A stretch of 64,000 nt of DNA from Tateyamaria sp. Alg231-49 (GTDB lineage: Bacteria > Pseudomonadota > Alphaproteobacteria > Rhodobacterales > Rhodobacteraceae), in assembly GCF_900143535.1 (NCBI RefSeq), contig NZ_FRFA01000017.1, positions 1 through 64,000 on the forward strand, in the 5' to 3' direction. Below, piece by piece: positions 1 to 64,000 of the stretch. The translations under genes and the position numbers were made by a program. Each line of letters begins with the position of its first letter. Position 1 is the first letter of the stretch. Under the pieces are notes generated by a model. It saw nothing but the letters and a program-made list of their open reading frames with translations. It was not told the DNA's origin and searched no databases.

Positions 1-192
1 GAGAACGGTTGAGCGCGGCTCTTTTGGCCCGGTCTTCAAGTCCTCCACCGTCGCCCGCTTGCGCCACTTTGCAACGGTCTTGGGGTTGATACCCAACTCC
101 TTGCTTAGCTGCGCGAGCGAAGCTTGCGATCGCTGTATTGCAGCTCTGACGGCGTGCGTTGTCGTGGCGCTCCCGTGACGAACTTGTCCCAT
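1..192 (-). CDS. IS481-family transposase, N-terminal part
   Basis: The first 64 codons of a transposase that continues beyond the window start. The protein begins MGQVRHGSATTT and has a helix-turn-helix segment (LAQLSKELGINPKTVAKW, about residues 26-43) followed by a basic stretch. This is the typical N-terminal DNA-binding domain of IS481 transposases. The DDE catalytic core would lie outside the window. It belongs to a mobile element next to a racemase/transporter operon, consistent with the patchwork make-up of the first 23 kb. Confidence 0.8.
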   Translation of the reverse strand, partial: MGQVRHGSATTTHAVRAAIQRSQASLAQLSKELGINPKTVAKWRKRATVEDLKTGPKEPRSTVL

Positions 193-248
193 AATGCTTC
201 CTTCCAAGCCTGAGAAAGGATCGCACCATCAAACCGCGGGATCAAACA
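1..248 (-). mobile_element. IS481-family insertion sequence, end fragment
   Basis: The outer end of an insertion sequence, cut by the window edge. It contains the start of an IS481-type transposase reading out of the window. Upstream of the transposase start lies a terminal sequence that, on the minus strand, begins TGTTTGATCCCGCGG at about 248, which fits an IS481-type inverted repeat. The other end is not visible, so the outer boundary and any target duplication cannot be judged. Confidence 0.7.
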
Positions 249-306
249 CCTAATGTCGCTACTACAAGTTTCCACATTTTGTTTCCTTCATCTTGACAAC
301 TCCCCG

Positions 307-984
307 TTAGGCATAGGCTCCAATTTTTGACGTGCTCAACTGGTTGTTCACGAGCGCTTCTGCAAAGGTAACACCAGCTGCAACACCATCGATTACTGGT
401 AGCCCAAATTCCTCGCTGAGCTCCGCCATAAGGGCCGCCATCCCCGCACATCCCAGAACGATTGCTTCTGTATTGTCTTGAGCGATTGAGTCGCGAATTT
501 CAGACCTGATTTTGAACAATGTTGCCGGATCGCCCTCTTCCAGTTTCAGGACGGGAATGTCGGTTGCCCGAACGCTTGCGCATTTCTGGGCCAATCCATA
601 GCGCATTAGGTTGTTTTCCAGACCAGGTACAGAGCGTGAGAGCGTTGTGATGACGCTGAACTTGTTGGCGATCATGCTGGCTGCGTGATAGCCAGCCTCG
701 CCGATGCCTAAAACGGGTACTTTGACCAACGTCCGCACCGCATCAACGCCGGTGTCATCGAAACAGGCGATCACAATCGCATCCACATCGGGATGCCGCG
801 CAACTTCGGCCAGCAGGCCGGGAATGCAGGTCGCGACATCCAGAAAACCCTGAATGCTGGCCGGTCCATCTTGCGAGTTGGTGGCGATGATCTTGGTATC
901 CTGGCGGGCAACGGCCCTTGCAGCAATCGCAATTTTATCCGTCATGGAGCTGGTTGTGTTCGGGTTAACAACTAGGATTTTCAT
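307..984 (-). CDS. Asp/Glu/hydantoin racemase family protein
   Basis: A 225-residue protein of the Asp/Glu racemase superfamily, closest in character to hydantoin racemases (HyuE). These interconvert D- and L-5-substituted hydantoins by two-base catalysis with two cysteines. It starts MKILVVNPNTT, the usual family opening. Both candidate catalytic cysteines are present, in IACFDDTG (about residue 74) and VLGCAGM (about residue 179). It is the last gene of a minus-strand operon, 6 bases after a livF-type gene, so the transporter probably imports its substrate. Maleate isomerase and arylmalonate decarboxylase share the fold, so the exact reaction is open. The hyuAB genes lie about 10 kb away beyond an IS6 element. 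Confidence 0.82.
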   Translation of the reverse strand: MKILVVNPNTTSSMTDKIAIAARAVARQDTKIIATNSQDGPASIQGFLDVATCIPGLLAEVARHPDVDAIVIACFDDTGVDAVRTLVKVPVLGIGEAGYHAASMIANKFSVITTLSRSVPGLENNLMRYGLAQKCASVRATDIPVLKLEEGDPATLFKIRSEIRDSIAQDNTEAIVLGCAGMAALMAELSEEFGLPVIDGVAAGVTFAEALVNNQLSTSKIGAYA

Positions 985-990
985 ATCAGC

Positions 991-1713
991 TCACACCTCG
1001 CCGCCAAGATAGGCGGCCTTGATCCGGTCATCGTGCAGCAATTCCTTGGAGTTACCTTCGATGACAACGTTTCCGGTGGCCATGGCGTAGGCACGGTGCG
1101 AAATACTCAGCGCCATGCGGGAGTTCTGTTCCACCAGCAGAACAGACACACCTTCGTCGCGGTTGATCGCAACAATTGAACGGGCAATGTCCTGCACCAG
1201 CTTGGGGGCTATCCCAAGACTTGGCTCATCCAGCAGCAACAGTTTGGGCTTTGCCATCAACGCGCGGCCGATCACCATCATTTGTTGTTCACCGCCAGAT
1301 AGCGTCCCTGCCGCCTGAGAGTAGCGTTCTTTCAGGCGAGGAAAGCGGGTCAGGATGCTATCGAGGGTAAGCTGAATGTCTGCTTTGTCGCTTCGGGTGA
1401 AGGCCCCCATCATCAGGTTGTCTTTGACCGACATGAACGGGAACACGCGGCGACCTTCGGGCACCATGGCGATGCCGCGTTTGACGATGTCCGAAGGATC
1501 GGCGCCGTCCACGCGCTCGCCTTGGAATGTCACAGAGCCCTTCACAGGCTTTGCCAACCCAGTGATGGAGCGCAAGATTGATGACTTGCCCGCCCCATTA
1601 GCCCCGATCAGGGCAACGGTTTCACCTTGGTTCACGTGCAAGGACACACCTTTCAGCGCGTAAACATGATCGTAGTAGAGTTCGACGTCTTTGAAATCCA
1701 ACATGGCTGTCAT
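991..1713 (-). CDS. livF: Branched-chain-type ABC transporter ATP-binding protein (LivF-like)
   Basis: A 240-residue ATPase subunit of a HAAT-family (Liv-type) uptake transporter, acting at the cytoplasmic face of the inner membrane. It has the Walker A motif GANGAGKSS (about residues 37-45), the signature LSGGEQQ (about 138) and Walker B LLLLDEPS (about 157). The short length and the C-terminal HDDRIKAAYLGG are typical of LivF. It follows the LivG-like gene by 3 bases in a five-gene transporter set. The substrate is not known. The adjoining racemase gene argues for a hydantoin or amino-acid-like compound rather than leucine. The symbol marks family role only. Confidence 0.9.
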   Translation of the reverse strand: MTAMLDFKDVELYYDHVYALKGVSLHVNQGETVALIGANGAGKSSILRSITGLAKPVKGSVTFQGERVDGADPSDIVKRGIAMVPEGRRVFPFMSVKDNLMMGAFTRSDKADIQLTLDSILTRFPRLKERYSQAAGTLSGGEQQMMVIGRALMAKPKLLLLDEPSLGIAPKLVQDIARSIVAINRDEGVSVLLVEQNSRMALSISHRAYAMATGNVVIEGNSKELLHDDRIKAAYLGGEV

Positions 1714-1716
1714 GAT

Positions 1717-2499
1717 TTACATCCCGATCTCATCGTCGACGCTGCCAAGATAGGCCTCGATGACTTTTTCATTGTTCTGGATTTCAGACGGCGTGCCCTC
1801 GGCGATTTTTTCGCCAAAGTTCAGGACCACAATCCGATCCGAGATATTCATGACGGCAGGCATATCGTGCTCCACCAGCATGACCGTCACGCCGCGTTCA
1901 TCCCGCACAGAGCGCACCAGATTGACCATATTCATGGTTTCATCATGGTTCATCCCCGCAAATGGTTCGTCTAGCAGCAGCACCTTTGGGTCCGTCGCAA
2001 GGCCGATCGCAATGCCAAGCGCGCGCAGGCTGCCCTGCGGCAAATTGCTGGCTTGTTCATTGCTGATCTCGGACATGCCCAGAAAATCCAGCAACTCGTC
2101 CGCATATTTTTCAAAGGCGGTCACATCGTCCTTGGCCGTCTTTGACCCCCAAAAATATCCCGCCAGCGAGGCCTTGGCGCGCAGGTGCTGCGCCACCACG
2201 ACGCTTTCACGCACTGTCATGCTTTTGAAAATCGTGGTTTCCTGAAACGTGCGCACGACGCCTTTGCGCGCCACGATATGCGGCTTGAGGTTCGAAATTC
2301 GCTCGCCCTGATAAGTCACTTCGCCAGATGTAGTCGGCGTGAATGATGCAATCATTTTGAACAGCGTGGATTTGCCCGCGCCGTTTGGGCCAATCACTGA
2401 CAGGATCTCGTTCTCCGCCACGTCGAAGCTGATCGCATTATTGGCGATCAATCCACCGTATTTCTTGGTGACGTCCTTGACCTGAATGAGCGCAGTCAT
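1717..2499 (-). CDS. livG: Branched-chain-type ABC transporter ATP-binding protein (LivG-like)
   Basis: The second ATPase of the same uptake system, 260 residues. Walker A is GPNGAGKST (about residues 37-45). The signature region reads LPQGSLRALGIA, a variant of the usual LSxGxQR (Gln at the second glycine position and SLR instead of GQQR). Walker B is LLLLDEPFAGMN. The C-terminal extension AYLGSVDD is typical of LivG. It overlaps the LivM-like gene by 4 bases (ATGA), so the two are translationally coupled. LivF and LivG form a heterodimer below the two permeases. The altered signature may affect ATP hydrolysis but is tolerated in several LivG proteins. Confidence 0.9.
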   Translation of the reverse strand: MTALIQVKDVTKKYGGLIANNAISFDVAENEILSVIGPNGAGKSTLFKMIASFTPTTSGEVTYQGERISNLKPHIVARKGVVRTFQETTIFKSMTVRESVVVAQHLRAKASLAGYFWGSKTAKDDVTAFEKYADELLDFLGMSEISNEQASNLPQGSLRALGIAIGLATDPKVLLLDEPFAGMNHDETMNMVNLVRSVRDERGVTVMLVEHDMPAVMNISDRIVVLNFGEKIAEGTPSEIQNNEKVIEAYLGSVDDEIGM

Positions 2500-3476
2500 T
2501 TGCCACCTCCCTTGCCGAACCGAACACTAAGCAGGCCGTTTGGCAAAAAGCGGATGATAAGGATCAGGAGCGTCGCATAAATCAACATTTGATATTTTCC
2601 GAACTCGAACAGAAGGTCCCACCCGAAGTAGAGAACCAGCGTGCCGAGCATGGGACCAAAGACATAGCCCAAGCCTCCGAGGAAACAGTTCAGCATGAAG
2701 TCAACTGAGTCCTTTACCACGAAGGTCGCAGGGTAGACCGACTGCGAAATCGACCCGAACATCGCTCCACCAAGGCCACCGAAAAAGCTAGAGATCGCAA
2801 AGATCAGGATCCGGATGTAGGTAATGTTCACTCCGATCGAGCTGGCCAGCTCTTCGTTCTGCTGCATGGAACGGCACAAATGCCCCAGACGCGAGTTCAC
2901 CAATCGGTAGAGCGCCGCATAAGTGATGACCATCAAGATGGTTGCCGTGAAATAGAACGCCATCCTCGAGTTTTCCAAAGTGGAGAAATCAGGAACCAGG
3001 GGGATGCCAAAGATCGAGATTGCGCCGGGCAGAGGAATATTGGTGATTCCCTTGGCGCCGTTCGTGATGGGCAAGGCCAGCGCAGTCAACGTCGCCACTT
3101 GGGTTAACACCAGCGTGATCATTGCAAAATAGACCCCGCGCAGGCGCAGGATTGGCAGTCCAATCAAAACTGCAATCAATGCAGCGAACAATCCCGCCGC
3201 CGGCAGTGATATCCAAAAAGACCAACCAGCCTTGACCACAAGGATCGCAGAGACATAAGCACCGACCAGCGCAAAGGCGCCCTGTCCAATATTGATCCGG
3301 CCGATATAGAACGTCAGCCAGACCCCCGCACTTGCAATGGCCAGAAGCGCCACAGAAGTAAGTGTGAAGTAGAAGTCCGATCGGCCTGTGGCTGCGATGA
3401 ATAGGGGCACGCCCACAAAGACAACGGCCAGAAAGGCGGCAACGCCGAAGATTTGGGTTTTTGAAAAGTTCAACAC
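2496..3476 (-). CDS. livM: Branched-chain-type ABC transporter permease (LivM-like)
   Basis: A 326-residue inner-membrane permease with about eight to ten hydrophobic segments. It carries the LivM family pattern: YIGRINIGQGAFALVGAYV near residue 60 and a cytoplasmic coupling loop around residues 190-225. It pairs with the LivH-like subunit to form the channel. It lies between LivH (4-base gap) and LivG (4-base overlap). Nothing suggests truncation. Substrate specificity is mainly set by the binding protein upstream. Confidence 0.9.
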   Translation of the reverse strand: MLNFSKTQIFGVAAFLAVVFVGVPLFIAATGRSDFYFTLTSVALLAIASAGVWLTFYIGRINIGQGAFALVGAYVSAILVVKAGWSFWISLPAAGLFAALIAVLIGLPILRLRGVYFAMITLVLTQVATLTALALPITNGAKGITNIPLPGAISIFGIPLVPDFSTLENSRMAFYFTATILMVITYAALYRLVNSRLGHLCRSMQQNEELASSIGVNITYIRILIFAISSFFGGLGGAMFGSISQSVYPATFVVKDSVDFMLNCFLGGLGYVFGPMLGTLVLYFGWDLLFEFGKYQMLIYATLLILIIRFLPNGLLSVRFGKGGGK

Positions 3477-3480
3477 GCCA

Positions 3481-4356
3481 TCACCCCCACGGTTTGCCCA
3501 TTAGACCCTGAGGCCGGATAGCGAGGAAAATCATCAGCGATACAAAGATCAGGAGATAGGTGATGTCGCCATATTGCGACAGGTAGGCCAGGCCGAAGGC
3601 TTCCATGAAGCCAAGGATAAAGCCGCCCCATATCGCGCCTGAGATGACGCCTGCACCGCCGATCATTACCATCATAAACGCCTTGATCGATGTCGGACCG
3701 CCCATGCCAAGGTTGACGCCCGTGATCGTGACCAGCAAGCCGCCCACAAGACCAGCAAGCATTGCGCCAAGCGCGAAACCGATCATCGAATAGCGGTCAA
3801 CGTTGACGCCCATCAGCTGTGCGGCTGTGCGGTCTTGTGCCAGCGCACGCAGCGCTCGGCCTGTCTTGGAATATTGCATCAAGGCGATAAAGGCGACGAT
3901 AGAGAGGATTGCGAGAACACAGATCAATATGCGGTCATAGGGCATGATCAGACGGAAATCCCAGTTGAAAACCCCATCGACGATTTTGGGAACACCCCGC
4001 TGCTTTTCGCCAAAAATCAACAGGATCAGAGCATCCAGCAGGAATGCGATACCCGCTGCAAGAAGCATCGTGCTTTCTTCCCGCGCAGAGCCTTTGATAA
4101 CCGGGGCGAACAAGTATCGTTCAATGAGCGCGCCGACAATGGCCAGAGTAATGCAGGACATGAACAGCGCCAGCACAAACGGCACACCCCATTGTCCATA
4201 AAATGTATATGTGACGAACCCGCCGATGACATACATCTGCCCGTGGGCAAAGTTGAGCACATTCATAAGGGCGAAAATCAGGGTCAATCCGAGTGCGATC
4301 ATCGCATACTGAGAGCCCAGATAGACCCCATTGGCCATTACCTGTTCCATGAGCAT
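3481..4356 (-). CDS. livH: Branched-chain-type ABC transporter permease (LivH-like)
   Basis: A 291-residue inner-membrane permease. The family motif NVLNFAHGQMYVIGGF is near residue 35, and the coupling segment TGRALRALAQDRTAAQLMGV is near residue 165. Translation may begin at this ATG or at a second ATG two codons later; a purine-rich AGAAAGAAG lies just upstream of both. The gene follows the binding-protein gene after an 86-base spacer that carries a strong hairpin (4398-4425), which may lower expression of the membrane subunits relative to the binding protein. Confidence 0.9.
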   Translation of the reverse strand: MLMEQVMANGVYLGSQYAMIALGLTLIFALMNVLNFAHGQMYVIGGFVTYTFYGQWGVPFVLALFMSCITLAIVGALIERYLFAPVIKGSAREESTMLLAAGIAFLLDALILLIFGEKQRGVPKIVDGVFNWDFRLIMPYDRILICVLAILSIVAFIALMQYSKTGRALRALAQDRTAAQLMGVNVDRYSMIGFALGAMLAGLVGGLLVTITGVNLGMGGPTSIKAFMMVMIGGAGVISGAIWGGFILGFMEAFGLAYLSQYGDITYLLIFVSLMIFLAIRPQGLMGKPWG

Positions 4357-4397
4357 CTTCTTTCTATGATAAACCTCGACTTAAACGCCGAGCGGAA

Positions 4398-4425
4398 ACT
4401 GCTTCCGGAACATGCCGGAAGCAGT
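4398..4425 (-). terminator. Intercistronic hairpin after binding-protein gene
   Basis: A perfect 11-base inverted repeat (ACTGCTTCCGG / CCGGAAGCAGT) with a 6-base loop lies between the binding-protein stop and livH. No T-run follows on the minus strand. It is therefore more likely a partial terminator or mRNA 3'-end stabiliser than a full stop. Equivalent hairpins follow the other two binding-protein genes in the window. Confidence 0.7.
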
Positions 4426-4442
4426 GTGTCGTGCGCGGTGAT

Positions 4443-5630
4443 TTAGTCGACGCGTGCGATGAACATCGTTTCGAATGCACCGTCTTGATAGACATTGACC
4501 ACCAGCGGGACCGCGATCTGACGCTTTTGACCAAAGGAGGTCATGCCCACATATTTCAGCTTTTCATCACCATTCATGTATGGGTTTGGTGCCTCAAAGC
4601 CGTCCATTGACGCTTGGAAGGCAGCCACGTCGTCGATGGCTTCCGGCGTGGCTTTGAGTGTTTCAAGGATATACTCAAGCGCGTAGACCTTGGTGTTGGA
4701 CTCGTCGTTGTATTCACCGAACATGGATGTGTAACGCTCGACGAATTCGTTCATCATCGGTGACGCCAGCTCAGGTGTGGATGCACCACCAACCGAGATA
4801 AAGCCATTGGCCAGATCACCGGCACCTTCAGCCAGAACGCCCGCGTCCTGAGCGGTTTCGGTCGAAATCATGCCTTCAAAACCCAACTCGCGCGCTGAGC
4901 GAAGCAGCTGTGGTGCGTTGGCAGGGGACACACCAGACAACACGAGCAGGTCAGGGCGCGTGCGCAGGATTGGCGTCAGCACCGGGGTGAAGTCTGTCGT
5001 GTCCACTTGGTAAGTGACGTTGTCAGAAACGACTTCGAGGCCCAGTTCTTTTGCTGCGGCCACGCCACTGTCGCGCTGGCTCAGCGGATCAGACTCATTA
5101 GCGGCAATGAAAGCAACCGTTTTGACACCTTCGTTGTCCATCAGGTGCTTATAGATCGCGGGACCTGACTGGTAGTTGGCGATCATACCCAGCACAGCGT
5201 TTGACGCAGGTGCTGAATACAGTTCTTTCGGAAAAGCATATGGGAAGTACATGATGTCGTTGGCTTCGGCCACCGGACGCACGGCTGCCGCCCCATCGTC
5301 AACGTTTGGTCCGACGACGTAGTGAATTCCCTCTTGAGCCATTTTTTCCATGCCCGCGATCGCACGCTTGGGGTCCTTCTGGTCATCAAATGACACAATT
5401 TCAATGTCATAGGTCGTGCCGCCGATGGTGTAACCTCCGGTCTCATTAATCCAAGCCGCACGCGCTTCCATCGACCGTTGATTGGAAATTCCCCACGCCG
5501 CAGCAGGGCCGCTGGTCACGCCAACAAACCCAATTTTCAAAACTGGGTTCTCAGCGAAGGCAGCAGTTGCGCCAAACGCTGTCAGTGTTGCCGCCGTTAA
5601 AGCCGCTTTCACTAGTGATCTTCGTTGCAT
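4443..5630 (-). CDS. Periplasmic substrate-binding protein of Liv-type ABC transporter
   Basis: A 395-residue secreted solute-binding protein of the type 1 periplasmic fold. The N-terminus (MQRRSLVKAALTAATL, then AFAEN) is a signal peptide with likely cleavage after AFA near residue 26. The mature protein starts with the usual KIGFVGVTSGPAAAWG. It delivers its ligand to the LivHMGF-like membrane complex encoded downstream. It is first in the operon and faces the GntR/FCD regulator gene across about 230 bases holding operator-like palindromes. The ligand cannot be read from sequence. The operon also ends in a hydantoin-racemase-family gene, which suggests a hydantoin, amide or amino-acid-like ligand. 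Confidence 0.88.
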   Translation of the reverse strand: MQRRSLVKAALTAATLTAFGATAAFAENPVLKIGFVGVTSGPAAAWGISNQRSMEARAAWINETGGYTIGGTTYDIEIVSFDDQKDPKRAIAGMEKMAQEGIHYVVGPNVDDGAAAVRPVAEANDIMYFPYAFPKELYSAPASNAVLGMIANYQSGPAIYKHLMDNEGVKTVAFIAANESDPLSQRDSGVAAAKELGLEVVSDNVTYQVDTTDFTPVLTPILRTRPDLLVLSGVSPANAPQLLRSARELGFEGMISTETAQDAGVLAEGAGDLANGFISVGGASTPELASPMMNEFVERYTSMFGEYNDESNTKVYALEYILETLKATPEAIDDVAAFQASMDGFEAPNPYMNGDEKLKYVGMTSFGQKRQIAVPLVVNVYQDGAFETMFIARVD

Positions 5631-5726
5631 TTCTTAACTCCCGTTGATTCAGATTTCGACGCGTTTCGCGCCATTCTTGGCCGGCAGTTAGATGGAATCC
5701 CCATGCATGCCGCATCATCAGTTCAC

Positions 5727-5772
5727 GATTGTTAACAATCCTTGTCAACGTTTTTTACATTTTGGTCGACAA
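5727..5772. promoter_or_regulatory. Candidate operators for the GntR/FCD regulator
   Basis: GATTGTTAACAATC (5727-5740) is a perfect 14-base palindrome. TGGTCGACAA (5763-5772) is a second match to TNGTNNACNA, the consensus commonly bound by FadR/FCD-type GntR regulators. TTGTCAACGT (5742-5751) between them is a near match. The sites sit in the shared promoter region of the binding-protein gene and the divergent regulator gene, the expected place for autoregulation and control of the transporter operon. Binding is inferred. Confidence 0.6.
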
Positions 5773-5860
5773 ATTCTAAAGCTTGGCCGTACACTGATTG
5801 AAGTTTAAGTGTTTACGTCCAACCCAAGTCGGAAAATCCGTCAATCTTGAAAGTCATCTT

Positions 5861-6580
5861 GTGTCGTCCAACCCGCAGCAAAGCAGAATAGCTACATCGG
5901 ACCCAAAGTCGGGATCAGATGAAAACACCATTGTTGAACGTATCTACAAGGCCGTCATGGAACAACGTTTGGCCCCGAATACCAAACTGAGTGAGGCGCG
6001 CCTGTGTGAGACATTCGGTGTCGGTCGCATGCGCGTTCGGCGCGCACTGCTTCTGCTCTCAAGTCAGGGCATCATTGAGCTTCAGTCAAATCGAGGTGCT
6101 TATGTCGCCTGCCCCGACAAGTCCGAGGCGAACGATGTATTCGCGGCCCGGATGTTGATTGAGCCACCACTCGTACGGCAACTAGCTCAGAACTCGGATG
6201 ATTGTAATCTGGAACTCCTCATAAACCACATTGCTCTCGAGGATGCGGCCCGCGAGAAAAAAGAACGTACTGAAATTATTCGACTTTCAGGTGAGTTTCA
6301 CACAAAAATCGCCCAAGCGTCCGGAAACAAATTCATTTTCCGTATGATGCGCGAATTGGTCACGCGGACGTCACTCATAGTCGGCCTCTTCGGATCATCA
6401 GAAAACGCCAGTTGCCCAGATGATGAACACAGCAACATCCTGAAGGCGATCCAGTCCCATAACCCGGAACTCGCCGAGCAGTTACTCATATCTCATCTCA
6501 ACCACATTCAAAGCGGTCTCGATATGGAAGCGCGCCAGGAGGCCCCGGATGACTTGGCAACTATTCTTGGATCGGATTGA
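5861..6580 (+). CDS. GntR-family transcriptional regulator, FCD type
   Basis: A DNA-binding regulator of about 239 residues. The winged helix-turn-helix (IVERIYKAVMEQRLAPNTKLSEARLCETFGV region) includes RRALLLLSSQGII and is followed by a helical FCD ligand domain. Candidate FCD metal/ligand residues are an Asp near DVFAARMLIEPPLV, a His in GEFHTKIA and a late His in SHLNHIQSG. I chose the GTG at 5861, which has GAAAG upstream. A TTG at 5798 in the same frame is possible but has no visible ribosome site and lies close to the operators. It probably controls the divergent racemase/transporter operon. The ligand is unknown. Confidence 0.82.
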   Translation: MSSNPQQSRIATSDPKSGSDENTIVERIYKAVMEQRLAPNTKLSEARLCETFGVGRMRVRRALLLLSSQGIIELQSNRGAYVACPDKSEANDVFAARMLIEPPLVRQLAQNSDDCNLELLINHIALEDAAREKKERTEIIRLSGEFHTKIAQASGNKFIFRMMRELVTRTSLIVGLFGSSENASCPDDEHSNILKAIQSHNPELAEQLLISHLNHIQSGLDMEARQEAPDDLATILGSD

Positions 6581-6632
6581 TCAAGGTTGACTGCGAATTT
6601 CAGTAGCGCAGAACAGTTTGATGCGCCCAGGG

Positions 6633-7450
6633 GGTGCTGTCAGACGAATTCGAACCAGTCTCAGTTTTCCTCGGAATACGTGAACCTATCCGGAACAAAG
6701 CTGACGCCACTCGGAGAGAGCAGCGCTTCGGCCCAGTTTGAAATTGTCTCGTGAGTAAAGATGTCGCTCCTGATTGAAGTGGTTATGGACCGAAGAATGA
6801 ACGGCGGCGAATTTCTGCAAACATCGCATTTGCCTGAAGCGGAGCATCGCCCGTTCTCGTCGTCGAAACGGCAGGTGAGAATTCTCAGCACGATTGTTCA
6901 ACCAGCGACCCGTTTCCTGTTTCGTTACGTTTCCAATGTCCTTCATCGCAGCACCGTAGGATCGGAGTTTGTCCGTAACGATAACTTCTGGGCTGCCGTA
7001 TCGTTTCATTGATTTCCTGAGGAATTTCAACGCAGCTTTGCGGTCCCGACGCTTAGTAACATAGCTTTCCAGCACTTCGCCTTCGTGGTCCACAGCACGC
7101 CACAGGTAATGCGTATCGCCGTTGATCTTCACGAATACCTCGTCCATGTGCCACTGCCAGTTCGAATAGGATCGCATACGGCTGACCCTGTTTCTGCGGA
7201 TTTCGGCGGCGAACATCGGGCCAAATCTATTCCACCAGAACCGAACCGTTTCGTGGCTGATTTCAATGCCCCGTTCATGTAGCAGGTCTTCAACGTTGCG
7301 AAGAGACAGAGGAAATCGAACGTACATCATTACCGCCAGGCGGATGATCTCAGGGCTGGTTTTGAAGTAGCGAAAAGGGTTGGGTTTTGTCATCCGACAA
7401 CGCTAGGTGACCGCCCCGCCCGCCTCAAGCCGATTTGCTCTGACAATGCC
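6633..7450 (-). mobile_element. IS6-family insertion sequence, copy A
   Basis: An element of about 818 bases with imperfect terminal repeats: GGTGCTGTCAGACGAATTCG at the left and, read inward from the right, GGCATTGTCAGAGCAAATCG. It holds one transposase gene. I found no 8-base target duplication. It abuts a remnant of a different IS6 (7451-7551) on its right. Together with copy B (20737-21551, same orientation) it brackets the catabolic island. Confidence 0.88.
6686..7393 (-). CDS. IS6-family transposase (copy A)
   Basis: A 235-residue DDE transposase of the IS6/IS26 family. The catalytic residues are visible as HMDEVFVKI (first Asp), VTDKLRSYGA (second Asp) and RRRERAML (Glu). The N-terminal FRYFKTSPEIIRLAVMMYVRFPLSLRN region and the helix-turn-helix (NVEDLLHERGIEISHETVRFW) are complete. 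The gene seems intact and could be active. It is related to, but clearly different from, the transposase of copy B. IS6 elements move by replicative cointegrate formation or as translocatable units, which matters for the flanked island. Confidence 0.92.
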   Translation of the reverse strand: MTKPNPFRYFKTSPEIIRLAVMMYVRFPLSLRNVEDLLHERGIEISHETVRFWWNRFGPMFAAEIRRNRVSRMRSYSNWQWHMDEVFVKINGDTHYLWRAVDHEGEVLESYVTKRRDRKAALKFLRKSMKRYGSPEVIVTDKLRSYGAAMKDIGNVTKQETGRWLNNRAENSHLPFRRRERAMLRFRQMRCLQKFAAVHSSVHNHFNQERHLYSRDNFKLGRSAALSEWRQLCSG

Positions 7451-7452
7451 TC

Positions 7453-7551
7453 ACGGCTCGTTTTGAAATAGCGAAATGGATCAGGTTTGTTCATCCAACG
7501 AGGCTACGAAACCACCCTGCCCGTCTCAAGCTAATTTGCTCTGACAGTACC
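7453..7551 (-). pseudogene. Remnant of a second IS6 element (5' end of transposase)
   Basis: This stretch matches the transposase-start end of IS6 copy B (21453-21551) almost base for base. Read on the minus strand it has an outer end GGTACTGTCAGAGCAAATT, then an ATG and the codons MNKPDPFRYFKTSR, and then it breaks off against copy A. So an element of the copy-B type once stood at this edge of the island and was lost, probably by recombination or deletion when copy A arrived. It supports a directly repeated IS6 pair around the island. Confidence 0.85.
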
Positions 7552-7575
7552 CCACCGTCGCCTTCGCGTTGTGTT

Positions 7576-8958
7576 TCAAGAAAGGCTTAGGGTGGTCTGA
7601 CCAGAAATCCGCCCTAATACCAATGCGCTGAGAAGGCCGTTGCCGGACAAATACCCACTGTCGCTGCTTCCAGACACACCGCAGGCTGCACCCCCACCAG
7701 CGAACAACGTGTTAAAAAGCGAACCGTCAGTTCTCAGAACTTGCCCGAATTGGTTCACGCGCAATCCACCTTGCGTATGAAACAGCGCGCCCGTAACCCG
7801 CACGCCATAAAAGGGCTGGGCAAGCGGCGTTTCTTTGAAGCTCCGACCGAACGCGTCAAGCGCTCCAAGCGGAAGGCTCGACAGCGTTTCGCATAACTCC
7901 CTCGCGGGTAAGCCCAAAATATCTGCTAAACCTTCAATACTCTCACTTTTTTTTACGGCACCTACGGCCTCGGCGCGCTTAAAGTCTTCGAATTGCCGCG
8001 CGATCGCGGCGATACGGTCATCAAATATTGCGAAGGCTTCGCCACCGGGCTGGGCTAGCACTGCGCGGGCGGCTTCGGAATATCCCTGGGCTTCATTCCA
8101 AAAACGGTGCCCATCTCGGTTAACTTGAAATCCGCCCTCAGTGATGACCGCCCAAGTGATCAAAATCCCATGCGGATGGGCCACATTTCCGTGCCCTTGA
8201 TACGCGCCTAGATGCTCCGTCTGTGCCCCAATAAGTTCGGCCCAAAGAACGGCCTCTCCACGATTGCCATCATGCCCAAACCAAAGGGCATCTTCGATCT
8301 CTGGCATGTGTTGCGCCACCAGATCGCGATTACCGCCGAAGCCATTGCACGCAAGGATGAGCCGCCCGCAACCGATAGTCTCGACCCCACCATCGGGGCG
8401 TGTGACGCGAACACCAGTGATTTCGCGGTTGTCATAAAACAACGCCTGCGCGCGCCTCTCGCAGATGATATATATCTCAAGCACTTCACAACGCGTGCGT
8501 AAGGCGTCGATGAGTTCCGCGCCTGAGCGTGTGGGAAGCCCGTGCATACGGCGGCGCGAATGACCCGGATAATCGAAATCGGACACAACCGAAAACGGTA
8601 GGCCGTGTGTGTCAGTCAGCCAATCAATAACCTCGGCAGCATGGCCTGCCATCAGATCGACCAACCTTTGATCGTTCTCACCCTTTGCTTTGGCCTGAAT
8701 GTCCTGCGCGAATAAGCCCGCGCTATCCTCGATACCCGCAGCACATTGGACATTGGTGCCTGCTGCCGGGATCAATCCGGCCGACAACGCAGTTGATCCG
8801 CTTGGCACCGCATCGGCTTCGATTAACAGAACCTGCTGGCCTGCTTCATGAGCCGACAAAGCCGCGACCATGCCGCAGGCTCCCGCGCCGATAATCAGGG
8901 TTTCGCAGGTGATGTCATAACTGTCTGGCGGGGGCAGAACCTCAGTCTTTTGTGCCAT
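7576..8958 (-). CDS. FAD-dependent oxidoreductase, fumarate reductase/3-ketosteroid dehydrogenase type
   Basis: A flavoprotein of about 460 residues. The N-terminal Rossmann segment is TLIIGAGACGMVAALSAHEAG, with the acidic end LLIEAD. Family marks include GSTALSAG, ACNGFGGNRDL, VNRDGHRFWNEAQG and the C-terminal LFAGGGAACGV...SGYLSGNGLLSALVLGR FAD segment. This class (fumarate reductase, tricarballylate dehydrogenase, 3-ketosteroid dehydrogenase) adds or removes hydrogen across a C-C bond next to a carbonyl or carboxylate. The start is the ATG at 8958, overlapping the stop of the preceding lyase gene by 17 bases. A start four codons earlier is also in frame. It is last in the six-gene operon. 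Its role may be to saturate or desaturate a dicarboxylate intermediate; this is inference. Confidence 0.82.
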   Translation of the reverse strand: MAQKTEVLPPPDSYDITCETLIIGAGACGMVAALSAHEAGQQVLLIEADAVPSGSTALSAGLIPAAGTNVQCAAGIEDSAGLFAQDIQAKAKGENDQRLVDLMAGHAAEVIDWLTDTHGLPFSVVSDFDYPGHSRRRMHGLPTRSGAELIDALRTRCEVLEIYIICERRAQALFYDNREITGVRVTRPDGGVETIGCGRLILACNGFGGNRDLVAQHMPEIEDALWFGHDGNRGEAVLWAELIGAQTEHLGAYQGHGNVAHPHGILITWAVITEGGFQVNRDGHRFWNEAQGYSEAARAVLAQPGGEAFAIFDDRIAAIARQFEDFKRAEAVGAVKKSESIEGLADILGLPARELCETLSSLPLGALDAFGRSFKETPLAQPFYGVRVTGALFHTQGGLRVNQFGQVLRTDGSLFNTLFAGGGAACGVSGSSDSGYLSGNGLLSALVLGRISGQTTLSLS

Positions 8959-9805
8959 ATCGCACCCCAAGTTCGAGCTGCTCTTTCGTACCGATCACAT
9001 CGTTCAATCCGCCAAAATCAAACATGCGGTCGGCAAATTGTTTGTTGGAGCCATTTGCATGCAGGCTTTGATAATAGTCCCGCGCCGTGCGCGCCAAAGC
9101 CCGAACAATTCCACCCGGGAAAATCACGATTGAGAAGCCTCGCTGTTCAAGATCGCCTGCTCCCGTGATCGGTGTCGAGCCACCTTCGACCATATTGGCC
9201 AAGAGCGGAATGCGGTCCGCGAATTGAGCGCCGATTGCTACCAGCTGCTCGCGCGTCTGTGGCGCCTCGACGAAAAGGATGTCTGCTCCAGCTTCGACAT
9301 AAGCCTCAGCGCGATCCAAAGCGGCCGAGAAGCCTTCAACGGCGATGGCATCCGTGCGGGCGACGATCAGCGTCTCATCGCTGGCGCGGGCATCGGCCAT
9401 AGCAGCGATCTTCCCGGCCATCTCTGTGGTGGAGATCAGAGACTTGTCGGCAAGGTGGCCGCAGCGTTTGGGATAAGTTTGATCCTCTAATTGCAACGCA
9501 GATGCACCCGCACGCTCATAAACACGCATGGTCCGTTGCGCATTCAACGCGTTGCCAAAACCGGTGTCCGCATCAATGATTACAGGCAAAGGCGTTCGGT
9601 CCGCGATCAGCGCCATGGTGTCCGCCATCTCACTGGCAGTGCTGAGCCCAATGTCGGGTCGTCCAAGGCGGGTATAGGCAACTGCAGCGCCACTAAGATA
9701 CAAAGCCTCAAACCCTGCATCGGTCGCCAGGGCTGCGGTCAGGCCATCGTAGACCCCCGGTGCCACGAGTATTTCGTTCTTTTGAAGCCGCCCTTTCAGG
9801 CTCAT
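8942..9805 (-). CDS. Isocitrate lyase/PEP mutase-family C-C lyase (PrpB or dimethylmalate-lyase type)
   Basis: A 287-residue TIM-barrel enzyme that resembles 2-methylisocitrate lyase along its length. Family residues are present: YLSGAAVA, DADTGFG (Asp78 and Asp80, metal site), QLEDQ, the lyase signature KRCGH (catalytic Cys115) and ARTDA. The active-site Cys marks it as a lyase rather than a PEP mutase. Related enzymes cleave 2-methylisocitrate, oxaloacetate or 2,3-dimethylmalate, releasing pyruvate (or succinate) and a short acid. I chose the ATG at 9805: GGAGGG lies 6 bases upstream and the start overlaps the preceding stop as ATGA. With the LeuCD-like pair in the same island, a substituted malate is the likeliest substrate. 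Confidence 0.85.
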   Translation of the reverse strand: MSLKGRLQKNEILVAPGVYDGLTAALATDAGFEALYLSGAAVAYTRLGRPDIGLSTASEMADTMALIADRTPLPVIIDADTGFGNALNAQRTMRVYERAGASALQLEDQTYPKRCGHLADKSLISTTEMAGKIAAMADARASDETLIVARTDAIAVEGFSAALDRAEAYVEAGADILFVEAPQTREQLVAIGAQFADRIPLLANMVEGGSTPITGAGDLEQRGFSIVIFPGGIVRALARTARDYYQSLHANGSNKQFADRMFDFGGLNDVIGTKEQLELGVRYGTKD

Positions 9806-10422
9806 GTCGAACCCTCCAGCCATTTTTGCGCATCGGCACAGATCATCTGATGCGTGACCGTTCCCAGAGACAGAAGCGTGGCATCATGTACATCTTGCTT
9901 GAAGGCCGCGCACCCATCGCTCAGCATAACAGTCTCAATGTTGCGCAGATGTGCGTCGCGCAGGGTTGAAGCCACACCACCGTTGGTAACGATCCCACCG
10001 ACGATAAGGTGATCTATTCCAACCGCGCGCATGATATATTCCAACCGTGTTTGATAGAAGGCGGAATAGGCGACCTTCTCGATCACGAAATCTGCTGGAT
10101 GCAGGGTGTCTACAACCGTGTGGCCGAACGATCCCGGGGCGAAATCCCCTTTGCCAAGGAACGGACGAAGCTCTTTAAGGTGCGGTGCGATCAATGGCGT
10201 CCCGTCGCGGTCCGGCACCAACGTGAATTGAGCTGAGAAGTATCGCCCCCCCTTCGCGTGAAGTGCTGCAACAAGCGGGGCCACGCGACTGGGCAAAGCC
10301 GCAATCGACGCCGCTGATCGGCCCGCGCGTCCGTAGGCCCCTTCGGGATGGATAAAGTCGTTTTGCAAATCAATGGTCAACAACGCTGTGCGGGATAGGT
10401 CCCATGTCTTTGGATCGCTCAT
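9802..10422 (-). CDS. Isochorismatase-fold hydrolase with Gly at the catalytic Cys position
   Basis: A 206-residue protein of the isochorismatase/cysteine-hydrolase superfamily. The usual triad is Asp-Lys-Cys. Asp18 (TIDLQNDF) and Lys116 (EKVAYSAF) are present, but the motif that normally reads TNxCV is T-N-G-G-V, so residue 149 is Gly. Amidases of this fold (nicotinamidase, N-carbamoylsarcosine amidase, maleamate amidase) need that Cys. True isochorismatases such as EntB carry Gly there and hydrolyse a vinyl ether. The protein is therefore either a non-amidase hydrolase or uses another nucleophile. It overlaps hyuA and the lyase gene as ATGA on both sides, so it belongs to the pathway. Confidence 0.83.
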   Translation of the reverse strand: MSDPKTWDLSRTALLTIDLQNDFIHPEGAYGRAGRSAASIAALPSRVAPLVAALHAKGGRYFSAQFTLVPDRDGTPLIAPHLKELRPFLGKGDFAPGSFGHTVVDTLHPADFVIEKVAYSAFYQTRLEYIMRAVGIDHLIVGGIVTNGGVASTLRDAHLRNIETVMLSDGCAAFKQDVHDATLLSLGTVTHQMICADAQKWLEGST

Positions 10423-12482
10423 GACGTGGCCTTCTGAGGTTCAATGATAGTGTTGCCAAATGCGTCTATGCGACCTTGCAAATCAGGTTCGATCAGCACT
10501 GTGGTATCGGGTTGCGTTAGAATTGCAGGGCCTTTGATTACGGCGCCGACAGGTAAGGACAGCCGGTCATAGATGGCCGTGTCGTGCCACTGGTTGCCGA
10601 AATGGACGGGTCGCGTCGAAGTGGGTGTAACATCGCCTCGCGACGTCGGAGCCAAGGTCGCCAAGTCGAACTTGGGGCGTTTGCCGGTCACGGCGCTGCG
10701 CAGGTTCAGAATGCGTCGCACGCCGCCGTTTAACAGCCGCCCAAAGGTTGCCTGATAGGCCGTATCAAACGCCCGTTCGATCTGCGCTTTTGTAGGTGAC
10801 GTGACGGTGCCGCCTGTTACCGTGACATCAATAGGAACCGAGACCGTATGGGTTTGGCCGATATAGGCCATGTCCAACTCAAAGCTCAAAACACGACTGT
10901 CGAACTTCGTTCGCGAGGTTTCAAGCAAGGCCATACCCTGATCGACATGCGACTGCATAAACTCTGCAAGCGCACCCTCGTCCAACGTGCCGACTAGCGT
11001 ATTAATGGTCTGCACAAAGTCCTGCCGCATATCCGCAATCACGCAGCCCATAGCCGAGGTAACGCCAGGGTAGCGTGGCACAATCGCGCGAGAAATGCCT
11101 GTTTCCGCGAGCATGGCTCCGGCATGCAGCGCCCCCCCGCCCCCAAAGGGCATGAAGGCAAACCGTTTCGGATCAAACCCGCGCTCGATCCCGACAAGTC
11201 GGATCGCCCCTGCCATGCGGCTGTTTGCAACCGTCAAAATTGCCTCTGCAGCCTCCAATGTCGTCAGTTCCAAGAGTTTTCCGACGTGTTTATCAATTGC
11301 TTTCGATGCCGCTTCGACATCAAGGCGTTCCAGCTTGCCCCCGATAGGATTGTCCGGATCAATGCGGCCCAACACGACATTGGCGTCAGTCACAGTCGGG
11401 CGGTCATTACCAAGCCCATAGGCGACCGGGCCGGGGTTTGAGCCCGCACTTTCCGGCCCAATGTTCAGCAAACCGCCCTTGTCGACCCACGCAATAGAGC
11501 CTCCACCCGCGCCAATTGTTGTGATCTCGATCATCGGCGTGCGAACAACCATGCCGAAATCGATCGAGGTTTGGGGCGACAGAATTGATTGGCCATCATG
11601 GATCAGAGAGACGTCAAAGCTTGTCCCGCCCATGTCCCCTGTGATGACGTTGTCAAATCCTGCCGACCCGGCAATGTATCCAGCCGCAATCACGCCCGCC
11701 GCTGGTCCAGACAAAGCGGTGCGCACTGGCAGCTGGCAAGCCGTGTCAACCGCCATCACGCCACCATTGGACTGGACGATCATAAATTCGCCGTCAAACC
11801 CACCGTCGCGCAGCGCCGATTCCAACCGGCCCAGATACCCTGATATTTCCGGCTGCAAATAGGCATTCAAGGCGGTCGTCGAAAACCGCTCAAACTCGCG
11901 AATTTCGGGCAAGATTTCGTGGCTTGCCGAGACGTGCGCGTTTGGCCAAACTTCCCGCACCACAGAAACGGCTGCCGCTTCGTTCGCAGGATTGGCATAG
12001 GCGTTGGCAAACAAGATGGCCACCGCCTCGCAACCATCGTCTTGCAACCGTTTGGCCGCAGCACGCACGGCATCCAGGTCAACCTGCGTGCGGATGGAGC
12101 CGTCTGCCAATGTACGCTCTGGCACCTCAAGTCGATTGCGCCGGTCGACAACGGGATCAAAATCTCCGCGCAGACCCCAAGTCCGAGGCCTATCACGCCG
12201 CCGCATTTCAAGCACATCGCGCAAGCCTTCGGTGCAGATAACCCCCGTTTTCGCGCCCTTGCGTTCTAACAATGCGTTTGTGCCAGCCGTCGTGCCATGC
12301 ACAACGACCGAGACTTCCGAAAAATCGTCCACCTCGCGGCCGATCCCGTCGAGAAAACCACCCGACTGATCTGGCCGCGTCGTCGGCACCTTGGCCACTG
12401 TCGCCGTGCCGTCCGTTTCGTTCAAAACAAAAACATCCGTGAATGTGCCGCCCACATCAACACCGATCATACGTTTGCTCAT
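10419..12482 (-). CDS. hyuA: Hydantoinase/oxoprolinase subunit A (ATP-dependent)
   Basis: A 687-residue ASKHA-fold ATPase subunit. The phosphate-binding motif GVDVGGTFTDVFV is at residues 6-18, and HGTTAGTNALLERKGA and GDMGGTSFDVS complete the nucleotide site. HyuA/HyuB-type enzymes (N-methylhydantoinase, 5-oxoprolinase, caprolactamase) couple ATP hydrolysis to opening of a cyclic amide, by phosphorylating the carbonyl. The start is the ATG at 12482, in an ATGA overlap with hyuB; an in-frame ATG six codons earlier lies inside hyuB. Family membership is clear but the ring substrate is not: hydantoin, lactam and imide are all possible. Acetone carboxylase subunits are related too, but this gene has no third-subunit partner here. 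Confidence 0.9.
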   Translation of the reverse strand: MSKRMIGVDVGGTFTDVFVLNETDGTATVAKVPTTRPDQSGGFLDGIGREVDDFSEVSVVVHGTTAGTNALLERKGAKTGVICTEGLRDVLEMRRRDRPRTWGLRGDFDPVVDRRNRLEVPERTLADGSIRTQVDLDAVRAAAKRLQDDGCEAVAILFANAYANPANEAAAVSVVREVWPNAHVSASHEILPEIREFERFSTTALNAYLQPEISGYLGRLESALRDGGFDGEFMIVQSNGGVMAVDTACQLPVRTALSGPAAGVIAAGYIAGSAGFDNVITGDMGGTSFDVSLIHDGQSILSPQTSIDFGMVVRTPMIEITTIGAGGGSIAWVDKGGLLNIGPESAGSNPGPVAYGLGNDRPTVTDANVVLGRIDPDNPIGGKLERLDVEAASKAIDKHVGKLLELTTLEAAEAILTVANSRMAGAIRLVGIERGFDPKRFAFMPFGGGGALHAGAMLAETGISRAIVPRYPGVTSAMGCVIADMRQDFVQTINTLVGTLDEGALAEFMQSHVDQGMALLETSRTKFDSRVLSFELDMAYIGQTHTVSVPIDVTVTGGTVTSPTKAQIERAFDTAYQATFGRLLNGGVRRILNLRSAVTGKRPKFDLATLAPTSRGDVTPTSTRPVHFGNQWHDTAIYDRLSLPVGAVIKGPAILTQPDTTVLIEPDLQGRIDAFGNTIIEPQKATS

Positions 12483-14173
12483 AATGCCACCTCGCGCCAT
12501 GCAGTGCCGTAGGTTTGATCCGCAGCCTCTGAACTCACCAATCCCCGCGCGACGTCCCGCGCAATGTCAGCAGCTGCGCGGGCTCCAACCGGGCCATACC
12601 CGCCACCGCCGGGTGTTTCCAAGCGCACCGCCTGGCCTTGTCGTAGCTTTATCCCGCGCATCTTTGAAACGAGCGGCGGGTTTTCCCAACCCGCGTATTG
12701 TTCATAGGAAAAGACGTTCATAGCACCATCCCCCCCCTCCGCGATGCCTTTCGGGGCGAACCGCCCCCGTTCCCCGAACAGGAAAGCTTCCGCGCCGTTT
12801 TCCTCCAAAACCTCAATCTCATAGATTGCACCGACACCGCCCCGATGTGCGCCATGCCCACCACTGTCAGGCCGCAACCCCCAAGTGCGGAACATCACAG
12901 GATAGGCCGCCTCAAGTATCTCCATTGGTGGGATTGTCGCCGTAGAAATCGGCGCATTGCCGTGGTTCAGGCCGTCACTCTCGACCGATCCACCATGCCC
13001 GCCACCATAGAAACTAAACATCACCCAAGGCTGACCGTTCGCACGTTTGCCTGCGATAGAAAGCGCGTTGATCGTGCCGTAAGCATTGGCCACAACACGG
13101 GTCGGCGCTGCTTTGGCAAAGGCCGAAAACACCACATCAATCATGCGTAAAATCGTTTCGGTATACCCGCCAGTTGGCGCCGGAAATTCCGCCGAGAGCA
13201 ACGAACCTTCGGGCACAATTACGTCAATCGGGCGCATGACGCCTGCGTTCGCGGGCAAGGTCGGGAAAATGTGTTTGACTGCCACATAAGCCGTCGCAAC
13301 CGTTGTCGGCAACGCGATATTCACGGGGCCTGCACATTGCGGGGCCGAGCCGGTGAAATCGAGCGTCATCTGATCGTCTTTGATCTCCAAGGCGACTTTG
13401 ATCGACAGCGGTTCATCCACGATCCCGTCATTGTCGAGAAAATCCTCGGCCTCCCACCGACCATCTGGCAGGTCTTGCAACTCTGATCGCATCAACGCCT
13501 CGGCTCTGTGACCAAGCGCATCAAGCGCAGATGCGACGGTCTGGCCTCCGTATTCATCCAGCAATTCGTCCATCCGTTTGATCCCCAGATCTAGCGCTCC
13601 AAGCTGGCCATTCAGATCGCCCATCGCCGATTGCGGCAGACGCGTGTTCCGCAGCAGAATATCAATGATGTCCTGATTGATTTCACCGGCCCGCGCCAGT
13701 TTGACGGGGGGCAGCACAAACGCCTCTTGAAAAACATCTGTAGCGGCGGGGTTGTAGTTGCCCGGCACCGCGCCGCCCACATCGTGCCAGTGCCCGACCG
13801 AAGCCAGGTAGCAAAACAGTTTTCCATCGCGGTAATAGGGTCGAACCAACCTCATGTCGCTAAGATGCGTTCCCCCGATATGCGCGTCGTTGAAAATGTA
13901 GATATCCCCATCGGCCAGATCGCCATCCTTCGCCGCCTTCCCAATGACGGCTTGAACGGCAAAAGACATAACGCCCACAAAAATCGGCAGACCAGATTTG
14001 CCCTGAACCAGCGTGTCGCCGGATGTTGCGTGATAGAGCCCATGGCTCGCGTCATGCGCTTCTGCGATGATTGGATTGAAGGCCGCGCGAAACAGTGTCG
14101 CGTCCATCTCATCAGCAATTTGCTCCATCCGCCCAGCGAGAACGGACAAGGTTATCGGATCAATATCCGTCAT
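12479..14173 (-). CDS. hyuB: Hydantoinase/oxoprolinase subunit B
   Basis: A 564-residue partner of HyuA. Family marks include DPITLSVLAGRMEQIADEM at the N-terminus, DGDIYIFNDAHIGGTHLSDM, SAPQCAGPVNI and the Gly-rich C-terminal TPGGGGYGP. This subunit completes ring opening after HyuA activates the carbonyl. It is joined by ATGA overlaps to the 4-OT fusion gene upstream and hyuA downstream, so the subunits should be made in step. Gene order (B before A) is common for catabolic hyu clusters. The substrate cannot be told from sequence. Confidence 0.9.
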   Translation of the reverse strand: MTDIDPITLSVLAGRMEQIADEMDATLFRAAFNPIIAEAHDASHGLYHATSGDTLVQGKSGLPIFVGVMSFAVQAVIGKAAKDGDLADGDIYIFNDAHIGGTHLSDMRLVRPYYRDGKLFCYLASVGHWHDVGGAVPGNYNPAATDVFQEAFVLPPVKLARAGEINQDIIDILLRNTRLPQSAMGDLNGQLGALDLGIKRMDELLDEYGGQTVASALDALGHRAEALMRSELQDLPDGRWEAEDFLDNDGIVDEPLSIKVALEIKDDQMTLDFTGSAPQCAGPVNIALPTTVATAYVAVKHIFPTLPANAGVMRPIDVIVPEGSLLSAEFPAPTGGYTETILRMIDVVFSAFAKAAPTRVVANAYGTINALSIAGKRANGQPWVMFSFYGGGHGGSVESDGLNHGNAPISTATIPPMEILEAAYPVMFRTWGLRPDSGGHGAHRGGVGAIYEIEVLEENGAEAFLFGERGRFAPKGIAEGGDGAMNVFSYEQYAGWENPPLVSKMRGIKLRQGQAVRLETPGGGGYGPVGARAAADIARDVARGLVSSEAADQTYGTAWREVAL

Positions 14174-14736
14174 GCGTTGGCCCTTGTTTCAGCGATGTCA
14201 TTCCAGACATCTTGTTTGGTGAGTGTTTGACCCACGACTTCAAAACGATCAATGAACCTGATGCCATCAAAAGTGGTTCCATTTGGCCATTCGCCCGAAA
14301 GCGTGCCGTGACAATAGACGATGGCCGCACAACCCGCACTTTGCATGGTGTCGAAGCCATCATAGGTTTTGGTGACAAATTTATATCGGGGCGCCGCCCA
14401 GTCGATCAGCTGCTGCAACTGATGCATAGGCCCCGTGCCCGGGAATTTCATAACAAACCCGTTGGCAAGGAAGCCTTGCGCAAGATCGATGTCTCGCGCC
14501 TCCATCGCTGAAAGGAAAGACCGCACCAAAACCGCCGGATCAGGCTTGGCGGGTGCGGATGTGCGTGTTGTTCGGCCACGGTAGTAATTCTCGGACGGCA
14601 TGTCATGGATCATCACCGTCACCAATTCTGGTGTGGCAGGAACAACAAGGCGCACGGCATCTGTGAGCGCCTCGCCCAAGCGCCGCTTTGCGTCTTCATC
14701 ATAGCCCTCCAAGACGTGCATCTCAACAATCGGCAT
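14170..14736 (-). CDS. 4-oxalocrotonate tautomerase-like domain fused to an NTF2/SnoaL-like domain
   Basis: A 188-residue two-domain protein. Residues 1-60 are a 4-OT-type tautomerase: the start Met is followed by Pro (MPIVEMHVLEG), so the processed N-terminal Pro can act as catalytic base, and DEDAKRRLGEALTDAVR and ITVTI-like VTVMIHDMP follow the family pattern. Residues about 70-185 look like an NTF2/SnoaL fold (SFLSAMEARDIDLAQGFLANGFVMKFPG, and GIRFIDRFEVVGQTLTKQDVW). The ATG at 14736 is chosen because GGGAGGG lies 6 bases upstream and because Pro must be residue 2. It is the first gene of the six-gene operon. It may isomerise an enol intermediate, but the reaction is unknown. Confidence 0.78.
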   Translation of the reverse strand: MPIVEMHVLEGYDEDAKRRLGEALTDAVRLVVPATPELVTVMIHDMPSENYYRGRTTRTSAPAKPDPAVLVRSFLSAMEARDIDLAQGFLANGFVMKFPGTGPMHQLQQLIDWAAPRYKFVTKTYDGFDTMQSAGCAAIVYCHGTLSGEWPNGTTFDGIRFIDRFEVVGQTLTKQDVWNDIAETRANA

Positions 14737-14768
14737 GTGACCCTCCCAAACGCATTTGTCTGCTTCAT

Positions 14769-14785
14769 AATACAACTTGTGTATT
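14769..14785. promoter_or_regulatory. Candidate operator of the divergent island promoter
   Basis: AATACAACTTGTGTATT is an inverted repeat (AATACA / TGTATT, 5-base centre) in the gap between the 4-OT fusion gene and the divergent HutC-type regulator. AT-rich palindromes of this type are bound by HutC-subfamily GntR proteins. One site here could control both arms of the island. Binding is inferred. Confidence 0.5.
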
Positions 14786-14882
14786 TTCGTTAAGTCAACT
14801 TTTTCCTTGCAAAACGACGGCCGGTTGGTTTTCTTTATATCAGCGGCACCGTTCAGGTGACGTTTGGGAAGGACATTCAGCG

Positions 14883-15701
14883 TTGGAAGTCACCGGTTCA
14901 ACCACTTTGCCAGAGGGCGCAAAAGCACGCCGCGTGTACCTGTCTCTGCACGATCAGATCTCAGACGGAAGGTTGTGCGATGGAGAAACTTTGCCCGGGG
15001 AACAAAGGTTGGCTGAGACCTACTCTGTATCACGCGTCACCGTGCGCCGGGCCTTGGACGCGTTGAATGAAGCTGGTCTTATCGAGAAGCGTGTTGGCAG
15101 TGGAACGACAGTGCGCAGCAAGTCTTTGGCCGAAAAACGTGCGGCAATGAACTTCAACACGTTGATGCCGCAACTGGTTGAGATGGGACAATCGACGACG
15201 GCACGGCTCTTGTCGTTCTCCTACAGCCTACCGCCGGACTACGTGGCACATGCGATGGGGCTGGACCCTTCAGACAAAGCGCAAATAGCGACCCGTGTGC
15301 GATTGGCCGACGGGGTTCCGTTCTCACACCTCACGACCTATGTGCCGACGCGCATCGCGCAGAACTATTCGGAAAATGACCTGGCAACGACGCCGCTCTT
15401 CAAGCTTTTGGAACGCAGCGGGGTGCAAATCGACGCCGCGCACCAATCAGTGTCAGCCAGCCTCGCCGGACCGGAAGTGGCTGAAGCTTTGAGCATCGCC
15501 GAGGGGTCCGCTCTACTGTCTCTAAAGCGTGTGGTGCGCGATGTGGATGGTAACGGCGTTGAATACCTGTCCGGGCTATATCGCCCTGATATGTTCAGCT
15601 TAGAGATGCCACTTGCCCGCGTTGGGGATGGTGTTGGGCGCCACTGGGAACCCGCCATCGGGCAGACCGATCAAGACCTGCAAGAGCAATCCCGCTCATG
15701 A
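14883..15701 (+). CDS. GntR-family transcriptional regulator, HutC type (UTRA domain)
   Basis: A regulator of about 272 residues. The N-terminal winged helix-turn-helix (VYLSLHDQISDGRL, PGEQRLAETYSVSRVTVRRALDALNEAGLIEKR) is followed by a UTRA ligand-binding domain (FSHLTTYVPTRIA, LKRVVRDVDGNGVEYLSGLYRPDMF). I chose the TTG at 14883: GGAAGGA lies about 9 bases upstream, and the frame upstream of it runs through the promoter region. The stop overlaps the LeuC-like start (ATGA), so regulator and hydratase are co-translated. It probably represses both divergent operons until the substrate or an intermediate binds. Confidence 0.85.
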   Translation: MEVTGSTTLPEGAKARRVYLSLHDQISDGRLCDGETLPGEQRLAETYSVSRVTVRRALDALNEAGLIEKRVGSGTTVRSKSLAEKRAAMNFNTLMPQLVEMGQSTTARLLSFSYSLPPDYVAHAMGLDPSDKAQIATRVRLADGVPFSHLTTYVPTRIAQNYSENDLATTPLFKLLERSGVQIDAAHQSVSASLAGPEVAEALSIAEGSALLSLKRVVRDVDGNGVEYLSGLYRPDMFSLEMPLARVGDGVGRHWEPAIGQTDQDLQEQSRS

Positions 15702-17104
15702 GCAAACCGCAAACCCTTCTTGATAAGCTCTGGTCAGCGCACGAAATTCTCAAGCGCAAAGACGGTGTGTCTCTTTTGTGGGTAGACCGACATCTCGTGC
15801 ATGAGGGCTCTCACCACGCATTTGCCAACATCACCGCGCGCGGGGCATCCGTTTCGCACCCAGACAAAACCTTTGCCGTCGTCGATCACTACGCGCCAAC
15901 ACGGGATCGGGCGCACATTGCGGATCCGCAGATCGCAAGGATGATTGACACACTACGCCGAAATGCCGGAGAGCATAAGCTTCGTTTATTCGACCTGCAT
16001 GACCCGGCACAGGGTATTGTGCATGTTGTCGGACCAGAACAGGGCCTGACCTTGCCCGGGCTTTTGATCAACTGCGGCGACAGCCACACCTCGACCCATG
16101 GTGCGTTCGGGGCTTTGGCGTTTGGCATCGGCGCAACCGAAGTGGCGCATATATTGGCCACGCAAACAATCTGGCAGAAAAAGCCTAAAGCGATGCGGAT
16201 TACGGTCGACGGAGACCTCGGAGCAGGTGTCACTGCGAAGGACATCGCGCTCAATTGGATTGCCCAGCTGGGAGCAGGTAGCGCGCAGGGTCATGCGGTG
16301 GAATACGCCGGCAGCGCAATTAGCGCCTTGTCGATGGAGGGCCGTATGACACTGTGCAATCTGTCCATCGAGGGCGGCGCGCGTTTCGGGATGATCGCTC
16401 CGGACGAGGTCACCAAGGCCTATGTCAAAGATCGCGCTTATGCGCCAAAAGGCGATGATTGGGCAGCCGCTGTGAAAGCGTGGGACGCACTGACATCCGA
16501 CCAAGACGCCGCGTTTGAGATTGATGTCCACCTAGATGCCGCAGAAATCGCGCCCACTGTCACATGGGGAACCAGCCCCGAGCAGGCCTTGCCCATAGAT
16601 GCCACCCTTCCTAACCCTGCAGAGATGGGCAAACAAATGGCTGAGACGGCGTCTGAGGCGCTCGCTTATATGGGGTTAACTGCTGGACAAAGCCTTGCAG
16701 GGACACCGGTTGATCAGGTTTTCATCGGGTCTTGTACCAACGGCCGGATTGAAGATTTGCGCGCCGCCGCCGCAGTGATGGCGGGCCGCCGCGCCAAAGT
16801 GCCGGGACTGGTATCACCAGGGTCACAAATGATCAAAACGCAGGCTGAACAAGAGGGTCTAGACAAAGTCTTCACCGATGCTGGGCTTGAATGGGCTGCG
16901 TCCGGTTGCTCTATGTGCGTCGGAATGAACGGAGATCTTGTGGGCAGTGGCAAGCGTTGTGCCTCCTCGACCAACCGCAATTTCAAAGGCCGTCAGGGAC
17001 GCGGGTCTCGCACCCATTTAATGTCACCTGTGATGGTGGCGGCGGCTGCGGTCACCGGCCGGATTTGTGACGTGCGCCCGATGCTGCAAGAGCGATACAT
17101 CTGA
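15698..17104 (+). CDS. 3-isopropylmalate dehydratase large subunit-like hydratase (LeuC-like)
   Basis: A 468-residue aconitase-superfamily protein, as long as E. coli LeuC and similar throughout. The three 4Fe-4S cluster cysteines are present: Cys346 in GSCTNGR, and Cys404 and Cys407 in GCSMCVGMN. CGDSHTSTHGAFG and RCASSTNRNFKGRQGRG are also intact. With the LeuD-like protein it should hydrate or dehydrate a substituted maleate/malate. E. coli-type LeuCD also acts on citraconate, and dimethylmaleate hydratase is a relative. Its place between a HutC regulator and a TRAP transporter, opposite a PrpB-like lyase, argues for catabolism. A leucine-pathway role cannot be fully excluded. Confidence 0.87.
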   Translation: MSKPQTLLDKLWSAHEILKRKDGVSLLWVDRHLVHEGSHHAFANITARGASVSHPDKTFAVVDHYAPTRDRAHIADPQIARMIDTLRRNAGEHKLRLFDLHDPAQGIVHVVGPEQGLTLPGLLINCGDSHTSTHGAFGALAFGIGATEVAHILATQTIWQKKPKAMRITVDGDLGAGVTAKDIALNWIAQLGAGSAQGHAVEYAGSAISALSMEGRMTLCNLSIEGGARFGMIAPDEVTKAYVKDRAYAPKGDDWAAAVKAWDALTSDQDAAFEIDVHLDAAEIAPTVTWGTSPEQALPIDATLPNPAEMGKQMAETASEALAYMGLTAGQSLAGTPVDQVFIGSCTNGRIEDLRAAAAVMAGRRAKVPGLVSPGSQMIKTQAEQEGLDKVFTDAGLEWAASGCSMCVGMNGDLVGSGKRCASSTNRNFKGRQGRGSRTHLMSPVMVAAAAVTGRICDVRPMLQERYI

Positions 17105-17781
17105 TGGCGGGGTGGCACAGACATGATGGGCTGGCAGCGGCATTGCCGCTTGCAAATGTGGATACGGATCAATTGATCCCAGCCCGTTTCATGTCGGTGC
17201 CGCGCTCGGAAGGGTATGCCGACTACCTTTTGCACGACGTTCGCAGAGACGACACCGGAGCGTTGCGCTCTGATTTCAACTTAAACAACACACCGCAAGC
17301 AAGTGTTCTCATAGCTGGTGCAAATTTTGGCGGTGGTTCATCGCGGGAGGCGGCGGTTTATGCGCTTGTCGATGCTGGGTTCCGCGCCGTGTTCTCGCCA
17401 AGTTTCGGCGACATTTTCGCAAGCAATGCTATTAATAACAGCCTGTTACCTGCGCGCATTGACGACGAGACGTATACGGCGTTGCTGGCTCTGGTTGGTC
17501 AATCAACATGTCCTGTCCGGATTGATCTAAAAGCCGGGCGTGCCACGTTTGACAACAAGGTTGTAGACTTCGCGCTTGACGACACATGGCGCACGAAACT
17601 CATCAACGGATGGGACGACATCGATCTAACGCAACAACATGCCCCGGAGATCGCGAAATTTGGAGATATTTACGCTCAAGCAGCGCCGTGGGCAGCCCCT
17701 CGGTACCTGATTGAAACACGCAGCATCTGCTGCACAAACCGACATCTGGGAGGTGTCATACAAAAAGGGCGAAAGGTCTAA
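17104..17781 (+). CDS. 3-isopropylmalate dehydratase small subunit-like (LeuD-like)
   Basis: The 225-residue swivel-domain partner of the LeuC-like protein, sharing one base with its stop (TGATG). VDTDQLIPARFM, GANFGGGSSREAA and PSFGDIFASNAINNSLLP match LeuD. The active-site stretch differs: E. coli-type LeuD reads GCGSSREHAPWAL, while this has GGGSSREAAVYAL. The catalytic Ser-Ser-Arg is kept but His-Ala-Pro-Trp has become Ala-Ala-Val-Tyr, which may alter substrate choice. It is about 24 residues longer than E. coli LeuD, with a C-terminal tail containing two cysteines. Confidence 0.87.
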   Translation: MAGWHRHDGLAAALPLANVDTDQLIPARFMSVPRSEGYADYLLHDVRRDDTGALRSDFNLNNTPQASVLIAGANFGGGSSREAAVYALVDAGFRAVFSPSFGDIFASNAINNSLLPARIDDETYTALLALVGQSTCPVRIDLKAGRATFDNKVVDFALDDTWRTKLINGWDDIDLTQQHAPEIAKFGDIYAQAAPWAAPRYLIETRSICCTNRHLGGVIQKGRKV

Positions 17782-17811
17782 TTTCGCTTACATCAAATGG
17801 GAGAACATCAA

Positions 17812-18825
17812 ATGAAGATGACTATATTGGGCGGGATTCTCGCCAGCTCGACATTGGTAGCAAACGTCGCGCACTCCGAAGAGACGATCTCGGCGGTCCA
17901 CGCATTTCCTGAAAGCTTGATCTACACAAAAAGCTTTTTGTCGTTTGTCGACAAAGTAAACGAGGCTGGTGAGGGTATTGTACAGATTGACGTGCGCGGC
18001 GGACCAGAAGCTATCGGCATGTTCCAGCAGCCAGATGCCGTACGCGATGGTATCGTTGACATGGTTTACACGCCTGGCTCGTTCTATGGGGGTGCACTTC
18101 CAGAAAAAGACGCGATGGTTGCGTCAAACTTGACGGCTGTAGAGACCCGTATGAACGGTGGCATTGAGCTGATCGACCAAATCCACCAAGAGAAGATGGG
18201 ATTGAAATATCTCGGCTGGTTCGACAGTGGCGTATGTTACAACCTTTGGACGCGGAACGAGCCGACATTTGATGCTGAGGGCAACCTTGAGGTCGACGGC
18301 CTCAAACTGCGCGGCAACAACGTCTATAACGCCTTCTTCACCAACTACCTGAACGCGCAAGTCATCGACCTACCAACCGGCGAGGTTTATTCAGCGCTGC
18401 AACGCGGTGTGGTGGATGCAACGGGCTGGACACAAATTGGTCTGATCGATCTGAAATGGAACGAATTCCTGAACTACCGGATCGAGCCTTGTTTCTTCTC
18501 AACTGACCTTGGTGTGATCGTGAACAACGAGAAATGGGATTCACTGTCTGACGAGGCCCGTAAGATCGTTCAAGACGTGGCCATTCAACACGAGAAAGAC
18601 AGCGTCGCCGCATTGCGCGCCAAGCGCGACGAAGACTTTGAAGCGTTGGATGCGGCTGGCATGAAAGTTGTATCCCTCGAAGGCGACGCCAAGGCGAAAT
18701 ACCTCGCCGCTGCCCGTGAAAAAACATGGGAACGTATGAAATCCGTGATGTCCGAGCAACCGGGCGGCACAGACAACTACGATCGCCTGCTAGAGCTCTT
18801 CTACGATCTCAACGCAGCCAAATGA
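17812..18825 (+). CDS. dctP: TRAP transporter substrate-binding protein (DctP family)
   Basis: A 337-residue periplasmic binding protein of a TRAP transporter. It has an N-terminal signal peptide (MKMTILGGILASSTLV, likely cut after AHS). The family core includes LKLRGNNVYNAFF, which contains the Arg that usually binds the ligand carboxylate, and LPTGEVYSALQRGVVDATGW. The ATG at 17812 is chosen because GGGAGA lies 8 bases upstream; an ATG five codons earlier lacks a ribosome site. The Arg favours an organic acid ligand. It probably imports the substrate, or an acid intermediate, of the island pathway. Confidence 0.9.
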   Translation: MKMTILGGILASSTLVANVAHSEETISAVHAFPESLIYTKSFLSFVDKVNEAGEGIVQIDVRGGPEAIGMFQQPDAVRDGIVDMVYTPGSFYGGALPEKDAMVASNLTAVETRMNGGIELIDQIHQEKMGLKYLGWFDSGVCYNLWTRNEPTFDAEGNLEVDGLKLRGNNVYNAFFTNYLNAQVIDLPTGEVYSALQRGVVDATGWTQIGLIDLKWNEFLNYRIEPCFFSTDLGVIVNNEKWDSLSDEARKIVQDVAIQHEKDSVAALRAKRDEDFEALDAAGMKVVSLEGDAKAKYLAAAREKTWERMKSVMSEQPGGTDNYDRLLELFYDLNAAK

Positions 18826-18832
18826 AATGTGA

Positions 18833-18857
18833 CGGGCTGGTCGTGATTGCCAGCCCG
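18833..18857 (+). terminator. Hairpin after dctP
   Basis: A perfect 8-base stem (CGGGCTGG / CCAGCCCG) with a 9-base loop lies 8 bases after the dctP stop and is followed by ACTTTTC. It may act as a partial terminator or mRNA end stabiliser, giving more binding protein than membrane subunits. Confidence 0.65.
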
Positions 18858-18880
18858 ACTTTTCATTAAGCGATAATCAG

Positions 18881-19387
18881 ATGCCGATGATCTCCAAAGC
18901 CCTCGCGGTTCTTGTCAACCTTCTCGCAATAATCGCAGGCGCGACACTGGTGTGGTTGATGATCTCCGTCATAACCTCGGTGCTGATGCGAAACGCAGGA
19001 TTACAGCCCTTTGCATGGCTCTTCACCTCGGCGGAATACGGACTTCTTTATATGACCATGCTCGGTGCGCCTTGGCTGGTGCGCGAGAAGGGTCATGTCC
19101 ACATCGAATTGGTCACCGCCGCGCTGCCTGACGGAGCACGCCGCATTGTCAGCCGCATTGTGGCAATCGCCTGCGTCTTGGTCTGCTTGATCCTTGCGTG
19201 GAAAGGCGTCGAGTTGTTCCTCAAAAACATCGAACGCGGCGACTACGATACCCGCGCATATTATTACCCTCGCTGGATGTTGACGATCGCCTTCCCAATT
19301 AGCTTTGGCTTGATGGCAATCGAATTCTCGCGGTTCATTTTTGGCAGCGAGCTGATGCACTCTGGCGAAGCAGGAATCCACGAATAA
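18881..19387 (+). CDS. dctQ: TRAP transporter small permease (DctQ family)
   Basis: A 168-residue membrane protein with four predicted transmembrane segments (about residues 8-33, 45-65, 85-110 and 125-150). It carries the DctQ pattern WLFTSAEYGLLYMTMLGAPWLVREKGHVHIEL. It bridges the binding protein and the large DctM channel. It overlaps the dctM start by one base (TAATG), so the two are coupled. Sodium-gradient drive is typical of the family. Confidence 0.88.
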   Translation: MPMISKALAVLVNLLAIIAGATLVWLMISVITSVLMRNAGLQPFAWLFTSAEYGLLYMTMLGAPWLVREKGHVHIELVTAALPDGARRIVSRIVAIACVLVCLILAWKGVELFLKNIERGDYDTRAYYYPRWMLTIAFPISFGLMAIEFSRFIFGSELMHSGEAGIHE

Positions 19388-20694
19388 TGGAATGGTTTGA
19401 AGCGCTTGCCCTACTGGTCGGTTCGATCATCTTTTTGATGGCTTTGGGCATGCCGGTCGCCTTGGCCTTCCTCGCTGCAAACATCTTGGGCGCTTATATC
19501 TTCATGGGCGGAGAACGAGGCGTCGGACAGCTTCTCAACAACGGCCTCGGCTCCCTGACGAAATATGCGTTGGTACCTATTCCGCTGTTTCTCTTGATGG
19601 GCGAGATTTTCTTTCACACCGGGCTTGGCGGGCGGATGTTTAACGCCATCGACAAACTGCTTGGGCGGCTGCCGGGCCGCCTAAGCTATGTCACCGTCTT
19701 GGGCGGAACCGCATTTTCCACTCTTTCAGGTTCCTCCATGGGATCGACGGCATTGCTTGGCACCCTGATGGTCCCAGAGATGGGGCGGCGCGGCTACAAA
19801 CCCCATATGAGCATTGGCCCGATCCTTGGAACCGGTGGTTTGGCGATCATCATACCGCCCTCTGCCTTGGCCGTGCTGTTGGCCACGCTCGCGCAGATTG
19901 ATGTGGCCGCTTTGTTGATCGCAGGTGTCATCCCCGGTCTAATCCTTGCCAGCTTCTACATCGCAACAATCTGGGTTCAGACCAAAATCGACCCTACAGC
20001 AGCCCCGGCCTATGACGTCGAGCCAATGACATTGGGTCAGAAACTGAAAACGCTCTTCACCGAAGTTGTCCCAATGGTTGGCGTTATGGTCGTCATCATT
20101 GTGCTGATGATCCAAGGCTTTGTGACCCCGTCCGAGGCTGCGGCTTTCGGCGCTCTTGGCGTGCTAATCCTTGCCGCCGTCTTCCGATGTCTGACAATCG
20201 AGGCGATGCGCAAGTCCATTACCGGAGCCCTGCGGGTGACCCTGATGGCCTATTTGATCGTCTTCGGATCAGCGACGTTTAGCCAGCTTCTGGCCTTCTC
20301 TGGGGCTTCAAGGGGATTGGTAAACTGGGCGACCTCTTTTGATCTCGCCCCGCTGGCTATGCTTCTGGTTATGTTCGCCGTGCTGCTGCTCCTCGGTATG
20401 TTCATGGAGCAAATCTCAATGATGTTGCTCACCGTGCCGATCTTTTTCCCATTGGCGCAGACCTTGGGCTTCGACCCAATTTGGTTTGGCCTCATCATGT
20501 TGTTGGCCCTTGAGATCAGCTTTACGACACCGCCCTTTGGCTTGCTGCTATTCGTAATGAAAGGTGTGGCCCCACAAGGCACAACAATGAAGCAGATCTA
20601 CACGTCCGCCTTTCCATTTATCGGATGCTCGCTGGTGTTAGTTGCGCTTTTGATCGCGATGCCACAACTCGCACTTTGGCTTCCGTCCCTGTAA
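19387..20694 (+). CDS. dctM: TRAP transporter large permease (DctM family)
   Basis: A 435-residue integral membrane protein with 11-12 hydrophobic segments, the usual DctM length. Family marks include GMPVALAFLAANI, PLFLLMGEIFFHTGLGGRMF, GGTAFSTLSGSSMGSTALLG and the C-terminal ISFTTPPFGLLLFVMKGVAP. It forms the transport channel with DctQ. It is the last gene of the plus arm of the island. IS6 copy B begins 42 bases after its stop, and no strong terminator is visible between them. Confidence 0.9.
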   Translation: MEWFEALALLVGSIIFLMALGMPVALAFLAANILGAYIFMGGERGVGQLLNNGLGSLTKYALVPIPLFLLMGEIFFHTGLGGRMFNAIDKLLGRLPGRLSYVTVLGGTAFSTLSGSSMGSTALLGTLMVPEMGRRGYKPHMSIGPILGTGGLAIIIPPSALAVLLATLAQIDVAALLIAGVIPGLILASFYIATIWVQTKIDPTAAPAYDVEPMTLGQKLKTLFTEVVPMVGVMVVIIVLMIQGFVTPSEAAAFGALGVLILAAVFRCLTIEAMRKSITGALRVTLMAYLIVFGSATFSQLLAFSGASRGLVNWATSFDLAPLAMLLVMFAVLLLLGMFMEQISMMLLTVPIFFPLAQTLGFDPIWFGLIMLLALEISFTTPPFGLLLFVMKGVAPQGTTMKQIYTSAFPFIGCSLVLVALLIAMPQLALWLPSL

Positions 20695-20736
20695 CCCAGA
20701 AGTAGAAGCATGATCAGATCAATAAGCTGAAGTAGC

Positions 20737-21551
20737 GGTGCTGTCAGACCAATTCGAACTCGTCTCTGCTAGGACAATATGACTGCCCTTTATGCCGCAC
20801 CGAGACCGCGCCACTCAGCCAGAGCGTCGGCTCGGTTGAGTTTGAAATTCGTTCGAGTCGAGAGGCTGCGTTCCTGATTAAAGTGATTGTAGACAGATGC
20901 GTGAACGGCGGCGAATTTCTGCAAACTTCGCATGCGCCGGAAGCGAAGCATGGCCCGTTCTCGTCGTCGAAACGGCAGGTGCGAATTCTCCGCTCGGTTG
21001 TTCATCCACCGGCCCGTTTCCTGCCTGTCTGCGGCGCCGATCTCTTTCAGCGCAGCACCATATGAGCGCAGCAGGTCCGTGACGAACACCTCCGGGCAAC
21101 CATGCTTACGCATTGCTTTCTTTAAGAATTTCAACGCCGCCTTCTTATCACGGGTCTTCGTGACGAAGCTTTCCAGGACTTCGCCTTCATGATCGACGGC
21201 CCGCCAAAGGTAATGTTGCTCACCGTTGATCTTCACGAACATCTCGTCCAGATGCCACCACCACCGGCTGGATTTCATCCCCTCAATCCGTCGCTTTCGG
21301 ATCTCGGAAGCGAACATCGGGCCGAACCGGTGCCACCAGTATCTCACCGCTTCGTGGCTGACATCGATGCCGCGTTCGTGCAGCAAGTCTTCGACATTGC
21401 GAAGCGACAGCGGAAAACGAACATACAACATAACCGCCAGACGGATTATCTCTCGGCTCGTTTTGAAATAGCGAAATGGATCAGGTTTGGTCATCCGACG
21501 AGGCTACAAAACCGCCCTGCCCGCCTCAAGTGATTTTGCTCTGACAGCGCC
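20737..21551 (-). mobile_element. IS6-family insertion sequence, copy B
   Basis: An 815-base element with ends GGTGCTGTCAGACCAATTCG (left) and, read inward from the right, GGCGCTGTCAGAGCAAAATC. It carries one intact transposase gene in the same orientation as copy A. It is inserted at the 5' part of a large serine recombinase gene. No matching 8-base target duplication is seen, as expected if deletion or recombination followed insertion. Confidence 0.9.
20790..21494 (-). CDS. IS6-family transposase (copy B)
   Basis: A 234-residue DDE transposase with the catalytic residues in HLDEMFVKI, VTDLLRSYGA and RRRERAML. The N-terminal region FRYFKTSREIIRLAVMLYV is complete, so the gene appears functional. 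Its 5' end matches the remnant at 7453-7551 more closely than copy A does. It is the likely source of mobility for the island between the two IS6 sites. Confidence 0.92.
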   Translation of the reverse strand: MTKPDPFRYFKTSREIIRLAVMLYVRFPLSLRNVEDLLHERGIDVSHEAVRYWWHRFGPMFASEIRKRRIEGMKSSRWWWHLDEMFVKINGEQHYLWRAVDHEGEVLESFVTKTRDKKAALKFLKKAMRKHGCPEVFVTDLLRSYGAALKEIGAADRQETGRWMNNRAENSHLPFRRRERAMLRFRRMRSLQKFAAVHASVYNHFNQERSLSTRTNFKLNRADALAEWRGLGAA

Positions 21552-23010
21552 GATGGCGGACATCGATGCCGGACGCATCGACATGGTGGTGGTCTACAAG
21601 ATCGACCGGCTGACGCGGTCTCTGGCCGACTTTGCCAAACTGGTGGAGCGGCTGGAGAAAGCTGATTGTTCTTTTGTGTCTGTCACGCAGGCTTTCAACA
21701 CATCTTCTTCCATGGGGCGGTTGACACTGAACGTGCTGTTGTCCTTTGCCCAGTTCGAGCGCGAGGTCACCGCTGAGCGGATCCGCGACAAGATTGCGGC
21801 GTCCAAGAAGAAGGGATTGTGGATGGGCGGCATTCCTCCGCTGGGATATGATCCGCACCCTGACAAGGCCCGGCGCGAGTTGGTTCCAAACGCGCAGGAA
21901 GCGAATGTGGTTCGGCAGATCTTCCAGCTTTATGAGACACACCGCTGTCTCAATGCAGTTGTGCGAGCCGCCGACGAACAAGGGCTGCGCTCCAAGCACC
22001 ATGTCTTTACAACAGGCCGAACCCAGGGCGGCACCCCGTTCAGCCGAGGTCAGATATACCACCTGCTGACGAACCCGGTGTATCTCGGGTTGATCCGGCA
22101 CAAGGATCAAACCTTTGATGGCCAGCACCCGGCGATCATCGATCAGCCTCTCTGGGACAGTGTGCAACAGCACCTCAAATCGGCCAGCGCACGACGCCGC
22201 GGTGCACCTTCAGGCCAGTCATCAAATTCGGATGCGCCACTCAAAGGGAAAGTGCGCGATGAGACAGGCGATGTTCTCACGCCCACACATACGACCCGCC
22301 ATGGAAAGCGGCAGAGATATTATGTCTCCAACCGCCTGATCTCAGGCGGTGCCGATCCAACGGGATGGCGCCTGCCGGCCAAAGGTTTTGAGACAGCTGT
22401 CGTCAAAGCCATCACGGACCATCTACGCGAGCATGCAAAACGGCATACCGTTCTGGACAATTGTGACGTGCCCAAATTGAACGCCACGGCCACGGCCGTT
22501 TTTGGACTGGCCGATGCTCTGGAGGACGACGGCTGCAAACGCGCGTCCCCTCTGATCCGGTCGATCGCACTCGACCCAAACACGCTATCCATTGATCTCG
22601 ACCCCGACACGGTCGCCGGCGCAATAAACCTGCAGGCCTCCTCGCTGAACGCCGCGCTTTGTGAAATCTCGACACCCTTCACGTGCAAACGCCGAGGTGT
22701 GGAGACACGTATTGTCGCGGGCGATCGCTGCCCCGACCCAGATCAAACCCTGATCCGCGGGTTGCGCAATGCGCACGATTGGGCAGAGGCTCTGAAGTCC
22801 GGCGAACCACTTAAGCACCTCGCCCAGCGCGTCGGACATTCCGAGCGCTACATCAGGCGCGTCACATCATTGATCTCCCTGACGCCTGGATTGCAGATCG
22901 CGATTCTGGGCGGCACGCAACCTGCACACCTCAATCTAGAGACTCTTGTTCGCGGGAACATCCCACTTAGTTGGGCCCATCAGGATCATCTGTTTGGAAC
23001 CCATTCCTGA
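21552..23010 (+). pseudogene. Large serine recombinase, 5'-truncated by IS6 copy B
   Basis: The C-terminal bulk of a large serine recombinase, about 485 residues. What remains includes the end of the resolvase domain (VVYKIDRLTRSLADFAKLVERLE, SFAQFEREVTAERIRDKI) and the recombinase domain (PPLGYD, NPVYLGLIRHKDQTFDGQHPAIID). The N-terminal segment that would carry the nucleophilic Ser (YxRVS type) is missing: the reading frame enters directly from IS6 copy B. An ATG at 21553 could still start a peptide, but it could not cut DNA. The frame is otherwise open, suggesting recent inactivation. It lies next to tRNA-Arg, a plausible relic of an integrated element. Confidence 0.85.
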
Positions 23011-23012
23011 CC

Positions 23013-23204
23013 TTCCCTGCTCAGCGAATTGCATTCCCTGATAGGTCGCTCTGAATTCCCTGTTTGTCAGATTAAATTCCCTGTTAAGTGCTTTAGGAAA
23101 GTTCCATGTAAGCGACTGTTATTAATCCCGTAAAACCACCCGCAGAACCTCGAATTCGACCAAAATGCAGGAATTTCCCTGTTAAATGGCTGTTATCAGG
23201 GAAA
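23013..23204. repeat. Clustered TTCCCTG repeats downstream of the recombinase
   Basis: The 350-base gap between the recombinase stop and tRNA-Arg has no convincing gene. It holds five direct copies of TTCCCTG (23013-23019, 23034-23040, 23056-23062, 23077-23083, 23175-23181), most preceded by A/T and several followed by TTAA or TTTG. An inverted copy (CAGGGAAA, 23197-23204) pairs with the last direct copy across a 15-base loop. The pattern could be recombinase or accessory-protein binding sites of the old element; this is inference. Confidence 0.6.
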
Positions 23205-23360
23205 ACGGACCGGCGAATTCAGGTAACTGAGACAAAGGGAGATTGCTGCGGATGAAACGGCAGCACGGTCCGTCTCAGGGCAAAACGGCACCTCGCAACC
23301 GACGGAATACACGCGGGAATTCCAACCAAAACGGACATGGGAAAATGAGACAGGGGTGGG

Positions 23361-23437
23361 TGGCGGACCGAGGAGGATTCGAACCCCCGACCCCCTGATT
23401 CGTAGTCAGGTACTCTATCCAGCTGAGCTATCGGTCC
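23361..23437 (-). tRNA. tRNA-Arg (anticodon ACG)
   Basis: A complete 77-base cloverleaf on the minus strand. The acceptor stem is GGACCGA / TCGGTCC and CCA is encoded at the 3' end. The D arm is GCTCAGCTGGATAGAGT, the anticodon arm is CCTGA-CTACGAA-TCAGG with anticodon ACG, and the T arm contains GGTTCGAATCC. Its 3' end faces the truncated recombinase, the usual side for integration into tRNA genes. Confidence 0.95.
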
Positions 23438-23507
23438 ACTGGCGGGCGGTTTAGTCTTGTGGCCGCGGCTTTGCAAGAGGCTTATTGAGCCAAAGAGGCC
23501 AAGCCGC

Positions 23508-24890
23508 TCAAATACCGTCGCCCTTGGGCAAACGGATCGAAAAGACGGTGCCTGTCGGCCCGGTCCGGTCCAGTTCCAATGCACCTCCATGGGCGCGGAT
23601 CAATTCGGACGCGATGGCGAGGCCAAGGCCTGTGCCGCCTTTGCTTACTCCGCCCTGAAACGGTGTGAACAGGTGGTCTTGCGCGCGTTTGGGCAAACCG
23701 GGTCCTGTATCTGCGACTTCAATCCACCAGTTGTCGTCGTCTTCATAGGCAGAGACATTGATTTCAGCAGGTTTGCCGCTCGCAACAATCGCCTGACGGG
23801 CATTACGTACAAGGTTGGAGATCACTCGAAACAGTTGTTCAGGGTCTGCACGCAGCGTGAACATCGGCGGGATATTTTCGCTCAATGACAGATCGTTGTC
23901 TCCAACCGCCAGTCGTTCGCTATCGAGCACGTCTGCGACGATATCATCCAGCGTCAACATGGTGAGCGTGGGGCTGGGTTCTTCGGCCTTGCCAAAGGCA
24001 AGCGTGCTTTCGCAGAGGTGGACGGCGCGGGTGATCGATCCCACCAGCTTGGGGGCCATGCGGCGCACCAGAGGGTCTTCAGAGCTTTCTATCCGGTCTG
24101 TGAACAATTGTGCCGAGGTCAGGATGTTACGCAAGTCGTGGCTGATCTTGGACACCGCCGATCCCAGTTGCGCCAACCGGTCCTTTTGACGCAAAGCAGC
24201 GATCAGCTCGGTCTGCATGGCCCGCAAGGCCTCTTCAGCTTCTCGCAGTTCGGTCACACCTGCATTCGGCGTGATGATCCGCCGCGCATCCTCAGGGGCG
24301 GCAGCATAGCGCTGCATGTGCCCGACGACGCCGCGGATGGGTTTCACGATGATCGCGCGCACCGCGATGAACAACAGGAATGCTGTTACGATAGAGATAA
24401 CCGCCGACAGGATTAAAATCCGGATGCCATAGTCGATCATAGCCATGCGGAGCGGTGCCGTTTCAACCGTGATCTCGATCAGCAACCCAGCCTCGCGCAC
24501 AGGTGCGCCGATCACGCGGATCACCTCGTTTTCCGGTTCGGCCAGCCGCTTCATAGCGTCCCGGATGAGAACCATCGCAGTGCCATCCCTCAAATCAAAG
24601 GTCGCATCGATGGGGCGCGGCATCGGCGTAGCCAGCATCAATTGGCGTACTTCGTCCCGACGCAGCACAACGTTGAAAACACCTGCATTTTCCAGCAATT
24701 CGGCCTCAAGTTCGCTGTCGATCATGTCGTCGGCCAACAGGGCAAGCGATGCGATCTGCGCCCGTTCCAACCGGTTTTGCAGATAGTCTTCGCGGAAACG
24801 CGCAATGGACGGCACAAAGATCAAAACTTCGGCCAGCATCACGAAAATCGTCGTGAGGATCAAAAATCGGCCAGAGAGGGAATTTAACAT
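23508..24890 (-). CDS. Sensor histidine kinase (orphan)
   Basis: A 460-residue membrane histidine kinase. Two transmembrane segments (about residues 8-28 and 155-180) flank a periplasmic sensor region of about 125 residues. A HAMP-like linker (VRAIIVKPIRGVVGHMQRY) follows, then the phospho-acceptor box KISHDLRNILTS (His251) and an ATPase domain with NLVRNARQAI, DTGPGLP and GTGLGLAIASELI. No response regulator gene lies nearby. It is the last gene of a three-gene operon with TVP38 and MerA-like genes, 12 bases after the latter. The signal sensed is unknown. Confidence 0.87.
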   Translation of the reverse strand: MLNSLSGRFLILTTIFVMLAEVLIFVPSIARFREDYLQNRLERAQIASLALLADDMIDSELEAELLENAGVFNVVLRRDEVRQLMLATPMPRPIDATFDLRDGTAMVLIRDAMKRLAEPENEVIRVIGAPVREAGLLIEITVETAPLRMAMIDYGIRILILSAVISIVTAFLLFIAVRAIIVKPIRGVVGHMQRYAAAPEDARRIITPNAGVTELREAEEALRAMQTELIAALRQKDRLAQLGSAVSKISHDLRNILTSAQLFTDRIESSEDPLVRRMAPKLVGSITRAVHLCESTLAFGKAEEPSPTLTMLTLDDIVADVLDSERLAVGDNDLSLSENIPPMFTLRADPEQLFRVISNLVRNARQAIVASGKPAEINVSAYEDDDNWWIEVADTGPGLPKRAQDHLFTPFQGGVSKGGTGLGLAIASELIRAHGGALELDRTGPTGTVFSIRLPKGDGI

Positions 24891-24902
24891 ACTGTAATCT
24901 GC

Positions 24903-26321
24903 TCAGGGAATGAAGCGCTGCACAAGCCCCACAACCCGTTTGACCAAATCACTGTCAAACAAGCGCGGGCTAAAATAGGCTCCAGCGGCGCGTTTATTGA
25001 CCTCGCCGATGGTGGGATAAGGAGCGACCATGGCGGCGACCTGGCTCATCTTCATCTTGTTAGCCAAAACCAGTGCCCAGAGATTTATCAATTCGCCTGC
25101 TTGATGGCCAGCGATAGACACGCCCACAGGGCGGCCTTTGACGACCATAACCTTGATCAAACCTGACGTTTTGCGTTCGGCAATTGCGCGATCGTTGTGT
25201 TCATAGTGAAAACGGACAACCTCCAGCCTATCGCCGTGTTCGTCCTTGGCTTGCGCCTCGGTCAGCCCCACTTGGGCCAGTTCGGGATCAGTGTATGTCG
25301 CCCAAGGTATGTGGCTGGTTTTGGCTTTGGACGGCAATCCAAACAGCATCGAGCGGATGATGACCCCCGCATGGTATCCGGCCACATGAGTGAATTGCAG
25401 TCCACCTGCCGCGTCTCCGATGGCGTAGACCCGTTTGTTCGTCGTACGAAGCGAGGCATCGACTTTGACGCCGCTGCGTGTAGTTTCCACCCCCGCGACA
25501 TCAAGCTTGAGGTTGTCGGTGTTTGCCTTGCGCCCAACCGCCACCAACAGATGCGAGCCGGTAAAGCGTCTCCCATCCTCGGAGTGGACAGTCACTTCGC
25601 CATCAGAACCTTCGATCCGCGACGCCTTGGCATCTTCAACAATCTCGACCCCCTCGGAGCGCAAGTTATCCAGTACGATTGCAGCCATCTCCGGGTCATC
25701 TTTGCCCAGCGCTTTGGCCCCTTCGATTACGGTTACTTTTGATCCAAGGCGCACATGCGCCTGCGCCATTTCCATTCCGATGGGTCCACCACCGATAATC
25801 AACAGGTGCTCAGGCTTGTCACGTAAGTCCCAAAGGGTTTCGTTGGTCAGGTAAGGCACCGTATCGATACCATCGATGGGCGGAACAAACGGACTAGACC
25901 CGGTTGCGATCACGATACGGCGCGCGCTGATGACCGTATCACCGGCCTGCACTTCGGTGTCCGAGATGAAATGCCCAAACTCCCGGATCACGTTGACCCC
26001 AAACCCTTCGAACCGCTCTTGGCTGTCCACAGGTTCGATCTGTGCAATGACATCTCTTATGTGGTCTTTGGCTGCCGCATAGTCGACCTGCGGGACCACA
26101 TTGGCCACGCCGTAGCCATCGCTGTGGCTTTGCCCATATGCCGCCTTGCCGCTGGCAATAAGCGCCTTAGAGGGCACGCAGCCGTAGTTCAGGCAATCGC
26201 CACCCATCTTGTGCCCTTCGAGCAGGATAACATCCGCGCCCATCTGGCTGGCCCCCGCAGCGACCGACAGGCCGCCCGACCCGGCGCCGATCACAAGAAC
26301 ATCTGTCTTGATCTGTTTCAT
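24903..26321 (-). CDS. Dihydrolipoamide dehydrogenase/mercuric reductase-like flavoprotein
   Basis: A 472-residue pyridine nucleotide-disulfide oxidoreductase. The FAD site is VLVIGAGSGGLSVAAGASQMG, the redox-active disulfide is GGDCLNYGCVPSKA (Cys43 and Cys48), and the NAD(P) site is LLIIGGGPIGMEMAQAHVRLG. It lacks the N-terminal metal-binding domain and the C-terminal Cys pair of true mercuric reductase, so mercury reduction is unlikely. The C-terminal KMKMSQVAAMVAPYPTIGEVNKRAA is typical of the MerA-like group often found beside TVP38/TMEM64 genes. It follows its TVP38 neighbour by 5 bases. Confidence 0.85.
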   Translation of the reverse strand: MKQIKTDVLVIGAGSGGLSVAAGASQMGADVILLEGHKMGGDCLNYGCVPSKALIASGKAAYGQSHSDGYGVANVVPQVDYAAAKDHIRDVIAQIEPVDSQERFEGFGVNVIREFGHFISDTEVQAGDTVISARRIVIATGSSPFVPPIDGIDTVPYLTNETLWDLRDKPEHLLIIGGGPIGMEMAQAHVRLGSKVTVIEGAKALGKDDPEMAAIVLDNLRSEGVEIVEDAKASRIEGSDGEVTVHSEDGRRFTGSHLLVAVGRKANTDNLKLDVAGVETTRSGVKVDASLRTTNKRVYAIGDAAGGLQFTHVAGYHAGVIIRSMLFGLPSKAKTSHIPWATYTDPELAQVGLTEAQAKDEHGDRLEVVRFHYEHNDRAIAERKTSGLIKVMVVKGRPVGVSIAGHQAGELINLWALVLANKMKMSQVAAMVAPYPTIGEVNKRAAGAYFSPRLFDSDLVKRVVGLVQRFIP

Positions 26322-26326
26322 GGGCT

Positions 26327-27088
26327 TCAGATCCCTTGTTTGCCGCGTGCGGCCTTGAGCAATATGGGTAACGCGGCAAGAGCGCAGAGCCCAAGTATGG
26401 GCAGCAAGATCGCCGGTTCAAAGATAATGCCCAGATCAGGCGTTTCGCCGCGATCAAACACCTCGCCCAAGCCCGCACCAACGGATGTGTAAACAACCGC
26501 ACCCGGAATGATCCCCAGAAATGTCGAAATCGCGTAGCGCCCAAGCGGCACCCCGACAAGCGCTGGCACCAGATTGGCAACAAAGAACGGAACCGCAGGC
26601 ACCAGACGGATCAGGAACAACATTGACCACTGGTTGTCATCGATCCCCGCCTTGATCTTTTTGATCAACCCGTCGCTGGTGTCCATCTTCTCCACCAGCC
26701 GTTCACCCAATCCCCAACGGGCAGCGAGGAAAATCGCTATGGCCCCAAGCGTGGCCCCCGTCATGTTAAAGAGCGCACCGGGAAACGTTGCGAACAAAAA
26801 CCCACCCGTCAGTGTCATGACCGCAGCACCGGGCAGCGAAAACCCGACGATCAGAGCGTAGGCCCCCATAAACACCAGCGCCGTCAACGCATAGTGCTTG
26901 TCACGGACGGCCAACAGCGCCTCGCGGTTGTCCGCCAACGTTTGAAAGTTGAAGTAGTCTTTCAGCGTGAAGGCACCGATCGCAGCCACAAAAAGGATGA
27001 TGATCAAGGGCAGTTTATGCATCAAACCACTGCTTCTGGGCTGGCTGGTGTCGGACACTCTGTCTTCCTTTTTGTCGTCGCGCATCAT
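26327..27088 (-). CDS. TVP38/TMEM64 family inner-membrane protein
   Basis: About 253 residues with roughly five or six hydrophobic segments. Family (SNARE-associated/VTT domain) features include GFSLPGAAVMTLTGGFLFATFPGALFNMTGATLGA and RLVPAVPFFVANLVPALVGVPLGRYAISTFLGIIPG. The start is uncertain: an ATG at 27088 follows GGGGCC closely, while a GTG at 27136 would add 16 residues. VTT-domain proteins have been linked to lipid scrambling or small-molecule transport. The tight link to a MerA-like enzyme suggests a joint redox or membrane function; this is inference. Confidence 0.85.
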   Translation of the reverse strand: MMRDDKKEDRVSDTSQPRSSGLMHKLPLIIILFVAAIGAFTLKDYFNFQTLADNREALLAVRDKHYALTALVFMGAYALIVGFSLPGAAVMTLTGGFLFATFPGALFNMTGATLGAIAIFLAARWGLGERLVEKMDTSDGLIKKIKAGIDDNQWSMLFLIRLVPAVPFFVANLVPALVGVPLGRYAISTFLGIIPGAVVYTSVGAGLGEVFDRGETPDLGIIFEPAILLPILGLCALAALPILLKAARGKQGI

Positions 27089-27263
27089 TTGGCCCCGGCT
27101 GTTGGGGCTGTTGTGACTTGAAACTGGCCGTGCCACACCCCAGAAAACAGGTCCTTCACGCGGCGTTGAACGGAAGTGCAGGTTTCAGGGCCAAAGTGAA
27201 ACAATTGGAGCGCCTTGCCGCCGGATTTGTTGCAAGAGCATGACATTTTTGGTCTGCAAGGGT

Positions 27264-27292
27264 TTGACTTGCCTGCGGGCGCCCTTTAGAGG
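27264..27292 (+). promoter_or_regulatory. Candidate rpmH promoter
   Basis: TTGACT (27264-27269) is followed after 16-17 bases by TTAGAG/TAGAGG (27286-27292), about 70 bases upstream of rpmH. The -35 box is a near match to TTGACA; the -10 is weak, as is common in this group. Confidence 0.45.
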
Positions 27293-27359
27293 ACGGGCTT
27301 CGAATACTGCCTGACCCCGAATCCGCGGGACATAGGCCAATAGATCCGGAGCCAAAGCG

Positions 27360-27494
27360 ATGAAACGCACCTTTCAACCTTCCAACCTCGTGCGCAAGCG
27401 GCGTCACGGTTTCCGTGCGCGCATGGCAACCAAAGCCGGCCGCAAAATCCTGAACGCCCGCCGCGCCCGCGGCCGGAAGTCGCTCAGCGCATAA
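27360..27494 (+). CDS. rpmH: 50S ribosomal protein L34
   Basis: A 44-residue, very basic protein beginning [20 protein letters not shown] and ending GRKSLSA, an unmistakable bacterial L34. It is a structural part of the large ribosomal subunit. It is the first gene of the conserved rpmH-rnpA-yidD set, 24 bases before rnpA. The replication gene dnaA, often beside rpmH in other bacteria, is not here. Confidence 0.97.
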
Positions 27495-27518
27495 ACGCGC
27501 GCCACCACAGGTTTCCAA

Positions 27519-27914
27519 ATGATCCCGCCCGAGGCCCCTTTGCCCAACGACGCCGTTGGACAGGGAACGCCCCCGGCGGGTCATTTGCGTTTGGAGATCC
27601 TCAAGGCCCGCGCTGACTTTTTGCGGGCGGCGCGGGCCAAGCGGGTGGTGACCCCCGGTTTCGTCTTGCAGTACCGGCCCCGCGATGAAGGTGACGTGAT
27701 CCGCGTCGGTTTCACGTGTTCGAAAAAAGTGGGCAACGCAGTGGCCCGCAACCGGGCCAAACGGCGCCTGCGTGAAATCGCGCGCCTCGTTTTACCAGAA
27801 CACGGCAGCGCCGGCATGGACTATGTGTTGATTGGACGGGCCGAGGTGACGGCAAACCGCCCTTTCGATGTGATGCTGGATGATCTGCGTCAAGCGCTGA
27901 GCCGCGCAACGTGA
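27519..27914 (+). CDS. rnpA: Ribonuclease P protein component
   Basis: The 131-residue protein subunit of RNase P, which helps the catalytic RNA trim tRNA 5' leaders. The signature RNxxKRRLRE appears as RNRAKRRLREIAR, with GFTCSKKVGNAVA before it. The N-terminal 20 residues (MIPPEAPLPNDAVGQG) are an extension of low complexity, and a later start would still leave a full domain. Its stop overlaps the GTG start of yidD (GTGA). Confidence 0.95.
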   Translation: MIPPEAPLPNDAVGQGTPPAGHLRLEILKARADFLRAARAKRVVTPGFVLQYRPRDEGDVIRVGFTCSKKVGNAVARNRAKRRLREIARLVLPEHGSAGMDYVLIGRAEVTANRPFDVMLDDLRQALSRAT

Positions 27915-28144
27915 CCCCGCTGGCCTTCGTCCTCTCGCTGCCGGTGCGCGCCTATCGTCTGATGTTTTCGCCGTGGGTCGGATTCAATTGCCGCTATCAG
28001 CCCACGTGCAGCGCATACGCGATGGACGCATTGAAAAAGCACGGCGGAATCAAAGGAACGTGGATGACCCTGCGCCGGATCGGGCGGTGCCATCCATGGG
28101 GTGGAACAGGGTATGACCCCGTACCTGAACGCGACGATCCGTAA
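27911..28144 (+). CDS. yidD: Membrane protein insertion efficiency factor YidD
   Basis: A 77-residue protein of the YidD family. Its signature is YRLMFSPWVGFNCRYQPTCS followed by YAMDALKKHGGIKG and GRCHPWGGTGYDPVP. It is thought to assist YidC-dependent membrane insertion as a peripheral inner-membrane protein. It begins with GTG, overlapping rnpA by 4 bases. Its TAA directly abuts the stop codon of the convergent lipoprotein gene. Confidence 0.95.
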   Translation: MTPLAFVLSLPVRAYRLMFSPWVGFNCRYQPTCSAYAMDALKKHGGIKGTWMTLRRIGRCHPWGGTGYDPVPERDDP

Positions 28145-28672
28145 TTACTGCTTTTCGAATGTGATGATCACGTCACCGATGTCGATGCCCGCACGCTTCA
28201 TATAAGCACGGTTCAGCAAACGATCTTCGTTTAGCAGCCACATCCAGTCATCAAAGGTCACGCGCAAGGTACCGTCAGGCACGGGCAGGTCAATCTGGTA
28301 TTGCCAGTTGAACGTGTCCCCACGCTCTTCACCCGTCGCCTCGCCAATCACACCGGGGGCAGTGCCGCTCCAGGTGTCTTCGCCCGTTTTAACCAAGGTC
28401 CAGACGCGCTGTTCGGTGCTGGCATCTTCGTAGATAAAATCTTCAACCAGTGTCAGTGTCTGCCCATCCCATGTGCCGTTGATCTCGACGTCAAACCGAC
28501 GGCGCACGGTGCCAAACACATCCTGAAACTGACCGTAAGCAAGCACTTGTCCGTCAAAAAACTCTTCCAGGTTCAGCTTGCGCTCAGACAGTTGCGCATC
28601 CTCAAGCTGTGGTTTGCCGGTACACGCAGCCACAAGGCCGATGGCCAGCACAAGAAAGATACGCAACATCAT
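28145..28672 (-). CDS. DUF3833-like lipoprotein
   Basis: A 175-residue lipoprotein. The N-terminus [17 protein letters not shown] is a type II signal peptide, with the lipobox Cys at residue 17. The mature part has an alternating beta-rich character with [19 protein letters not shown] and [20 protein letters not shown], the pattern of the DUF3833 family. Function is unknown. It is a single gene, convergent with yidD with no spacer and divergent from ttcA, with which it shares a roughly 100-base promoter region. Confidence 0.8.
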
Positions 28673-28769
28673 GAAATCCCTTCAACGTTGTGAAGGATAC
28701 GCGCCTCTGCCCCTTTTGGTTCACCCGTCCCGTGATATAGAGCGGACATGCCCAGCAACAGGTACCCCC

Positions 28770-29648
28770 ATGTTAGATGACAGCGACGATATCCATCCTC
28801 TTTTCGCAGGCGCGCCCAGCACGACCGAATTCAAAAAGCTGCGCAAACGCATTGTGCGCAACACGCGTGAGGCGATTGAGCAATATGGGATGGTCGATGC
28901 AAACGCACCGCGCCAGAAATGGCTGGTCTGTTTGTCCGGGGGCAAAGACAGCTACACGTTGCTGGCCGTGCTTTATGAACTGCAATGGCGCGGGCTTTTG
29001 CCCGTCGATATTCTGGCCTGCAATCTGGATCAGGGGCAGCCGGGGTTTCCGGCAACTGTCTTGCCCGAGTTTCTTGAGCGCATGGGCGTTCCGCATCGGA
29101 TCGAGTATCAGGACACCTATTCCATCGTGATCGACAAAGTGCCCGAGGGGCGTACGTTTTGCGCACTCTGCTCGCGGCTGCGGCGTGGCAACCTGTACCG
29201 GGTTGCGCGCGAAGAAGGGTGTTCGGCCGTCGTACTGGGCCATCACCGCGACGACATTCTTGAGACGTTTTTTATGAACCTCTTTCACGGCGGACGTCTG
29301 GCCACGATGCCACCCAAACTGGTGAACGAAGAGGGCGATTTGTTCCTTTATCGCCCGCTCGCCCACGTGGCAGAGGCCGATTGCGACAAGTTTGCCCGAG
29401 CCATGAACTACCCGATCATTCCGTGTGATCTGTGTGGCAGTCAGGACGGTTTGCAGCGTCAACAGGTCAAACAGATCCTCGATGGGTGGGAGGCCAACAG
29501 CCCCGGGCGTCGTCAGGTGATGTTCCGTGCATTGATGAATGCGCGGCCCTCGCATCTGCTTGATCCGAAGCTCTTTGATTTTCAGGGGCTTGCCCTGCAA
29601 TCAGGACCAATTGATGAAAATTCGAAGGACATTCCGGACTTGGGTTAA
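28770..29648 (+). CDS. ttcA: tRNA 2-thiocytidine biosynthesis protein TtcA
   Basis: A 292-residue PP-loop ATPase that adds sulphur to cytidine 32 of certain tRNAs using a 4Fe-4S cluster. The ATP loop LSGGKDSYT is at residues 55-63. Two Cys pairs, CALC and CDLC, flank the C-terminal part as in TtcA. The C-terminal [12 protein letters not shown] is also typical. The ATG at 28770 gives the normal family length, although the same frame is open for 64 codons upstream through the promoter. The substrate tRNA-Arg(ACG) has C32 and is encoded in this window. Confidence 0.93.
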
Positions 29649-29721
29649 ACACCGGCTTACGAAGGCGGCGTAGCAAAGGTTGGCGTCAAAAGCTGACGCG
29701 TTGCACGCAAGAGGACTGAAA

Positions 29722-31269
29722 ATGCGCCTTCGCCCACCTACGACCTTGTCCGAATTTTGCGATAGACTGGTGTCAGCGCTGTCAGGCCCGCAGATGCTGG
29801 CATTCATCCCCGCACTTTGTCTGGCTGGATACTGGATGGGGGGGGAGGTGACCCTTGTCGCAGTTGCGTTGCTCGTCCCGATGGCCTGGATGATGTTAGG
29901 CGGTCTGGACAAACTGGTCAAAAATCGTGTCGCACGCATGCCGGTTTCAGGACTGGTGGAACCCGATGCTTTTCGAGAACGGGTGCAAGGGATGCGAGAG
30001 GATGTCATTGGCACCGAATACAACAGTGCCCTTATCGCGATTGAGTTGGATGATTTCGCGACATTGAAAGGGCGTTTTGAACCCAACGCCGTTGATCGTG
30101 TGCTCAAGGCGGTCGGGCAACGCCTCAAATCCGTGTCACGCGATACCGATGTGATCAGCAAGGTCGGCGACAGTCGGTTCGCGATCTGCCTTGCCCCCGT
30201 CAAGCATCTGGATCTGGAAAGCTGCATCCAGATGAGTGGACGCATTCAGCAGGCCATTGAAGAACCAATCGCTCTGGACGGAGCAACTGTGTATGTCACC
30301 GCAAGCGTTGGGTTTTGCCTTCAGGCCCGCGCCCCAAAAACTAACAGCCAGGATTGGATCAACGCCGCCCTCGCCGCTCTGAATGAGGCTCAAAGGCGCG
30401 GGCCCACATCTGTGCGCGCCTATTCGACAGAACTCCATTCACGCTTGAAAAGCCGCGCAAACCTGCGCGAAGAAGTGGCTGCTGCATTGGAACAGGGCCA
30501 AATCCAACCCTGGTTCCAACCCCAGATTTCCACTGATACGGGCAAGGTCTCTGGGTTCGAAGCACTCGCACGCTGGATACACCCCGTTCGCGGTGCAATT
30601 TCACCGGTCGAATTTCTGCCCGCCATTGAAGAAGCGGCCCTGCTCGAGCGCTTGGCCGAGGTGATAATGTATCACACTTTCACAGCGCTCAAAGCATGGG
30701 ATGCTGCTGGCGTGAACGTGCCCCAGGTCGGCGTGAATTTCAGCGGTTCGGAACTTAACAATCCACGCTTGTGTGAAAAAATCAGTTGGGAACTAGACCG
30801 TTTCGACCTTGCGCCCGAACGGCTGACTGTAGAAATCTTGGAAACCGTGGTGACGGATACGCTGGGTGACACAATCACATTGAACATCAATGCGTTGCAT
30901 GACCTCGGGTGTCAGATTGACTTGGATGACTTTGGTACCGGACATGCCTCACTCTCTGCCATCCGGCGCTTTGGGGTGGGGAGGATCAAGATTGATCGGT
31001 CTTTTGTGATGAAAGCAGATCGTGACCCCGAACAACAACGTATGATCAGCGCCATTTTGACAATGGCTGAACGGCTGGGCATTGAAACCCTGGCTGAAGG
31101 GGTCGAAACCGTTGGCGAACATGCACTGCTTGCGCAGTTGGGATGCGATTATGTGCAGGGCTTTGGCATTGCGCAGCCCATGCCGTTCGAAAAGACCCTG
31201 GACTGGATCCGTACCCATGAAGCCAAGGTGCAAGACGCGCCCGCTATACCGCTGCGTCGTTCAAATTGA
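29722..31269 (+). CDS. GGDEF-EAL protein with degenerate GGDEF, probable c-di-GMP phosphodiesterase
   Basis: A 515-residue protein with two N-terminal membrane helices (about residues 20-58), a GGDEF-like domain (about 75-240) and an EAL domain (about 255-505). The cyclase motif is lost: the GGDEF position reads VGDSR. The EAL domain keeps its key residues, FEALARW, NFSGSEL, EILETV, DDFGTG, KIDRSF and AEGVET, so c-di-GMP hydrolysis is expected. The ATG at 29722 is preceded by AGAGGA. The dead GGDEF may bind GTP as a regulator, as known for some homologues. It stands alone between ttcA and yidC. Confidence 0.88.
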   Translation: MRLRPPTTLSEFCDRLVSALSGPQMLAFIPALCLAGYWMGGEVTLVAVALLVPMAWMMLGGLDKLVKNRVARMPVSGLVEPDAFRERVQGMREDVIGTEYNSALIAIELDDFATLKGRFEPNAVDRVLKAVGQRLKSVSRDTDVISKVGDSRFAICLAPVKHLDLESCIQMSGRIQQAIEEPIALDGATVYVTASVGFCLQARAPKTNSQDWINAALAALNEAQRRGPTSVRAYSTELHSRLKSRANLREEVAAALEQGQIQPWFQPQISTDTGKVSGFEALARWIHPVRGAISPVEFLPAIEEAALLERLAEVIMYHTFTALKAWDAAGVNVPQVGVNFSGSELNNPRLCEKISWELDRFDLAPERLTVEILETVVTDTLGDTITLNINALHDLGCQIDLDDFGTGHASLSAIRRFGVGRIKIDRSFVMKADRDPEQQRMISAILTMAERLGIETLAEGVETVGEHALLAQLGCDYVQGFGIAQPMPFEKTLDWIRTHEAKVQDAPAIPLRRSN

Positions 31270-31484
31270 TCCCAGTTGACGAGCACGACCGCAGTACAAA
31301 AGCGCGTCGGCTTCGCAATCTGTGCCACGTAACCTGTCGGTGCGCCCTTTCCCGCGTTCGCACAGCACGGACGAACGCCTTCTGCCGCGCCTCTGGAGGG
31401 TAAATCAGGCCGAATCCGCTTGACCTTTGTCCCTGCACTCTGTTGAACCCGACCAACGTTTCAGACAGCAGGTGGCAGTCCCCG

Positions 31485-33347
31485 ATGGACGATCAGAACA
31501 AGAACCTCATTCTTGCAACAGCGCTCAGTTTCCTCGTGATCCTCCTCTGGTTTGTCCTGTTCCCACCGCCGGAACCGGACATTCCTCTGGATGCGACAGC
31601 ACCCGCCGCCTCGACCGCCGACAGCGGAGACAGCGCTGTGCCCGCCGCACCGCCCATCTCGGGCGAGGCCACGACAGCGCCAGCCACGCAAACCGCCACC
31701 GCGGACCCAACCGCAGACGCGCCACGTGTTGCGATCGACACAGCCCGCCTCAGCGGCTCGATCTCACTTGCCGGCGGCCGCCTGGATGATTTGCGTCTCA
31801 AAGACTACCGCGAAACGCTAGAGCCAGACGCCGATATCGTCACCATGCTGTCCCCCGTCGGAACAGCAGGGGCATATTATGCGCTGCATGGCTGGGCACC
31901 GGGCAGCGGTCTGGAAGCAAACGCAGTCCCTGACCCAAATACCCTCTGGACCGTAGTCGAAGGCGACACACTGACCCCATCAACCCCTGTCGCACTGGAG
32001 TGGGACAACGGGATCGGTCAAGTTTTCCGCCGCGACATCAGCGTTGACGAAGACTATATGTTCACCGTCACACAATCGGTTACCAACACGGCAAACACAG
32101 CCGTGCGCGCCGCGCCCTATGGCATGATCACGCGGCACGGTATCCCCGCTGACATCCGCAACTTCTTCATTCTGCACGAAGGCGCCGTGGCCATGGCAAA
32201 CGGCGAATTGGCCGAAACCAACTGGGATGACATTCCGGACGCCGACATTGATCCAAATTGGGGCCGTCCAGCCATCGTGACACCAGACGTTGCCGAAGGT
32301 TGGATCGGATTCACCGACCACTTCTGGCAATCTATCCTGATCCCCACAGGCGTGCCCAGCTTTGAACAGGCACTGACATATGCGCCGCGGACCGATGTGT
32401 TCCGCGCAGTCACCCGCCTGCCCACGCAGGACATTGCACCGGGGGCCACCGTCAGCGTCACCACGCAACTGTTTGCCGGAGCCAAGGAATGGGATGCGAT
32501 CCGCGACTACCAGCAGGCCGGGGTCGAGGGATTCATCGACAGTATCGACTGGGGCTGGTTCTTTTTCCTGACCAAACCCATCTTCTGGCTGCTGCATGAA
32601 ATGAACTTGATCATTGGGAACATGGGCTGGTCCATCATCGGCCTGACCCTCGTGATCAAGGCAATCCTGTTCCCGCTGGCCTACAAATCCTACGTTTCCA
32701 TGGCGAAGATGAAGGAATTGCAGCCTCAGATGGAGGCGCTCAAAGAAAGCGCCGGCGACGACAAGCAAAAGCTGCAACAGGGCATGATGGAGCTTTATAA
32801 AAAGGAAAAGGTGAACCCGGCGGCAGGCTGTTTACCGATCCTGCTTCAAATCCCGATCTTCTTTTCGCTCTACAAGGTGATCTTTGTCACGATCGAACTG
32901 CGACACGCGCCGTTCTTTGGCCCCTTCCAGGACCTCAGCGCACCTGATCCAACGTCGATCATGAACCTGTTTGGGTTGCTGCCTATCGCCCCACCAGAAC
33001 CAACGTCGATCATGGCGCTGATCTTTATCGGCATCTTGCCAATCCTTCTGGGCATCTCGATGTGGCTGCAACAGAAACTGAACCCGGCGCCCACAGATCC
33101 CACACAACAAATGATTTTTGCGTGGATGCCATGGGTGTTCATGTTCATGCTCGGCGGGTTTGCCAGCGGCCTCGTCGTCTACTGGATCGCCAACAACACG
33201 ATCACGTTTACGCAGCAGTACCTGATCATGCGCAGCCAGGGGTACAAACCCGACCTCTTGGGCAATATCAAAGGCAGCTTCAAAAAGACCGCCAAGGCCG
33301 ATGCTGCCAACTCGACCAAAGCGCCGAGCAAAAAGGGCGGGAAGTAG
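31485..33347 (+). CDS. yidC: Membrane protein insertase YidC
   Basis: A 620-residue inner-membrane insertase. It has an N-terminal anchor (ILATALSFLVILLWFVLFPPPEPD), a Pro/Ala/Thr-rich linker, a large periplasmic beta domain (about residues 90-355) and the conserved C-terminal five-helix core (GWSIIGLTLVIKAILFPLAYKSYVSMAKMKEL, and PAAGCLPILLQIPIFFSLYKV). The ATG at 31485 is chosen because AGGTGG lies upstream and the protein opens MDDQNKN, usual for the group. It inserts membrane proteins with or without SecYEG. The MOSC gene starts 3 bases after its stop. Confidence 0.95.
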   Translation: MDDQNKNLILATALSFLVILLWFVLFPPPEPDIPLDATAPAASTADSGDSAVPAAPPISGEATTAPATQTATADPTADAPRVAIDTARLSGSISLAGGRLDDLRLKDYRETLEPDADIVTMLSPVGTAGAYYALHGWAPGSGLEANAVPDPNTLWTVVEGDTLTPSTPVALEWDNGIGQVFRRDISVDEDYMFTVTQSVTNTANTAVRAAPYGMITRHGIPADIRNFFILHEGAVAMANGELAETNWDDIPDADIDPNWGRPAIVTPDVAEGWIGFTDHFWQSILIPTGVPSFEQALTYAPRTDVFRAVTRLPTQDIAPGATVSVTTQLFAGAKEWDAIRDYQQAGVEGFIDSIDWGWFFFLTKPIFWLLHEMNLIIGNMGWSIIGLTLVIKAILFPLAYKSYVSMAKMKELQPQMEALKESAGDDKQKLQQGMMELYKKEKVNPAAGCLPILLQIPIFFSLYKVIFVTIELRHAPFFGPFQDLSAPDPTSIMNLFGLLPIAPPEPTSIMALIFIGILPILLGISMWLQQKLNPAPTDPTQQMIFAWMPWVFMFMLGGFASGLVVYWIANNTITFTQQYLIMRSQGYKPDLLGNIKGSFKKTAKADAANSTKAPSKKGGK

Positions 33348-33349
33348 CG

Positions 33350-34102
33350 ATGCGTGTTGCTTCGCTCCACCGCTATCCGATCAAGAGCCACGGGCGCGAA
33401 CAGATAGATGCGGTGACCCTGACCGAAGGGCAGACGATGCCTTGGGATCGGGTATGGGCGGTGACCCATGAAGCGACGAAATTCGACGTCGCATCCCCTG
33501 CCTGGGTGTCTTGCCGCAACTTTATGATCGGCTCTCGCACACCCGGTCTGGCAGGTATCTGGGCCACGTTGGACGAGGCGACGCGCCAAATCTCTCTGCG
33601 CCATGCCGACCTTGAAGACATCACATTTTGCCCGGATGACGCCGATGATGTCGCGCGGTTCTTGTCTTGGGTTGCCCCACTTTGCCCCCCCGAACGTGAC
33701 GCGCCTTCCGGGATCGTCAGTGCACCAGACCGGGGTATGACGGACAGCCCTTTGGCCGCTGTGTCGATCATGAATACGGCGAGCCATGCAGACGTTGCGT
33801 CCAAGATGGACACCCCAATCGAGTTGGAACGCTGGCGTGGAAACATCTTTCTGGATGACACGCCAGCATGGGCGGAAATGGAATGGTTGGGTCGGGACAT
33901 ACGCGTCGGCGATGCAGTCTTGCGCGTGCGTGAACGGATCAAACGCTGCTCCGTGACCAACACCAATCCGGTTACGGGTGTACGTGACACCGATACGCTG
34001 GATGCTCTCAACACCCATTTCGGACATCAGGATTTCGGCGTTTATGCCGAAGTCGTCACGTCTGGCGACATCAGCATTGGCGCAAAGGCGGAACTCCTCT
34101 GA
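33350..34102 (+). CDS. MOSC domain-containing protein
   Basis: A 250-residue protein with an N-terminal MOSC beta-barrel segment (VASLHRYPIKSHGREQIDAVTL) and the MOSC core (SIMNTASHADVASKM, ELERWRGNIFLDD, GDAVLRVRERIKRCSVTN). The Cys in RIKRCSVT is the conserved MOSC cysteine, thought to carry sulphur or bind molybdenum cofactor. It may be an YcbX/YiiM-like molybdoenzyme that acts on N-hydroxylated compounds, which is inferred from family. It is coupled to yidC (2-base gap) and shares one base with engB. Confidence 0.87.
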   Translation: MRVASLHRYPIKSHGREQIDAVTLTEGQTMPWDRVWAVTHEATKFDVASPAWVSCRNFMIGSRTPGLAGIWATLDEATRQISLRHADLEDITFCPDDADDVARFLSWVAPLCPPERDAPSGIVSAPDRGMTDSPLAAVSIMNTASHADVASKMDTPIELERWRGNIFLDDTPAWAEMEWLGRDIRVGDAVLRVRERIKRCSVTNTNPVTGVRDTDTLDALNTHFGHQDFGVYAEVVTSGDISIGAKAELL

Positions 34103-34752
34103 TGCAACTCCCCTTCCCCATCGCCGAGACGCCTGATCCGCAAACCGAAGAACGCGGTCGCTTGCTGTTTGCAGGCGAGACCGAGTTTGTGAAGGGCGTG
34201 GTTGCCATGTCCGGCCTGCCCCCCGCTGATCGGCTTGAGGTCTGCTTTGCTGGCCGTTCGAACGTGGGCAAGTCCTCTTTGATCAACGCACTGACCGGTC
34301 GCAAGGGACTGGCGCGGGCCTCAAACACGCCCGGGCGCACGCAAGAGATCAACTATTTCACCGCGCAGGACAGCCACTATCTGGTAGACCTGCCCGGCTA
34401 TGGCTACGCCAATGCACCGCTGCCCATCGTCGAAAAATGGCAAAAACTGCTGAAACAGTACCTGTCGGGCCGCCAAACCCTGCGCCGAGCATTTGTGTTG
34501 ATCGACGCGCGCCACGGCGTGAAAAAAGTGGATGAGGAAATCCTATCCCTACTCGACAGTGCCGCCGTCACATTCCAATGCGTGCTGACCAAGGCGGACA
34601 AGGTCAAGGCGGCCGACCGAGAACGCGTGCTGGACCAAACCCGAACCGCCCTGTCCAAACACCCCGCTGCGTTCCCAGAGATTGTGCTGACCTCCAGCGA
34701 AAAAGGTGACGGTATCCCCACTTTGCGCGCCATTATCGCCACGCTTGTGTGA
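34102..34752 (+). CDS. engB: Ribosome biogenesis GTP-binding protein EngB/YihA
   Basis: A 216-residue GTPase of the YihA/YsxC family, needed for assembly of the 50S subunit. G1 is GRSNVGKSSLINAL, G2 is TPGRTQEINYF, G3 is DLPGYGYA and G4 is TKADK. It sits between the MOSC gene and argB, in the yidC-linked gene order seen in related alphaproteobacteria. Its start overlaps the MOSC stop by one base. Confidence 0.94.
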   Translation: MQLPFPIAETPDPQTEERGRLLFAGETEFVKGVVAMSGLPPADRLEVCFAGRSNVGKSSLINALTGRKGLARASNTPGRTQEINYFTAQDSHYLVDLPGYGYANAPLPIVEKWQKLLKQYLSGRQTLRRAFVLIDARHGVKKVDEEILSLLDSAAVTFQCVLTKADKVKAADRERVLDQTRTALSKHPAAFPEIVLTSSEKGDGIPTLRAIIATLV

Positions 34753-34839
34753 TGCGAACCGCAGCCAGGTGCGAAAAATCTTGGCCCACGCGCGACGCTC
34801 GGGCAAGACAGGGCGCAACCCGAAATCAGTGATCAACAG

Positions 34840-35703
34840 ATGAAACCCCAAGACATGAACCGAGACTGGATCGCCACCGCCCGCACGCTCAGCCAAGCCC
34901 TGCCCTATTTGCAGCGATACGCCGGCGCGACCGTCGTGATCAAGCTGGGCGGTCACGCCATGGGTAGCGACGAAGCCATGGAGAGCTTTGCCAGCGACGT
35001 TGTTCTCATGCGTCAGGTGGGTGTGAACCCTGTTGTCGTGCATGGCGGCGGGCCGATGATCAATGACATGCTCACCCGCCTCGACATCCAGTCTGAGTTT
35101 GTGAACGGGAAACGTGTCACCGACGACGCCACAATGAACGTGGTCGAAATGGTGCTGTCAGGCGTTGTGAACAAGCGCATCGTGCAAGCCATCAACCGCG
35201 CCGGTGGGCGCGCGGTGGGTCTGTCGGGCAAGGACGCCAACCTGATGATCTGCGATCAGACTGACCCGCAATTGGGTCTGGTCGGCACCCCCGCACAGAT
35301 GGACCCCTCGATCCTGAACACCCTGTTCGAAAAAGCGATGATCCCTGTGATCGCCCCACTTGGCGCAGGTCGCAATGGCGAGACGTTCAATATCAATGGC
35401 GACACTGCGGCAGGCGCTATCGCCGGTGCACTCAAGGCGGATCGGCTGTTGCTGCTCACGGACGTCTCAGGCGTCAAGAACGCGAACGGAGAGGTGGTAA
35501 CCGACCTCACAGCCGATCAGATCCGCGCATTGACCCAAGAGGGCGTGATCGCGGGCGGCATGATACCCAAGACCGAGACGGCGCTGGATGCAATCGCAAG
35601 CGGTGTACGCGCCGTCGTCATTCTGGACGGGCGTGCGCCAAACGCCTGTTTGCTCGAGCTTTTCACCAATCACGGGGCCGGATCCATCATCCGCCCAAGG
35701 TGA
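34840..35703 (+). CDS. argB: Acetylglutamate kinase
   Basis: A 287-residue amino-acid kinase that phosphorylates N-acetylglutamate in arginine biosynthesis, in the cytoplasm. Marks are [11 protein letters not shown] (phosphate loop), [29 protein letters not shown] and [10 protein letters not shown]. The N-terminal helix ([17 protein letters not shown]) is the one that in related enzymes allows hexamers and arginine inhibition. An 87-base gap separates it from engB. Confidence 0.95.
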
Positions 35704-35760
35704 CGCAAACGTGTCTATTGGCCACATTGCGCTGGTCCGCGCGCGCTATACATTCGCCAC

Positions 35761-36555
35761 ATGGAAAATGAAGCAACCATTCGTCTGGTGATCTTCCTCG
35801 GCCTGTTTGCCGCTCTGGCCGCTGCTGAAACGCTGGCGCCACGCCGCGAGCGCAGTCAAAAGCGAAGCAAGCGCTGGGTGACGAACTGGGGCATCACAAT
35901 TGCCAATACAGTGCTGTTGCGACTGATGGCCCTGGCGCTGCCTTTGCTGGCCGTGGGTGCAGCAGTCGATGCGCAGGCACAGGGCTGGGGTCTCTTTAAC
36001 GCGATCACCCTGCCCGGCTGGATCGAGGTGATTGCCGCGATCCTGATCCTTGATTTCGTGATCTGGGGTCAACACCTGATTACGCACAAGGTGCCACTGC
36101 TTTGGCGCTTACACCGGGTCCATCACGCCGATGTGGATATGGACGTGACAACCGCAATCCGCTTCCACCCAATCGAAATTGCCTTGTCCATGATCCTCAA
36201 GATAGGTGTTGTATACCTGCTTGGGCCCGCCGCGTTGGCCGTGATCCTCTTTGAAATCATGCTGAACGGCACGGCCATGTTCAACCACGCCAATATCCGG
36301 CTGCCGCTTTGGCTTGATGCCATTGTGCGCCGCGTGCTGGTGACGCCTGACATGCACCGGGTTCACCATTCGGTGCACCGGGATGAACATGACAGCAACT
36401 ACGGCTTTGCACTGTCGATTTGGGACCAGATGTTTGGCACCTACATCGCGCAACCGCGCGCCGGCCACGACGACATGCAGGTTGGGCTGGAATGGCAAGA
36501 CGACCGCCCCGCCCGTTTTGGCTGGTCCCTCAGTTTGCCGTTTGCACGGAAATGA
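35761..36555 (+). CDS. Sterol desaturase/fatty acid hydroxylase family protein
   Basis: A 264-residue membrane di-iron enzyme of the fatty acid hydroxylase superfamily. The His clusters are HLITH (about residue 104), HRVHH (about 119) and HRVHHSVHRDEH near residue 200, supplying the metal ligands. Four hydrophobic segments are visible. It probably hydroxylates or desaturates a lipid; the substrate is unknown. It overlaps the next gene by 4 bases (ATGA), the first link of a three-gene coupled set. Confidence 0.88.
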   Translation: MENEATIRLVIFLGLFAALAAAETLAPRRERSQKRSKRWVTNWGITIANTVLLRLMALALPLLAVGAAVDAQAQGWGLFNAITLPGWIEVIAAILILDFVIWGQHLITHKVPLLWRLHRVHHADVDMDVTTAIRFHPIEIALSMILKIGVVYLLGPAALAVILFEIMLNGTAMFNHANIRLPLWLDAIVRRVLVTPDMHRVHHSVHRDEHDSNYGFALSIWDQMFGTYIAQPRAGHDDMQVGLEWQDDRPARFGWSLSLPFARK

Positions 36556-37166
36556 CCCTCGATCAGATTGAAAAGGCGGTCTCGCCACATGGCCTTATGG
36601 TGATGGGAAGCGATGGAACACGTGTTCTGATCGGAACAGATGCTGGGTGGTGGGACGTGTTTCAGGCCAGTCCTGAATATCGTGACAACGCAAAGGATCC
36701 TGTAGATCGCTGGTCCAAACGCATCCTAGGCGCTCTGGCGTTACAAATCGGGGCCGAGGCGCAGTTCCCCTCCGATGGCCCGCCCTACGCCCCCTTCATC
36801 GCGTGGGCGCTGGCGACGGGCCGGTTCTGGCAAAGTCCAACGGGCATGATGATCCACGACACCGCTGGGCTGATGATCTCCATTCGTGGCACTTTAGAGC
36901 TACCCGGCCCAATACCTGCGACACCAGCGGGACAAAGCCCATGCGACACCTGCTCTGACCGCCCATGCGTCACTGCCTGCCCTGTGAACGCTCTGAGCGC
37001 GACGGAGCCCTATGACGTGCCGGCCTGTAAGACCTTTCTCAACACGCCGGACGGTGACGCCTGCATGACAATGGGCTGCCACGTGCGGCGCGCTTGCCCG
37101 ATCAGCCAACGCTTTGCCCGCCCAGACGAACAAAGCGCATTTCATATGAAGGCCTTTCGCGGATGA
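36552..37166 (+). CDS. 4Fe-4S ferredoxin-like protein of unknown function
   Basis: A 204-residue cytoplasmic protein with a C-terminal iron-sulphur region: CDTCSDRPCVTACPVNAL (about residues 135-152), then CKTFL, and a later MGCHVRRACP. The first run fits CxxCxxxxCxxxCP of ferredoxin-type clusters; the later cysteines could hold a second one. The first 130 residues (DQIEKAVSPHGLMVMG onward) match nothing I can name with certainty. Epoxyqueuosine-reductase-like proteins share the C-terminal pattern. It is translationally coupled to the desaturase-like gene before it and the phosphatase after it, and may donate electrons to the former; this is inference. Confidence 0.8.
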   Translation: MTLDQIEKAVSPHGLMVMGSDGTRVLIGTDAGWWDVFQASPEYRDNAKDPVDRWSKRILGALALQIGAEAQFPSDGPPYAPFIAWALATGRFWQSPTGMMIHDTAGLMISIRGTLELPGPIPATPAGQSPCDTCSDRPCVTACPVNALSATEPYDVPACKTFLNTPDGDACMTMGCHVRRACPISQRFARPDEQSAFHMKAFRG

Positions 37167-37657
37167 CTGTAACACTGATCCTGATGCGACATGCCAAATC
37201 GGCGTGGGATGATCCCAGTCTCGATGACCATGATCGCCCACTGAACGACCGCGGCAAGGCTTCGGCCCAAGCGATGGGAGACTGGTTACGCGCGCAAGGC
37301 CACCTGCCTGACACGGCGATCAGCTCCAGCAGCACCCGGACTGGTCAGACTTTTGCAGAATTGCGATTGGACATCCCTGTCAGTTTTACCCGCACGCTGT
37401 ATCACGCCGGGCCAGAGGTCATGATGGAAGTCCTGCGCGACCAAACAACGCCAACTGTACTGATGCTTGGCCACAATCCCGGGATCGCGGACTTTGCCGA
37501 CAGGTTGGTCGAACAGCCACCGCGCCACCCGCGCTTTGCCGACTACCCGACATGTGCCACAGCGGTGATCACGTTCGAGGCCAAAGGCTGGAACGACATC
37601 GGCTGGCGCGAAGGCCAGCCGATTGATTTCGCAATCCCGCGAGAGGTGATGGAGTAA
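37163..37657 (+). CDS. Histidine phosphatase family protein, SixA-like
   Basis: A 164-residue phosphatase of the SixA/histidine phosphatase superfamily. The phosphohistidine motif is LILMRHAKSAW (RHG type, His near residue 9). PLNDRGKASAQAMGDWL and the second catalytic LGHNPGIAD follow. SixA removes phosphate from His of phosphotransfer domains in E. coli. The target here is unknown. The start overlaps the preceding stop by ATGA. Its stop lies inside an inverted repeat that probably ends transcription. Confidence 0.88.
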   Translation: MTVTLILMRHAKSAWDDPSLDDHDRPLNDRGKASAQAMGDWLRAQGHLPDTAISSSSTRTGQTFAELRLDIPVSFTRTLYHAGPEVMMEVLRDQTTPTVLMLGHNPGIADFADRLVEQPPRHPRFADYPTCATAVITFEAKGWNDIGWREGQPIDFAIPREVME

Positions 37658-37679
37658 GGCGGATCAAGGCCCGCCTTAC
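37654..37679. terminator. Bidirectional hairpin between sixA-like gene and aapP
   Basis: A perfect 9-base inverted repeat GTAAGGCGG / CCGCCTTAC with an 8-base loop fills the space between two convergent genes and includes the stop codon of the plus-strand gene. It probably ends transcripts from both sides, though no long T-run follows. Confidence 0.65.
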
Positions 37680-37684
37680 GTGTC

Positions 37685-38461
37685 TCAGTGCCCGAGGATC
37701 TGGCTCAGGAACAACTGCGTCCGGGGGCTCTGTGGATTGTTAAAGAACTCTTCAGGTTCGTTCTGCTCAACAATCTGACCTTCATCCATAAAGATCACGC
37801 GGTTGGCCACCTGACGGGCAAAACCCATCTCGTGGGTCACACAGAGCATGGTCATGCCTTCTTCGGCCAGTTCGACCATTGTATCCAGCACTTCCTTGAT
37901 CATCTCAGGGTCAAGAGCCGAGGTCGGTTCGTCAAAGAGCATGATGCGCGGACGCATGCACAGCGAGCGGGCAATCGCCACACGCTGTTGCTGACCACCC
38001 GAAAGCTGACCGGGATACTTGTCGGCCTGATCGGGGATTTTCACCTTCTCGAGAAAGTGCATCGCGATCTCTTCGGCTTCCTTCTTGGGTGTCTTGCGCA
38101 CCCAGATCGGTGCCAACGTGCAGTTCTCAAGGATCGACAGGTGCGGGAACAGGTTGAAGTGCTGAAAGCACATGCCAACCTCCGACCGGATCTTGTCGAT
38201 GTTCTTGAGGTCCGAAGACAAGACGGTCCCGTCCACAGTGATCTTGCCTTGCTGGTGTTCCTCCAGCGCGTTGATGCAACGGATCAGAGTGGATTTACCC
38301 GACCCCGACGGACCCGCAATCACGATCCGCTCACCCTGATAGACGGTCAGGTCAATGTCGCGCAGCACATGGAATGTACCGTACCACTTGTTCATATTTT
38401 CGATCGAAATTGCGACATCGGTCGAAATATTCTGTGCAACTTGTGTGTTCATGTCAGCCAC
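37685..38461 (-). CDS. aapP: General L-amino acid ABC transporter ATP-binding protein
   Basis: A 258-residue ATPase of the polar amino acid transporter family. Walker A is GPSGSGKST, the signature is [13 protein letters not shown] and Walker B is [15 protein letters not shown]. The Aap (Rhizobium) or Bzt (Rhodobacter) system imports glutamate, glutamine, aspartate and other L-amino acids. It follows aapM by 6 bases as the last gene of the aapJQMP operon. Confidence 0.94.
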
Positions 38462-38467
38462 TCCTTA

Positions 38468-39766
38468 TCAGCGGTGATCGGTCGCGAGTTGGCGTTCGAG
38501 CCACTGCGAGTATTGTGAGATGCCGTAACACACGACAAAGAAAAGAAGGGCTGCAAAGCCGAGCAGTTCCCAGTAGACCCCGTTCCACTCGGTCGAAGCG
38601 AGGATCGGACCCCGGATCATACCCAACAGGTCAAACATCGAGATGACCGAGACCAGCGTTGTGTCCTTGAACAGACCCACAGCCACGTTGACGATACCCG
38701 GGATCGAGATCTTCAACGCTTGCGGCAGAATGATCAGCCGCATCGCTTGGGCATAGTCGAGCCCAAGGCTGTCCGCCGCCTCGTATTGGCCGCGTGGAAG
38801 GGCCGCAAGGCCACCCCGGATCACCTCAGCGATGTAAGCCGCCGAGAACATCGTGATCATGATCACAACCCGCAAGAAAAGGTCAGTCGTTGTACCGGGT
38901 GGGAAGAAGTAAGCCAGCATAACACTTGCCACGAACAGCAAGGTGATCAGAGGCACACCGCGGATGAATTCAATGAAGATCACGCAGATCCACTTGATCA
39001 GCGGCATGTCTGACTGCCGACCCAGCGCCAATGCGATACCCAACGGCACCGACAGCGACACACAGGTCACGCCCAGCATCATGTTCAACATGAAGCCGCC
39101 CAAGTCACGGCTCGGCACGGCGGACAGCCATGCGCCTTCGTTCGCATTATCCGGAATGATCCAACCACCAATCGTCCAGATCACAAACGCCGCAGCAATC
39201 CCGCCAAAGAAACCAGCAGCAAAGCTCCCGGCCACAAGTCGGCCATAGACCACATATCCTGCAACGACCCCGGCCAGCGCAAGGATCGGCGTCAAGATCG
39301 TGCCGCCCCAGATCAGGTAGTAGGCAACAAAAGGAAACAGCGCTGTGATGATCAGCAATTTGCGCGGCAGTTTGTAAAACAGAACTGGGGCAACGGCCGC
39401 GAAAAAGACGAGGAACGCCAATGATGGACGCCAATACTGGTCAGCCGGGTACTTGAACCCAAAGATCAGCTGGTTCCATCGCTCTGTCAGAACCGAGAAA
39501 CAGGCAGCGGAAACGCCGTCCAGCACTTCGCGGCATTCGGCAAGGCTGGACGTGGTCCAGACACCTGACAGGATCCAGGGCAATGTGCTCGAAAGGATCA
39601 GATAGATGAAATAGGCCGCAACGATGGTCAGCAGCGAATAGAGCGGGGTCGAGAACAAGTTGTCCTTGGCCCATTTCACTGGCCCCGTTGTCGAAAACGG
39701 CGGTGGCGATGGTGGCACTGTTTCCGTGCGCACGAAGGCGACGGAGTTGGCAGATGTGTCTGACAT
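38468..39766 (-). CDS. aapM: General L-amino acid ABC transporter permease AapM/BztC
   Basis: A 432-residue permease, longer than ordinary amino-acid permeases because of the N-terminal extra helices typical of AapM/BztC. The C-terminal transport domain has the coupling region GGLAALPRGQYEAADSLGLDYAQAMRLIILPQAL. It lies 3 bases after aapQ and 6 bases before aapP. It forms the inner-membrane channel with AapQ. Confidence 0.94.
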   Translation of the reverse strand: MSDTSANSVAFVRTETVPPSPPPFSTTGPVKWAKDNLFSTPLYSLLTIVAAYFIYLILSSTLPWILSGVWTTSSLAECREVLDGVSAACFSVLTERWNQLIFGFKYPADQYWRPSLAFLVFFAAVAPVLFYKLPRKLLIITALFPFVAYYLIWGGTILTPILALAGVVAGYVVYGRLVAGSFAAGFFGGIAAAFVIWTIGGWIIPDNANEGAWLSAVPSRDLGGFMLNMMLGVTCVSLSVPLGIALALGRQSDMPLIKWICVIFIEFIRGVPLITLLFVASVMLAYFFPPGTTTDLFLRVVIMITMFSAAYIAEVIRGGLAALPRGQYEAADSLGLDYAQAMRLIILPQALKISIPGIVNVAVGLFKDTTLVSVISMFDLLGMIRGPILASTEWNGVYWELLGFAALLFFVVCYGISQYSQWLERQLATDHR

Positions 39767-39769
39767 GGC

Positions 39770-40984
39770 TCAGCGCTCCTTCAGTTTAACAGAGTTGTTG
39801 TAGACGTTCATGATCGCCGAAATGCACAGCGAAATCGTCAGATAGAACAGCATCAGCAGAAGAACGCACTCGATGGCCCGACCCGTCTGGTTCAGCGTGA
39901 TACCCCCAAGCGTCGCGGTGATATCAGCATACCCCACAGCGATAGCCAGCGAAGAGTTCTTGGTGATGTTGAGGTATTGCGAGATGAGCGGCGGGATGAT
40001 GACGCGCAATGCCTGCGGCAGCACCACAAGGTTCATGATCCGACCCGAACGCAGACCAAGAGCACCAGCGGCTTCGGTCTGACCTTTGGAAATCGCCTGA
40101 ATACCTGCTCGTACGTTTTCGGCGATGAAAGCGCCGGTATAGATCGAAAGGGCAAACCACAGCGCGATCAATGGGCCGCCGATCTTGATACCACCGGCAA
40201 AGTTAAAGCCCTTGAGTTCTGGGTATTCCAGTCCGATGGGGCGCCCCATGATGAAAAACAGCAGCAGCGTGGGCACAAACAGGATGGCAAGGCTTGGCCA
40301 GCCCATAGGCAGCAGACGGCCCGTATCATAGAGCAGCTTAGTCGCATATCGACGGTAGGCAAACACACCGATGATCGACAGGATAAAGACGGCCACAACG
40401 ATCAAAGATCCCGGTCCCCAGACCGGCGCCGGGATGTAGACACCGCGGTTGGTAAACGCAAAGGCGTTCATCACCATGGATGCTGTTGCATCGTCACCCC
40501 TGAAGGCCCGTGGGGCAGGCATCACCGCAGTCATGATCGTGAAGATGATGATGATCCAGATCAGAACCGGAATGTTGCGGAAGATTTCGACGTAAAACGA
40601 CATCAACTTGGAAACGAGCCAGTTGTTTGACAAGCGCAGCACACCGGCGATCACGCCAAAAATGGTGGCTGTGATACAAGCCAGAAAGGCCACAAGCAGC
40701 GTGTTCAGAATGCCGACAAGGGCGGCGCGCGCATTGGTGGACTGGCTGTTGTATTCCACCAGCGCCTGATTGATGTCGTATCCGGCGGGCGAGCCGAGGA
40801 ATTGGTAAGAGATGTTCAGACCGGCAGCCGCCAGGTTGCTGAACAGGTTTGATCCAAGGAACGCAAACGATGCGATCAGCACAATCAGCGCGATGAACTG
40901 GAACGTATAGGATCGGTATCGGGTATCGTTCAGCAACATCGACGGGCGGAATGCGCCCTGTGGTGGGTCGGTGATCGTGGACAT
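39770..40984 (-). CDS. aapQ: General L-amino acid ABC transporter permease AapQ/BztB
   Basis: A 404-residue permease. The conserved coupling loop is RAGIQAISKGQTEAAGALGLRSGRIMNLVVLPQALRV. The long insertion between the first helices is characteristic of AapQ/BztB. It follows aapJ after a 167-base gap with a strong hairpin, suggesting that the membrane genes are expressed below the binding protein. Confidence 0.94.
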   Translation of the reverse strand: MSTITDPPQGAFRPSMLLNDTRYRSYTFQFIALIVLIASFAFLGSNLFSNLAAAGLNISYQFLGSPAGYDINQALVEYNSQSTNARAALVGILNTLLVAFLACITATIFGVIAGVLRLSNNWLVSKLMSFYVEIFRNIPVLIWIIIIFTIMTAVMPAPRAFRGDDATASMVMNAFAFTNRGVYIPAPVWGPGSLIVVAVFILSIIGVFAYRRYATKLLYDTGRLLPMGWPSLAILFVPTLLLFFIMGRPIGLEYPELKGFNFAGGIKIGGPLIALWFALSIYTGAFIAENVRAGIQAISKGQTEAAGALGLRSGRIMNLVVLPQALRVIIPPLISQYLNITKNSSLAIAVGYADITATLGGITLNQTGRAIECVLLLMLFYLTISLCISAIMNVYNNSVKLKER

Positions 40985-41110
40985 ACAGTTGTTCCCCGTA
41001 GATCCGGCCTTGATTAAGGTGCGTCTGAAGCGCGGGGCCGGGTTTTCAGATTTGGCTGTTGGCTTTGGACATCTCGCCGCTGTTTTCAGCGATCCCGTGC
41101 CCGGATGCGC

Positions 41111-41140
41111 AAGGGGCGCAGGAATTACCCTGCGCCCCTT
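41111..41140 (-). terminator. Strong hairpin between aapJ and aapQ
   Basis: A perfect 12-base inverted repeat (AAGGGGCGCAGG / CCTGCGCCCCTT) with a 6-base loop lies 12 bases after the aapJ stop. There is no T-run on the minus strand. It most likely limits read-through or protects the aapJ message from 3' decay. Confidence 0.75.
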
Positions 41141-41151
41141 GGCTATTCAAT

Positions 41152-42168
41152 TTAGCGGAATGGAGGCGAATACAGCAGGCCGCCTTCTGTCCACTGAGCG
41201 TTCAGGCCACGGGCCAGACCGATTGGTGTGCTTTCGCCGATTGTGGCTTCAAAGATCTCACCGTAGTTCCCGGAGACGGACAGTGCTTTCATCGCCCAGT
41301 CAGCGTCCAGACCCAGCATCTCGCCCAAGGTACCTTCGGTACCCAGCAGACGGTTGATTTCTGGGTTGTTGGTGCCGCTGGCCATCTCGCCGATGTTGGC
41401 GGATGTGACACCCAGCTCTTCCGCTGTGATCAGCGCGTTCAGAGTCCAGCGAACAACATCGCCCCACTCGTTGTCACCGTGACGGACCAGCGGGCCCAGC
41501 GGCTCTTTCGAGATGATTTCTGGCAGCAGAACGTGATCACCAGGTGCTTCGAATGTGGCACGTGTCGCGGCCAGACCAGATGCGTCTGTTGTGAAGACGT
41601 CACATGCACCGGCAAGGTACTGCTGCTGTGCTTCGGCATTGGTTTCGATTGGCACTGGCTCGTAGCTGATGTTGTTGGCACGGAAGTAGTCCGCCAGGTT
41701 CAGCTCGGTTGTTGTACCCGTCTGGATGCACACAGTCGCGCCGTCCAGTTCAGTCGCGGAGGACACGCCCAGCTCTTTTGGAACCATGAAGCCTTGGCCG
41801 TCATAGTAGTTCACGCCGACGAATGTGAACTTGAGGTCCACGTCGCGGCTGAAGGTCCATGTTGTGTTACGCGCCAGCATGTCGATTTCGCCGGATGCAA
41901 GTGCGGTGAAGCGCGTCTTGCCCGTTGTCGGGACGAATTCAACGGCTGTTGGATCACCCAGAACAGCCGCTGCAACAGCGCGGCAGACCGCGACGTCAAA
42001 ACCGTTCCATTCGCCGTTGGCGTCTGGTGCCGCAAAGCCAACCAGACCGGTGGTCACGCCACAGTTAAGTGTTCCGCGTGCTTTTACGTCGTCAAGCGTG
42101 CCAGCTGCCGCAACGCCGGCAGCAACGCCAGCGACGGAGAGCGCGCCAAGAAATACAGATTTTTTCAT
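41152..42168 (-). CDS. aapJ: General L-amino acid ABC transporter substrate-binding protein
   Basis: A 338-residue periplasmic binding protein of the AapJ/BztA family. The ATG at 42168 is chosen because AGGAAGAGG lies upstream and the signal peptide (MKKSVFLGALSVAGVAAG) begins there; the frame is open 17 codons further. Marks include RGTLNCGVTTGLVGFAAPDANGEWNGFDVAVCRA and GLARGLNAQWTEGGLLYSPPFR at the end. It is the first gene of aapJQMP. Confidence 0.95.
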   Translation of the reverse strand: MKKSVFLGALSVAGVAAGVAAAGTLDDVKARGTLNCGVTTGLVGFAAPDANGEWNGFDVAVCRAVAAAVLGDPTAVEFVPTTGKTRFTALASGEIDMLARNTTWTFSRDVDLKFTFVGVNYYDGQGFMVPKELGVSSATELDGATVCIQTGTTTELNLADYFRANNISYEPVPIETNAEAQQQYLAGACDVFTTDASGLAATRATFEAPGDHVLLPEIISKEPLGPLVRHGDNEWGDVVRWTLNALITAEELGVTSANIGEMASGTNNPEINRLLGTEGTLGEMLGLDADWAMKALSVSGNYGEIFEATIGESTPIGLARGLNAQWTEGGLLYSPPFR

Positions 42169-42393
42169 TCTTACCTCTTCCTGATACACCGCCATGTTTT
42201 GGCGGTTTGACCGACGCACATTGAGTGTTCCTGCACGCCGGACGGACTCCCAGAGGGGTTCATCCCCACCTAGTGGGCAGGACCTTGGTCGGATTCCGGC
42301 TTAAACGTCAAGGGGAGTGACGCCAAAAGCGGCGCAATCTGATGAATTCTTGGGCATTTTTTCGGCACATATCCACAGGGCCGCGAATTGCCT

Positions 42394-43098
42394 TTACGCA
42401 GCGTCAAAGAAGGATTTTGCATGAAAAAAAGAGGTTTTCTTGATTTCGGCAACGCTTTCCGCCTCTTCATCAGCGCCCCATTGTTCCTGTTGCCAGATTT
42501 CATCGACCCGGCTGGTTGCCCATACGTCAATCAATAGGTTCATATCTTGGGCAGCAGCAAAACCAAGGATCAGCGACCCGGAAAGGCTTACAAGATCGTG
42601 AAACGCCGCCAATTGGAATTCGCTAAGTGCGTGTACTTGGTCAGACAGCCGCTTGAGGGCATCGGCATCTTGTGATTCGTGAATGACGCCGGTCCGCGGG
42701 TGTAGACGTGCCCCAAGATGCTCTGCAGCCCACGCCAAGTATGGATCCCAAGAGGCGCTTTGGCGTTCAACAAGTTCGGCGGGCGCCTCGGCGCGATAGC
42801 ACAATAGGTCGGCATCCCCATAAGCCGCCAACATGTCGGCCACTTCGGCCTTTTGAATGGCCACTTTGTCGATGGCCGCATTCGCAGAACGGGTGAATGG
42901 CATGGAAGTCGGGTCTACCACGTCTTCCTGGGCGTCCCATTCGGCGGCAATGGCATCGGCCATGGTCTGGGTGGGTACGATCAATCCGGCTTTCGCCGGT
43001 GTCTTCACGGATCGCCCGTCCAGATGGATGGCCCAGCCATCGCTCCCTTCAACGGCAGCCACGTCTTTCCAGAACCGCCTTTGTTTCCACTCGCTCAT
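42394..43098 (-). CDS. ATP12 family F1-ATPase assembly chaperone
   Basis: A 234-residue protein of the ATP12 family, which in mitochondria helps assemble the F1-ATPase alpha subunit. The N-terminal region RFWKDVAAVEGSDGWAIHLDGRSVKTPAKAGL and the later EAPAELVERQSASWDPYLAWA are characteristic of the alphaproteobacterial members. It overlaps the HAD gene by 4 bases and ends a run of coupled minus-strand genes. Its role in bacteria is inferred from the family. Confidence 0.92.
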   Translation of the reverse strand: MSEWKQRRFWKDVAAVEGSDGWAIHLDGRSVKTPAKAGLIVPTQTMADAIAAEWDAQEDVVDPTSMPFTRSANAAIDKVAIQKAEVADMLAAYGDADLLCYRAEAPAELVERQSASWDPYLAWAAEHLGARLHPRTGVIHESQDADALKRLSDQVHALSEFQLAAFHDLVSLSGSLILGFAAAQDMNLLIDVWATSRVDEIWQQEQWGADEEAESVAEIKKTSFFHAKSFFDAA

Positions 43099-43754
43099 GC
43101 GGACGCCTCCAAAACCTTTTCGATGGCCGCAGGCAGGTCGGCAAAACTGTCGACAACTTGGTGTGCTGCGCCCAATTCGGTGCGCGGATGATATCCCCAG
43201 GCAACGCCAATTGCGGCGACACCTGCGTTGGTCGCCATATCCATGTCAAATCGGGTGTCACCCACCATCACAGCGTCACTGGCCTCAATCCCTGTCTCAT
43301 CCAGTGCGGCATGGATCATCGACGGATGCGGTTTTGAGGGGTGAAAATCAGCGACCTGCCGGGTGACGAACATCCCCTCCAGCCCGTGGGCCGCGATCAA
43401 ACTGTCGAGGCCGCGCTTGGATTTCCCGGTTGCGACCCCCAGCAACACGTCATCGCGCCCAGCAAAGTGGTCAAGGGCGTCACGCGCACCGGGATAAAGA
43501 GGGGACGATGCCGCACCCTTGGTGGCCCGCAAATGCGCATAAGTGTCCTTGTAGGACCGCACCATGCGCTCCGTATCCGCCTCAGGGGCCAGTTGGACCA
43601 TGGCCACATCCAGCGATAGGCCAACGATACTCAGGATTTCGGCGCGGGCAGGCACGGCCAGACCAACATCGCCAAAGGCAGCTGTCATGCTGGCCACGAT
43701 ATCACCCTGGCTGTCTACCAGCGTGCCATCGACGTCAAAAACCACCAGACGCAT
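43095..43754 (-). CDS. HAD-family hydrolase, phosphoglycolate phosphatase-like
   Basis: A 219-residue HAD subfamily IA phosphatase. Motif I is VFDVDGTLVDSQ (nucleophile Asp near residue 5), motif II lies around ATGKSKRGL, and motif III is VMVGDTRFDMDMA. The cap helices fit Gph-type enzymes. The substrate is not certain; phosphoglycolate or another small phosphoester is likely. It is coupled to the pseudouridine synthase gene (1-base overlap) and the ATP12 gene (4-base overlap). Confidence 0.88.
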   Translation of the reverse strand: MRLVVFDVDGTLVDSQGDIVASMTAAFGDVGLAVPARAEILSIVGLSLDVAMVQLAPEADTERMVRSYKDTYAHLRATKGAASSPLYPGARDALDHFAGRDDVLLGVATGKSKRGLDSLIAAHGLEGMFVTRQVADFHPSKPHPSMIHAALDETGIEASDAVMVGDTRFDMDMATNAGVAAIGVAWGYHPRTELGAAHQVVDSFADLPAAIEKVLEASA

Positions 43755-44791
43755 CAGATATCCTCAAACGGGTCTTCTGCGGCCAGATCTTCGGTCCAGC
43801 CAAACGTCTCCCATGTCGCGGCCATGTGGTCGGGCAAGTGGGCCGTGATCGTAACAGGTTTGCGGGTGTGAGGATGTTCAAACCGCATCATGCGCGCATG
43901 CAGATGGAGCTTTTTGCTGATCACGCCGCCAATCTGTGCGCCCCAGCCATCACCCATGTTGTCCTGACCCGAGCCACCGTATTTGCCGTCGCCCGCAATC
44001 GGATGACCAATCTCAGCCATATGTGCACGCAACTGGTGGGTGCGCCCCGTGATGGGCTCCATCGCGACCCATGCAGCACGGGAGGCGACACGGTATAGTG
44101 TGGCGTAAAGCGTGCTCGCGCGTTTTGCACCGGGCGTGTTCTCGACCTCGCGCGGGTGCACGGCGATCATCTTTTCGCCCTCGCCGCCCTTGCCGCGCCC
44201 GGGCGCCTTAACCAGTCCGTACTTGATCTCGCCCAGATAGGGTGTCGGCACACCGGCCACCAAGGCCCAGTAAATCTTGCGCGTCTCGCGGTGGCGCATG
44301 GCCGCCGTCAACGCCTTGGCCGCCAACCGGGTACGGGCCAGCAGCAATACGCCAGAGGTGTCCTTGTCCAGACGATGCACAAGGCGCGGCTTGTCCTCAA
44401 ACCCAAAGCGCAGTGCTTCTGCCATCCCGTCCACATGGCGGGTCTGGCCCGAACCGCCTTGGGTCGGCAGACCGGCAGGTTTGTTGATCGCGATCACATG
44501 ATCGTCGCGATAAAGCACGCAAGACTGGATCAACTTGGTGTCAGCCTCGGACACGCCAGTGCGCACCACGGGCGGCGCTTTGCTGTCGGGAATAGGCGGG
44601 ATGCGCACGGCCTGCCCTTCTTCGACACGGGTGTTGGATTTCACCCGGCCACCATCGACACGGCATTCACCCTTGCGGCACATCTTTTCGACCATGCCTT
44701 GGCTCAACTGCGGAAAGCGGCGCTTGAGGAAGCGATCAAGGCGTTGGTCGCCCTCGTCCTCTCCAACAGTAATTGTTTGTACACCGCTCAT
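43754..44791 (-). CDS. RluA-family pseudouridine synthase (RluC/RluD type)
   Basis: A 345-residue RNA-modifying enzyme. An N-terminal S4 RNA-binding domain (QRLDRFLKRRFPQLSQGMVEKMCRKGECRVDG) precedes the catalytic domain with HRLDKDTSGVLLLAR, which holds the nucleophilic Asp. The S4 domain and length fit the RluC/RluD group acting on 23S rRNA; the target site cannot be fixed from sequence. It overlaps crcB by 4 bases. Confidence 0.92.
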   Translation of the reverse strand: MSGVQTITVGEDEGDQRLDRFLKRRFPQLSQGMVEKMCRKGECRVDGGRVKSNTRVEEGQAVRIPPIPDSKAPPVVRTGVSEADTKLIQSCVLYRDDHVIAINKPAGLPTQGGSGQTRHVDGMAEALRFGFEDKPRLVHRLDKDTSGVLLLARTRLAAKALTAAMRHRETRKIYWALVAGVPTPYLGEIKYGLVKAPGRGKGGEGEKMIAVHPREVENTPGAKRASTLYATLYRVASRAAWVAMEPITGRTHQLRAHMAEIGHPIAGDGKYGGSGQDNMGDGWGAQIGGVISKKLHLHARMMRFEHPHTRKPVTITAHLPDHMAATWETFGWTEDLAAEDPFEDI

Positions 44792-45168
44792 GACAACACC
44801 CCGCGCGCCGAGACAAGACCAAGGGCAAGCGCACCAACCGAAAGGCCTACAGAAAACAATATGTACAAGCTCGCCGAGACAATCTGGCCACGCTCGATCA
44901 GGTTCACCGTCTCAAGTGAAAATGCCGAAAACGTGGTGAAACCCCCAAGGATACCCGTCATCACGAAAGGCGACAGATGCGTCAGCCCACGCTGCGCGGC
45001 GACCACCACAAAAACGCCCATCAGGAACGATCCGATCACGTTGACCATGATGATGGCGAGCGGAAACTCAGTGCGACCAAACGCGCGCAACACGGCCACG
45101 CCAGTCAGCCAGCGCAACGACGCACCAATCGCCCCACCAAGGGCCACAGAAGATAGGGTTGTAAACAT
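44788..45168 (-). CDS. crcB: Fluoride efflux channel CrcB
   Basis: A 126-residue membrane protein with four helices, a member of the Fluc/CrcB fluoride channels that work as dual-topology dimers. The ATG at 45168 gives MFTTLSSVALGGAIGASLRWLTG, the usual opening; the central GILGGFTTFSAFSLE is the channel signature, including the Phe pair. The longer open frame would add 21 residues without a signal. I see no fluoride riboswitch upstream. It lies 31 bases after rarA. Confidence 0.93.
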   Translation of the reverse strand: MFTTLSSVALGGAIGASLRWLTGVAVLRAFGRTEFPLAIIMVNVIGSFLMGVFVVVAAQRGLTHLSPFVMTGILGGFTTFSAFSLETVNLIERGQIVSASLYILFSVGLSVGALALGLVSARGVLS

Positions 45169-45199
45169 GCGCGGTCTCTTTACCAGCAGCGCGCAAGAG

Positions 45200-46504
45200 T
45201 CAACTCTGCCGCTTGGTCCTGAGACGCGCAAAGTAATCCAGCCGCTTTTTCAGATCCCGCTCAAACCCACGCTCGACAGGTTGATAGAGGTCGGGGCGCT
45301 CCATCCCGTCAGGAAAGTAGTTCGCACCGGAAAATCCGTCTTCGGCATCATGATCATAGGCATAGTTGTCGCCATATCCCTGATCCTTCATCAACGCCGT
45401 CGGCGCATTAAGGATGTGTTTTGGCGGCGGGTGCGATCCGGTTTGTTTGGCCGCCTTACGCGCGCCCTTGTAGGCCACATAGGCCGCATTGGATTTCGGG
45501 GCCAACGCCAGATAGACCAACGCCTGCGCCAACGCCAATTCGCCCTCAGGAGAACCAAGCCGCTCGTACGTTTCCCAAGACTGCAAACACACCGCCTGCG
45601 CCTGTGGATCAGCAAGGCCGATATCCTCAATCGCCATCCGCGTTATACGGCGGGCCAGATAACGCGGGTCCTCGCCCCCTTCCAACATCCGCGCAAACCA
45701 ATAGAGCGACGCATCCGGGTCTGATCCCCGCACCGATTTATGTAGTGCTGAAATCAGGTTGTAGTGGGCGTCGCCCGACTTGTCGTATTGTGCCGCACGG
45801 CGCATCAGACGGGTGGCAAGGGCATCTCTGTCTAGCCTCTCGTCAATTTTCCACGCGGCGACCTGTTCGATCAGGTTCAGCAGTGCGCGCCCGTCTCCAT
45901 CCGCCATTTCAAGCAGCGCTGCACGCGCCTCGGCTTCGAGCGGGAGGGCCATACCCAACTCATGCTCCGCCCGTTGCGCCATCAATTCAAGGTCTGCGAG
46001 GTCGAGCCGTTCCAGCACCAAAACCTGTGCACGAGACAGAACAGCAGCGTTCAACTCAAAGCTTGGGTTCTCTGTCGTGGCCCCAACCAGCAGGATTGTT
46101 CCGTCCTCCATATGCGGCAGGAACCCATCCTGTTGCGCCTTGTTGAAGCGGTGGATTTCGTCAACGAACAAAAGCGTGCCCTGCCCGTTCTGACGCCGGA
46201 TGCGGGCCGCTTCGAACACTTTTTTGAGGTCCGGGACACCTGTGAATATCGCCGAGATTTGGACGAAATGCAGGTCTGTGTCATGGGCAAGTAGCCGGGC
46301 GATGGTCGTTTTGCCCACGCCGGGCGGACCCCAAAAGATCAACGATCCCAGCGCGCCTGCCTCAAGCATCACCGTCAGCGGTGCATCCGGCCCCAGCACT
46401 TGGCGTTGGCCAATAACCTCGCTCAACGTTTTGGGGCGCAGGCGGTCAGCAAGGGGGCGGTGTCCGCTTTCCGCCACTTCACCGGTGTCAAACAGGTCAG
46501 CCAT
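45200..46504 (-). CDS. rarA: Replication-associated recombination protein A (AAA ATPase)
   Basis: A 434-residue clamp-loader-like AAA+ ATPase of the RarA/MgsA/WRNIP1 family, acting at stalled replication forks. Walker A is GPPGVGKTT, Walker B is LLFVDEIHRFNKAQQD, sensor 1 is GATTENPSFELN, and the tetramerisation domain contains KSVRGSDPDASLYWFARMLEGGEDPRY. The N-terminal PLADRLRPKTLSEVIGQ is standard. Its ATG is adjacent to the stop of the Do-like protease gene. Confidence 0.95.
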   Translation of the reverse strand: MADLFDTGEVAESGHRPLADRLRPKTLSEVIGQRQVLGPDAPLTVMLEAGALGSLIFWGPPGVGKTTIARLLAHDTDLHFVQISAIFTGVPDLKKVFEAARIRRQNGQGTLLFVDEIHRFNKAQQDGFLPHMEDGTILLVGATTENPSFELNAAVLSRAQVLVLERLDLADLELMAQRAEHELGMALPLEAEARAALLEMADGDGRALLNLIEQVAAWKIDERLDRDALATRLMRRAAQYDKSGDAHYNLISALHKSVRGSDPDASLYWFARMLEGGEDPRYLARRITRMAIEDIGLADPQAQAVCLQSWETYERLGSPEGELALAQALVYLALAPKSNAAYVAYKGARKAAKQTGSHPPPKHILNAPTALMKDQGYGDNYAYDHDAEDGFSGANYFPDGMERPDLYQPVERGFERDLKKRLDYFARLRTKRQS

Positions 46505-47881
46505 CTAAAAGCGCAACATGACGCGGCCGCCGCGTCGCAGCGCTTGAACACGGGTGCCACGGCGCGCATTCCCTAAGGCCTCAGCTGCATCCTTGGGATA
46601 CTTGATATCTCGTCGATCAATGGCTTGAAGGATATCACCCACGCGCAGCCCAACACGCGCGCCAAGTGTCCCAAGACCAGTGACCACAACCCCTGATGCC
46701 TCCAACGGCAGGCGCATTTCCGCGATCACAGCGGGGTTGATCTGCGCCACCGACAGTCCCGGCAAGGCGGCATCTTCAGGTAACGTGATCTCGCCGCGCG
46801 GCGGGTCCTCCGGCGGAGGGATCATCTTGACCTTCACATCCGACAACTCTCCATCGCGAAGACGGGTCATAACAACCGTGTTTTCTCCGCTGGACAGCCC
46901 CATGTGAAAAAGCATCTCGCCCGGGCTGTGCACTTCCTGGCCGTCCACGGCGATTACAACATCGCCCACGTCAAATCCGGCCTCTGCCAGTGGGCTAGCC
47001 GGGTGGAGGCCCGCAAGTATGATCCCGCCGGGTCGATCCAATTCCAGCATCTGTGCCAGATCCGAATCCACAACTTGCCCGGTCGCCCCAGCCCAGGGGC
47101 GTTGAAACCGGTCATTGCCCTCTTCCGCCTGCCGGACAAAGGCCGCGATCAGGTCCGATGGAATGGCAAAGCCAATCCCGTTCGATCCACCCGACCGGCT
47201 CAGGATACGTGTATTCACGCCGATCAGCTGCCCGTCCATCCCGACAAGCGCACCGCCTGAATTTCCGGGGTTGATCGGAGCATCTGTCTGGATGAAGTAG
47301 CCGAGACCGCTGCCGCCTGCCCCACCAGAACGGGCAAGGCCGGAGACGATCCCCGAGGACACTGTCTGGCCGACGCCAAACGGATTGCCGATGGCCAGCA
47401 CCAATTCGCCAACTTCTACCGTTCCGCTGTCTCGCAGCGGCAGAAACGGCAGATCTTCGACTTCATCAATCTGCAAAATAGCGAGGTCACTGTCAGCATC
47501 CCCAAGCAACACACGAGCACTATATTCGCGCCGGTCATTGAGCACGATGCGGATGTCCGTAGCCTGCCCGACCACGTGATAGTTGGACACAACAATGCCA
47601 TCCGAGGACAGGATTACGCCAGAACCAAGAGAATTCTGCACGCGCGGGCGCGGCTCTCCAAAGCCTTCGAAGAAACGTTCAAAGAACGGATCATTCATCA
47701 ACGGCGTACGCTGGCGGCTCTGGGTGACGACCTTGGCATAAATGTTGACAACTGCGGGGGCCGTTTCACGCACAAGCGGCGCAAAACTTAAGGAAATCTC
47801 GGCTTGGCTTTCCGGCAACCGCGTCTGCGCACTGGCCATCAGGGGCAGGACACAGAACAGAAAGGCGATGAGATACTTCAT
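46505..47881 (-). CDS. Do/DegP-like periplasmic serine protease
   Basis: A 458-residue HtrA-family protease with a signal peptide (MKYLIAFLFCVLPLMASAQT). The catalytic triad is His102 (SNYHVVG), Asp132 (DADSDLA) and Ser208 (GNSGGAL). Two PDZ domains follow (about 255-340 and 365-455). It should degrade or refold damaged envelope proteins. The ATG at 47881 starts exactly at the signal peptide; the frame is open 6 codons upstream. It is the first gene of the coupled run ending in the ATP12 gene and lies just after the ribosomal-cluster terminator. Confidence 0.92.
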   Translation of the reverse strand: MKYLIAFLFCVLPLMASAQTRLPESQAEISLSFAPLVRETAPAVVNIYAKVVTQSRQRTPLMNDPFFERFFEGFGEPRPRVQNSLGSGVILSSDGIVVSNYHVVGQATDIRIVLNDRREYSARVLLGDADSDLAILQIDEVEDLPFLPLRDSGTVEVGELVLAIGNPFGVGQTVSSGIVSGLARSGGAGGSGLGYFIQTDAPINPGNSGGALVGMDGQLIGVNTRILSRSGGSNGIGFAIPSDLIAAFVRQAEEGNDRFQRPWAGATGQVVDSDLAQMLELDRPGGIILAGLHPASPLAEAGFDVGDVVIAVDGQEVHSPGEMLFHMGLSSGENTVVMTRLRDGELSDVKVKMIPPPEDPPRGEITLPEDAALPGLSVAQINPAVIAEMRLPLEASGVVVTGLGTLGARVGLRVGDILQAIDRRDIKYPKDAAEALGNARRGTRVQALRRGGRVMLRF

Positions 47882-47950
47882 GGTCATTAGGATATGCAAA
47901 TGACCAACTGGGAATGCAAGGCGGCATCCCGTGTGAAGCCGAAGGTCACA

Positions 47951-47980
47951 AAAGAAAAACCCCCGCCGAAGCAGGGGTTT
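47951..47980 (-). terminator. Rho-independent terminator after rplQ
   Basis: On the minus strand a GC-rich stem (AAACCCCTGC / GCGGGGGTTT, TTCG-containing loop) is followed by TTTTCTTTT, about 25 bases after the rplQ stop. It should end the ribosomal protein/rpoA transcript. Confidence 0.9.
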
Positions 47981-48006
47981 GATCAGATTTCATCGAGGGC
48001 AGAAGA

Positions 48007-48426
48007 TTACTCTTCTGCGGCGTCTTCGGCAGCAACGCGGGCCTTGTCGGACGCGCCTTTGGCGTCACGGTCGCGGTCAACGAATTCGATGATGGCCATG
48101 GGCGCCATGTCGCCATAGCGGAAACCCGCCTTGAGGACACGCACATAGCCGCCCTGACGTTCGGCGTAGCGTGGGCCAAGAACGTCAAAGAGTTTGGCAA
48201 CGTACTGCTCTTCTTTCAGCTTTGCACCGGCCTGACGGCGGGCGTGCAAGTCGCCACGTTTGGCAAGCGTGATCAGCTTTTCAACGATCGGGCGCAATTC
48301 TTTGGCCTTGGGCAATGTTGTCTTGATTTGCTCATGTTCGATGAGCGAGCCTGCCATGTTCGAGAACAACGCTTTGCGGTGTTCATGGGTCCGGTTCAGG
48401 CGGCGGTAACCACGTGCGTGACGCAT
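48007..48426 (-). CDS. rplQ: 50S ribosomal protein L17
   Basis: A 139-residue L17 beginning [20 protein letters not shown], an exact family opening. The C-terminal tail ([17 protein letters not shown]) is the acidic extension common in this group. It is the last gene of the cluster. A 194-base spacer with several hairpins separates it from rpoA. Confidence 0.97.
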
Positions 48427-48546
48427 TTTCTAGTCTCCAATTTGGTGCCCTCTACGGGCTGTTTTACTTTGTCCGGCCTTCGATGCGTGTCTCAGGCTCT
48501 CCTTGGGGTCACCGTTTTCCGTAGGAAAGCGGGTAACCCGAAAATT

Positions 48547-48611
48547 GTCCGCCCAGAGGCGGGCAATGAAAGGGCATATGCCCAGTCGTCAGGTGGGCGT
48601 AACCGCCCACC
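48547..48611 (-). repeat. Three successive hairpins in the rpoA-rplQ spacer
   Basis: The spacer between rpoA and rplQ holds three inverted repeats in a row: GTCCGCC / GGCGGGC (48547-48564), the perfect palindrome GGGCATATGCCC (48572-48583) and GGTGGGCG / CGCCCACC with loop TAAC (48592-48611). None is followed by a T-run on the minus strand. They may mark RNA processing or control of L17 expression; the role is inferred. Confidence 0.6.
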
Positions 48612-48620
48612 CAAGTGGCT

Positions 48621-49637
48621 TTAGAAGTTGTCTTCGAACTTCTTGGCCAGATCTTCGATGTTGTCCGGTGGCCAGTCTTCGACGTCCATGCCGAGGTGCA
48701 GACCCATGCCAGACAGCACTTCCTTGATCTCGTTCAAGGACTTGCGGCCAAAGTTTGGCGTGCGCAGCATCTCTGCTTCGGTCTTCTGGATCAGATCGCC
48801 AATATACACGATATTGTCGTTCTTCAGGCAGTTTGCCGAACGCACAGACAGTTCCAGTTCGTCCACTTTCTTCAGCAGAAGCGGGTTGAACTCGAGACCA
48901 TCATCATCATCCGCACGAGACGCAGACTCAGGCTCGTCAAAGTTGACGAAGATGCCCAGCTGGTCCTGAAGAATACGCGCGGCGAAAGCCACGGCATCGT
49001 CAGGCGTGATAGAGCCATCGGTTTCGACCTTCATGGTCAGCTTGTCATAGTCCAGCACCTGGCCCTCACGGGTGGGCTGCACATCATAGCTGACTTTTTT
49101 GACGGGCGAATAGATCGCATCGATCGGGATCAGGCCGATTGGTGCGTCTTCTGGCTTGTTCTTTTCAGCCGAGACATAGCCCTTGCCTGTGTTCACAGTC
49201 AGTTCCATGAACACGTCAGCACCGTCGTCGAGGTGGCAGATAACCAGATCGCGGTTCAGCACTTCAATGCCGGCGCTTTCGGAAATGTCACCTGCGGTGA
49301 CAACACCCGGGCCTTTGGCCGAAATCGACAGACGCTTGGGGCCTTCGACTTCCATGCGCAAGGAAACCTGCTTGAGGTTCAGGATAACGTCGGTGACGTC
49401 CTCGCGCACACCGGCGATGGACGAGAACTCGTGCAGCACGTTGTCGATCTGCACGGATGTGATCGCCGCACCTTGCAGCGACGACATCAGCACGCGGCGC
49501 ACCGCATTGCCCAGTGTCAGACCAAAGCCGCGCTCCAGCGGTTCGGCGACAACAGTCGCTTGACGCGCGGGTTCATTGCCCGGCTTCACTTCCAATTGTT
49601 GTGGCTTGATCAACTCAGCCCAGTTCTTATGGATCAT
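48621..49637 (-). CDS. rpoA: DNA-directed RNA polymerase subunit alpha
   Basis: A 338-residue alpha subunit of RNA polymerase. The N-terminal assembly domain ([24 protein letters not shown]) and C-terminal domain that contacts DNA and activators ([30 protein letters not shown]) are complete. The ATG at 49637 ([17 protein letters not shown]) is the family start; the frame extends 20 codons upstream without a good reason. It is flanked by rpsK and rplQ as in most bacteria. Confidence 0.97.
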
Positions 49638-49753
49638 GCGTCCCTCCATTCTTGCCTGCTCTCCATGTCCTAAAAGATCAGGCGCCCGAGGTTTCAAAAA
49701 GCGTATTGGGACCGCACGTTGTCACGCGGCCCCGATCGAAATTCATGTGTCGC

Positions 49754-50146
49754 TTAGACGCGGCGACGCTTGGGTGGGCGGCAGCCGTTGTGAGCCATTG
49801 GCGTCACGTCTTTGATCGACGTGATGTTAAAGCCAACAGCAGCCAGCGCGCGCAGTGCCGATTCACGACCCGAACCGGGGCCCTGCACTTCGACTTCGAG
49901 CGTCTTGACGCCGTGATCCTGAGCCTTTTTGCCCGCATCTTCCGCAGCCATCTGGGCAGCGTAAGGTGTGGACTTCCGCGAGCCTTTGAAGCCCATGGTT
50001 CCAGCGCTGGACCATGCAATAGCGTTGCCTTGCACGTCCGAGATCAGGATCTTGGTGTTGTTGAATGAAGAATTCACATGCGCCACTCCAGCGGCGATGT
50101 TTTTGGAGACCTTTTTCTTGGTCACCCGGCGAGTATCACGTGCCAT
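49754..50146 (-). CDS. rpsK: 30S ribosomal protein S11
   Basis: A 130-residue S11 with [18 protein letters not shown] near the N-terminus and the C-terminal [18 protein letters not shown], where the Asn-Gly may form isoaspartate in other bacteria. It is located between rpsM (12-base gap) and rpoA and forms part of the 30S platform. Confidence 0.97.
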
Positions 50147-50158
50147 TGGTGCGTCTCC

Positions 50159-50527
50159 TTATTTCTTCTTACCGGCAATGGCCTTTGCGGGGCCTTTGCG
50201 GGTGCGAGCATTGGTGTGGGTGCGCTGACCGCGAACGGGCAGGTTGCGACGGTGACGCAGGCCGCGGTAGCAACCAAGGTCCATCAAGCGTTTGATGTTC
50301 ATCTGCGTGTCACGGCGCAGGTCGCCTTCGACGGTATAGTTTTCGTCGATGTACTCGCGCACTTTCAGGACTTCGGCGTCGCTCAGCTCGTTCACACGAC
50401 GGCTGGCGTCGATCCCGACGGCTTCGCAGATTTCTTTGGCGGATGTGTTACCGATGCCTGTAATGTAGGTCAGTGCAATCGGAACGCGCTTGGCTGTGGG
50501 GATGTTGACCCCTGCAATACGTGCCAT
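50159..50527 (-). CDS. rpsM: 30S ribosomal protein S13
   Basis: A 122-residue S13 starting [22 protein letters not shown] and ending in the basic tail [17 protein letters not shown]. It contacts the P-site region and the 50S subunit. It follows adk after a 183-base spacer, the largest gap in this half of the cluster, so an internal promoter is possible. Confidence 0.97.
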
Positions 50528-50710
50528 GAAGGCTTTCCTTTTCGTTGCGAGCCCGTAGTTCCGGGCCCTTTTTTCACAACATAAGGCCCAAGGATTTTGC
50601 CCCCGGGCCTGCCGCTGATCAGGTGATCCGACGGGACGCGTTCCCGTCTTTGATTCTCGTTAGAGATGGCGTGGAATAGGCGTTGTTTTGTGAGGCGTCA
50701 ACCCCTGTGC

Positions 50711-51289
50711 CTATACGTCAAGAACTTTGGCAATCGCTGCTTTCACATCTGCCATTTCGCCCAGGCCGTCGACACCGCTCAACTGACCCTTCGCATAGTA
50801 ATAACCGATCAGCGGAGACGTCTTTTTATAGTACTCCATCAGGCGTACTTTGAGGCTTTCAGCGTTGTCATCCGCGCGCACCGGCTGACCGGCGGCTGCG
50901 GCTTCGGCCGCGCGTCCAACGATGCGGTCAACCAGCACGTCGTCATTCACTTCCAATTCGATCACGGCATCCAGCGTCTGACCTTGCTCTTCCAGCAGCG
51001 CGGACAAAGCGTCGGCTTGGGCCAATGTGCGGGGGAAGCCATCAAAGACAAAGCCGTTGGCTTTGACTGTTTCAAGCTGTTCGCGGATCAGACCGATGAC
51101 GATTTCGTCTGTGACAAGGTCACCGCGCGCCATCACGTCCGCAACGATCTTGCCCATCTCAGAGCCAGAGTCCTTGGCCGCACGCAGCATATCGCCGGTG
51201 GAGAGTTGTACCATACCACGCTCATCGGTGAGAAAGCGCGCTTGTGTTCCTTTGCCCGCACCTGGCGGGCCCAGCAGGATAATGTTCAT
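50711..51289 (-). CDS. adk: Adenylate kinase (short form)
   Basis: A 192-residue adenylate kinase interconverting ATP, AMP and ADP. The P-loop is [13 protein letters not shown], with [13 protein letters not shown] and the AMP site [10 protein letters not shown]. The LID is the short type: only about a dozen residues ([16 protein letters not shown]) replace the roughly 30-residue LID of E. coli-type enzymes, so no zinc site is present. It lies 24 bases after secY, a usual position in alphaproteobacteria. Confidence 0.96.
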
Positions 51290-51313
51290 CTTTGTCCCCC
51301 TCCCGTGCGGGCC

Positions 51314-52678
51314 TTAGCGGCGCACAGGGCTCCGTTTGCGGCGGCCCTTTGAGCCTTTTCCGCGCAACTGTGATTTTTCGATCAGACCTTCGTACTGATG
51401 CGCAAGCAGATGGCTTTGCACCTGCTGGATGGTGTCCATCGTTACCGAAACAACAATCAGCACAGACGTGCCGCCAAAATAAAATGGAATGGCGAACTGA
51501 CCGCGCAGGATTTCAGGCAACAGGCAAACCAGCGCCAGATAACCCGAACCAAGGACCAACACACGGTTGACCACGTATTCCAGATATTCGGCTGTCTTCT
51601 TGCCCGGACGTATTCCGGGAACAAAACCGTTCTGGTTTTTGAGATTGTCGGCCACGTCGTCTGGCTTGAAGCTGACGTTGAACGTGTAGAAATATGCAAA
51701 GAACACGATCATCAGGACGAAGAACGCCAGATAAAGCGGCTGACCGGGACCAAAGTTGGCCAACAGCCAAGACATGATCGGGTTGGTCGAATTGCCCGAA
51801 AACGTGCTGATCGTGATCGGCAACAACAACAGGGACGAGGCAAAGATCGCTGGGATCACGCCTGCTGGGTTCACCTTGACAGGCAGGTTGGACGACCCGC
51901 CATCATAAACCTTCATCCCCACCTGACGGCGCGGATACTGGATGTGGATTTTGCGCAGCGCGCGTTCCATGAACACCACAAACATGATGGTGGCGACCAC
52001 CATCACTAGCACGCCAAGAATAACCGCAGGGCTAATCGCACCGGAGCGGCCCGAGGCAAAGAACTGCGCAATCGCGGCAGGTACTTCGGCAATGATGCCT
52101 ACGAAAATGATCAAAGAGATACCGTTGCCGATGCCGCGTGCAGTAATCTGCTCGCCCAACCACATCAGGAACATGGTGCCACCCACAAGGGTGATCAGGC
52201 AGGCCATGCGGAAGTTCAGGCCCGGATCGGTGACCAGATCACCAGATTCCAGTGACACGGCAAGGCCATAGGCCTGCAAGGTGGCCAGCGCCACAGTGCC
52301 ATACCGGGTGTATTGGTTGATCTTCTTGCGCCCCTGCTCGCCCTCTTTCTTGAGTTGTTCAAGCTGAGGCACCATCGAGGTCAAAAGCTGCACGATGATC
52401 GAGGCCGAGATGTAGGGCATAATGCCGAGGGCAAAGATACCCATACGACCCAGCGCACCACCGGTGAACATCGACACCATACCGCCGATGCCTTGTCCCG
52501 CCTGCTCCATAAACTCGCGCAGGGCGGCGCCATCGATGCCCGGAACCGGGATAAATGTACCAAGGCGGTACACGATCAGCAGACCAAGAGTGAACAGGAT
52601 GCGGTTGCGCAGGTCAGTGGCCTTGCCCAGAGCGCTCCAGCTCGTGTTGGCGGCCATGTTCTCGACGGCAGATACCAT
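51314..52678 (-). CDS. secY: Protein translocase subunit SecY
   Basis: A 454-residue ten-helix channel protein of the Sec translocase. It has TDLRNRILFTLGLLIVYRLGTFIPVPGID at the start, IPYISASIIVQLL and the later NPAGVIPAIFASSLLL. The ATG at 52678 is preferred because AAAGGA lies 10 bases upstream; another ATG at 52657 is possible. It is preceded by rplO after a roughly 117-base spacer and followed by adk. Confidence 0.95.
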   Translation of the reverse strand: MVSAVENMAANTSWSALGKATDLRNRILFTLGLLIVYRLGTFIPVPGIDGAALREFMEQAGQGIGGMVSMFTGGALGRMGIFALGIMPYISASIIVQLLTSMVPQLEQLKKEGEQGRKKINQYTRYGTVALATLQAYGLAVSLESGDLVTDPGLNFRMACLITLVGGTMFLMWLGEQITARGIGNGISLIIFVGIIAEVPAAIAQFFASGRSGAISPAVILGVLVMVVATIMFVVFMERALRKIHIQYPRRQVGMKVYDGGSSNLPVKVNPAGVIPAIFASSLLLLPITISTFSGNSTNPIMSWLLANFGPGQPLYLAFFVLMIVFFAYFYTFNVSFKPDDVADNLKNQNGFVPGIRPGKKTAEYLEYVVNRVLVLGSGYLALVCLLPEILRGQFAIPFYFGGTSVLIVVSVTMDTIQQVQSHLLAHQYEGLIEKSQLRGKGSKGRRKRSPVRR

Positions 52679-52795
52679 GCGGGCGTTGTCCTTTGAACAA
52701 AACACCGCCCATGCCGTTTTCCGGCGGGCGGCGCTATAGAAAACTTGAGGTCTATGTAAGCCGCTGTGACGCGGCTCACAAGGCGTGTTTCAGGC

Positions 52796-53266
52796 TTACT
52801 CGGCCGCCGCTGCAGCAACAGCGAGCTTGCCGCCCGCTTTTTCCACTGCGTCTACAGCGGATTTGGACGCGCCGGTCACCTGCAGATCAACTTTACTTGT
52901 GATCTCGCCTTTGGCCAGAACGCGGATACCGTCCAGCTTACGACGCACTGCACCAGAGGCGATCAATGCATCTTCGGTGATGGCGGATTTCGCATCCAGC
53001 TTGCCTGCATCGATGAATTTCTGGATCAGGCCAAGGTTGATGACGGCGAATGCCTTGCGGTTCGGCTTGTTAAAGCCGCGCTTGGGCAGACGTTGGTACA
53101 AAGGCATTTGGCCACCTTCGTAACCGTTGATGGCCACACCCGAACGGGATTTTTGACCTTTGATACCACGGCCACCCATTTTACCGGTGCCGGAGCCTGG
53201 GCCACGGCCAACGCGTTTGCGTGGTTTGGTTGCGCCAGGATTATCGCGCAGTTCATTCAGTTTCAT
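52796..53266 (-). CDS. rplO: 50S ribosomal protein L15
   Basis: A 156-residue L15 starting [22 protein letters not shown], with the Gly-rich [15 protein letters not shown]. In most bacteria rpmD directly precedes it. Here the next gene upstream is a plus-strand amt, and rpmD is 4.4 kb away. So rplO must be the first gene of a separate transcript (rplO-secY-adk-rpsM-rpsK-rpoA-rplQ) with its own promoter in 53267-53661. Confidence 0.96.
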
Positions 53267-53661
53267 GTCGCTTCTCCTAAGCCGGAAGCACCCCCGAAGC
53301 GGAATGGGTGAACACGGCGTTTCTTGATTTTGATTCTCAGCAGCGCATCGCGCCACCGGGGGCGTATAGACCGCCAAAGGAAGCAGCGCAACAGTTTGGA
53401 ACGCCGGGCATCATCCAGCCTCCCGCGCGCCCCCAAAAGCTCCTCAAACGCCAGCACACAATATAAGCGCGATAGCGTCCGAAGCGGAGTCCCTGAGTTC
53501 GCAGTTTGCACAATTAGTAACCAAAGCAGATGCATTTATGCACATTTTTTCATCATTTGTTGTTTGCTGAAAATTACGGCGCTCATATTTGCCTTTGCCT
53601 CTTTTTCTCGCACCTTAAGCCCGGTTTGTGTCCGCCAGGCTAAATTTGGGAGGAATCTACG
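53267..53661. other. Intergenic region between divergent rplO and amt
   Basis: This 395-base stretch contains no convincing gene. It must hold the promoter of the rplO-secY transcript (minus) and that of amt (plus). AT-rich segments lie around 53460-53470 and 53510-53600. I see no consensus -35/-10 pair good enough to name, and no clear sigma-54 site for amt. GGGAGGA at 53649-53655 is the amt ribosome site. Confidence 0.6.
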
Positions 53662-54843
53662 ATGGTCGGAGCAGATACAGCTTGGATTATTGTCGCAACA
53701 GCGTTGGTACTGTTGATGACGTTGCCGGGGCTTGCGCTCTTTTACGGTGGGCTTGTGCGTTCGCGCAACGTGCTGAGTGTTTTCATGCACTGCTATGCTA
53801 TCGCATGCCTGATGAGCGTGCTTTGGCTGGTGGCGGGCTATTCCATAGCCTTTGGCTCTGGCACTTCGGGGATCTGGGGCGGTCTGGACAAGATGTTCCT
53901 GAACGGCGTGGATGCAGAGTCGCTGTCCGGCACTTTGCCTGAAATCCTGTTCTTTGCCTTCCAAATGACATTTGCGATCATCACGCCAGCGCTGATCGTC
54001 GGGGCCTATGTTGAACGCGTCAGCTTTGGCTTTGTACTCCTCTTCTCCGGCCTCTGGATGCTTCTGTGTTATGCGCCAGTCGTACACTGGGTTTGGGGCG
54101 GTGGCTTTTTGGCAGATGGCGGCATATTTGGCGAAACGGGCCTCAAGGATTTCGCCGGCGGTGTCGTCGTGCACGAAACCGCAGGCATTGCCGCTCTTAT
54201 TTTGGCCGTCATGTTGGGGCCACGCCGGGACGCAACAAAACCACCTCACAACCCAGGATACGTGATGATCGGGGCGGCTCTTTTGTGGGTCGGCTGGTTC
54301 GGCTTTAACGGTGGCTCGCAGCTGGCGGCAGATGGCGGCGCAGCTATGGCGTTGACCGTCACGCATATTTCGGCCGCGACAGCTTCGCTGACATGGGCGC
54401 TTTGGGAACGGATCCGTTATGGAAAAGCATCGCTCGTCGGCATCGTCACCGGCACAATCGCCGGGCTTGCCTCGATCACACCTGCGTCGGGCTTCGTCGG
54501 TCCGGTCGAGGCGCTCATCATCGGTGCCATCGCGGGCATCTTGTGTCAGGAGGCCGTCCGTCTGGTGCGCAATGTGCTCAAAATCGACGACACGCTGGAT
54601 GTGTTCGCCGTCCACGGCGTCGGCGGCATCTTTGGCACACTGATGATCGCCATCTTTGGCGCGGGCAGCTTTGCCGCTCAGGCAGGCAGCCTCGTGATTG
54701 TCGGCGTGTTCTCGGTGGTGGTGACGATCATCATCGCCTTGGTCTGCAAGGCGCTTGTGGGTCTGCGTGTCAGCGCGGATGTCGAACAGGAAGGTCTCGA
54801 TCTGGCTGTTCACGGCGAAAGCGCTTACGACCACAACGGTTAA
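53662..54843 (+). CDS. amt: Ammonium transporter
   Basis: A 393-residue Amt/Rh channel with about 11 membrane helices. Marks are GLALFYGGLVRSRNVLSV, DFAGGVVVHETAGIAAL (first channel His) and FAVHGVGGIFGTL (second channel His). It carries ammonium into the cell across the inner membrane. GGGAGGA precedes the ATG by 6 bases. No glnK gene is next to it, unlike many amt loci. It is the first gene of the segment that splits the ribosomal cluster. Confidence 0.94.
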   Translation: MVGADTAWIIVATALVLLMTLPGLALFYGGLVRSRNVLSVFMHCYAIACLMSVLWLVAGYSIAFGSGTSGIWGGLDKMFLNGVDAESLSGTLPEILFFAFQMTFAIITPALIVGAYVERVSFGFVLLFSGLWMLLCYAPVVHWVWGGGFLADGGIFGETGLKDFAGGVVVHETAGIAALILAVMLGPRRDATKPPHNPGYVMIGAALLWVGWFGFNGGSQLAADGGAAMALTVTHISAATASLTWALWERIRYGKASLVGIVTGTIAGLASITPASGFVGPVEALIIGAIAGILCQEAVRLVRNVLKIDDTLDVFAVHGVGGIFGTLMIAIFGAGSFAAQAGSLVIVGVFSVVVTIIIALVCKALVGLRVSADVEQEGLDLAVHGESAYDHNG

Positions 54844-54850
54844 AACTCTT

Positions 54851-54876
54851 GCGCTCCGATCTATGGGTCGGGGCGC
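54851..54876 (+). terminator. Hairpin after amt
   Basis: A 9-base stem GCGCTCCGA / TCGGGGCGC (one T-G pair) with an 8-base loop lies 7 bases after the amt stop. Only a weak T-containing stretch follows, so it may be a modest terminator for amt. Confidence 0.5.
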
Positions 54877-54894
54877 ACTCTTAGCTTCATCACA

Positions 54895-55145
54895 TGGTGG
54901 ATTGCCTCACTGTGTTGGTGCAAACGGCCGGATCACCGCAGGTTCCTGCTGAAAAGCTCCTCAACTCAGCACATTGGTAGAAATACGTGGTTCAGGCTCT
55001 TTCAAACCTGACTCTCCAACCACAGCATGGCGCTTAATCAACTCAGACGCTCGCGCCTGAGCCATCAGAGATTAAGGATGCTGCCCAAGAGCTAAGCCAA
55101 GGCCCTCAGTGTGGCTTCATCCAACAAACTCGCATCATCTCGTGA
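54895..55145 (-). pseudogene. Decayed copy of the DsbA-fold isomerase gene (C-terminal part)
   Basis: The 606-base gap between amt and the next gene is not empty. On the minus strand it aligns with the 3' half of the DsbA-fold gene at 56123-56776. The best part, 55024-55143, reads RDDASLLDEATLRALA against RDDADLSDEATLAALA in the intact gene, then meets a TAG, a frameshift and further stops. Bases GTGGATTG near 54898 match the intact gene's stop region. The N-terminal half is not recognisable in 55146-55449, where I see nothing else of note. Confidence 0.8.
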
Positions 55146-55449
55146 ACGGACCTCCATGCATCAATGAGCAAGTAGTCCTGCGCTTTTGCCGCCGGGAATG
55201 ACTGTAGGTGGTTGTATAGCAATAGGGTAGCTCACTTCGGCCGCCACGCATTGGCATAAAACACTGTTATGCAAAGAAAATAGGCAGTTTTAAAACTCAC
55301 AAAGGTAAGGAATTCCAGACTCTCTGCCGCGTCCGAATTCTGCGTACAAATGCAGTGAACAGTATCGGTATTTGGCGCAATTTTCGCCTCGCTCGTCATA
55401 TTTTTCTATTTTTTGATGCCCCACATTTGCGAATTCTTGGAGAGACAAA

Positions 55450-56157
55450 TTGCTCGAAGCCATTTTTCAGGAAGATACATTCTGGCGAGTCCTGAGCACC
55501 GAGACGGTGCTGCAATACACAACCTCTGGCAACATATTGCGAACACTTGGCCTCGCCTCGGCCATGCTCAGCATTTATGCCTTTGTCCCCTACATTCGCG
55601 ACACTATCGCACGGCGCACACAGCCACAGCGGGCATCCTGGCTGATCTGGTCTGTGCTGGGTTGCATCGCTTTGGTGTCGCAGATCGTCGAAGGCGCCAC
55701 GTCCTCACTTTGGTTTTCGCTTTTCCAAGTCGGCGGCACGATCACAGTGTTTCTGATCACCTTCCAACGCGGCAGCGGTCCGCTTTTTCGAGAGGGTGAC
55801 ATGAAGGTGCTTGGCGCAGCGGCGGTTGGGCTGATCCTTTGGTCGCTGACCGACAATTCGGTTTACGCATTGGGCACGACGATTGGTATTTCGATGATCG
55901 GTGGCTGGGTTACAGTCAAAAAGGCCTATCTCTTCCCCGAAACCGAAACCATGTCCACATGGGGCTGGTCGCTGTTGGCCTCTGCTCTCGCTATGCTGTC
56001 CGTCGGAGCTTTGAACTGGGTACTTCTCGCCTATCCGCTGTACCTCTTTGTTCTATACAGCGCCATCGCGACGGCCATCCTATTGGGTCGGGCTCGCAAT
56101 GCCCGCGCCAAGGCCTTTCAGTTTAGTCTGGTGAAGGTGCATCAACCGGTGGATTGA
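55450..56157 (+). CDS. Integral membrane protein of unknown function
   Basis: A 235-residue protein with about seven hydrophobic segments. The first half contains IYAFVPYIRDTIARRTQPQRASWLIWS, a pattern (Pro in a helix, basic loop, Arg-Ala-Ser-Trp-Leu) that recalls PQ-loop/SemiSWEET-like small transporters, but I cannot assign it. It starts with TTG at 55450, with GGAGAGA 5 bases upstream. Its 3' end overlaps the convergent DsbA-fold gene by 35 bases. It lies in the segment that splits the ribosomal cluster. Function unknown. Confidence 0.72.
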   Translation: MLEAIFQEDTFWRVLSTETVLQYTTSGNILRTLGLASAMLSIYAFVPYIRDTIARRTQPQRASWLIWSVLGCIALVSQIVEGATSSLWFSLFQVGGTITVFLITFQRGSGPLFREGDMKVLGAAAVGLILWSLTDNSVYALGTTIGISMIGGWVTVKKAYLFPETETMSTWGWSLLASALAMLSVGALNWVLLAYPLYLFVLYSAIATAILLGRARNARAKAFQFSLVKVHQPVD

Positions 56158-56776
56158 CCCACGCACTGCTGGCAAACGGGCGATTGATCGCCCGTTCGAG
56201 CATCTCAAGCCGGTCCTGCCCATAGAACACTTCTCCATCCAGCACATAAGTCGGCGAACCGAGTACGGATGCCTTCAAGGCGGAATCGGCATTGATCGCG
56301 TAGCGCGCAGTCACTTCAGGCGTTCGCGCCAGCGCCATCAGGGCTCCGGCATCATGGCCTAAGGCGTCGGCCAAGGCCGCCAGTGTCGCCTCATCCGACA
56401 AATCCGCATCATCCCGCCAGTGGGCTTGCAGCACCGTATGGGCCATCGCATCCACAACGGCCCCGCGATCCCCCAACGCCATGATCATGCCGCTGGCCAG
56501 CGTATAGTCCGCATCATGAAAGGTCGGGCGAAACGAGACAGCGGGCACATCGCGAAGTTCTGCCCATCGCTCGATCTCGCGACCAAAGAAGTAGTCGACA
56601 TGGGCTTGCGTCCGGGCACGGAAAGGCAAACTGCCCTGCGCCTCAACCACAGGGGAAAGAGGGATGGGGCGGTGCACAAGGGTCAGCCCATGTCTCGCAC
56701 AGATATCCATCACCCGGGCAGAGCCGAGATAGGCAAAGGCGGAGTGGGCGGAATAGTAGTATATGAGTTCGCGCAT
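56123..56776 (-). CDS. DsbA-fold protein, 2-hydroxychromene-2-carboxylate isomerase-like
   Basis: A 217-residue thioredoxin-fold protein with an all-helical insertion, like 2-hydroxychromene-2-carboxylate isomerases and kappa-class glutathione transferases. The N-terminal strand and active site read LIYYYSAHSAFAYLGS: a Ser-Ala-His-Ser stretch replaces the CxxC of DsbA, so it is not an oxidase. SPTYVLDGEVFYGQDRLEML is the conserved cis-Pro and C-terminal part. It probably uses glutathione; the substrate is unknown. A decayed duplicate is present at 54895-55145. Confidence 0.85.
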   Translation of the reverse strand: MRELIYYYSAHSAFAYLGSARVMDICARHGLTLVHRPIPLSPVVEAQGSLPFRARTQAHVDYFFGREIERWAELRDVPAVSFRPTFHDADYTLASGMIMALGDRGAVVDAMAHTVLQAHWRDDADLSDEATLAALADALGHDAGALMALARTPEVTARYAINADSALKASVLGSPTYVLDGEVFYGQDRLEMLERAINRPFASSAWVNPPVDAPSPD

Positions 56777-56860
56777 AGTGTTGAACTTAGTACGCCCTCA
56801 CCACAAAGAAAATCGCCACCGGCATTGATCAATAGGCAGGGTCAGTGTCACCATAGCTTC

Positions 56861-57631
56861 ATGCGTTCATTCCGCACCCCTTTGCCTATTGCCGCCACAC
56901 TGTTTGCGCTTGCACTACCTCTGGCACCTGCCGCACTGCATGGAGCCTCAGGTTGTGCAGCAGACGCGATGCTGGTTTTTGACGGGTCGGCGTCGATGGC
57001 GGAACTCGGGTTCGATACACAGCGCAAGACACGGATTGCCGAGGCACGCGAGGCACTGCGTGACGCGATGCCGGATATCGCACCGGTACGCCGCGTTGGC
57101 CTGCTTACCTATGGTCCGGGTGCCAGTGCGGACAGTTGCAGCAATATCGATTTGCGGTTTGCCCCACGCGACAATGCCGCCAAAGCCATCATTGCCGAGA
57201 TCGATGCGCTTGCGCCCAAGGGATTGACGGCTTTGGCGGAGTCAGTTCGCGCTGCAAGCGATACGTTGCGCGCCACGTCCGGTCCCGGCATCGTCGTACT
57301 CGTCACAGATGGAAACGAAACCTGCGGAGGGCGTCCTTGCGCATTGGGTGCCGCGCTGGCCGCCGAGAGCACAGACCTGACGGTCCACGTGATCGGCTTC
57401 AAGGTCGTGGTCGACTTTTTCAGCTGGGACAATCCGGAGCAACAGGATGTCGGCGCAGGCAATACGGTGGCCAAATGCCTCGCCGACCGCACCGGAGGCC
57501 TGTACGTTTCAACCGAAACTGTGGACGAGTTGGCAGATGCGCTGCGGGTGACGCTGGGCTGTGCATTGATCGGGCAAGCAGACCCAGAAAAAGAAAACGC
57601 CCCGCGATTGCTCGCGAGGCGTCATGTGTAA
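56861..57631 (+). CDS. Secreted von Willebrand factor A domain protein
   Basis: A 256-residue protein with an N-terminal signal peptide (MRSFRTPLPIAATLFALAL, likely cut near LHGASG) and a VWA domain over almost all the rest. The metal-dependent adhesion site is intact: DGSAS at residues 41-45, a Thr in KGLTALAES and Asp in LVTDGNETC. Paired cysteines (about residue 32, NETCGGRPC and the later ones) fit a periplasmic, disulfide-bonded protein. The binding partner is unknown. It ends just before rpmD on the opposite strand. Confidence 0.82.
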   Translation: MRSFRTPLPIAATLFALALPLAPAALHGASGCAADAMLVFDGSASMAELGFDTQRKTRIAEAREALRDAMPDIAPVRRVGLLTYGPGASADSCSNIDLRFAPRDNAAKAIIAEIDALAPKGLTALAESVRAASDTLRATSGPGIVVLVTDGNETCGGRPCALGAALAAESTDLTVHVIGFKVVVDFFSWDNPEQQDVGAGNTVAKCLADRTGGLYVSTETVDELADALRVTLGCALIGQADPEKENAPRLLARRHV

Positions 57632-57638
57632 CTTGGTC

Positions 57639-57659
57639 AGGTGGGCAATCTGCCCGCCT
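57639..57659. terminator. Hairpin between the VWA gene and rpmD
   Basis: AGGTGGGC / GCCCGCCT (one G-T pair, 5-base loop) lies between the two convergent genes, 5 bases beyond the rpmD stop on the minus strand. It could end the upstream half of the ribosomal transcript (rpmC to rpmD) and the VWA transcript. No T-run is seen. Confidence 0.5.
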
Positions 57660-57664
57660 CTGAC

Positions 57665-57853
57665 TTAGCCTTTTTCTTCGATGATCTCGACCATATGCGA
57701 GATTGAATTCACCATGCCGCGCACGGAAGGTGTGTCTTCCAGCTCGCGGGTTTTGTGCATCTTGTTCAGGCCCAGACCGATCAGTGTCGCGCGCTGTTTG
57801 GCGGGGCGACGGATGGGGGAACCGATTTGTTTTACGACAATTGTCTTTGCCAT
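57665..57853 (-). CDS. rpmD: 50S ribosomal protein L30
   Basis: A 62-residue L30 beginning [21 protein letters not shown], with [22 protein letters not shown]. It is the last gene of the rpmC-rpmD transcript here. Its usual downstream neighbour rplO is displaced by 4.4 kb. It lies 5 bases after rpsE. Confidence 0.97.
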
Positions 57854-57858
57854 GGGTC

Positions 57859-58434
57859 TCAGGCCTCCTCGGTTGCCGCTTCAGCAGCGGGGGCTTCGTC
57901 GCGCTTGGGCAGGATGTCGGCGACTTTCTTGCCACGACGTTGTGCCACACCACGGGGCGACTGCTCTTTTTTGAGGCCGTCCATGGTTGCGCGGATCATG
58001 TTGTAAGGGTTCTGCGAGCCGATGGACTTGGAAACAACGTCCTTCACACCCAGCATTTCGAACACGGCACGCATTGGACCACCGGCGATGATACCGGTAC
58101 CTTCTGGTGCTGTGCGCATCACGACTTTACCGGCGCCGTGGCGACCTTCCATGTCGTGGTGCAATGTGCGGCCTTCGCGCAGTTGAACGCGGATCATTTG
58201 GCGCTTGGCTTGCTCCGTGGCTTTGCGAATGGCCTCGGGGACCTCTTTCGCTTTACCTTTGCCGAAACCAACGCGACCTTTTTGATCGCCTACGACGACA
58301 AGCGCGGCAAAGCCAAAACGCTTACCACCCTTAACGGTCTTGGACACACGGTTGATCGCGACCAAGCGGTCGGAAAATTCTGGGTTTTCATCCCGGTCGC
58401 GACGAGGGCCGCGGCGGTTTTCACGTTCTGCCAT
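57859..58434 (-). CDS. rpsE: 30S ribosomal protein S5
   Basis: A 191-residue S5. It has the S5 signature [44 protein letters not shown] region, and [23 protein letters not shown]. The C-terminal [15 protein letters not shown] tail is an acidic extension usual in this group. S5 guards decoding accuracy. It follows rplR after a 100-base gap with a hairpin. Confidence 0.97.
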
Positions 58435-58507
58435 GAGAACATCCTTTTTTCAGGTGGCTTTCGCCGTTTGTTTCAATCCAGGTGGGCAGAATGCCCCCGG
58501 ATCATCG

Positions 58508-58527
58508 GAGGGGCGTTGCCGCCCCTC
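58508..58527 (-). repeat. Hairpin in the rplR-rpsE spacer
   Basis: A perfect 8-base inverted repeat GAGGGGCG / CGCCCCTC with loop TTGC lies in the 100-base gap between rplR and rpsE. A similar Gly-Cys-rich spacer motif, AGGTGGGC, recurs here (near 58478), after rpoA and after rpmD. It may be a processing or pausing site. Confidence 0.5.
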
Positions 58528-58534
58528 GCAGACT

Positions 58535-58894
58535 TTAGATTTTCAGACCGCCTTCGCGGGCAGCGTCGGCAACAGCCTTGACCTTCCCATGAAAGAGGAA
58601 GCCGCCGCGGTCGAAGTATGCTTCTTCCACGCCTGCTTTTTTCGCACGCTCGGCGATTGCCGCACCAACTTTGGTGGCGGCTTCGACGTTGTTCTTGCCC
58701 ACAACGCCCAGATCCTTTTCGAGGGTCGAGGCTGCGGCCAATGTCACGCCATTCACATCGTCGATCAGCTGAACGCTGATATTCTTGGACGAGCGGTGCA
58801 CGCTCAGGCGGGGACGCCCAGCGTTGACGCGGCGAAGTTTGTTCCGGACGCGCATACGGCGCTTGAGGAACAACTGTCGTTTTGTGTTTGCCAT
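58535..58894 (-). CDS. rplR: 50S ribosomal protein L18
   Basis: A 119-residue L18 opening [22 protein letters not shown], with [18 protein letters not shown] and the C-terminal [28 protein letters not shown] cut of the family. It binds 5S rRNA. It lies 12 bases after rplF. Confidence 0.97.
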
Positions 58895-58906
58895 GTTCCT
58901 GGTCCT

Positions 58907-59440
58907 TTACTTCTTCTTGCCTTCCTTACGGAAGATAAATTCGCCTTTATAGCGGATGCCTTTGCCCTTGTAGGGCTCTGGCTTGCGCCACTCGCGGATG
59001 TTAGCAGCCACTTGGCCGACCAACTGCTCGTCGATACCTTCGACGACAATTTCAGTCTGCTTGGGGGCTGTAACAGTCACACCCGCTGGTGGGGTGTAGT
59101 CGACGTCGTGCGACAAACCGAGGTTCAGTTTCAGAGTGTTACCCTGCATGTTGGCACGATAACCAACACCCTGGATTTCCAGCTCTTTCTTGAACCCGTC
59201 CGTGACACCTGTGACCAAGTTCGCAACCATCGTGCGGGACATGCCCCACTGCTGGCGCGCGCGCTTGGATTTGCCACGGGGCGTGATGGTGACGACGTTG
59301 TCTTCAACCGCAAGGGTCACATCGTCGGTCGCTTTGAACGAACGTGTGCCTTTGGGGCCTTTGACTTCGATCTGTTGACCAGAGACTGACGCTGTAACGC
59401 CACTGGGCAGATCGACCGGTTTTTTACCAATACGAGACAT
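58907..59440 (-). CDS. rplF: 50S ribosomal protein L6
   Basis: A 177-residue L6 starting [15 protein letters not shown] at 59440. The ORF is open 22 codons further upstream but enters rpsH, so the MSRIGKKP start is right. The C-terminal signature [18 protein letters not shown] is complete. It binds near the sarcin-ricin loop of 23S rRNA. Confidence 0.97.
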
Positions 59441-59450
59441 CTGCTTCTCC

Positions 59451-59843
59451 TTAGAAGATCGTGCAGAGCACTTCGCCGCCAACGTTTTGGCTCCGTGCAT
59501 TTGCATCCGACATCACACCTTTAGAGGTGGAGACAATCGACACACCCAGGCCCTGACGGACGGATGGGATGTCATTGACGCCCATGTAAACGCGACGACC
59601 GGGTTTGGAGACCCGCTTCAGTTCACGAATAACAGGTTCGCCTTCGTAGTACTTGAGGCTGATCTCGATAGCCGGGTGGCCATCTTCACCCTTGGTTTCT
59701 TCAAAACCACGGATGTAACCTTCGTCCGCCAGCACTTCGAGAACGCGGACACGCAGTTTCGACGCAGGGGTCGAGACCACGGATTTGCCGCGCATCTGGC
59801 TGTTGCGGATGCGGGTGAGCATATCTGCGATAGGATCGGTCAT
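59451..59843 (-). CDS. rpsH: 30S ribosomal protein S8
   Basis: A 130-residue S8 beginning [21 protein letters not shown] and ending [20 protein letters not shown] with CTIF. In E. coli S8 represses the spc operon at the mRNA of rplE/rplX; whether that happens here is not known. It lies 10 bases upstream of rplF and 13 after rpsN. Confidence 0.97.
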
Positions 59844-59856
59844 ACTATTCTCTCCC

Positions 59857-60162
59857 TTACCAGCTTGACTTGACCATGCCGGGGATCTGACCGGCAGAGC
59901 CGAGTTCCCGCAGCGCGATCCGGCTAATTTTCAGCTTGCGGTAATACGCATGCGGACGGCCGGTCAGTTGGCAACGATTGTGAAGACGCACGGCAGAGCT
60001 GTTGCGTGGCAGTTTGGCCAGCTTCAGCGATGCGCGAAAACGATCTTCCATCGGTTTGGTTTCGTCACTGATGATTGCTTTGAGCTCCGCACGCTTGGCG
60101 GCGTACTTCTTCACCAGCTTTTCGCGCTTCACTTCGCGCGCGATCATGGATTTTTTAGCCAT
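59857..60162 (-). CDS. rpsN: 30S ribosomal protein S14
   Basis: A 101-residue S14 of the long, zinc-free type, beginning [16 protein letters not shown]. The [19 protein letters not shown] stretch lacks the CxxC zinc pairs of the short paralogue. The C-terminal [18 protein letters not shown] is standard. It lies 18 bases after rplE. Confidence 0.97.
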
Positions 60163-60180
60163 ATCTAGTCTCTCCTGCGC

Positions 60181-60744
60181 TTACGAGTTGAAGGGCATGT
60201 TGAAGTGCTTCAGCAAGGCTTTTGCTTCGGCATCGGTTTGGGCTGTGGTCGCGATCACAATGTCCATACCCCAGGTCTCATCGACTTTGTCGAAATCGAT
60301 CTCGGGGAAAACGATGTGCTCTTTGAGGCCCATGGCATAGTTGCCACGTCCGTCAAAAGACTTGCCTGGCACGCCGCGGAAGTCACGCACACGTGGCATC
60401 GCGATAGTGATCAGACGGTCGAGGAATTCGTACATCCGATCGCCGCGCAGCGTCACCTTGGCACCCAGCGGCATGTCTTCGCGAACGCGGAAACCAGCGA
60501 TGGATTTCTTGGCCGTGGTGGTCAGGGCCTTCTGACCAGCGATTGCTGTCAGATCTTCCTGTGCCGACTTGGCTTTTTTACTGTCACGAACAGCTTCGGC
60601 ACCGCAGCCAATGTTCAGGACGATTTTGTCCAGACGCGGGATCTGCATGTCGTTCTTGTAACCGAACTCTTCTTTCATCGCGGCCTTGATTGTGTCCTTG
60701 AACACGGCCTTGAGGCGGGGGGTGTAGTTTGCAGTGTCGAGCAT
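60181..60744 (-). CDS. rplE: 50S ribosomal protein L5
   Basis: A 187-residue L5 starting [17 protein letters not shown], with [15 protein letters not shown] and [24 protein letters not shown]. It binds 5S rRNA and forms a bridge with S13. It shares one base with the rplX stop, so the two are coupled. Confidence 0.97.
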
Positions 60745-61049
60745 CAGATCACGTCCCCTGTTGTCTTGGCAAAGCGCACTTTCTTGTCGCCGTCCATTTT
60801 GAAGCCGACGCGTGTTGCTTTGCCATTGGCATCCAGCAGCGCGACGTTTGACAAATCGACAGGCATCGCCTTTGGGATGCGGCCGCCTTGGCTCTCTTGC
60901 GTCTGGCGTGTGGCGCGGATGGCGATGTTGATGCCATCAACCACGGCTTTGTTGGATTTCGGGTCAATCGAGGAAATCGTGCCCTCTTTGCCCTTGTCCT
61001 TGCCGGCCAGCATGACGACCTTGTCGCCTTTTTTCAGTTTCGCAGCCAT
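60744..61049 (-). CDS. rplX: 50S ribosomal protein L24
   Basis: A 101-residue L24 beginning [23 protein letters not shown], the KOW RNA-binding motif. It begins assembly of the 50S subunit. It overlaps rplE and rplN by one base each, a tight coupling of L14, L24 and L5. Confidence 0.97.
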
Positions 61050-61417
61050 CAGAGCACCTCCGGAGCAAGCGAGATAATCTTCATGAAGTTCTTGGCGCGC
61101 AGTTCGCGAACAACTGGGCCAAAGATACGTGTACCTACGGGCTCGTTTGCGTTGTTCAGGATGACGGCGGCGTTGCGGTCAAAACGGATGGCCGTGCCAT
61201 CGTCACGACGAACTTCCTTGGCGGTGCGTACGACGACGGCCTTGCGGACATCACCTTTCTTTACGCGGCCGCGTGGGATGGCTTCCTTGACCGACACGAC
61301 AATGACGTCGCCGACGGATGCGTACTTACGCTTGGAACCACCCAGGACCTTGATGCACTGAACACGGCGCGCGCCGCTGTTGTCAGCAACATCCAGGTTG
61401 GTTTGCATCTGGATCAT
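61049..61417 (-). CDS. rplN: 50S ribosomal protein L14
   Basis: A 122-residue L14 starting [21 protein letters not shown], an exact family opening, with [17 protein letters not shown]. It lies at the subunit interface. A 77-base spacer separates it from rpsQ. Confidence 0.97.
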
Positions 61418-61494
61418 TTGGTTTCTCCCGACCTTTGGGGGGCGATGCGTGCCTGATCCCCAGGGTTTCGATTAATGTGGCAAATGCCGGAAAC

Positions 61495-61725
61495 TTACGC
61501 TTCCAGGACTTCCCAGCGTTTTGTCTTCGATTTTGGCGCGCATTCGATGATGCGTACGAAATCGCCAACCTTGAAGGCATTCTTTTCATCGTGCGCCCGG
61601 TACTTTTTGGACTTACGAATGGTTTTCTTCAGAACCGGGTGCGTGAAACGACGTTCCACGGAAACGGTGACTGTTTGGGCGTTGGCATCGGATGTCACGG
61701 TGCCGGTCAAAATACGCTTAGGCAT
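61495..61725 (-). CDS. rpsQ: 30S ribosomal protein S17
   Basis: A 76-residue S17 beginning [19 protein letters not shown], with the S17 signature [19 protein letters not shown]. It binds the 5' domain of 16S rRNA. It follows rpmC by 11 bases. Confidence 0.97.
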
Positions 61726-61736
61726 CTATGCTGTCC

Positions 61737-61937
61737 TTATTCCGCTGCCGCTTGGGCTTTTTCATTGAGGATCGTCTTGACGCGTGCGGCATCACGACGG
61801 ACCGAACGCAGACGCGACGGGTTCTCGATTGCGCCTGTGGCCTGCTGGAAACGCAGGTTGAAGGCTTCTTTTTTCAGGTTTGCGAGGTCATCGCGAAGCT
61901 GGTCGGGGGTCTTATCCCGAAGTTCTTGGGCGTTCAT
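61737..61937 (-). CDS. rpmC: 50S ribosomal protein L29
   Basis: A 66-residue L29 starting [20 protein letters not shown], at the ATG at 61937 with AAAGGA 8-10 bases upstream. The longer open frame upstream has no ribosomal sequence. In most bacteria rplP directly precedes it. Here the next gene is a plus-strand secreted protein, so rpmC is the first gene of this transcript within the window. Confidence 0.96.
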
Positions 61938-62290
61938 GCGCCATATCCTTTCAACATCACCGGTAGGCCGCAAACCTGCGTGACCCGATTCCCGGTGGAG
62001 TGGGTGAAGTGCGCCGTATAGGGGGGGTGTCCGCCTGTGGCAACCCATTATTTGCATGGAAATGATGTCCAGTCGGAAAGCCCGACACATGCAAGCCGCC
62101 CAGTTCGGTCATCGACCACTGCAATCGGCCCGCATCGCCCGCACATTGCGCACTACTCCCACATCGTGCGTTGGTTTCAATAAAGAACGGCGGCGCCACA
62201 GCGCGCGCTGTCTCCAAGGGCCACACTTGATCGACGAAACACCTGATGTCTAACATGACCTGAGATGCATCGACACTATGGGGACTGCCA
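61938..62290. other. Intergenic region upstream of rpmC
   Basis: A 353-base gap between divergent rpmC and the secreted-protein gene. No convincing gene or strong repeat is seen. It should carry the promoter for rpmC-rpmD, unless the rest of the S10-type cluster lies elsewhere and is transcribed separately. A clear -35/-10 pair is not recognisable by eye. A run of seven G at 62019-62025 is notable. Confidence 0.55.
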
Positions 62291-62701
62291 ATGCACTACA
62301 CTTCGACTTTGCTCGTCCTCGCGGCCATGACTGGCCCTGCCGCCGCAGATGTCTGGACGTTTGAAACACCGTCGGAAAACATCCAATGCTCGGTCGGCGA
62401 AGGCCCCACCTCCTCTGACATCCGATGTACGATCATTGAACGCAGCGGCCCAGCCGCAGCGCCGCGCCCGGAGTGGTGTGCGGCAGACCGGGGTCACACG
62501 TTTCTGATGAATGACCGTGGCTTTGTCTCAATGGAATGCGCGCCTCTGAACCGCAACAGGGACGGCTTTGACCGCGCCGAGTATGGAGTCACGGGCGAGT
62601 TTGGCGGTTTTGTGTGTACGTCTGCGACAACTGGGCTGACTTGTCGTAACCTCGACGGTCATGGGTTTTTTCTTTCCCGCGCGGTCCAGCAAGTATTCTG
62701 A
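62291..62701 (+). CDS. Secreted Cys-rich small protein (DUF6636-like)
   Basis: A 136-residue secreted protein. The signal peptide is MHYTSTLLVLAAMTGPAAAD, cut near residue 19. The mature part has six cysteines, in ENIQCSV, DIRCTI, PEWCAAD, MECAP, FVCTSA and LTCRNLDGHGFFLSR. The even number suggests disulfides in the periplasm. The ENIQC start and GHGFFLSR end resemble the DUF6636 type; the assignment is tentative and function is unknown. Confidence 0.78.
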   Translation: MHYTSTLLVLAAMTGPAAADVWTFETPSENIQCSVGEGPTSSDIRCTIIERSGPAAAPRPEWCAADRGHTFLMNDRGFVSMECAPLNRNRDGFDRAEYGVTGEFGGFVCTSATTGLTCRNLDGHGFFLSRAVQQVF

Positions 62702-62742
62702 GCCTATCGCAACGCGCGGACAAGTGCGCTACATACCCGCGC

Positions 62743-63363
62743 ATGTCTCGTATCACATCCCTCTTCGCCACCCGCCTCTACAGCGTCCCCCTCTCCGCAT
62801 TCGATCCCAAAATCGACCCGGCAGAACTTGAACAAAACTGCTACGCCATCGCCGAAGACGACGAGGCGGGCCATGACTGGTGCGAGGAACAGGGCTATCC
62901 CGGCTACACTTCCTATGCCTCGCTCAACGATTTGCCCTGGCGGTTCCCGATCTTCAAAGATGTGGTCGCCGCGCTGGATCAACACGTTGCTGCCTTTGCC
63001 GAGGACCTCGCCTTTGATCTTGGGGACAAGACACTGGTGCTGGACAGCATCTGGATCAACATCCTGCCCGAAGGTGGCATTCACACGGGGCACATCCACC
63101 CGCACTCGGTGATTTCCGGAACGACATATGTGGCGATGCCCGAAGGCACGTCCGCCCTAAAATTAGAAGACCCACGCCTGCCTATGATGATGGCGTCACC
63201 AGGACGGACCGAAGACGCGCCTGAAGATCTGAAGACGTTTCACTACGCCAAACCTAATGTGGGCGACGTGTTGTTGTGGGAAAGCTGGCTGCGTCACGAA
63301 GTGCCAATGAACATGGCCGAAGATGAACGGGTTTCAGTATCGTTCAATTATCGTTGGGAGTAA
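62743..63363 (+). CDS. Putative 2OG-Fe(II) oxygenase (TIGR02466 family)
   Basis: A 206-residue protein of the TIGR02466 family of predicted 2-oxoglutarate/Fe(II) oxygenases. The metal-site region is GGIHTGHIHPHSVISGTTYV, with several His, and the distal part is KPNVGDVLLWESWLRHEVPMN, with the second His and a nearby Arg in ERVSVSFNYRW. The reaction is unknown; members are common in marine bacteria and cyanophages. It stands alone, 41 bases after the secreted-protein gene. Confidence 0.85.
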   Translation: MSRITSLFATRLYSVPLSAFDPKIDPAELEQNCYAIAEDDEAGHDWCEEQGYPGYTSYASLNDLPWRFPIFKDVVAALDQHVAAFAEDLAFDLGDKTLVLDSIWINILPEGGIHTGHIHPHSVISGTTYVAMPEGTSALKLEDPRLPMMMASPGRTEDAPEDLKTFHYAKPNVGDVLLWESWLRHEVPMNMAEDERVSVSFNYRWE

Positions 63364-63400
63364 GGATGCGCGCAGCCAAAGGCGCACCCGGCCCATAAGG

Positions 63401-63604
63401 TCAGGCGATCGACAGGAACAACTGCCAGCAGAATGCGATCTTTGCATCAAGGCCAAGATAGCGCGTCAGCAACAAGACGGCGAACACAACGGCCGCGGTC
63501 ATGGAAGCAACGGTTATTGCCAGGTTGAGATCGAGCAAGCTGGGCTTGCGAAATGCCAACCGCAATTTCCGTTCTTGCTCATATCGATCAAATGTACACA
63601 GCAT
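63401..63604 (-). CDS. Possible small membrane protein
   Basis: A 67-residue open frame. The N-terminal half is basic and soluble (FDRYEQERKLRLAFRKPS), followed by one strong membrane segment (LAITVASMTAAVVFAVLLLTR). GGGACC lies 5 bases before the ATG. It is convergent with the oxygenase gene. The layout resembles small membrane proteins of this group but I cannot name a family; it may be spurious. Confidence 0.5.
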   Translation of the reverse strand: MLCTFDRYEQERKLRLAFRKPSLLDLNLAITVASMTAAVVFAVLLLTRYLGLDAKIAFCWQLFLSIA

Positions 63605-63793
63605 TGTCTGGTCCCTATGTCTTCGTTACATCGGTGTGTCAGCCTAGAATGTCCGCATTAAGCAAGAATTGGGGCAATTTTGGGCAACCCTTGGTAGTAT
63701 TCCGGCCTTTGGCCTGTACGCTGCACGAAATTTGGGGCGGTGAACACGGGCCATATCACAGGGCCCGTTCAATCAACGGGTGGGAGAAACTGG

Positions 63794-64000
63794 ATGAACG
63801 ATCTGTCGGCTACACCGCTGGATGAGCTTGATGTCGAGACAGGCACGCGCCCCAGCGCCCCTGCCCTTGCACATGTCAGTGCGGCCCAACGGGAAAAGGG
63901 GCGCCACCTTGCCGCGATCCACGCGCATTACCTACAGGACATGGCCCGTCTGAGCGCCGTGATTGACCGGATCGAGGCTGGCGATAGCCCGCCCGCACAC
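63794..64000 (+). CDS. Unidentified gene, 5' part
   Basis: The first 69 codons of a gene that runs out of the window. It begins MNDLSATPLDELDVETG; GGGAGAA lies about 7 bases upstream. The later segment LAAIHAHYLQDMARLSAVIDRIEAGD is helical with spaced His residues, which loosely recalls hemerythrin-like proteins. That is a weak guess. Confidence 0.6.
   Translation, partial: MNDLSATPLDELDVETGTRPSAPALAHVSAAQREKGRHLAAIHAHYLQDMARLSAVIDRIEAGDSPPAH

Follow-up and report, generated by a model that had tools for sequence, protein, structure and literature searches.

In the lower half of the 2-methylcitrate cycle the enzymes are PrpD/AcnD and PrpB, and nicotinate fermentation ends with dimethylmaleate hydratase DmdAB and dimethylmalate lyase; the petal death protein is an alkylmalate lyase. 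NicF and NicE form the maleamate branch of aerobic nicotinate degradation. TcuA dehydrogenates tricarballylate, TRAP carriers usually have carboxylate ligands, an Arg is typical of homoaconitase small subunits, and true isochorismatases also have Gly at the position of the amidohydrolase Cys. According to passages of PMC8453981, HyuAB-family enzymes open many rings, and the ATP motifs and metal ligands of CapAB given there were used as reference features.

The window, i.e. the whole 64,000-nucleotide stretch of DNA analysed, holds twelve genes at 7576-20694, an island of two divergent arms flanked on either side by IS6-type ends (Table 1). One such end, TCTGACAGTACC, lies at 7540-7551 and the other, GGTGCTGTCAGA, starts from 20737, and both coincide with the island limits (7551 and 20736) drawn in a preliminary description. 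The families named there for a catabolic island (hyuA, hyuB, a 4-OT fusion, the isochorismatase-fold protein, the lyase, a flavoprotein, LeuC/LeuD, HutC and TRAP) were all recovered as open frames in place and matched in Pfam and NCBIfam. Between the divergent arms lies one conserved operator-like palindrome, common to the loci of relatives and the only match of at least 13 to the consensus within the 64-kb window. The palindrome agrees with co-regulation of the arms, on which the preliminary description depends, and the UTRA regulator would control both.

Table 1 Features of the island and its borders in the window.
Feature	Coordinates	Strand	Remarks
Remnant of IS6-type element end, island's left border	7459..7551		By-eye reading against 21459-21551
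IS6/IS240-type transposase, left of island	6686..7393	-	Open frame and family match
FAD_binding_2 / flavocytochrome-c (fumarate-reductase)-type dehydrogenase	7576..8970	-	Likely start ATG at 8958; Pfam, NCBIfam
PrpB-like (2-methylisocitrate lyase-like) C-C lyase	8942..9823	-	PEP-mutase/ICL family, KRCGH motif
Isochorismatase-fold hydrolase	9802..10422	-	Asp18, Lys116; Gly149 at catalytic-Cys position
HyuA, ATP-binding large subunit, hydantoinase/oxoprolinase/caprolactamase family	10419..12500	-	Family match, invariant motifs
HyuB, metal-binding small subunit	12479..14173	-	Family match, invariant metal ligands
4-oxalocrotonate-tautomerase-like domain fused to weakly matching SnoaL-like domain	14170..14736	-	Pfam/NCBIfam
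Operator-like palindrome (predicted)	14757..14774	+	13/18 to family consensus TGTATTATTTGTAATACA
GntR/UTRA (HutC-type) regulator	14868..15701	+	Family match; start codon approximate
LeuC-type aconitase-family large subunit	15698..17104	+	Family match
LeuD-type small subunit	17104..17781	+	Family match
TRAP solute-binding protein DctP	17797..18825	+	Family match
TRAP small permease DctQ	18881..19387	+	Family match
TRAP large permease DctM	19387..20694	+	Family match
IS6/IS240-type transposase, right of island	20790..21494	-	Element begins at 20737

The occurrence of the gene set was assessed in an even sample of 390 genomes of the order, using the isochorismatase-fold gene as marker, which was present in 62 genomes (about one in six) from 36 genera. 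Within 14-20 kb of the marker in the 61 other marker-bearing genomes, LeuC was found in 61/61 (8 of them divergent, at 35-46% identity), HyuA and HyuB in 60, LeuD in 60, the PrpB-type lyase in 58, the GntR/UTRA regulator in 58 (low-identity matches included), the FAD protein in 54 and the tautomerase fusion in 53. All 12 genes were kept in 47 of the 61 named loci that had enough flank, out of 80 fetched. Such retention of the core genes, each in 58 to 61 of the 61 genomes compared, makes the island far more than a chance assembly. LeuCD and the lyase are regular members of the set, and the preliminary description passes its own test on this point. In Azospirillum (L039) the cluster genes all lie on one strand, and HyuAB is absent from two loci (L094 and L155) that do have the isochorismatase. 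Inspection by eye of the 30 neighbour groups that recur most often revealed no gene for tetrapyrrole degradation.

HyuA and HyuB have the hallmarks of HyuAB/CapAB enzymes. The DxGGT phosphate motif, the second Asp and GxxPGP are present in HyuA (D15, D289 and GxxPGP invariant in 70/70), as is the Asp-His-Asp-His metal site in HyuB (D41, H103, D106 and H128, invariant in 70/70). Caprolactamase proper was rejected, with NCBIfam scores of 503 (CapA) and 302 bits (CapB) below the cut-off of 1000.

The isochorismatase-fold protein departs from the Asp-Lys-Cys triad of cysteine amidohydrolases of this fold: Asp18 and Lys116 are invariant, and the position where the Cys of relatives such as RutB aligns is Gly in 71/71 family members. 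The preliminary description was right about the missing Cys (Gly149), but on the family alignment its absence is an invariant family trait, no defect of the single copy in the window. The solved structures closest in predicted fold were the amide hydrolases TrtA, RutB and BiuH, with PhzD only at rank 37; by sequence the putative isochorismatase 3kl2, which has Cys at that position, came first, then RutB and TrtA, with PhzD far down. We propose the protein as a candidate alkylmaleamate amidohydrolase; disubstituted maleamates of this type are easily hydrolysed.

The lyase carries the K[KR]CGH loop (K119-R120-C121-G122-H123) and acidic metal residues of PrpB and other ICL/PEPM lyases; K119, C121, H123, D84, D86 and E113 occur in 67/67 members, and residue 120 is Arg in 60 and Lys in 7. 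Its best NCBIfam model was prpB (TIGR02317), at 291 bits against a cut-off of 354, which excluded 2-methylisocitrate lyase proper (the PrpB equivalog). Dimethylmalate lyase was rejected as the closest solved relative, 2-methylisocitrate lyases and the CPEP-mutase entry 4iqd being on top of both the sequence and the fold list. In the profile search the petal death protein (246.0 bits) and E. coli PrpB (246.6 bits) scored nearly alike, with equally high TM-scores, and single-sequence and fragment searches placed 2-methylisocitrate lyases above dimethylmalate lyase and the petal death protein.

LeuC and LeuD belong to the LeuCD isopropylmalate isomerase family by NCBIfam score (626 bits, cut-off 560, and 150 bits, cut-off 116). 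The Fe-S Cys candidates C346, C404 and C407 of LeuC were invariant in 17/17, and the homoaconitase-type Arg was not found in LeuD. Two other LeuC copies (52% and 50%) occur in the genome, so a role in leucine synthesis is unnecessary for the island LeuC, and the island pair was rejected as the leucine-biosynthesis copy. Read by eye, one of the other copies lies near a leuB-like frame. LeuCD is proposed as the candidate hydratase of a substituted maleate. Loci that lack LeuCD or the lyase contain genes for similar chemistry: in Neorhizobium and Roseomonas LeuCD is absent and a protein annotated MmgE/PrpD present, and a CoA-transferase and HMG-CoA-lyase-like pair occurs in all 3 of the 61 loci that have no lyase, compared with 1 of the 58 that have one. 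The HMG-CoA-lyase-like substitute would fit a methyl-bearing tertiary alcohol.

Among the accessory proteins, the tautomerase fusion keeps Pro at residue 2 in at least 90% of 58 members, and its SnoaL-like half is below the Pfam cut-off; we would guess that it shifts an exocyclic double bond. The FAD protein gave a score to tricarballylate dehydrogenase TcuA as well, with all of its listed NCBIfam matches falling short of their cut-offs; by analogy with TcuA it would dehydrogenate a saturated, succinate-type (dihydro) acid to the maleate-type acid.

A subset of genomes couples glutarate genes to the operon. Of 118 loci whose sequence extends at least 1.5 kb beyond the FAD gene, 12 have a glutaryl-CoA dehydrogenase (GCDH) frame overlapping the FAD gene end by 8-14 bases, followed in 11 by a succinate-glutarate CoA-transferase-like gene; in the twelfth (L144) the contig ends 431 bases further on, and two of the linked loci, L081 and L154, belong to the same genome. 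Across the even sample of the order the linkage occurred in only 3/61, all from one genus. Against the PDB, the L181 dehydrogenase gave 548-587 bits to named GCDH entries, the top match being named only acyl-CoA dehydrogenase and the next six GCDH, its closest relatives. In NCBIfam the best model of the linked dehydrogenase was FadE, below cut-off, and no GCDH cut-off was reached; the best model for the L181 and Tistrella transferases was succinate-glutarate CoA-transferase (533 bits, cut-off 750). Tistrella has the pair inside the cluster, between the isochorismatase and LeuC; a close lyase is lacking within 12 kb, and its plasmid has only a 38% relative. On the HyuAB tree the linkage takes 6 Fitch changes, which may be too many because some loci (e.g. 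L142, L168, L169) are too short in flank. GCDH and CoA-transferase homologues lie elsewhere in the window's own genome, and GCDH was found in 376/390 genomes of the order, so its mere presence says nothing. Within the genus showing linkage, two genomes (G299, G253) have the same dehydrogenase gene with the cluster marker absent, and two more (G140, G082) showed no copy other than the operon-coupled one; the coupled dehydrogenase may therefore be the host's own gene. Together with the HMG-CoA-lyase-like substitutes, the coupled genes point to a methyl-malate-type intermediate cleaved to pyruvate and glutarate (or glutaryl-CoA).

Hematinic acid, or the dihydro form of it, would best fit imide opening by HyuAB and cleavage to pyruvate and glutarate; a neutral alkylmaleimide would fit less well. 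We give somewhat less than an even chance to the operon pair serving hematinic acid (3-(2-carboxyethyl)-4-methylmaleimide), an imide derived from chlorophyll, heme and bilins, and probably also the dihydro form. The TRAP carrier would import hematinic acid, HyuAB would use ATP to open the imide ring, forming a disubstituted maleamate, and the Cys-less enzyme would release ammonia, the substrate's own cis-carboxylate replacing the Cys nucleophile. The product would be 2-(2-carboxyethyl)-3-methylmaleate, a homologue of 2-methyl-cis-aconitate with one more carbon. LeuCD, or a PrpD-family protein in some other bacteria, would hydrate it to the homologue of 2-methylisocitrate, which the PrpB-like lyase would split into pyruvate and glutarate, the latter passing to the CoA-transferase and then to glutaryl-CoA dehydrogenase. 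The order of steps in the preliminary description (ring-imide, substituted maleate, malate, pyruvate plus acid) is retained as the best reading; the imides named there (dimethyl- and ethylmethyl-maleimide, citraconimide) are not, since the glutarate-activating genes coupled in the subset make an acidic, propionate-bearing imide likelier. Passages of PMC7318184 report that hematinic acid arises on chlorophyll oxidation and occurs in leaves, in which maleimides went undetected, and excerpts of PMC11442138 and PMC8131568 describe it as a bacterial heme product of ChuS.

That neutral imides nevertheless take this route, giving pyruvate and propionate, butyrate or acetate, appears quite unlikely to us. 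The core genes would be identical, LeuCD-type enzymes and a PrpB-like lyase would suit alkylmaleates and alkylmalates, and the lyase, related to dimethylmalate lyase, is as near to the petal death protein as to E. coli PrpB in the profile search; yet the single-sequence and fragment rankings argue otherwise, the coupled glutarate genes are left without explanation, and neutral imides lack the carboxylate that TRAP carriers usually bind. Another cyclic amide could feed the same maleate-malate-cleavage module, whether a demethyl homologue giving glyoxylate and glutarate (homoisocitrate-like), a hydroxylated pyridine or pyrrole product, or a hydantoin or lactam. We consider this unlikely, although the family opens many rings (in passages of PMC8453981), L094 pairs its isochorismatase with a flavin hydroxylase, and a glycerate-kinase-like frame, read by eye, lies nearby in 7 loci (HyuAB being identical in L056/L122 and in L076/L151). 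Neighbours of Rieske, phenol-hydroxylase-type or hydroxynicotinate-reductase kind occur in L055, L085 and L036, but outside the cluster's run of genes, and the HMG-CoA-lyase-like substitute would suit a methyl-bearing tertiary alcohol.

The invariant Gly also agrees with an isochorismatase-fold enzyme that is no amidase but, in the manner of true isochorismatases, acts by protonation and hydrolysis on an enol ether or enamine, HyuAB opening an unsaturated lactam and the enamine yielding ammonia; with amide hydrolases leading by fold, 3kl2, RutB and TrtA by sequence, and PhzD low in both, this seems improbable. Divergent orientation would suit an imide/hydantoin arm and a LeuCD/TRAP arm that are functionally unrelated and travel together by chance, an idea made scarcely credible by their persistence across 36 genera, the one-strand arrangement in Azospirillum and the palindrome between them.

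Returning to hematinic acid, the full reading is possible but doubtful: bacteria would consume hematinic and dihydrohematinic acid from chlorophyll, heme and bilins through an ATP-driven imide opener, a Cys-less, carboxylate-assisted amidase and a homologated methylcitrate half, yielding pyruvate and glutarate, a trait common in the marine Roseobacter group, on plasmids and IS-bounded islands. No description of such an imide-opening-and-cleavage route was found in the literature searched, in agreement with the preliminary description, which knew of no pathway with this gene set, and none of the matches listed (titles and abstract openings) described bacterial consumption of mono-pyrrolic imides. 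Chlorophyll is made and degraded at the 10^12 kg scale per year (passages of PMC7318184). Its oxidation leaves mono-pyrrolic imides, and tetrapyrrole carbon and nitrogen may end in this operon, a gene set common to many marine bacteria. If true, a HyuAB subgroup and a fixed Cys-to-Gly change in the amidase fold would each gain a function.

Set against known systems, HyuA and HyuB share with CapAB, HyuAB and OplAB (caprolactamase, ATP-dependent hydantoinase, 5-oxoprolinase) the two-subunit layout and conserved ATP motifs and metal ligands, but score half (CapA) and about 30% (CapB) of the caprolactamase cut-offs, and the proposed substrate is another. As in the NicF/NicE branch, an isochorismatase-fold enzyme for a maleamate would stand beside a diacid-processing enzyme; here Gly replaces Cys throughout, and hydration and cleavage of the product would take the place of isomerisation to fumarate. 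Nicotinate fermentation likewise pairs an aconitase-family hydratase with an ICL/PEPM-superfamily lyase on an alkylated maleate, whereas in the window's cluster the subunits are of the bacterial LeuCD type, the lyase is PrpB-like, the preceding steps belong to HyuAB and a Cys-less isochorismatase-fold protein, and there are no pyridine-side genes. Some of the genomes couple the CoA-transferase and glutaryl-CoA dehydrogenase of glutarate catabolism to the operon, and there the pair would be the outlet of an imide pathway. The 2-methylcitrate cycle also hydrates a methyl-substituted cis-enedioate for a PrpB-family lyase to cleave to pyruvate and a dicarboxylate, and a PrpD-family protein replaces LeuCD in two relatives of the cluster; the route proposed here would differ in a substrate one carbon longer, in glutarate instead of succinate, in a LeuCD-type hydratase and in an acid derived from an imide.

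Every gene of the 12-gene divergent island had a name consistent with its Pfam and NCBIfam matches, and the frames agreed with the genes listed in the preliminary description. In the minus-strand arm, each gene overlapped the next one. The edges coincided with IS6-type ends at 7551 and 20737, a border that suggests IS-mediated transfer. IS240-type transposases occupied both flanks and the right flank also carried a resolvase-family recombinase. The terminal sequence of other IS6 members, TTTGCAACAG, gave no match. The bordering elements comprised two different IS6/IS240-type transposases and a remnant end, and the frame of a large serine recombinase (resolvase and recombinase domains) started within an IS6-type element. 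Left of the IS elements lay a second cluster encoding an Asp/Glu/hydantoin-racemase-type protein, a branched-chain-type ABC transporter and a GntR/FCD regulator. An ABC transporter of similar kind preceded the HyuAB genes of Neorhizobium (L038).

Positions of the island genes and neighbouring features in the window
Feature	Position	Strand	Remark
Second cluster	307-6580		left of IS elements
Asp/Glu-racemase-type gene	307-984		second cluster
ABC transporter SBP	4443-5630		second cluster
IS6/IS240-type elements	6686-7551, 20737-21551		bordering island
FAD-dependent dehydrogenase	7576-8970	minus	
PrpB-like lyase	8942-9823	minus	
Isochorismatase-fold protein	9802-10422	minus	
HyuA	10419-12500	minus	
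HyuB	12479-14173	minus	
Tautomerase fusion	14170-14736	minus	
Palindrome site	14757-14774		13/18 match
GntR/UTRA regulator	ends 15701	plus	
LeuC	15698-17104	plus	
LeuD	17104-17781	plus	
TRAP carrier	17797-20694	plus	
Large serine recombinase	21487-23010		

The 12-gene unit is real and widespread. We searched 390 genomes of the order for the isochorismatase-fold protein (E cut 1e-25) and detected this marker in 62 of them, the own genome counted, across 36/139 genera. All 62 matches stood at E 5.3e-78 or better, so far below the cut that the marker forms a discrete family. Carriers included Sulfitobacter pontiacus plasmids, Marivita, Ruegeria, Roseovarius and Roseibium. A Sulfitobacter sp. S190 plasmid (L036, 16900-28588) additionally bore molybdenum hydroxylase, 6-hydroxynicotinate reductase and UPF0280 genes some genes beyond the cluster. 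The preliminary description had called for a genome-neighbourhood search, and tblastn of 14.3 to 19.6 kb around the marker in all 61 other genomes found the core set kept: isochorismatase and LeuC (61/61 each), HyuA, HyuB and LeuD (60/61 each), lyase (58/61), FAD protein (54/61) and tautomerase (53/61), with the regulator (58/61) and TRAP M, P and Q (49/61, 48/61 and 44/61) as upper bounds that take in low-identity matches. LeuC was divergent (35-46% identity) in 8/61 genomes (L089-L091, L093, L094, L096, L097 and L100).

Among loci L104-L183, the best 80 of at least 419 relatives, the complete set occurred in 47 of the 61 with sufficient flank (19/80 short-flank loci left out); at least 11 genomes are shared with the order set (L040-L100), so the two are not independent. 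One of these 61, L155 (Pseudooceanicola nanhaiensis), retained the isochorismatase and lacked HyuAB, LeuCD and lyase. Outside the order, single-strand arrangements were observed in Azospirillum (ABC carrier, lyase, HyuB, HyuA, isochorismatase, FAD protein, LeuC, LeuD) and Paraburkholderia (ABC carrier, LeuC, LeuD, HyuB, HyuA, isochorismatase, lyase). A phylum-wide sample gave a marker match in 8/398 genomes, four of them outside the family, where frame listings showed lyase, HyuB, HyuA, isochorismatase and LeuC (L194); lyase, HyuAB, isochorismatase, FAD-type protein and LeuD (L195); HyuAB and isochorismatase (L196); and HyuA, isochorismatase, FAD-type protein and a distant LeuC (L197).

Comparison of 51 intergenic regions, from tautomerase start to regulator start, gave an 18-base palindrome, TGTATTATTTGTAATACA, matched at 13 or more positions in 42/51 regions versus 15/1020 mononucleotide shuffles, a test that is partly circular because the consensus derives from the same regions, some nearly identical. 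No second match of at least 13/18 was found anywhere in the 64 kb window, and a single predicted operator between the arms would fit their joint control.

Catalytic residues were strongly conserved. All tested ATP and metal residues, those reported for caprolactamase in the available text of PMC8453981, were kept in HyuA and HyuB (70/70). LeuC had three invariant Cys (C346, C404 and C407; 17/17 aligned), and the lyase motif was kept in 67/67, except for R120K in seven. The solved structures nearest to the lyase were 2-methylisocitrate lyases and a CPEP-mutase entry; by profile, petal death protein (246.0 bits) was level with E. coli PrpB (246.6 bits), and its TM-scores were no lower. The isochorismatase-fold protein kept Asp18 and Lys116, and the absence of its Cys, noted from the start, was borne out by Gly149 in 71/71. 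This position aligned to a Cys of RutB, which we take to be catalytic. The predicted structure (mean pLDDT 86) was nearest to the amide-cleaving triuret hydrolase, RutB and biuret hydrolase, with PhzD at rank 37, whilst by sequence the first hit was 3kl2, a putative isochorismatase that does have Cys there, followed by RutB. Given the invariant Gly and the amide-hydrolase neighbours by fold, the substitution looks like an ancient fixed change within an amidase lineage. The amidase step could be substrate-assisted: in a disubstituted maleamate, the cis-carboxylate would attack the amide of the same molecule.

Where core genes were missing, a chemically similar gene is found instead. Neorhizobium and Roseomonas lacked LeuCD and carried a protein annotated MmgE/PrpD, for which the Neorhizobium copy matched zero NCBIfam models at 1e-10. 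The lyase was absent from 3/61 genomes (L089, L094 and L100), all three of which encoded a CaiB-type CoA-transferase and an HMG-CoA-lyase-like protein near divergent LeuCD; among the 58 lyase-bearing genomes, only L090 had this pair. The chance of all three falling within these 4/61 is 4 in 35,990 if genomes are independent, which is not quite so. HMG-CoA lyase cleaves methyl-bearing tertiary beta-hydroxyacyl-CoA, and its pairing with lyase absence therefore supports a methyl-malate-type intermediate cleaved to pyruvate and an acyl part. The HyuAB-less L094 variant (705-14093) combined an isochorismatase family member, flavin hydroxylase, aldehyde dehydrogenase and arylmalonate-decarboxylase/EutA-like protein with LeuCD, CoA-transferase and the HMG-CoA-lyase-like protein; its substrate may be a hydroxylated aromatic or pyridine.

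Clustering of flanking frames surfaced an acyl-CoA dehydrogenase and a CoA-transferase. The former (L181 copy) was a glutaryl-CoA dehydrogenase by PDB comparison, below every NCBIfam cut-off; the top model for the latter was succinate-glutarate CoA-transferase, also under its cut-off. In 12/118 loci able to show linkage (L069, L074, L081, L128, L144, L146, L147, L149, L154, L164, L170 and L181; L081 and L154 are one genome), the dehydrogenase frame started 8-14 bases before the FAD gene end in the same direction, an overlap as in putative translational coupling. The CoA-transferase followed in 11/12, the exception (L144) being a 6.2 kb contig ending there. The evenly sampled order set supplied 3/12 linked loci, all from one genus. 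On a HyuAB tree of 136 distinct rows (11 linked), linkage required six changes, with some nodes weakly supported and some unlinked rows having short flanks; the tree merges 12 identical-row pairs and covers loci with nearly complete HyuA and HyuB, so that L144 and L094, among others, are absent from it. Tistrella had a homologous pair (71% and 51% identity) between isochorismatase and LeuC, and no close lyase was seen at that locus. Homologues of both glutarate genes lay elsewhere in the own genome; genome-wide co-occurrence of glutaryl-CoA dehydrogenase was uninformative, as 376/390 genomes carry it.

Several other roles were weighed. Leucine synthesis by the island LeuCD was rejected, given two further LeuC copies in the own genome. 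A third LeuCD pair of this genome (L191, C27:92000-103000) adjoined an alpha/beta-hydrolase-like frame and a TRAP carrier and is possibly a further catabolic hydratase. For the lyase, an ordinary PrpB role in propionate metabolism was unsupported because the gene accompanies HyuAB in nearly all relatives, despite no second lyase relative in the own genome at E <= 1e-5. A hydantoin racemase link was rejected, the racemase-type gene being part of the separate ABC-transporter cluster; near the marker, a racemase-type match occurred in 1/61 genomes, weakly (26%), and in Neorhizobium at 28%. The own genome also held a further HyuAB pair (L192, C21:8000-22000), with adjoining frames read as aminotransferase and maleate isomerase.

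A glyoxylate outlet through a neighbour read as glycerate-kinase-like was dismissed: it occurred in seven loci, including two pairs sharing identical HyuAB, and in those read (L055, L056 and L122) was directed against the adjoining LeuD. OplAB, as presented in the available text of PMC11033972, together with the glutarate genes, prompted 2-piperidone/5-aminovalerate as a candidate substrate. This was set aside since LeuCD and lyase would be left idle, and no aminotransferase or semialdehyde dehydrogenase was seen in the 12-gene cluster.

The pathway is very probably catabolic and of the type first guessed, with hematinic acid (3-carboxyethyl-4-methylmaleimide) a more likely substrate than alkyl maleimides. 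A PrpB-like cut would yield glutarate and pyruvate, so the precursor would be a maleate with methyl and carboxyethyl groups, whose imide, by structural deduction, is hematinic acid. We tentatively regard it as the best single substrate, with confidence a little short of even. Rings one double bond poorer, as ring D of chlorophyll, would give the dihydro form of hematinic acid, which could explain why a TcuA-like FAD protein is part of the set. The latter was not found by tblastn near the marker in 7/61 genomes. In the available text of PMC7318184, hematinic acid was detected in leaves in amounts similar to propentdyopents, with maleimides undetected there, and chlorophyll oxidation in vitro also yielded it; available portions of PMC11442138 and PMC8131568 describe its release from heme by ChuS. 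Among the papers listed by literature searches, mostly outside subscription journals, none describes the pathway by title or abstract start, and those listed for the gene set were unrelated, which leaves novelty unproven. The nearest study there concerns bacterial transformation of sedimentary porphyrins to single-pyrrole products (PMC8669743).
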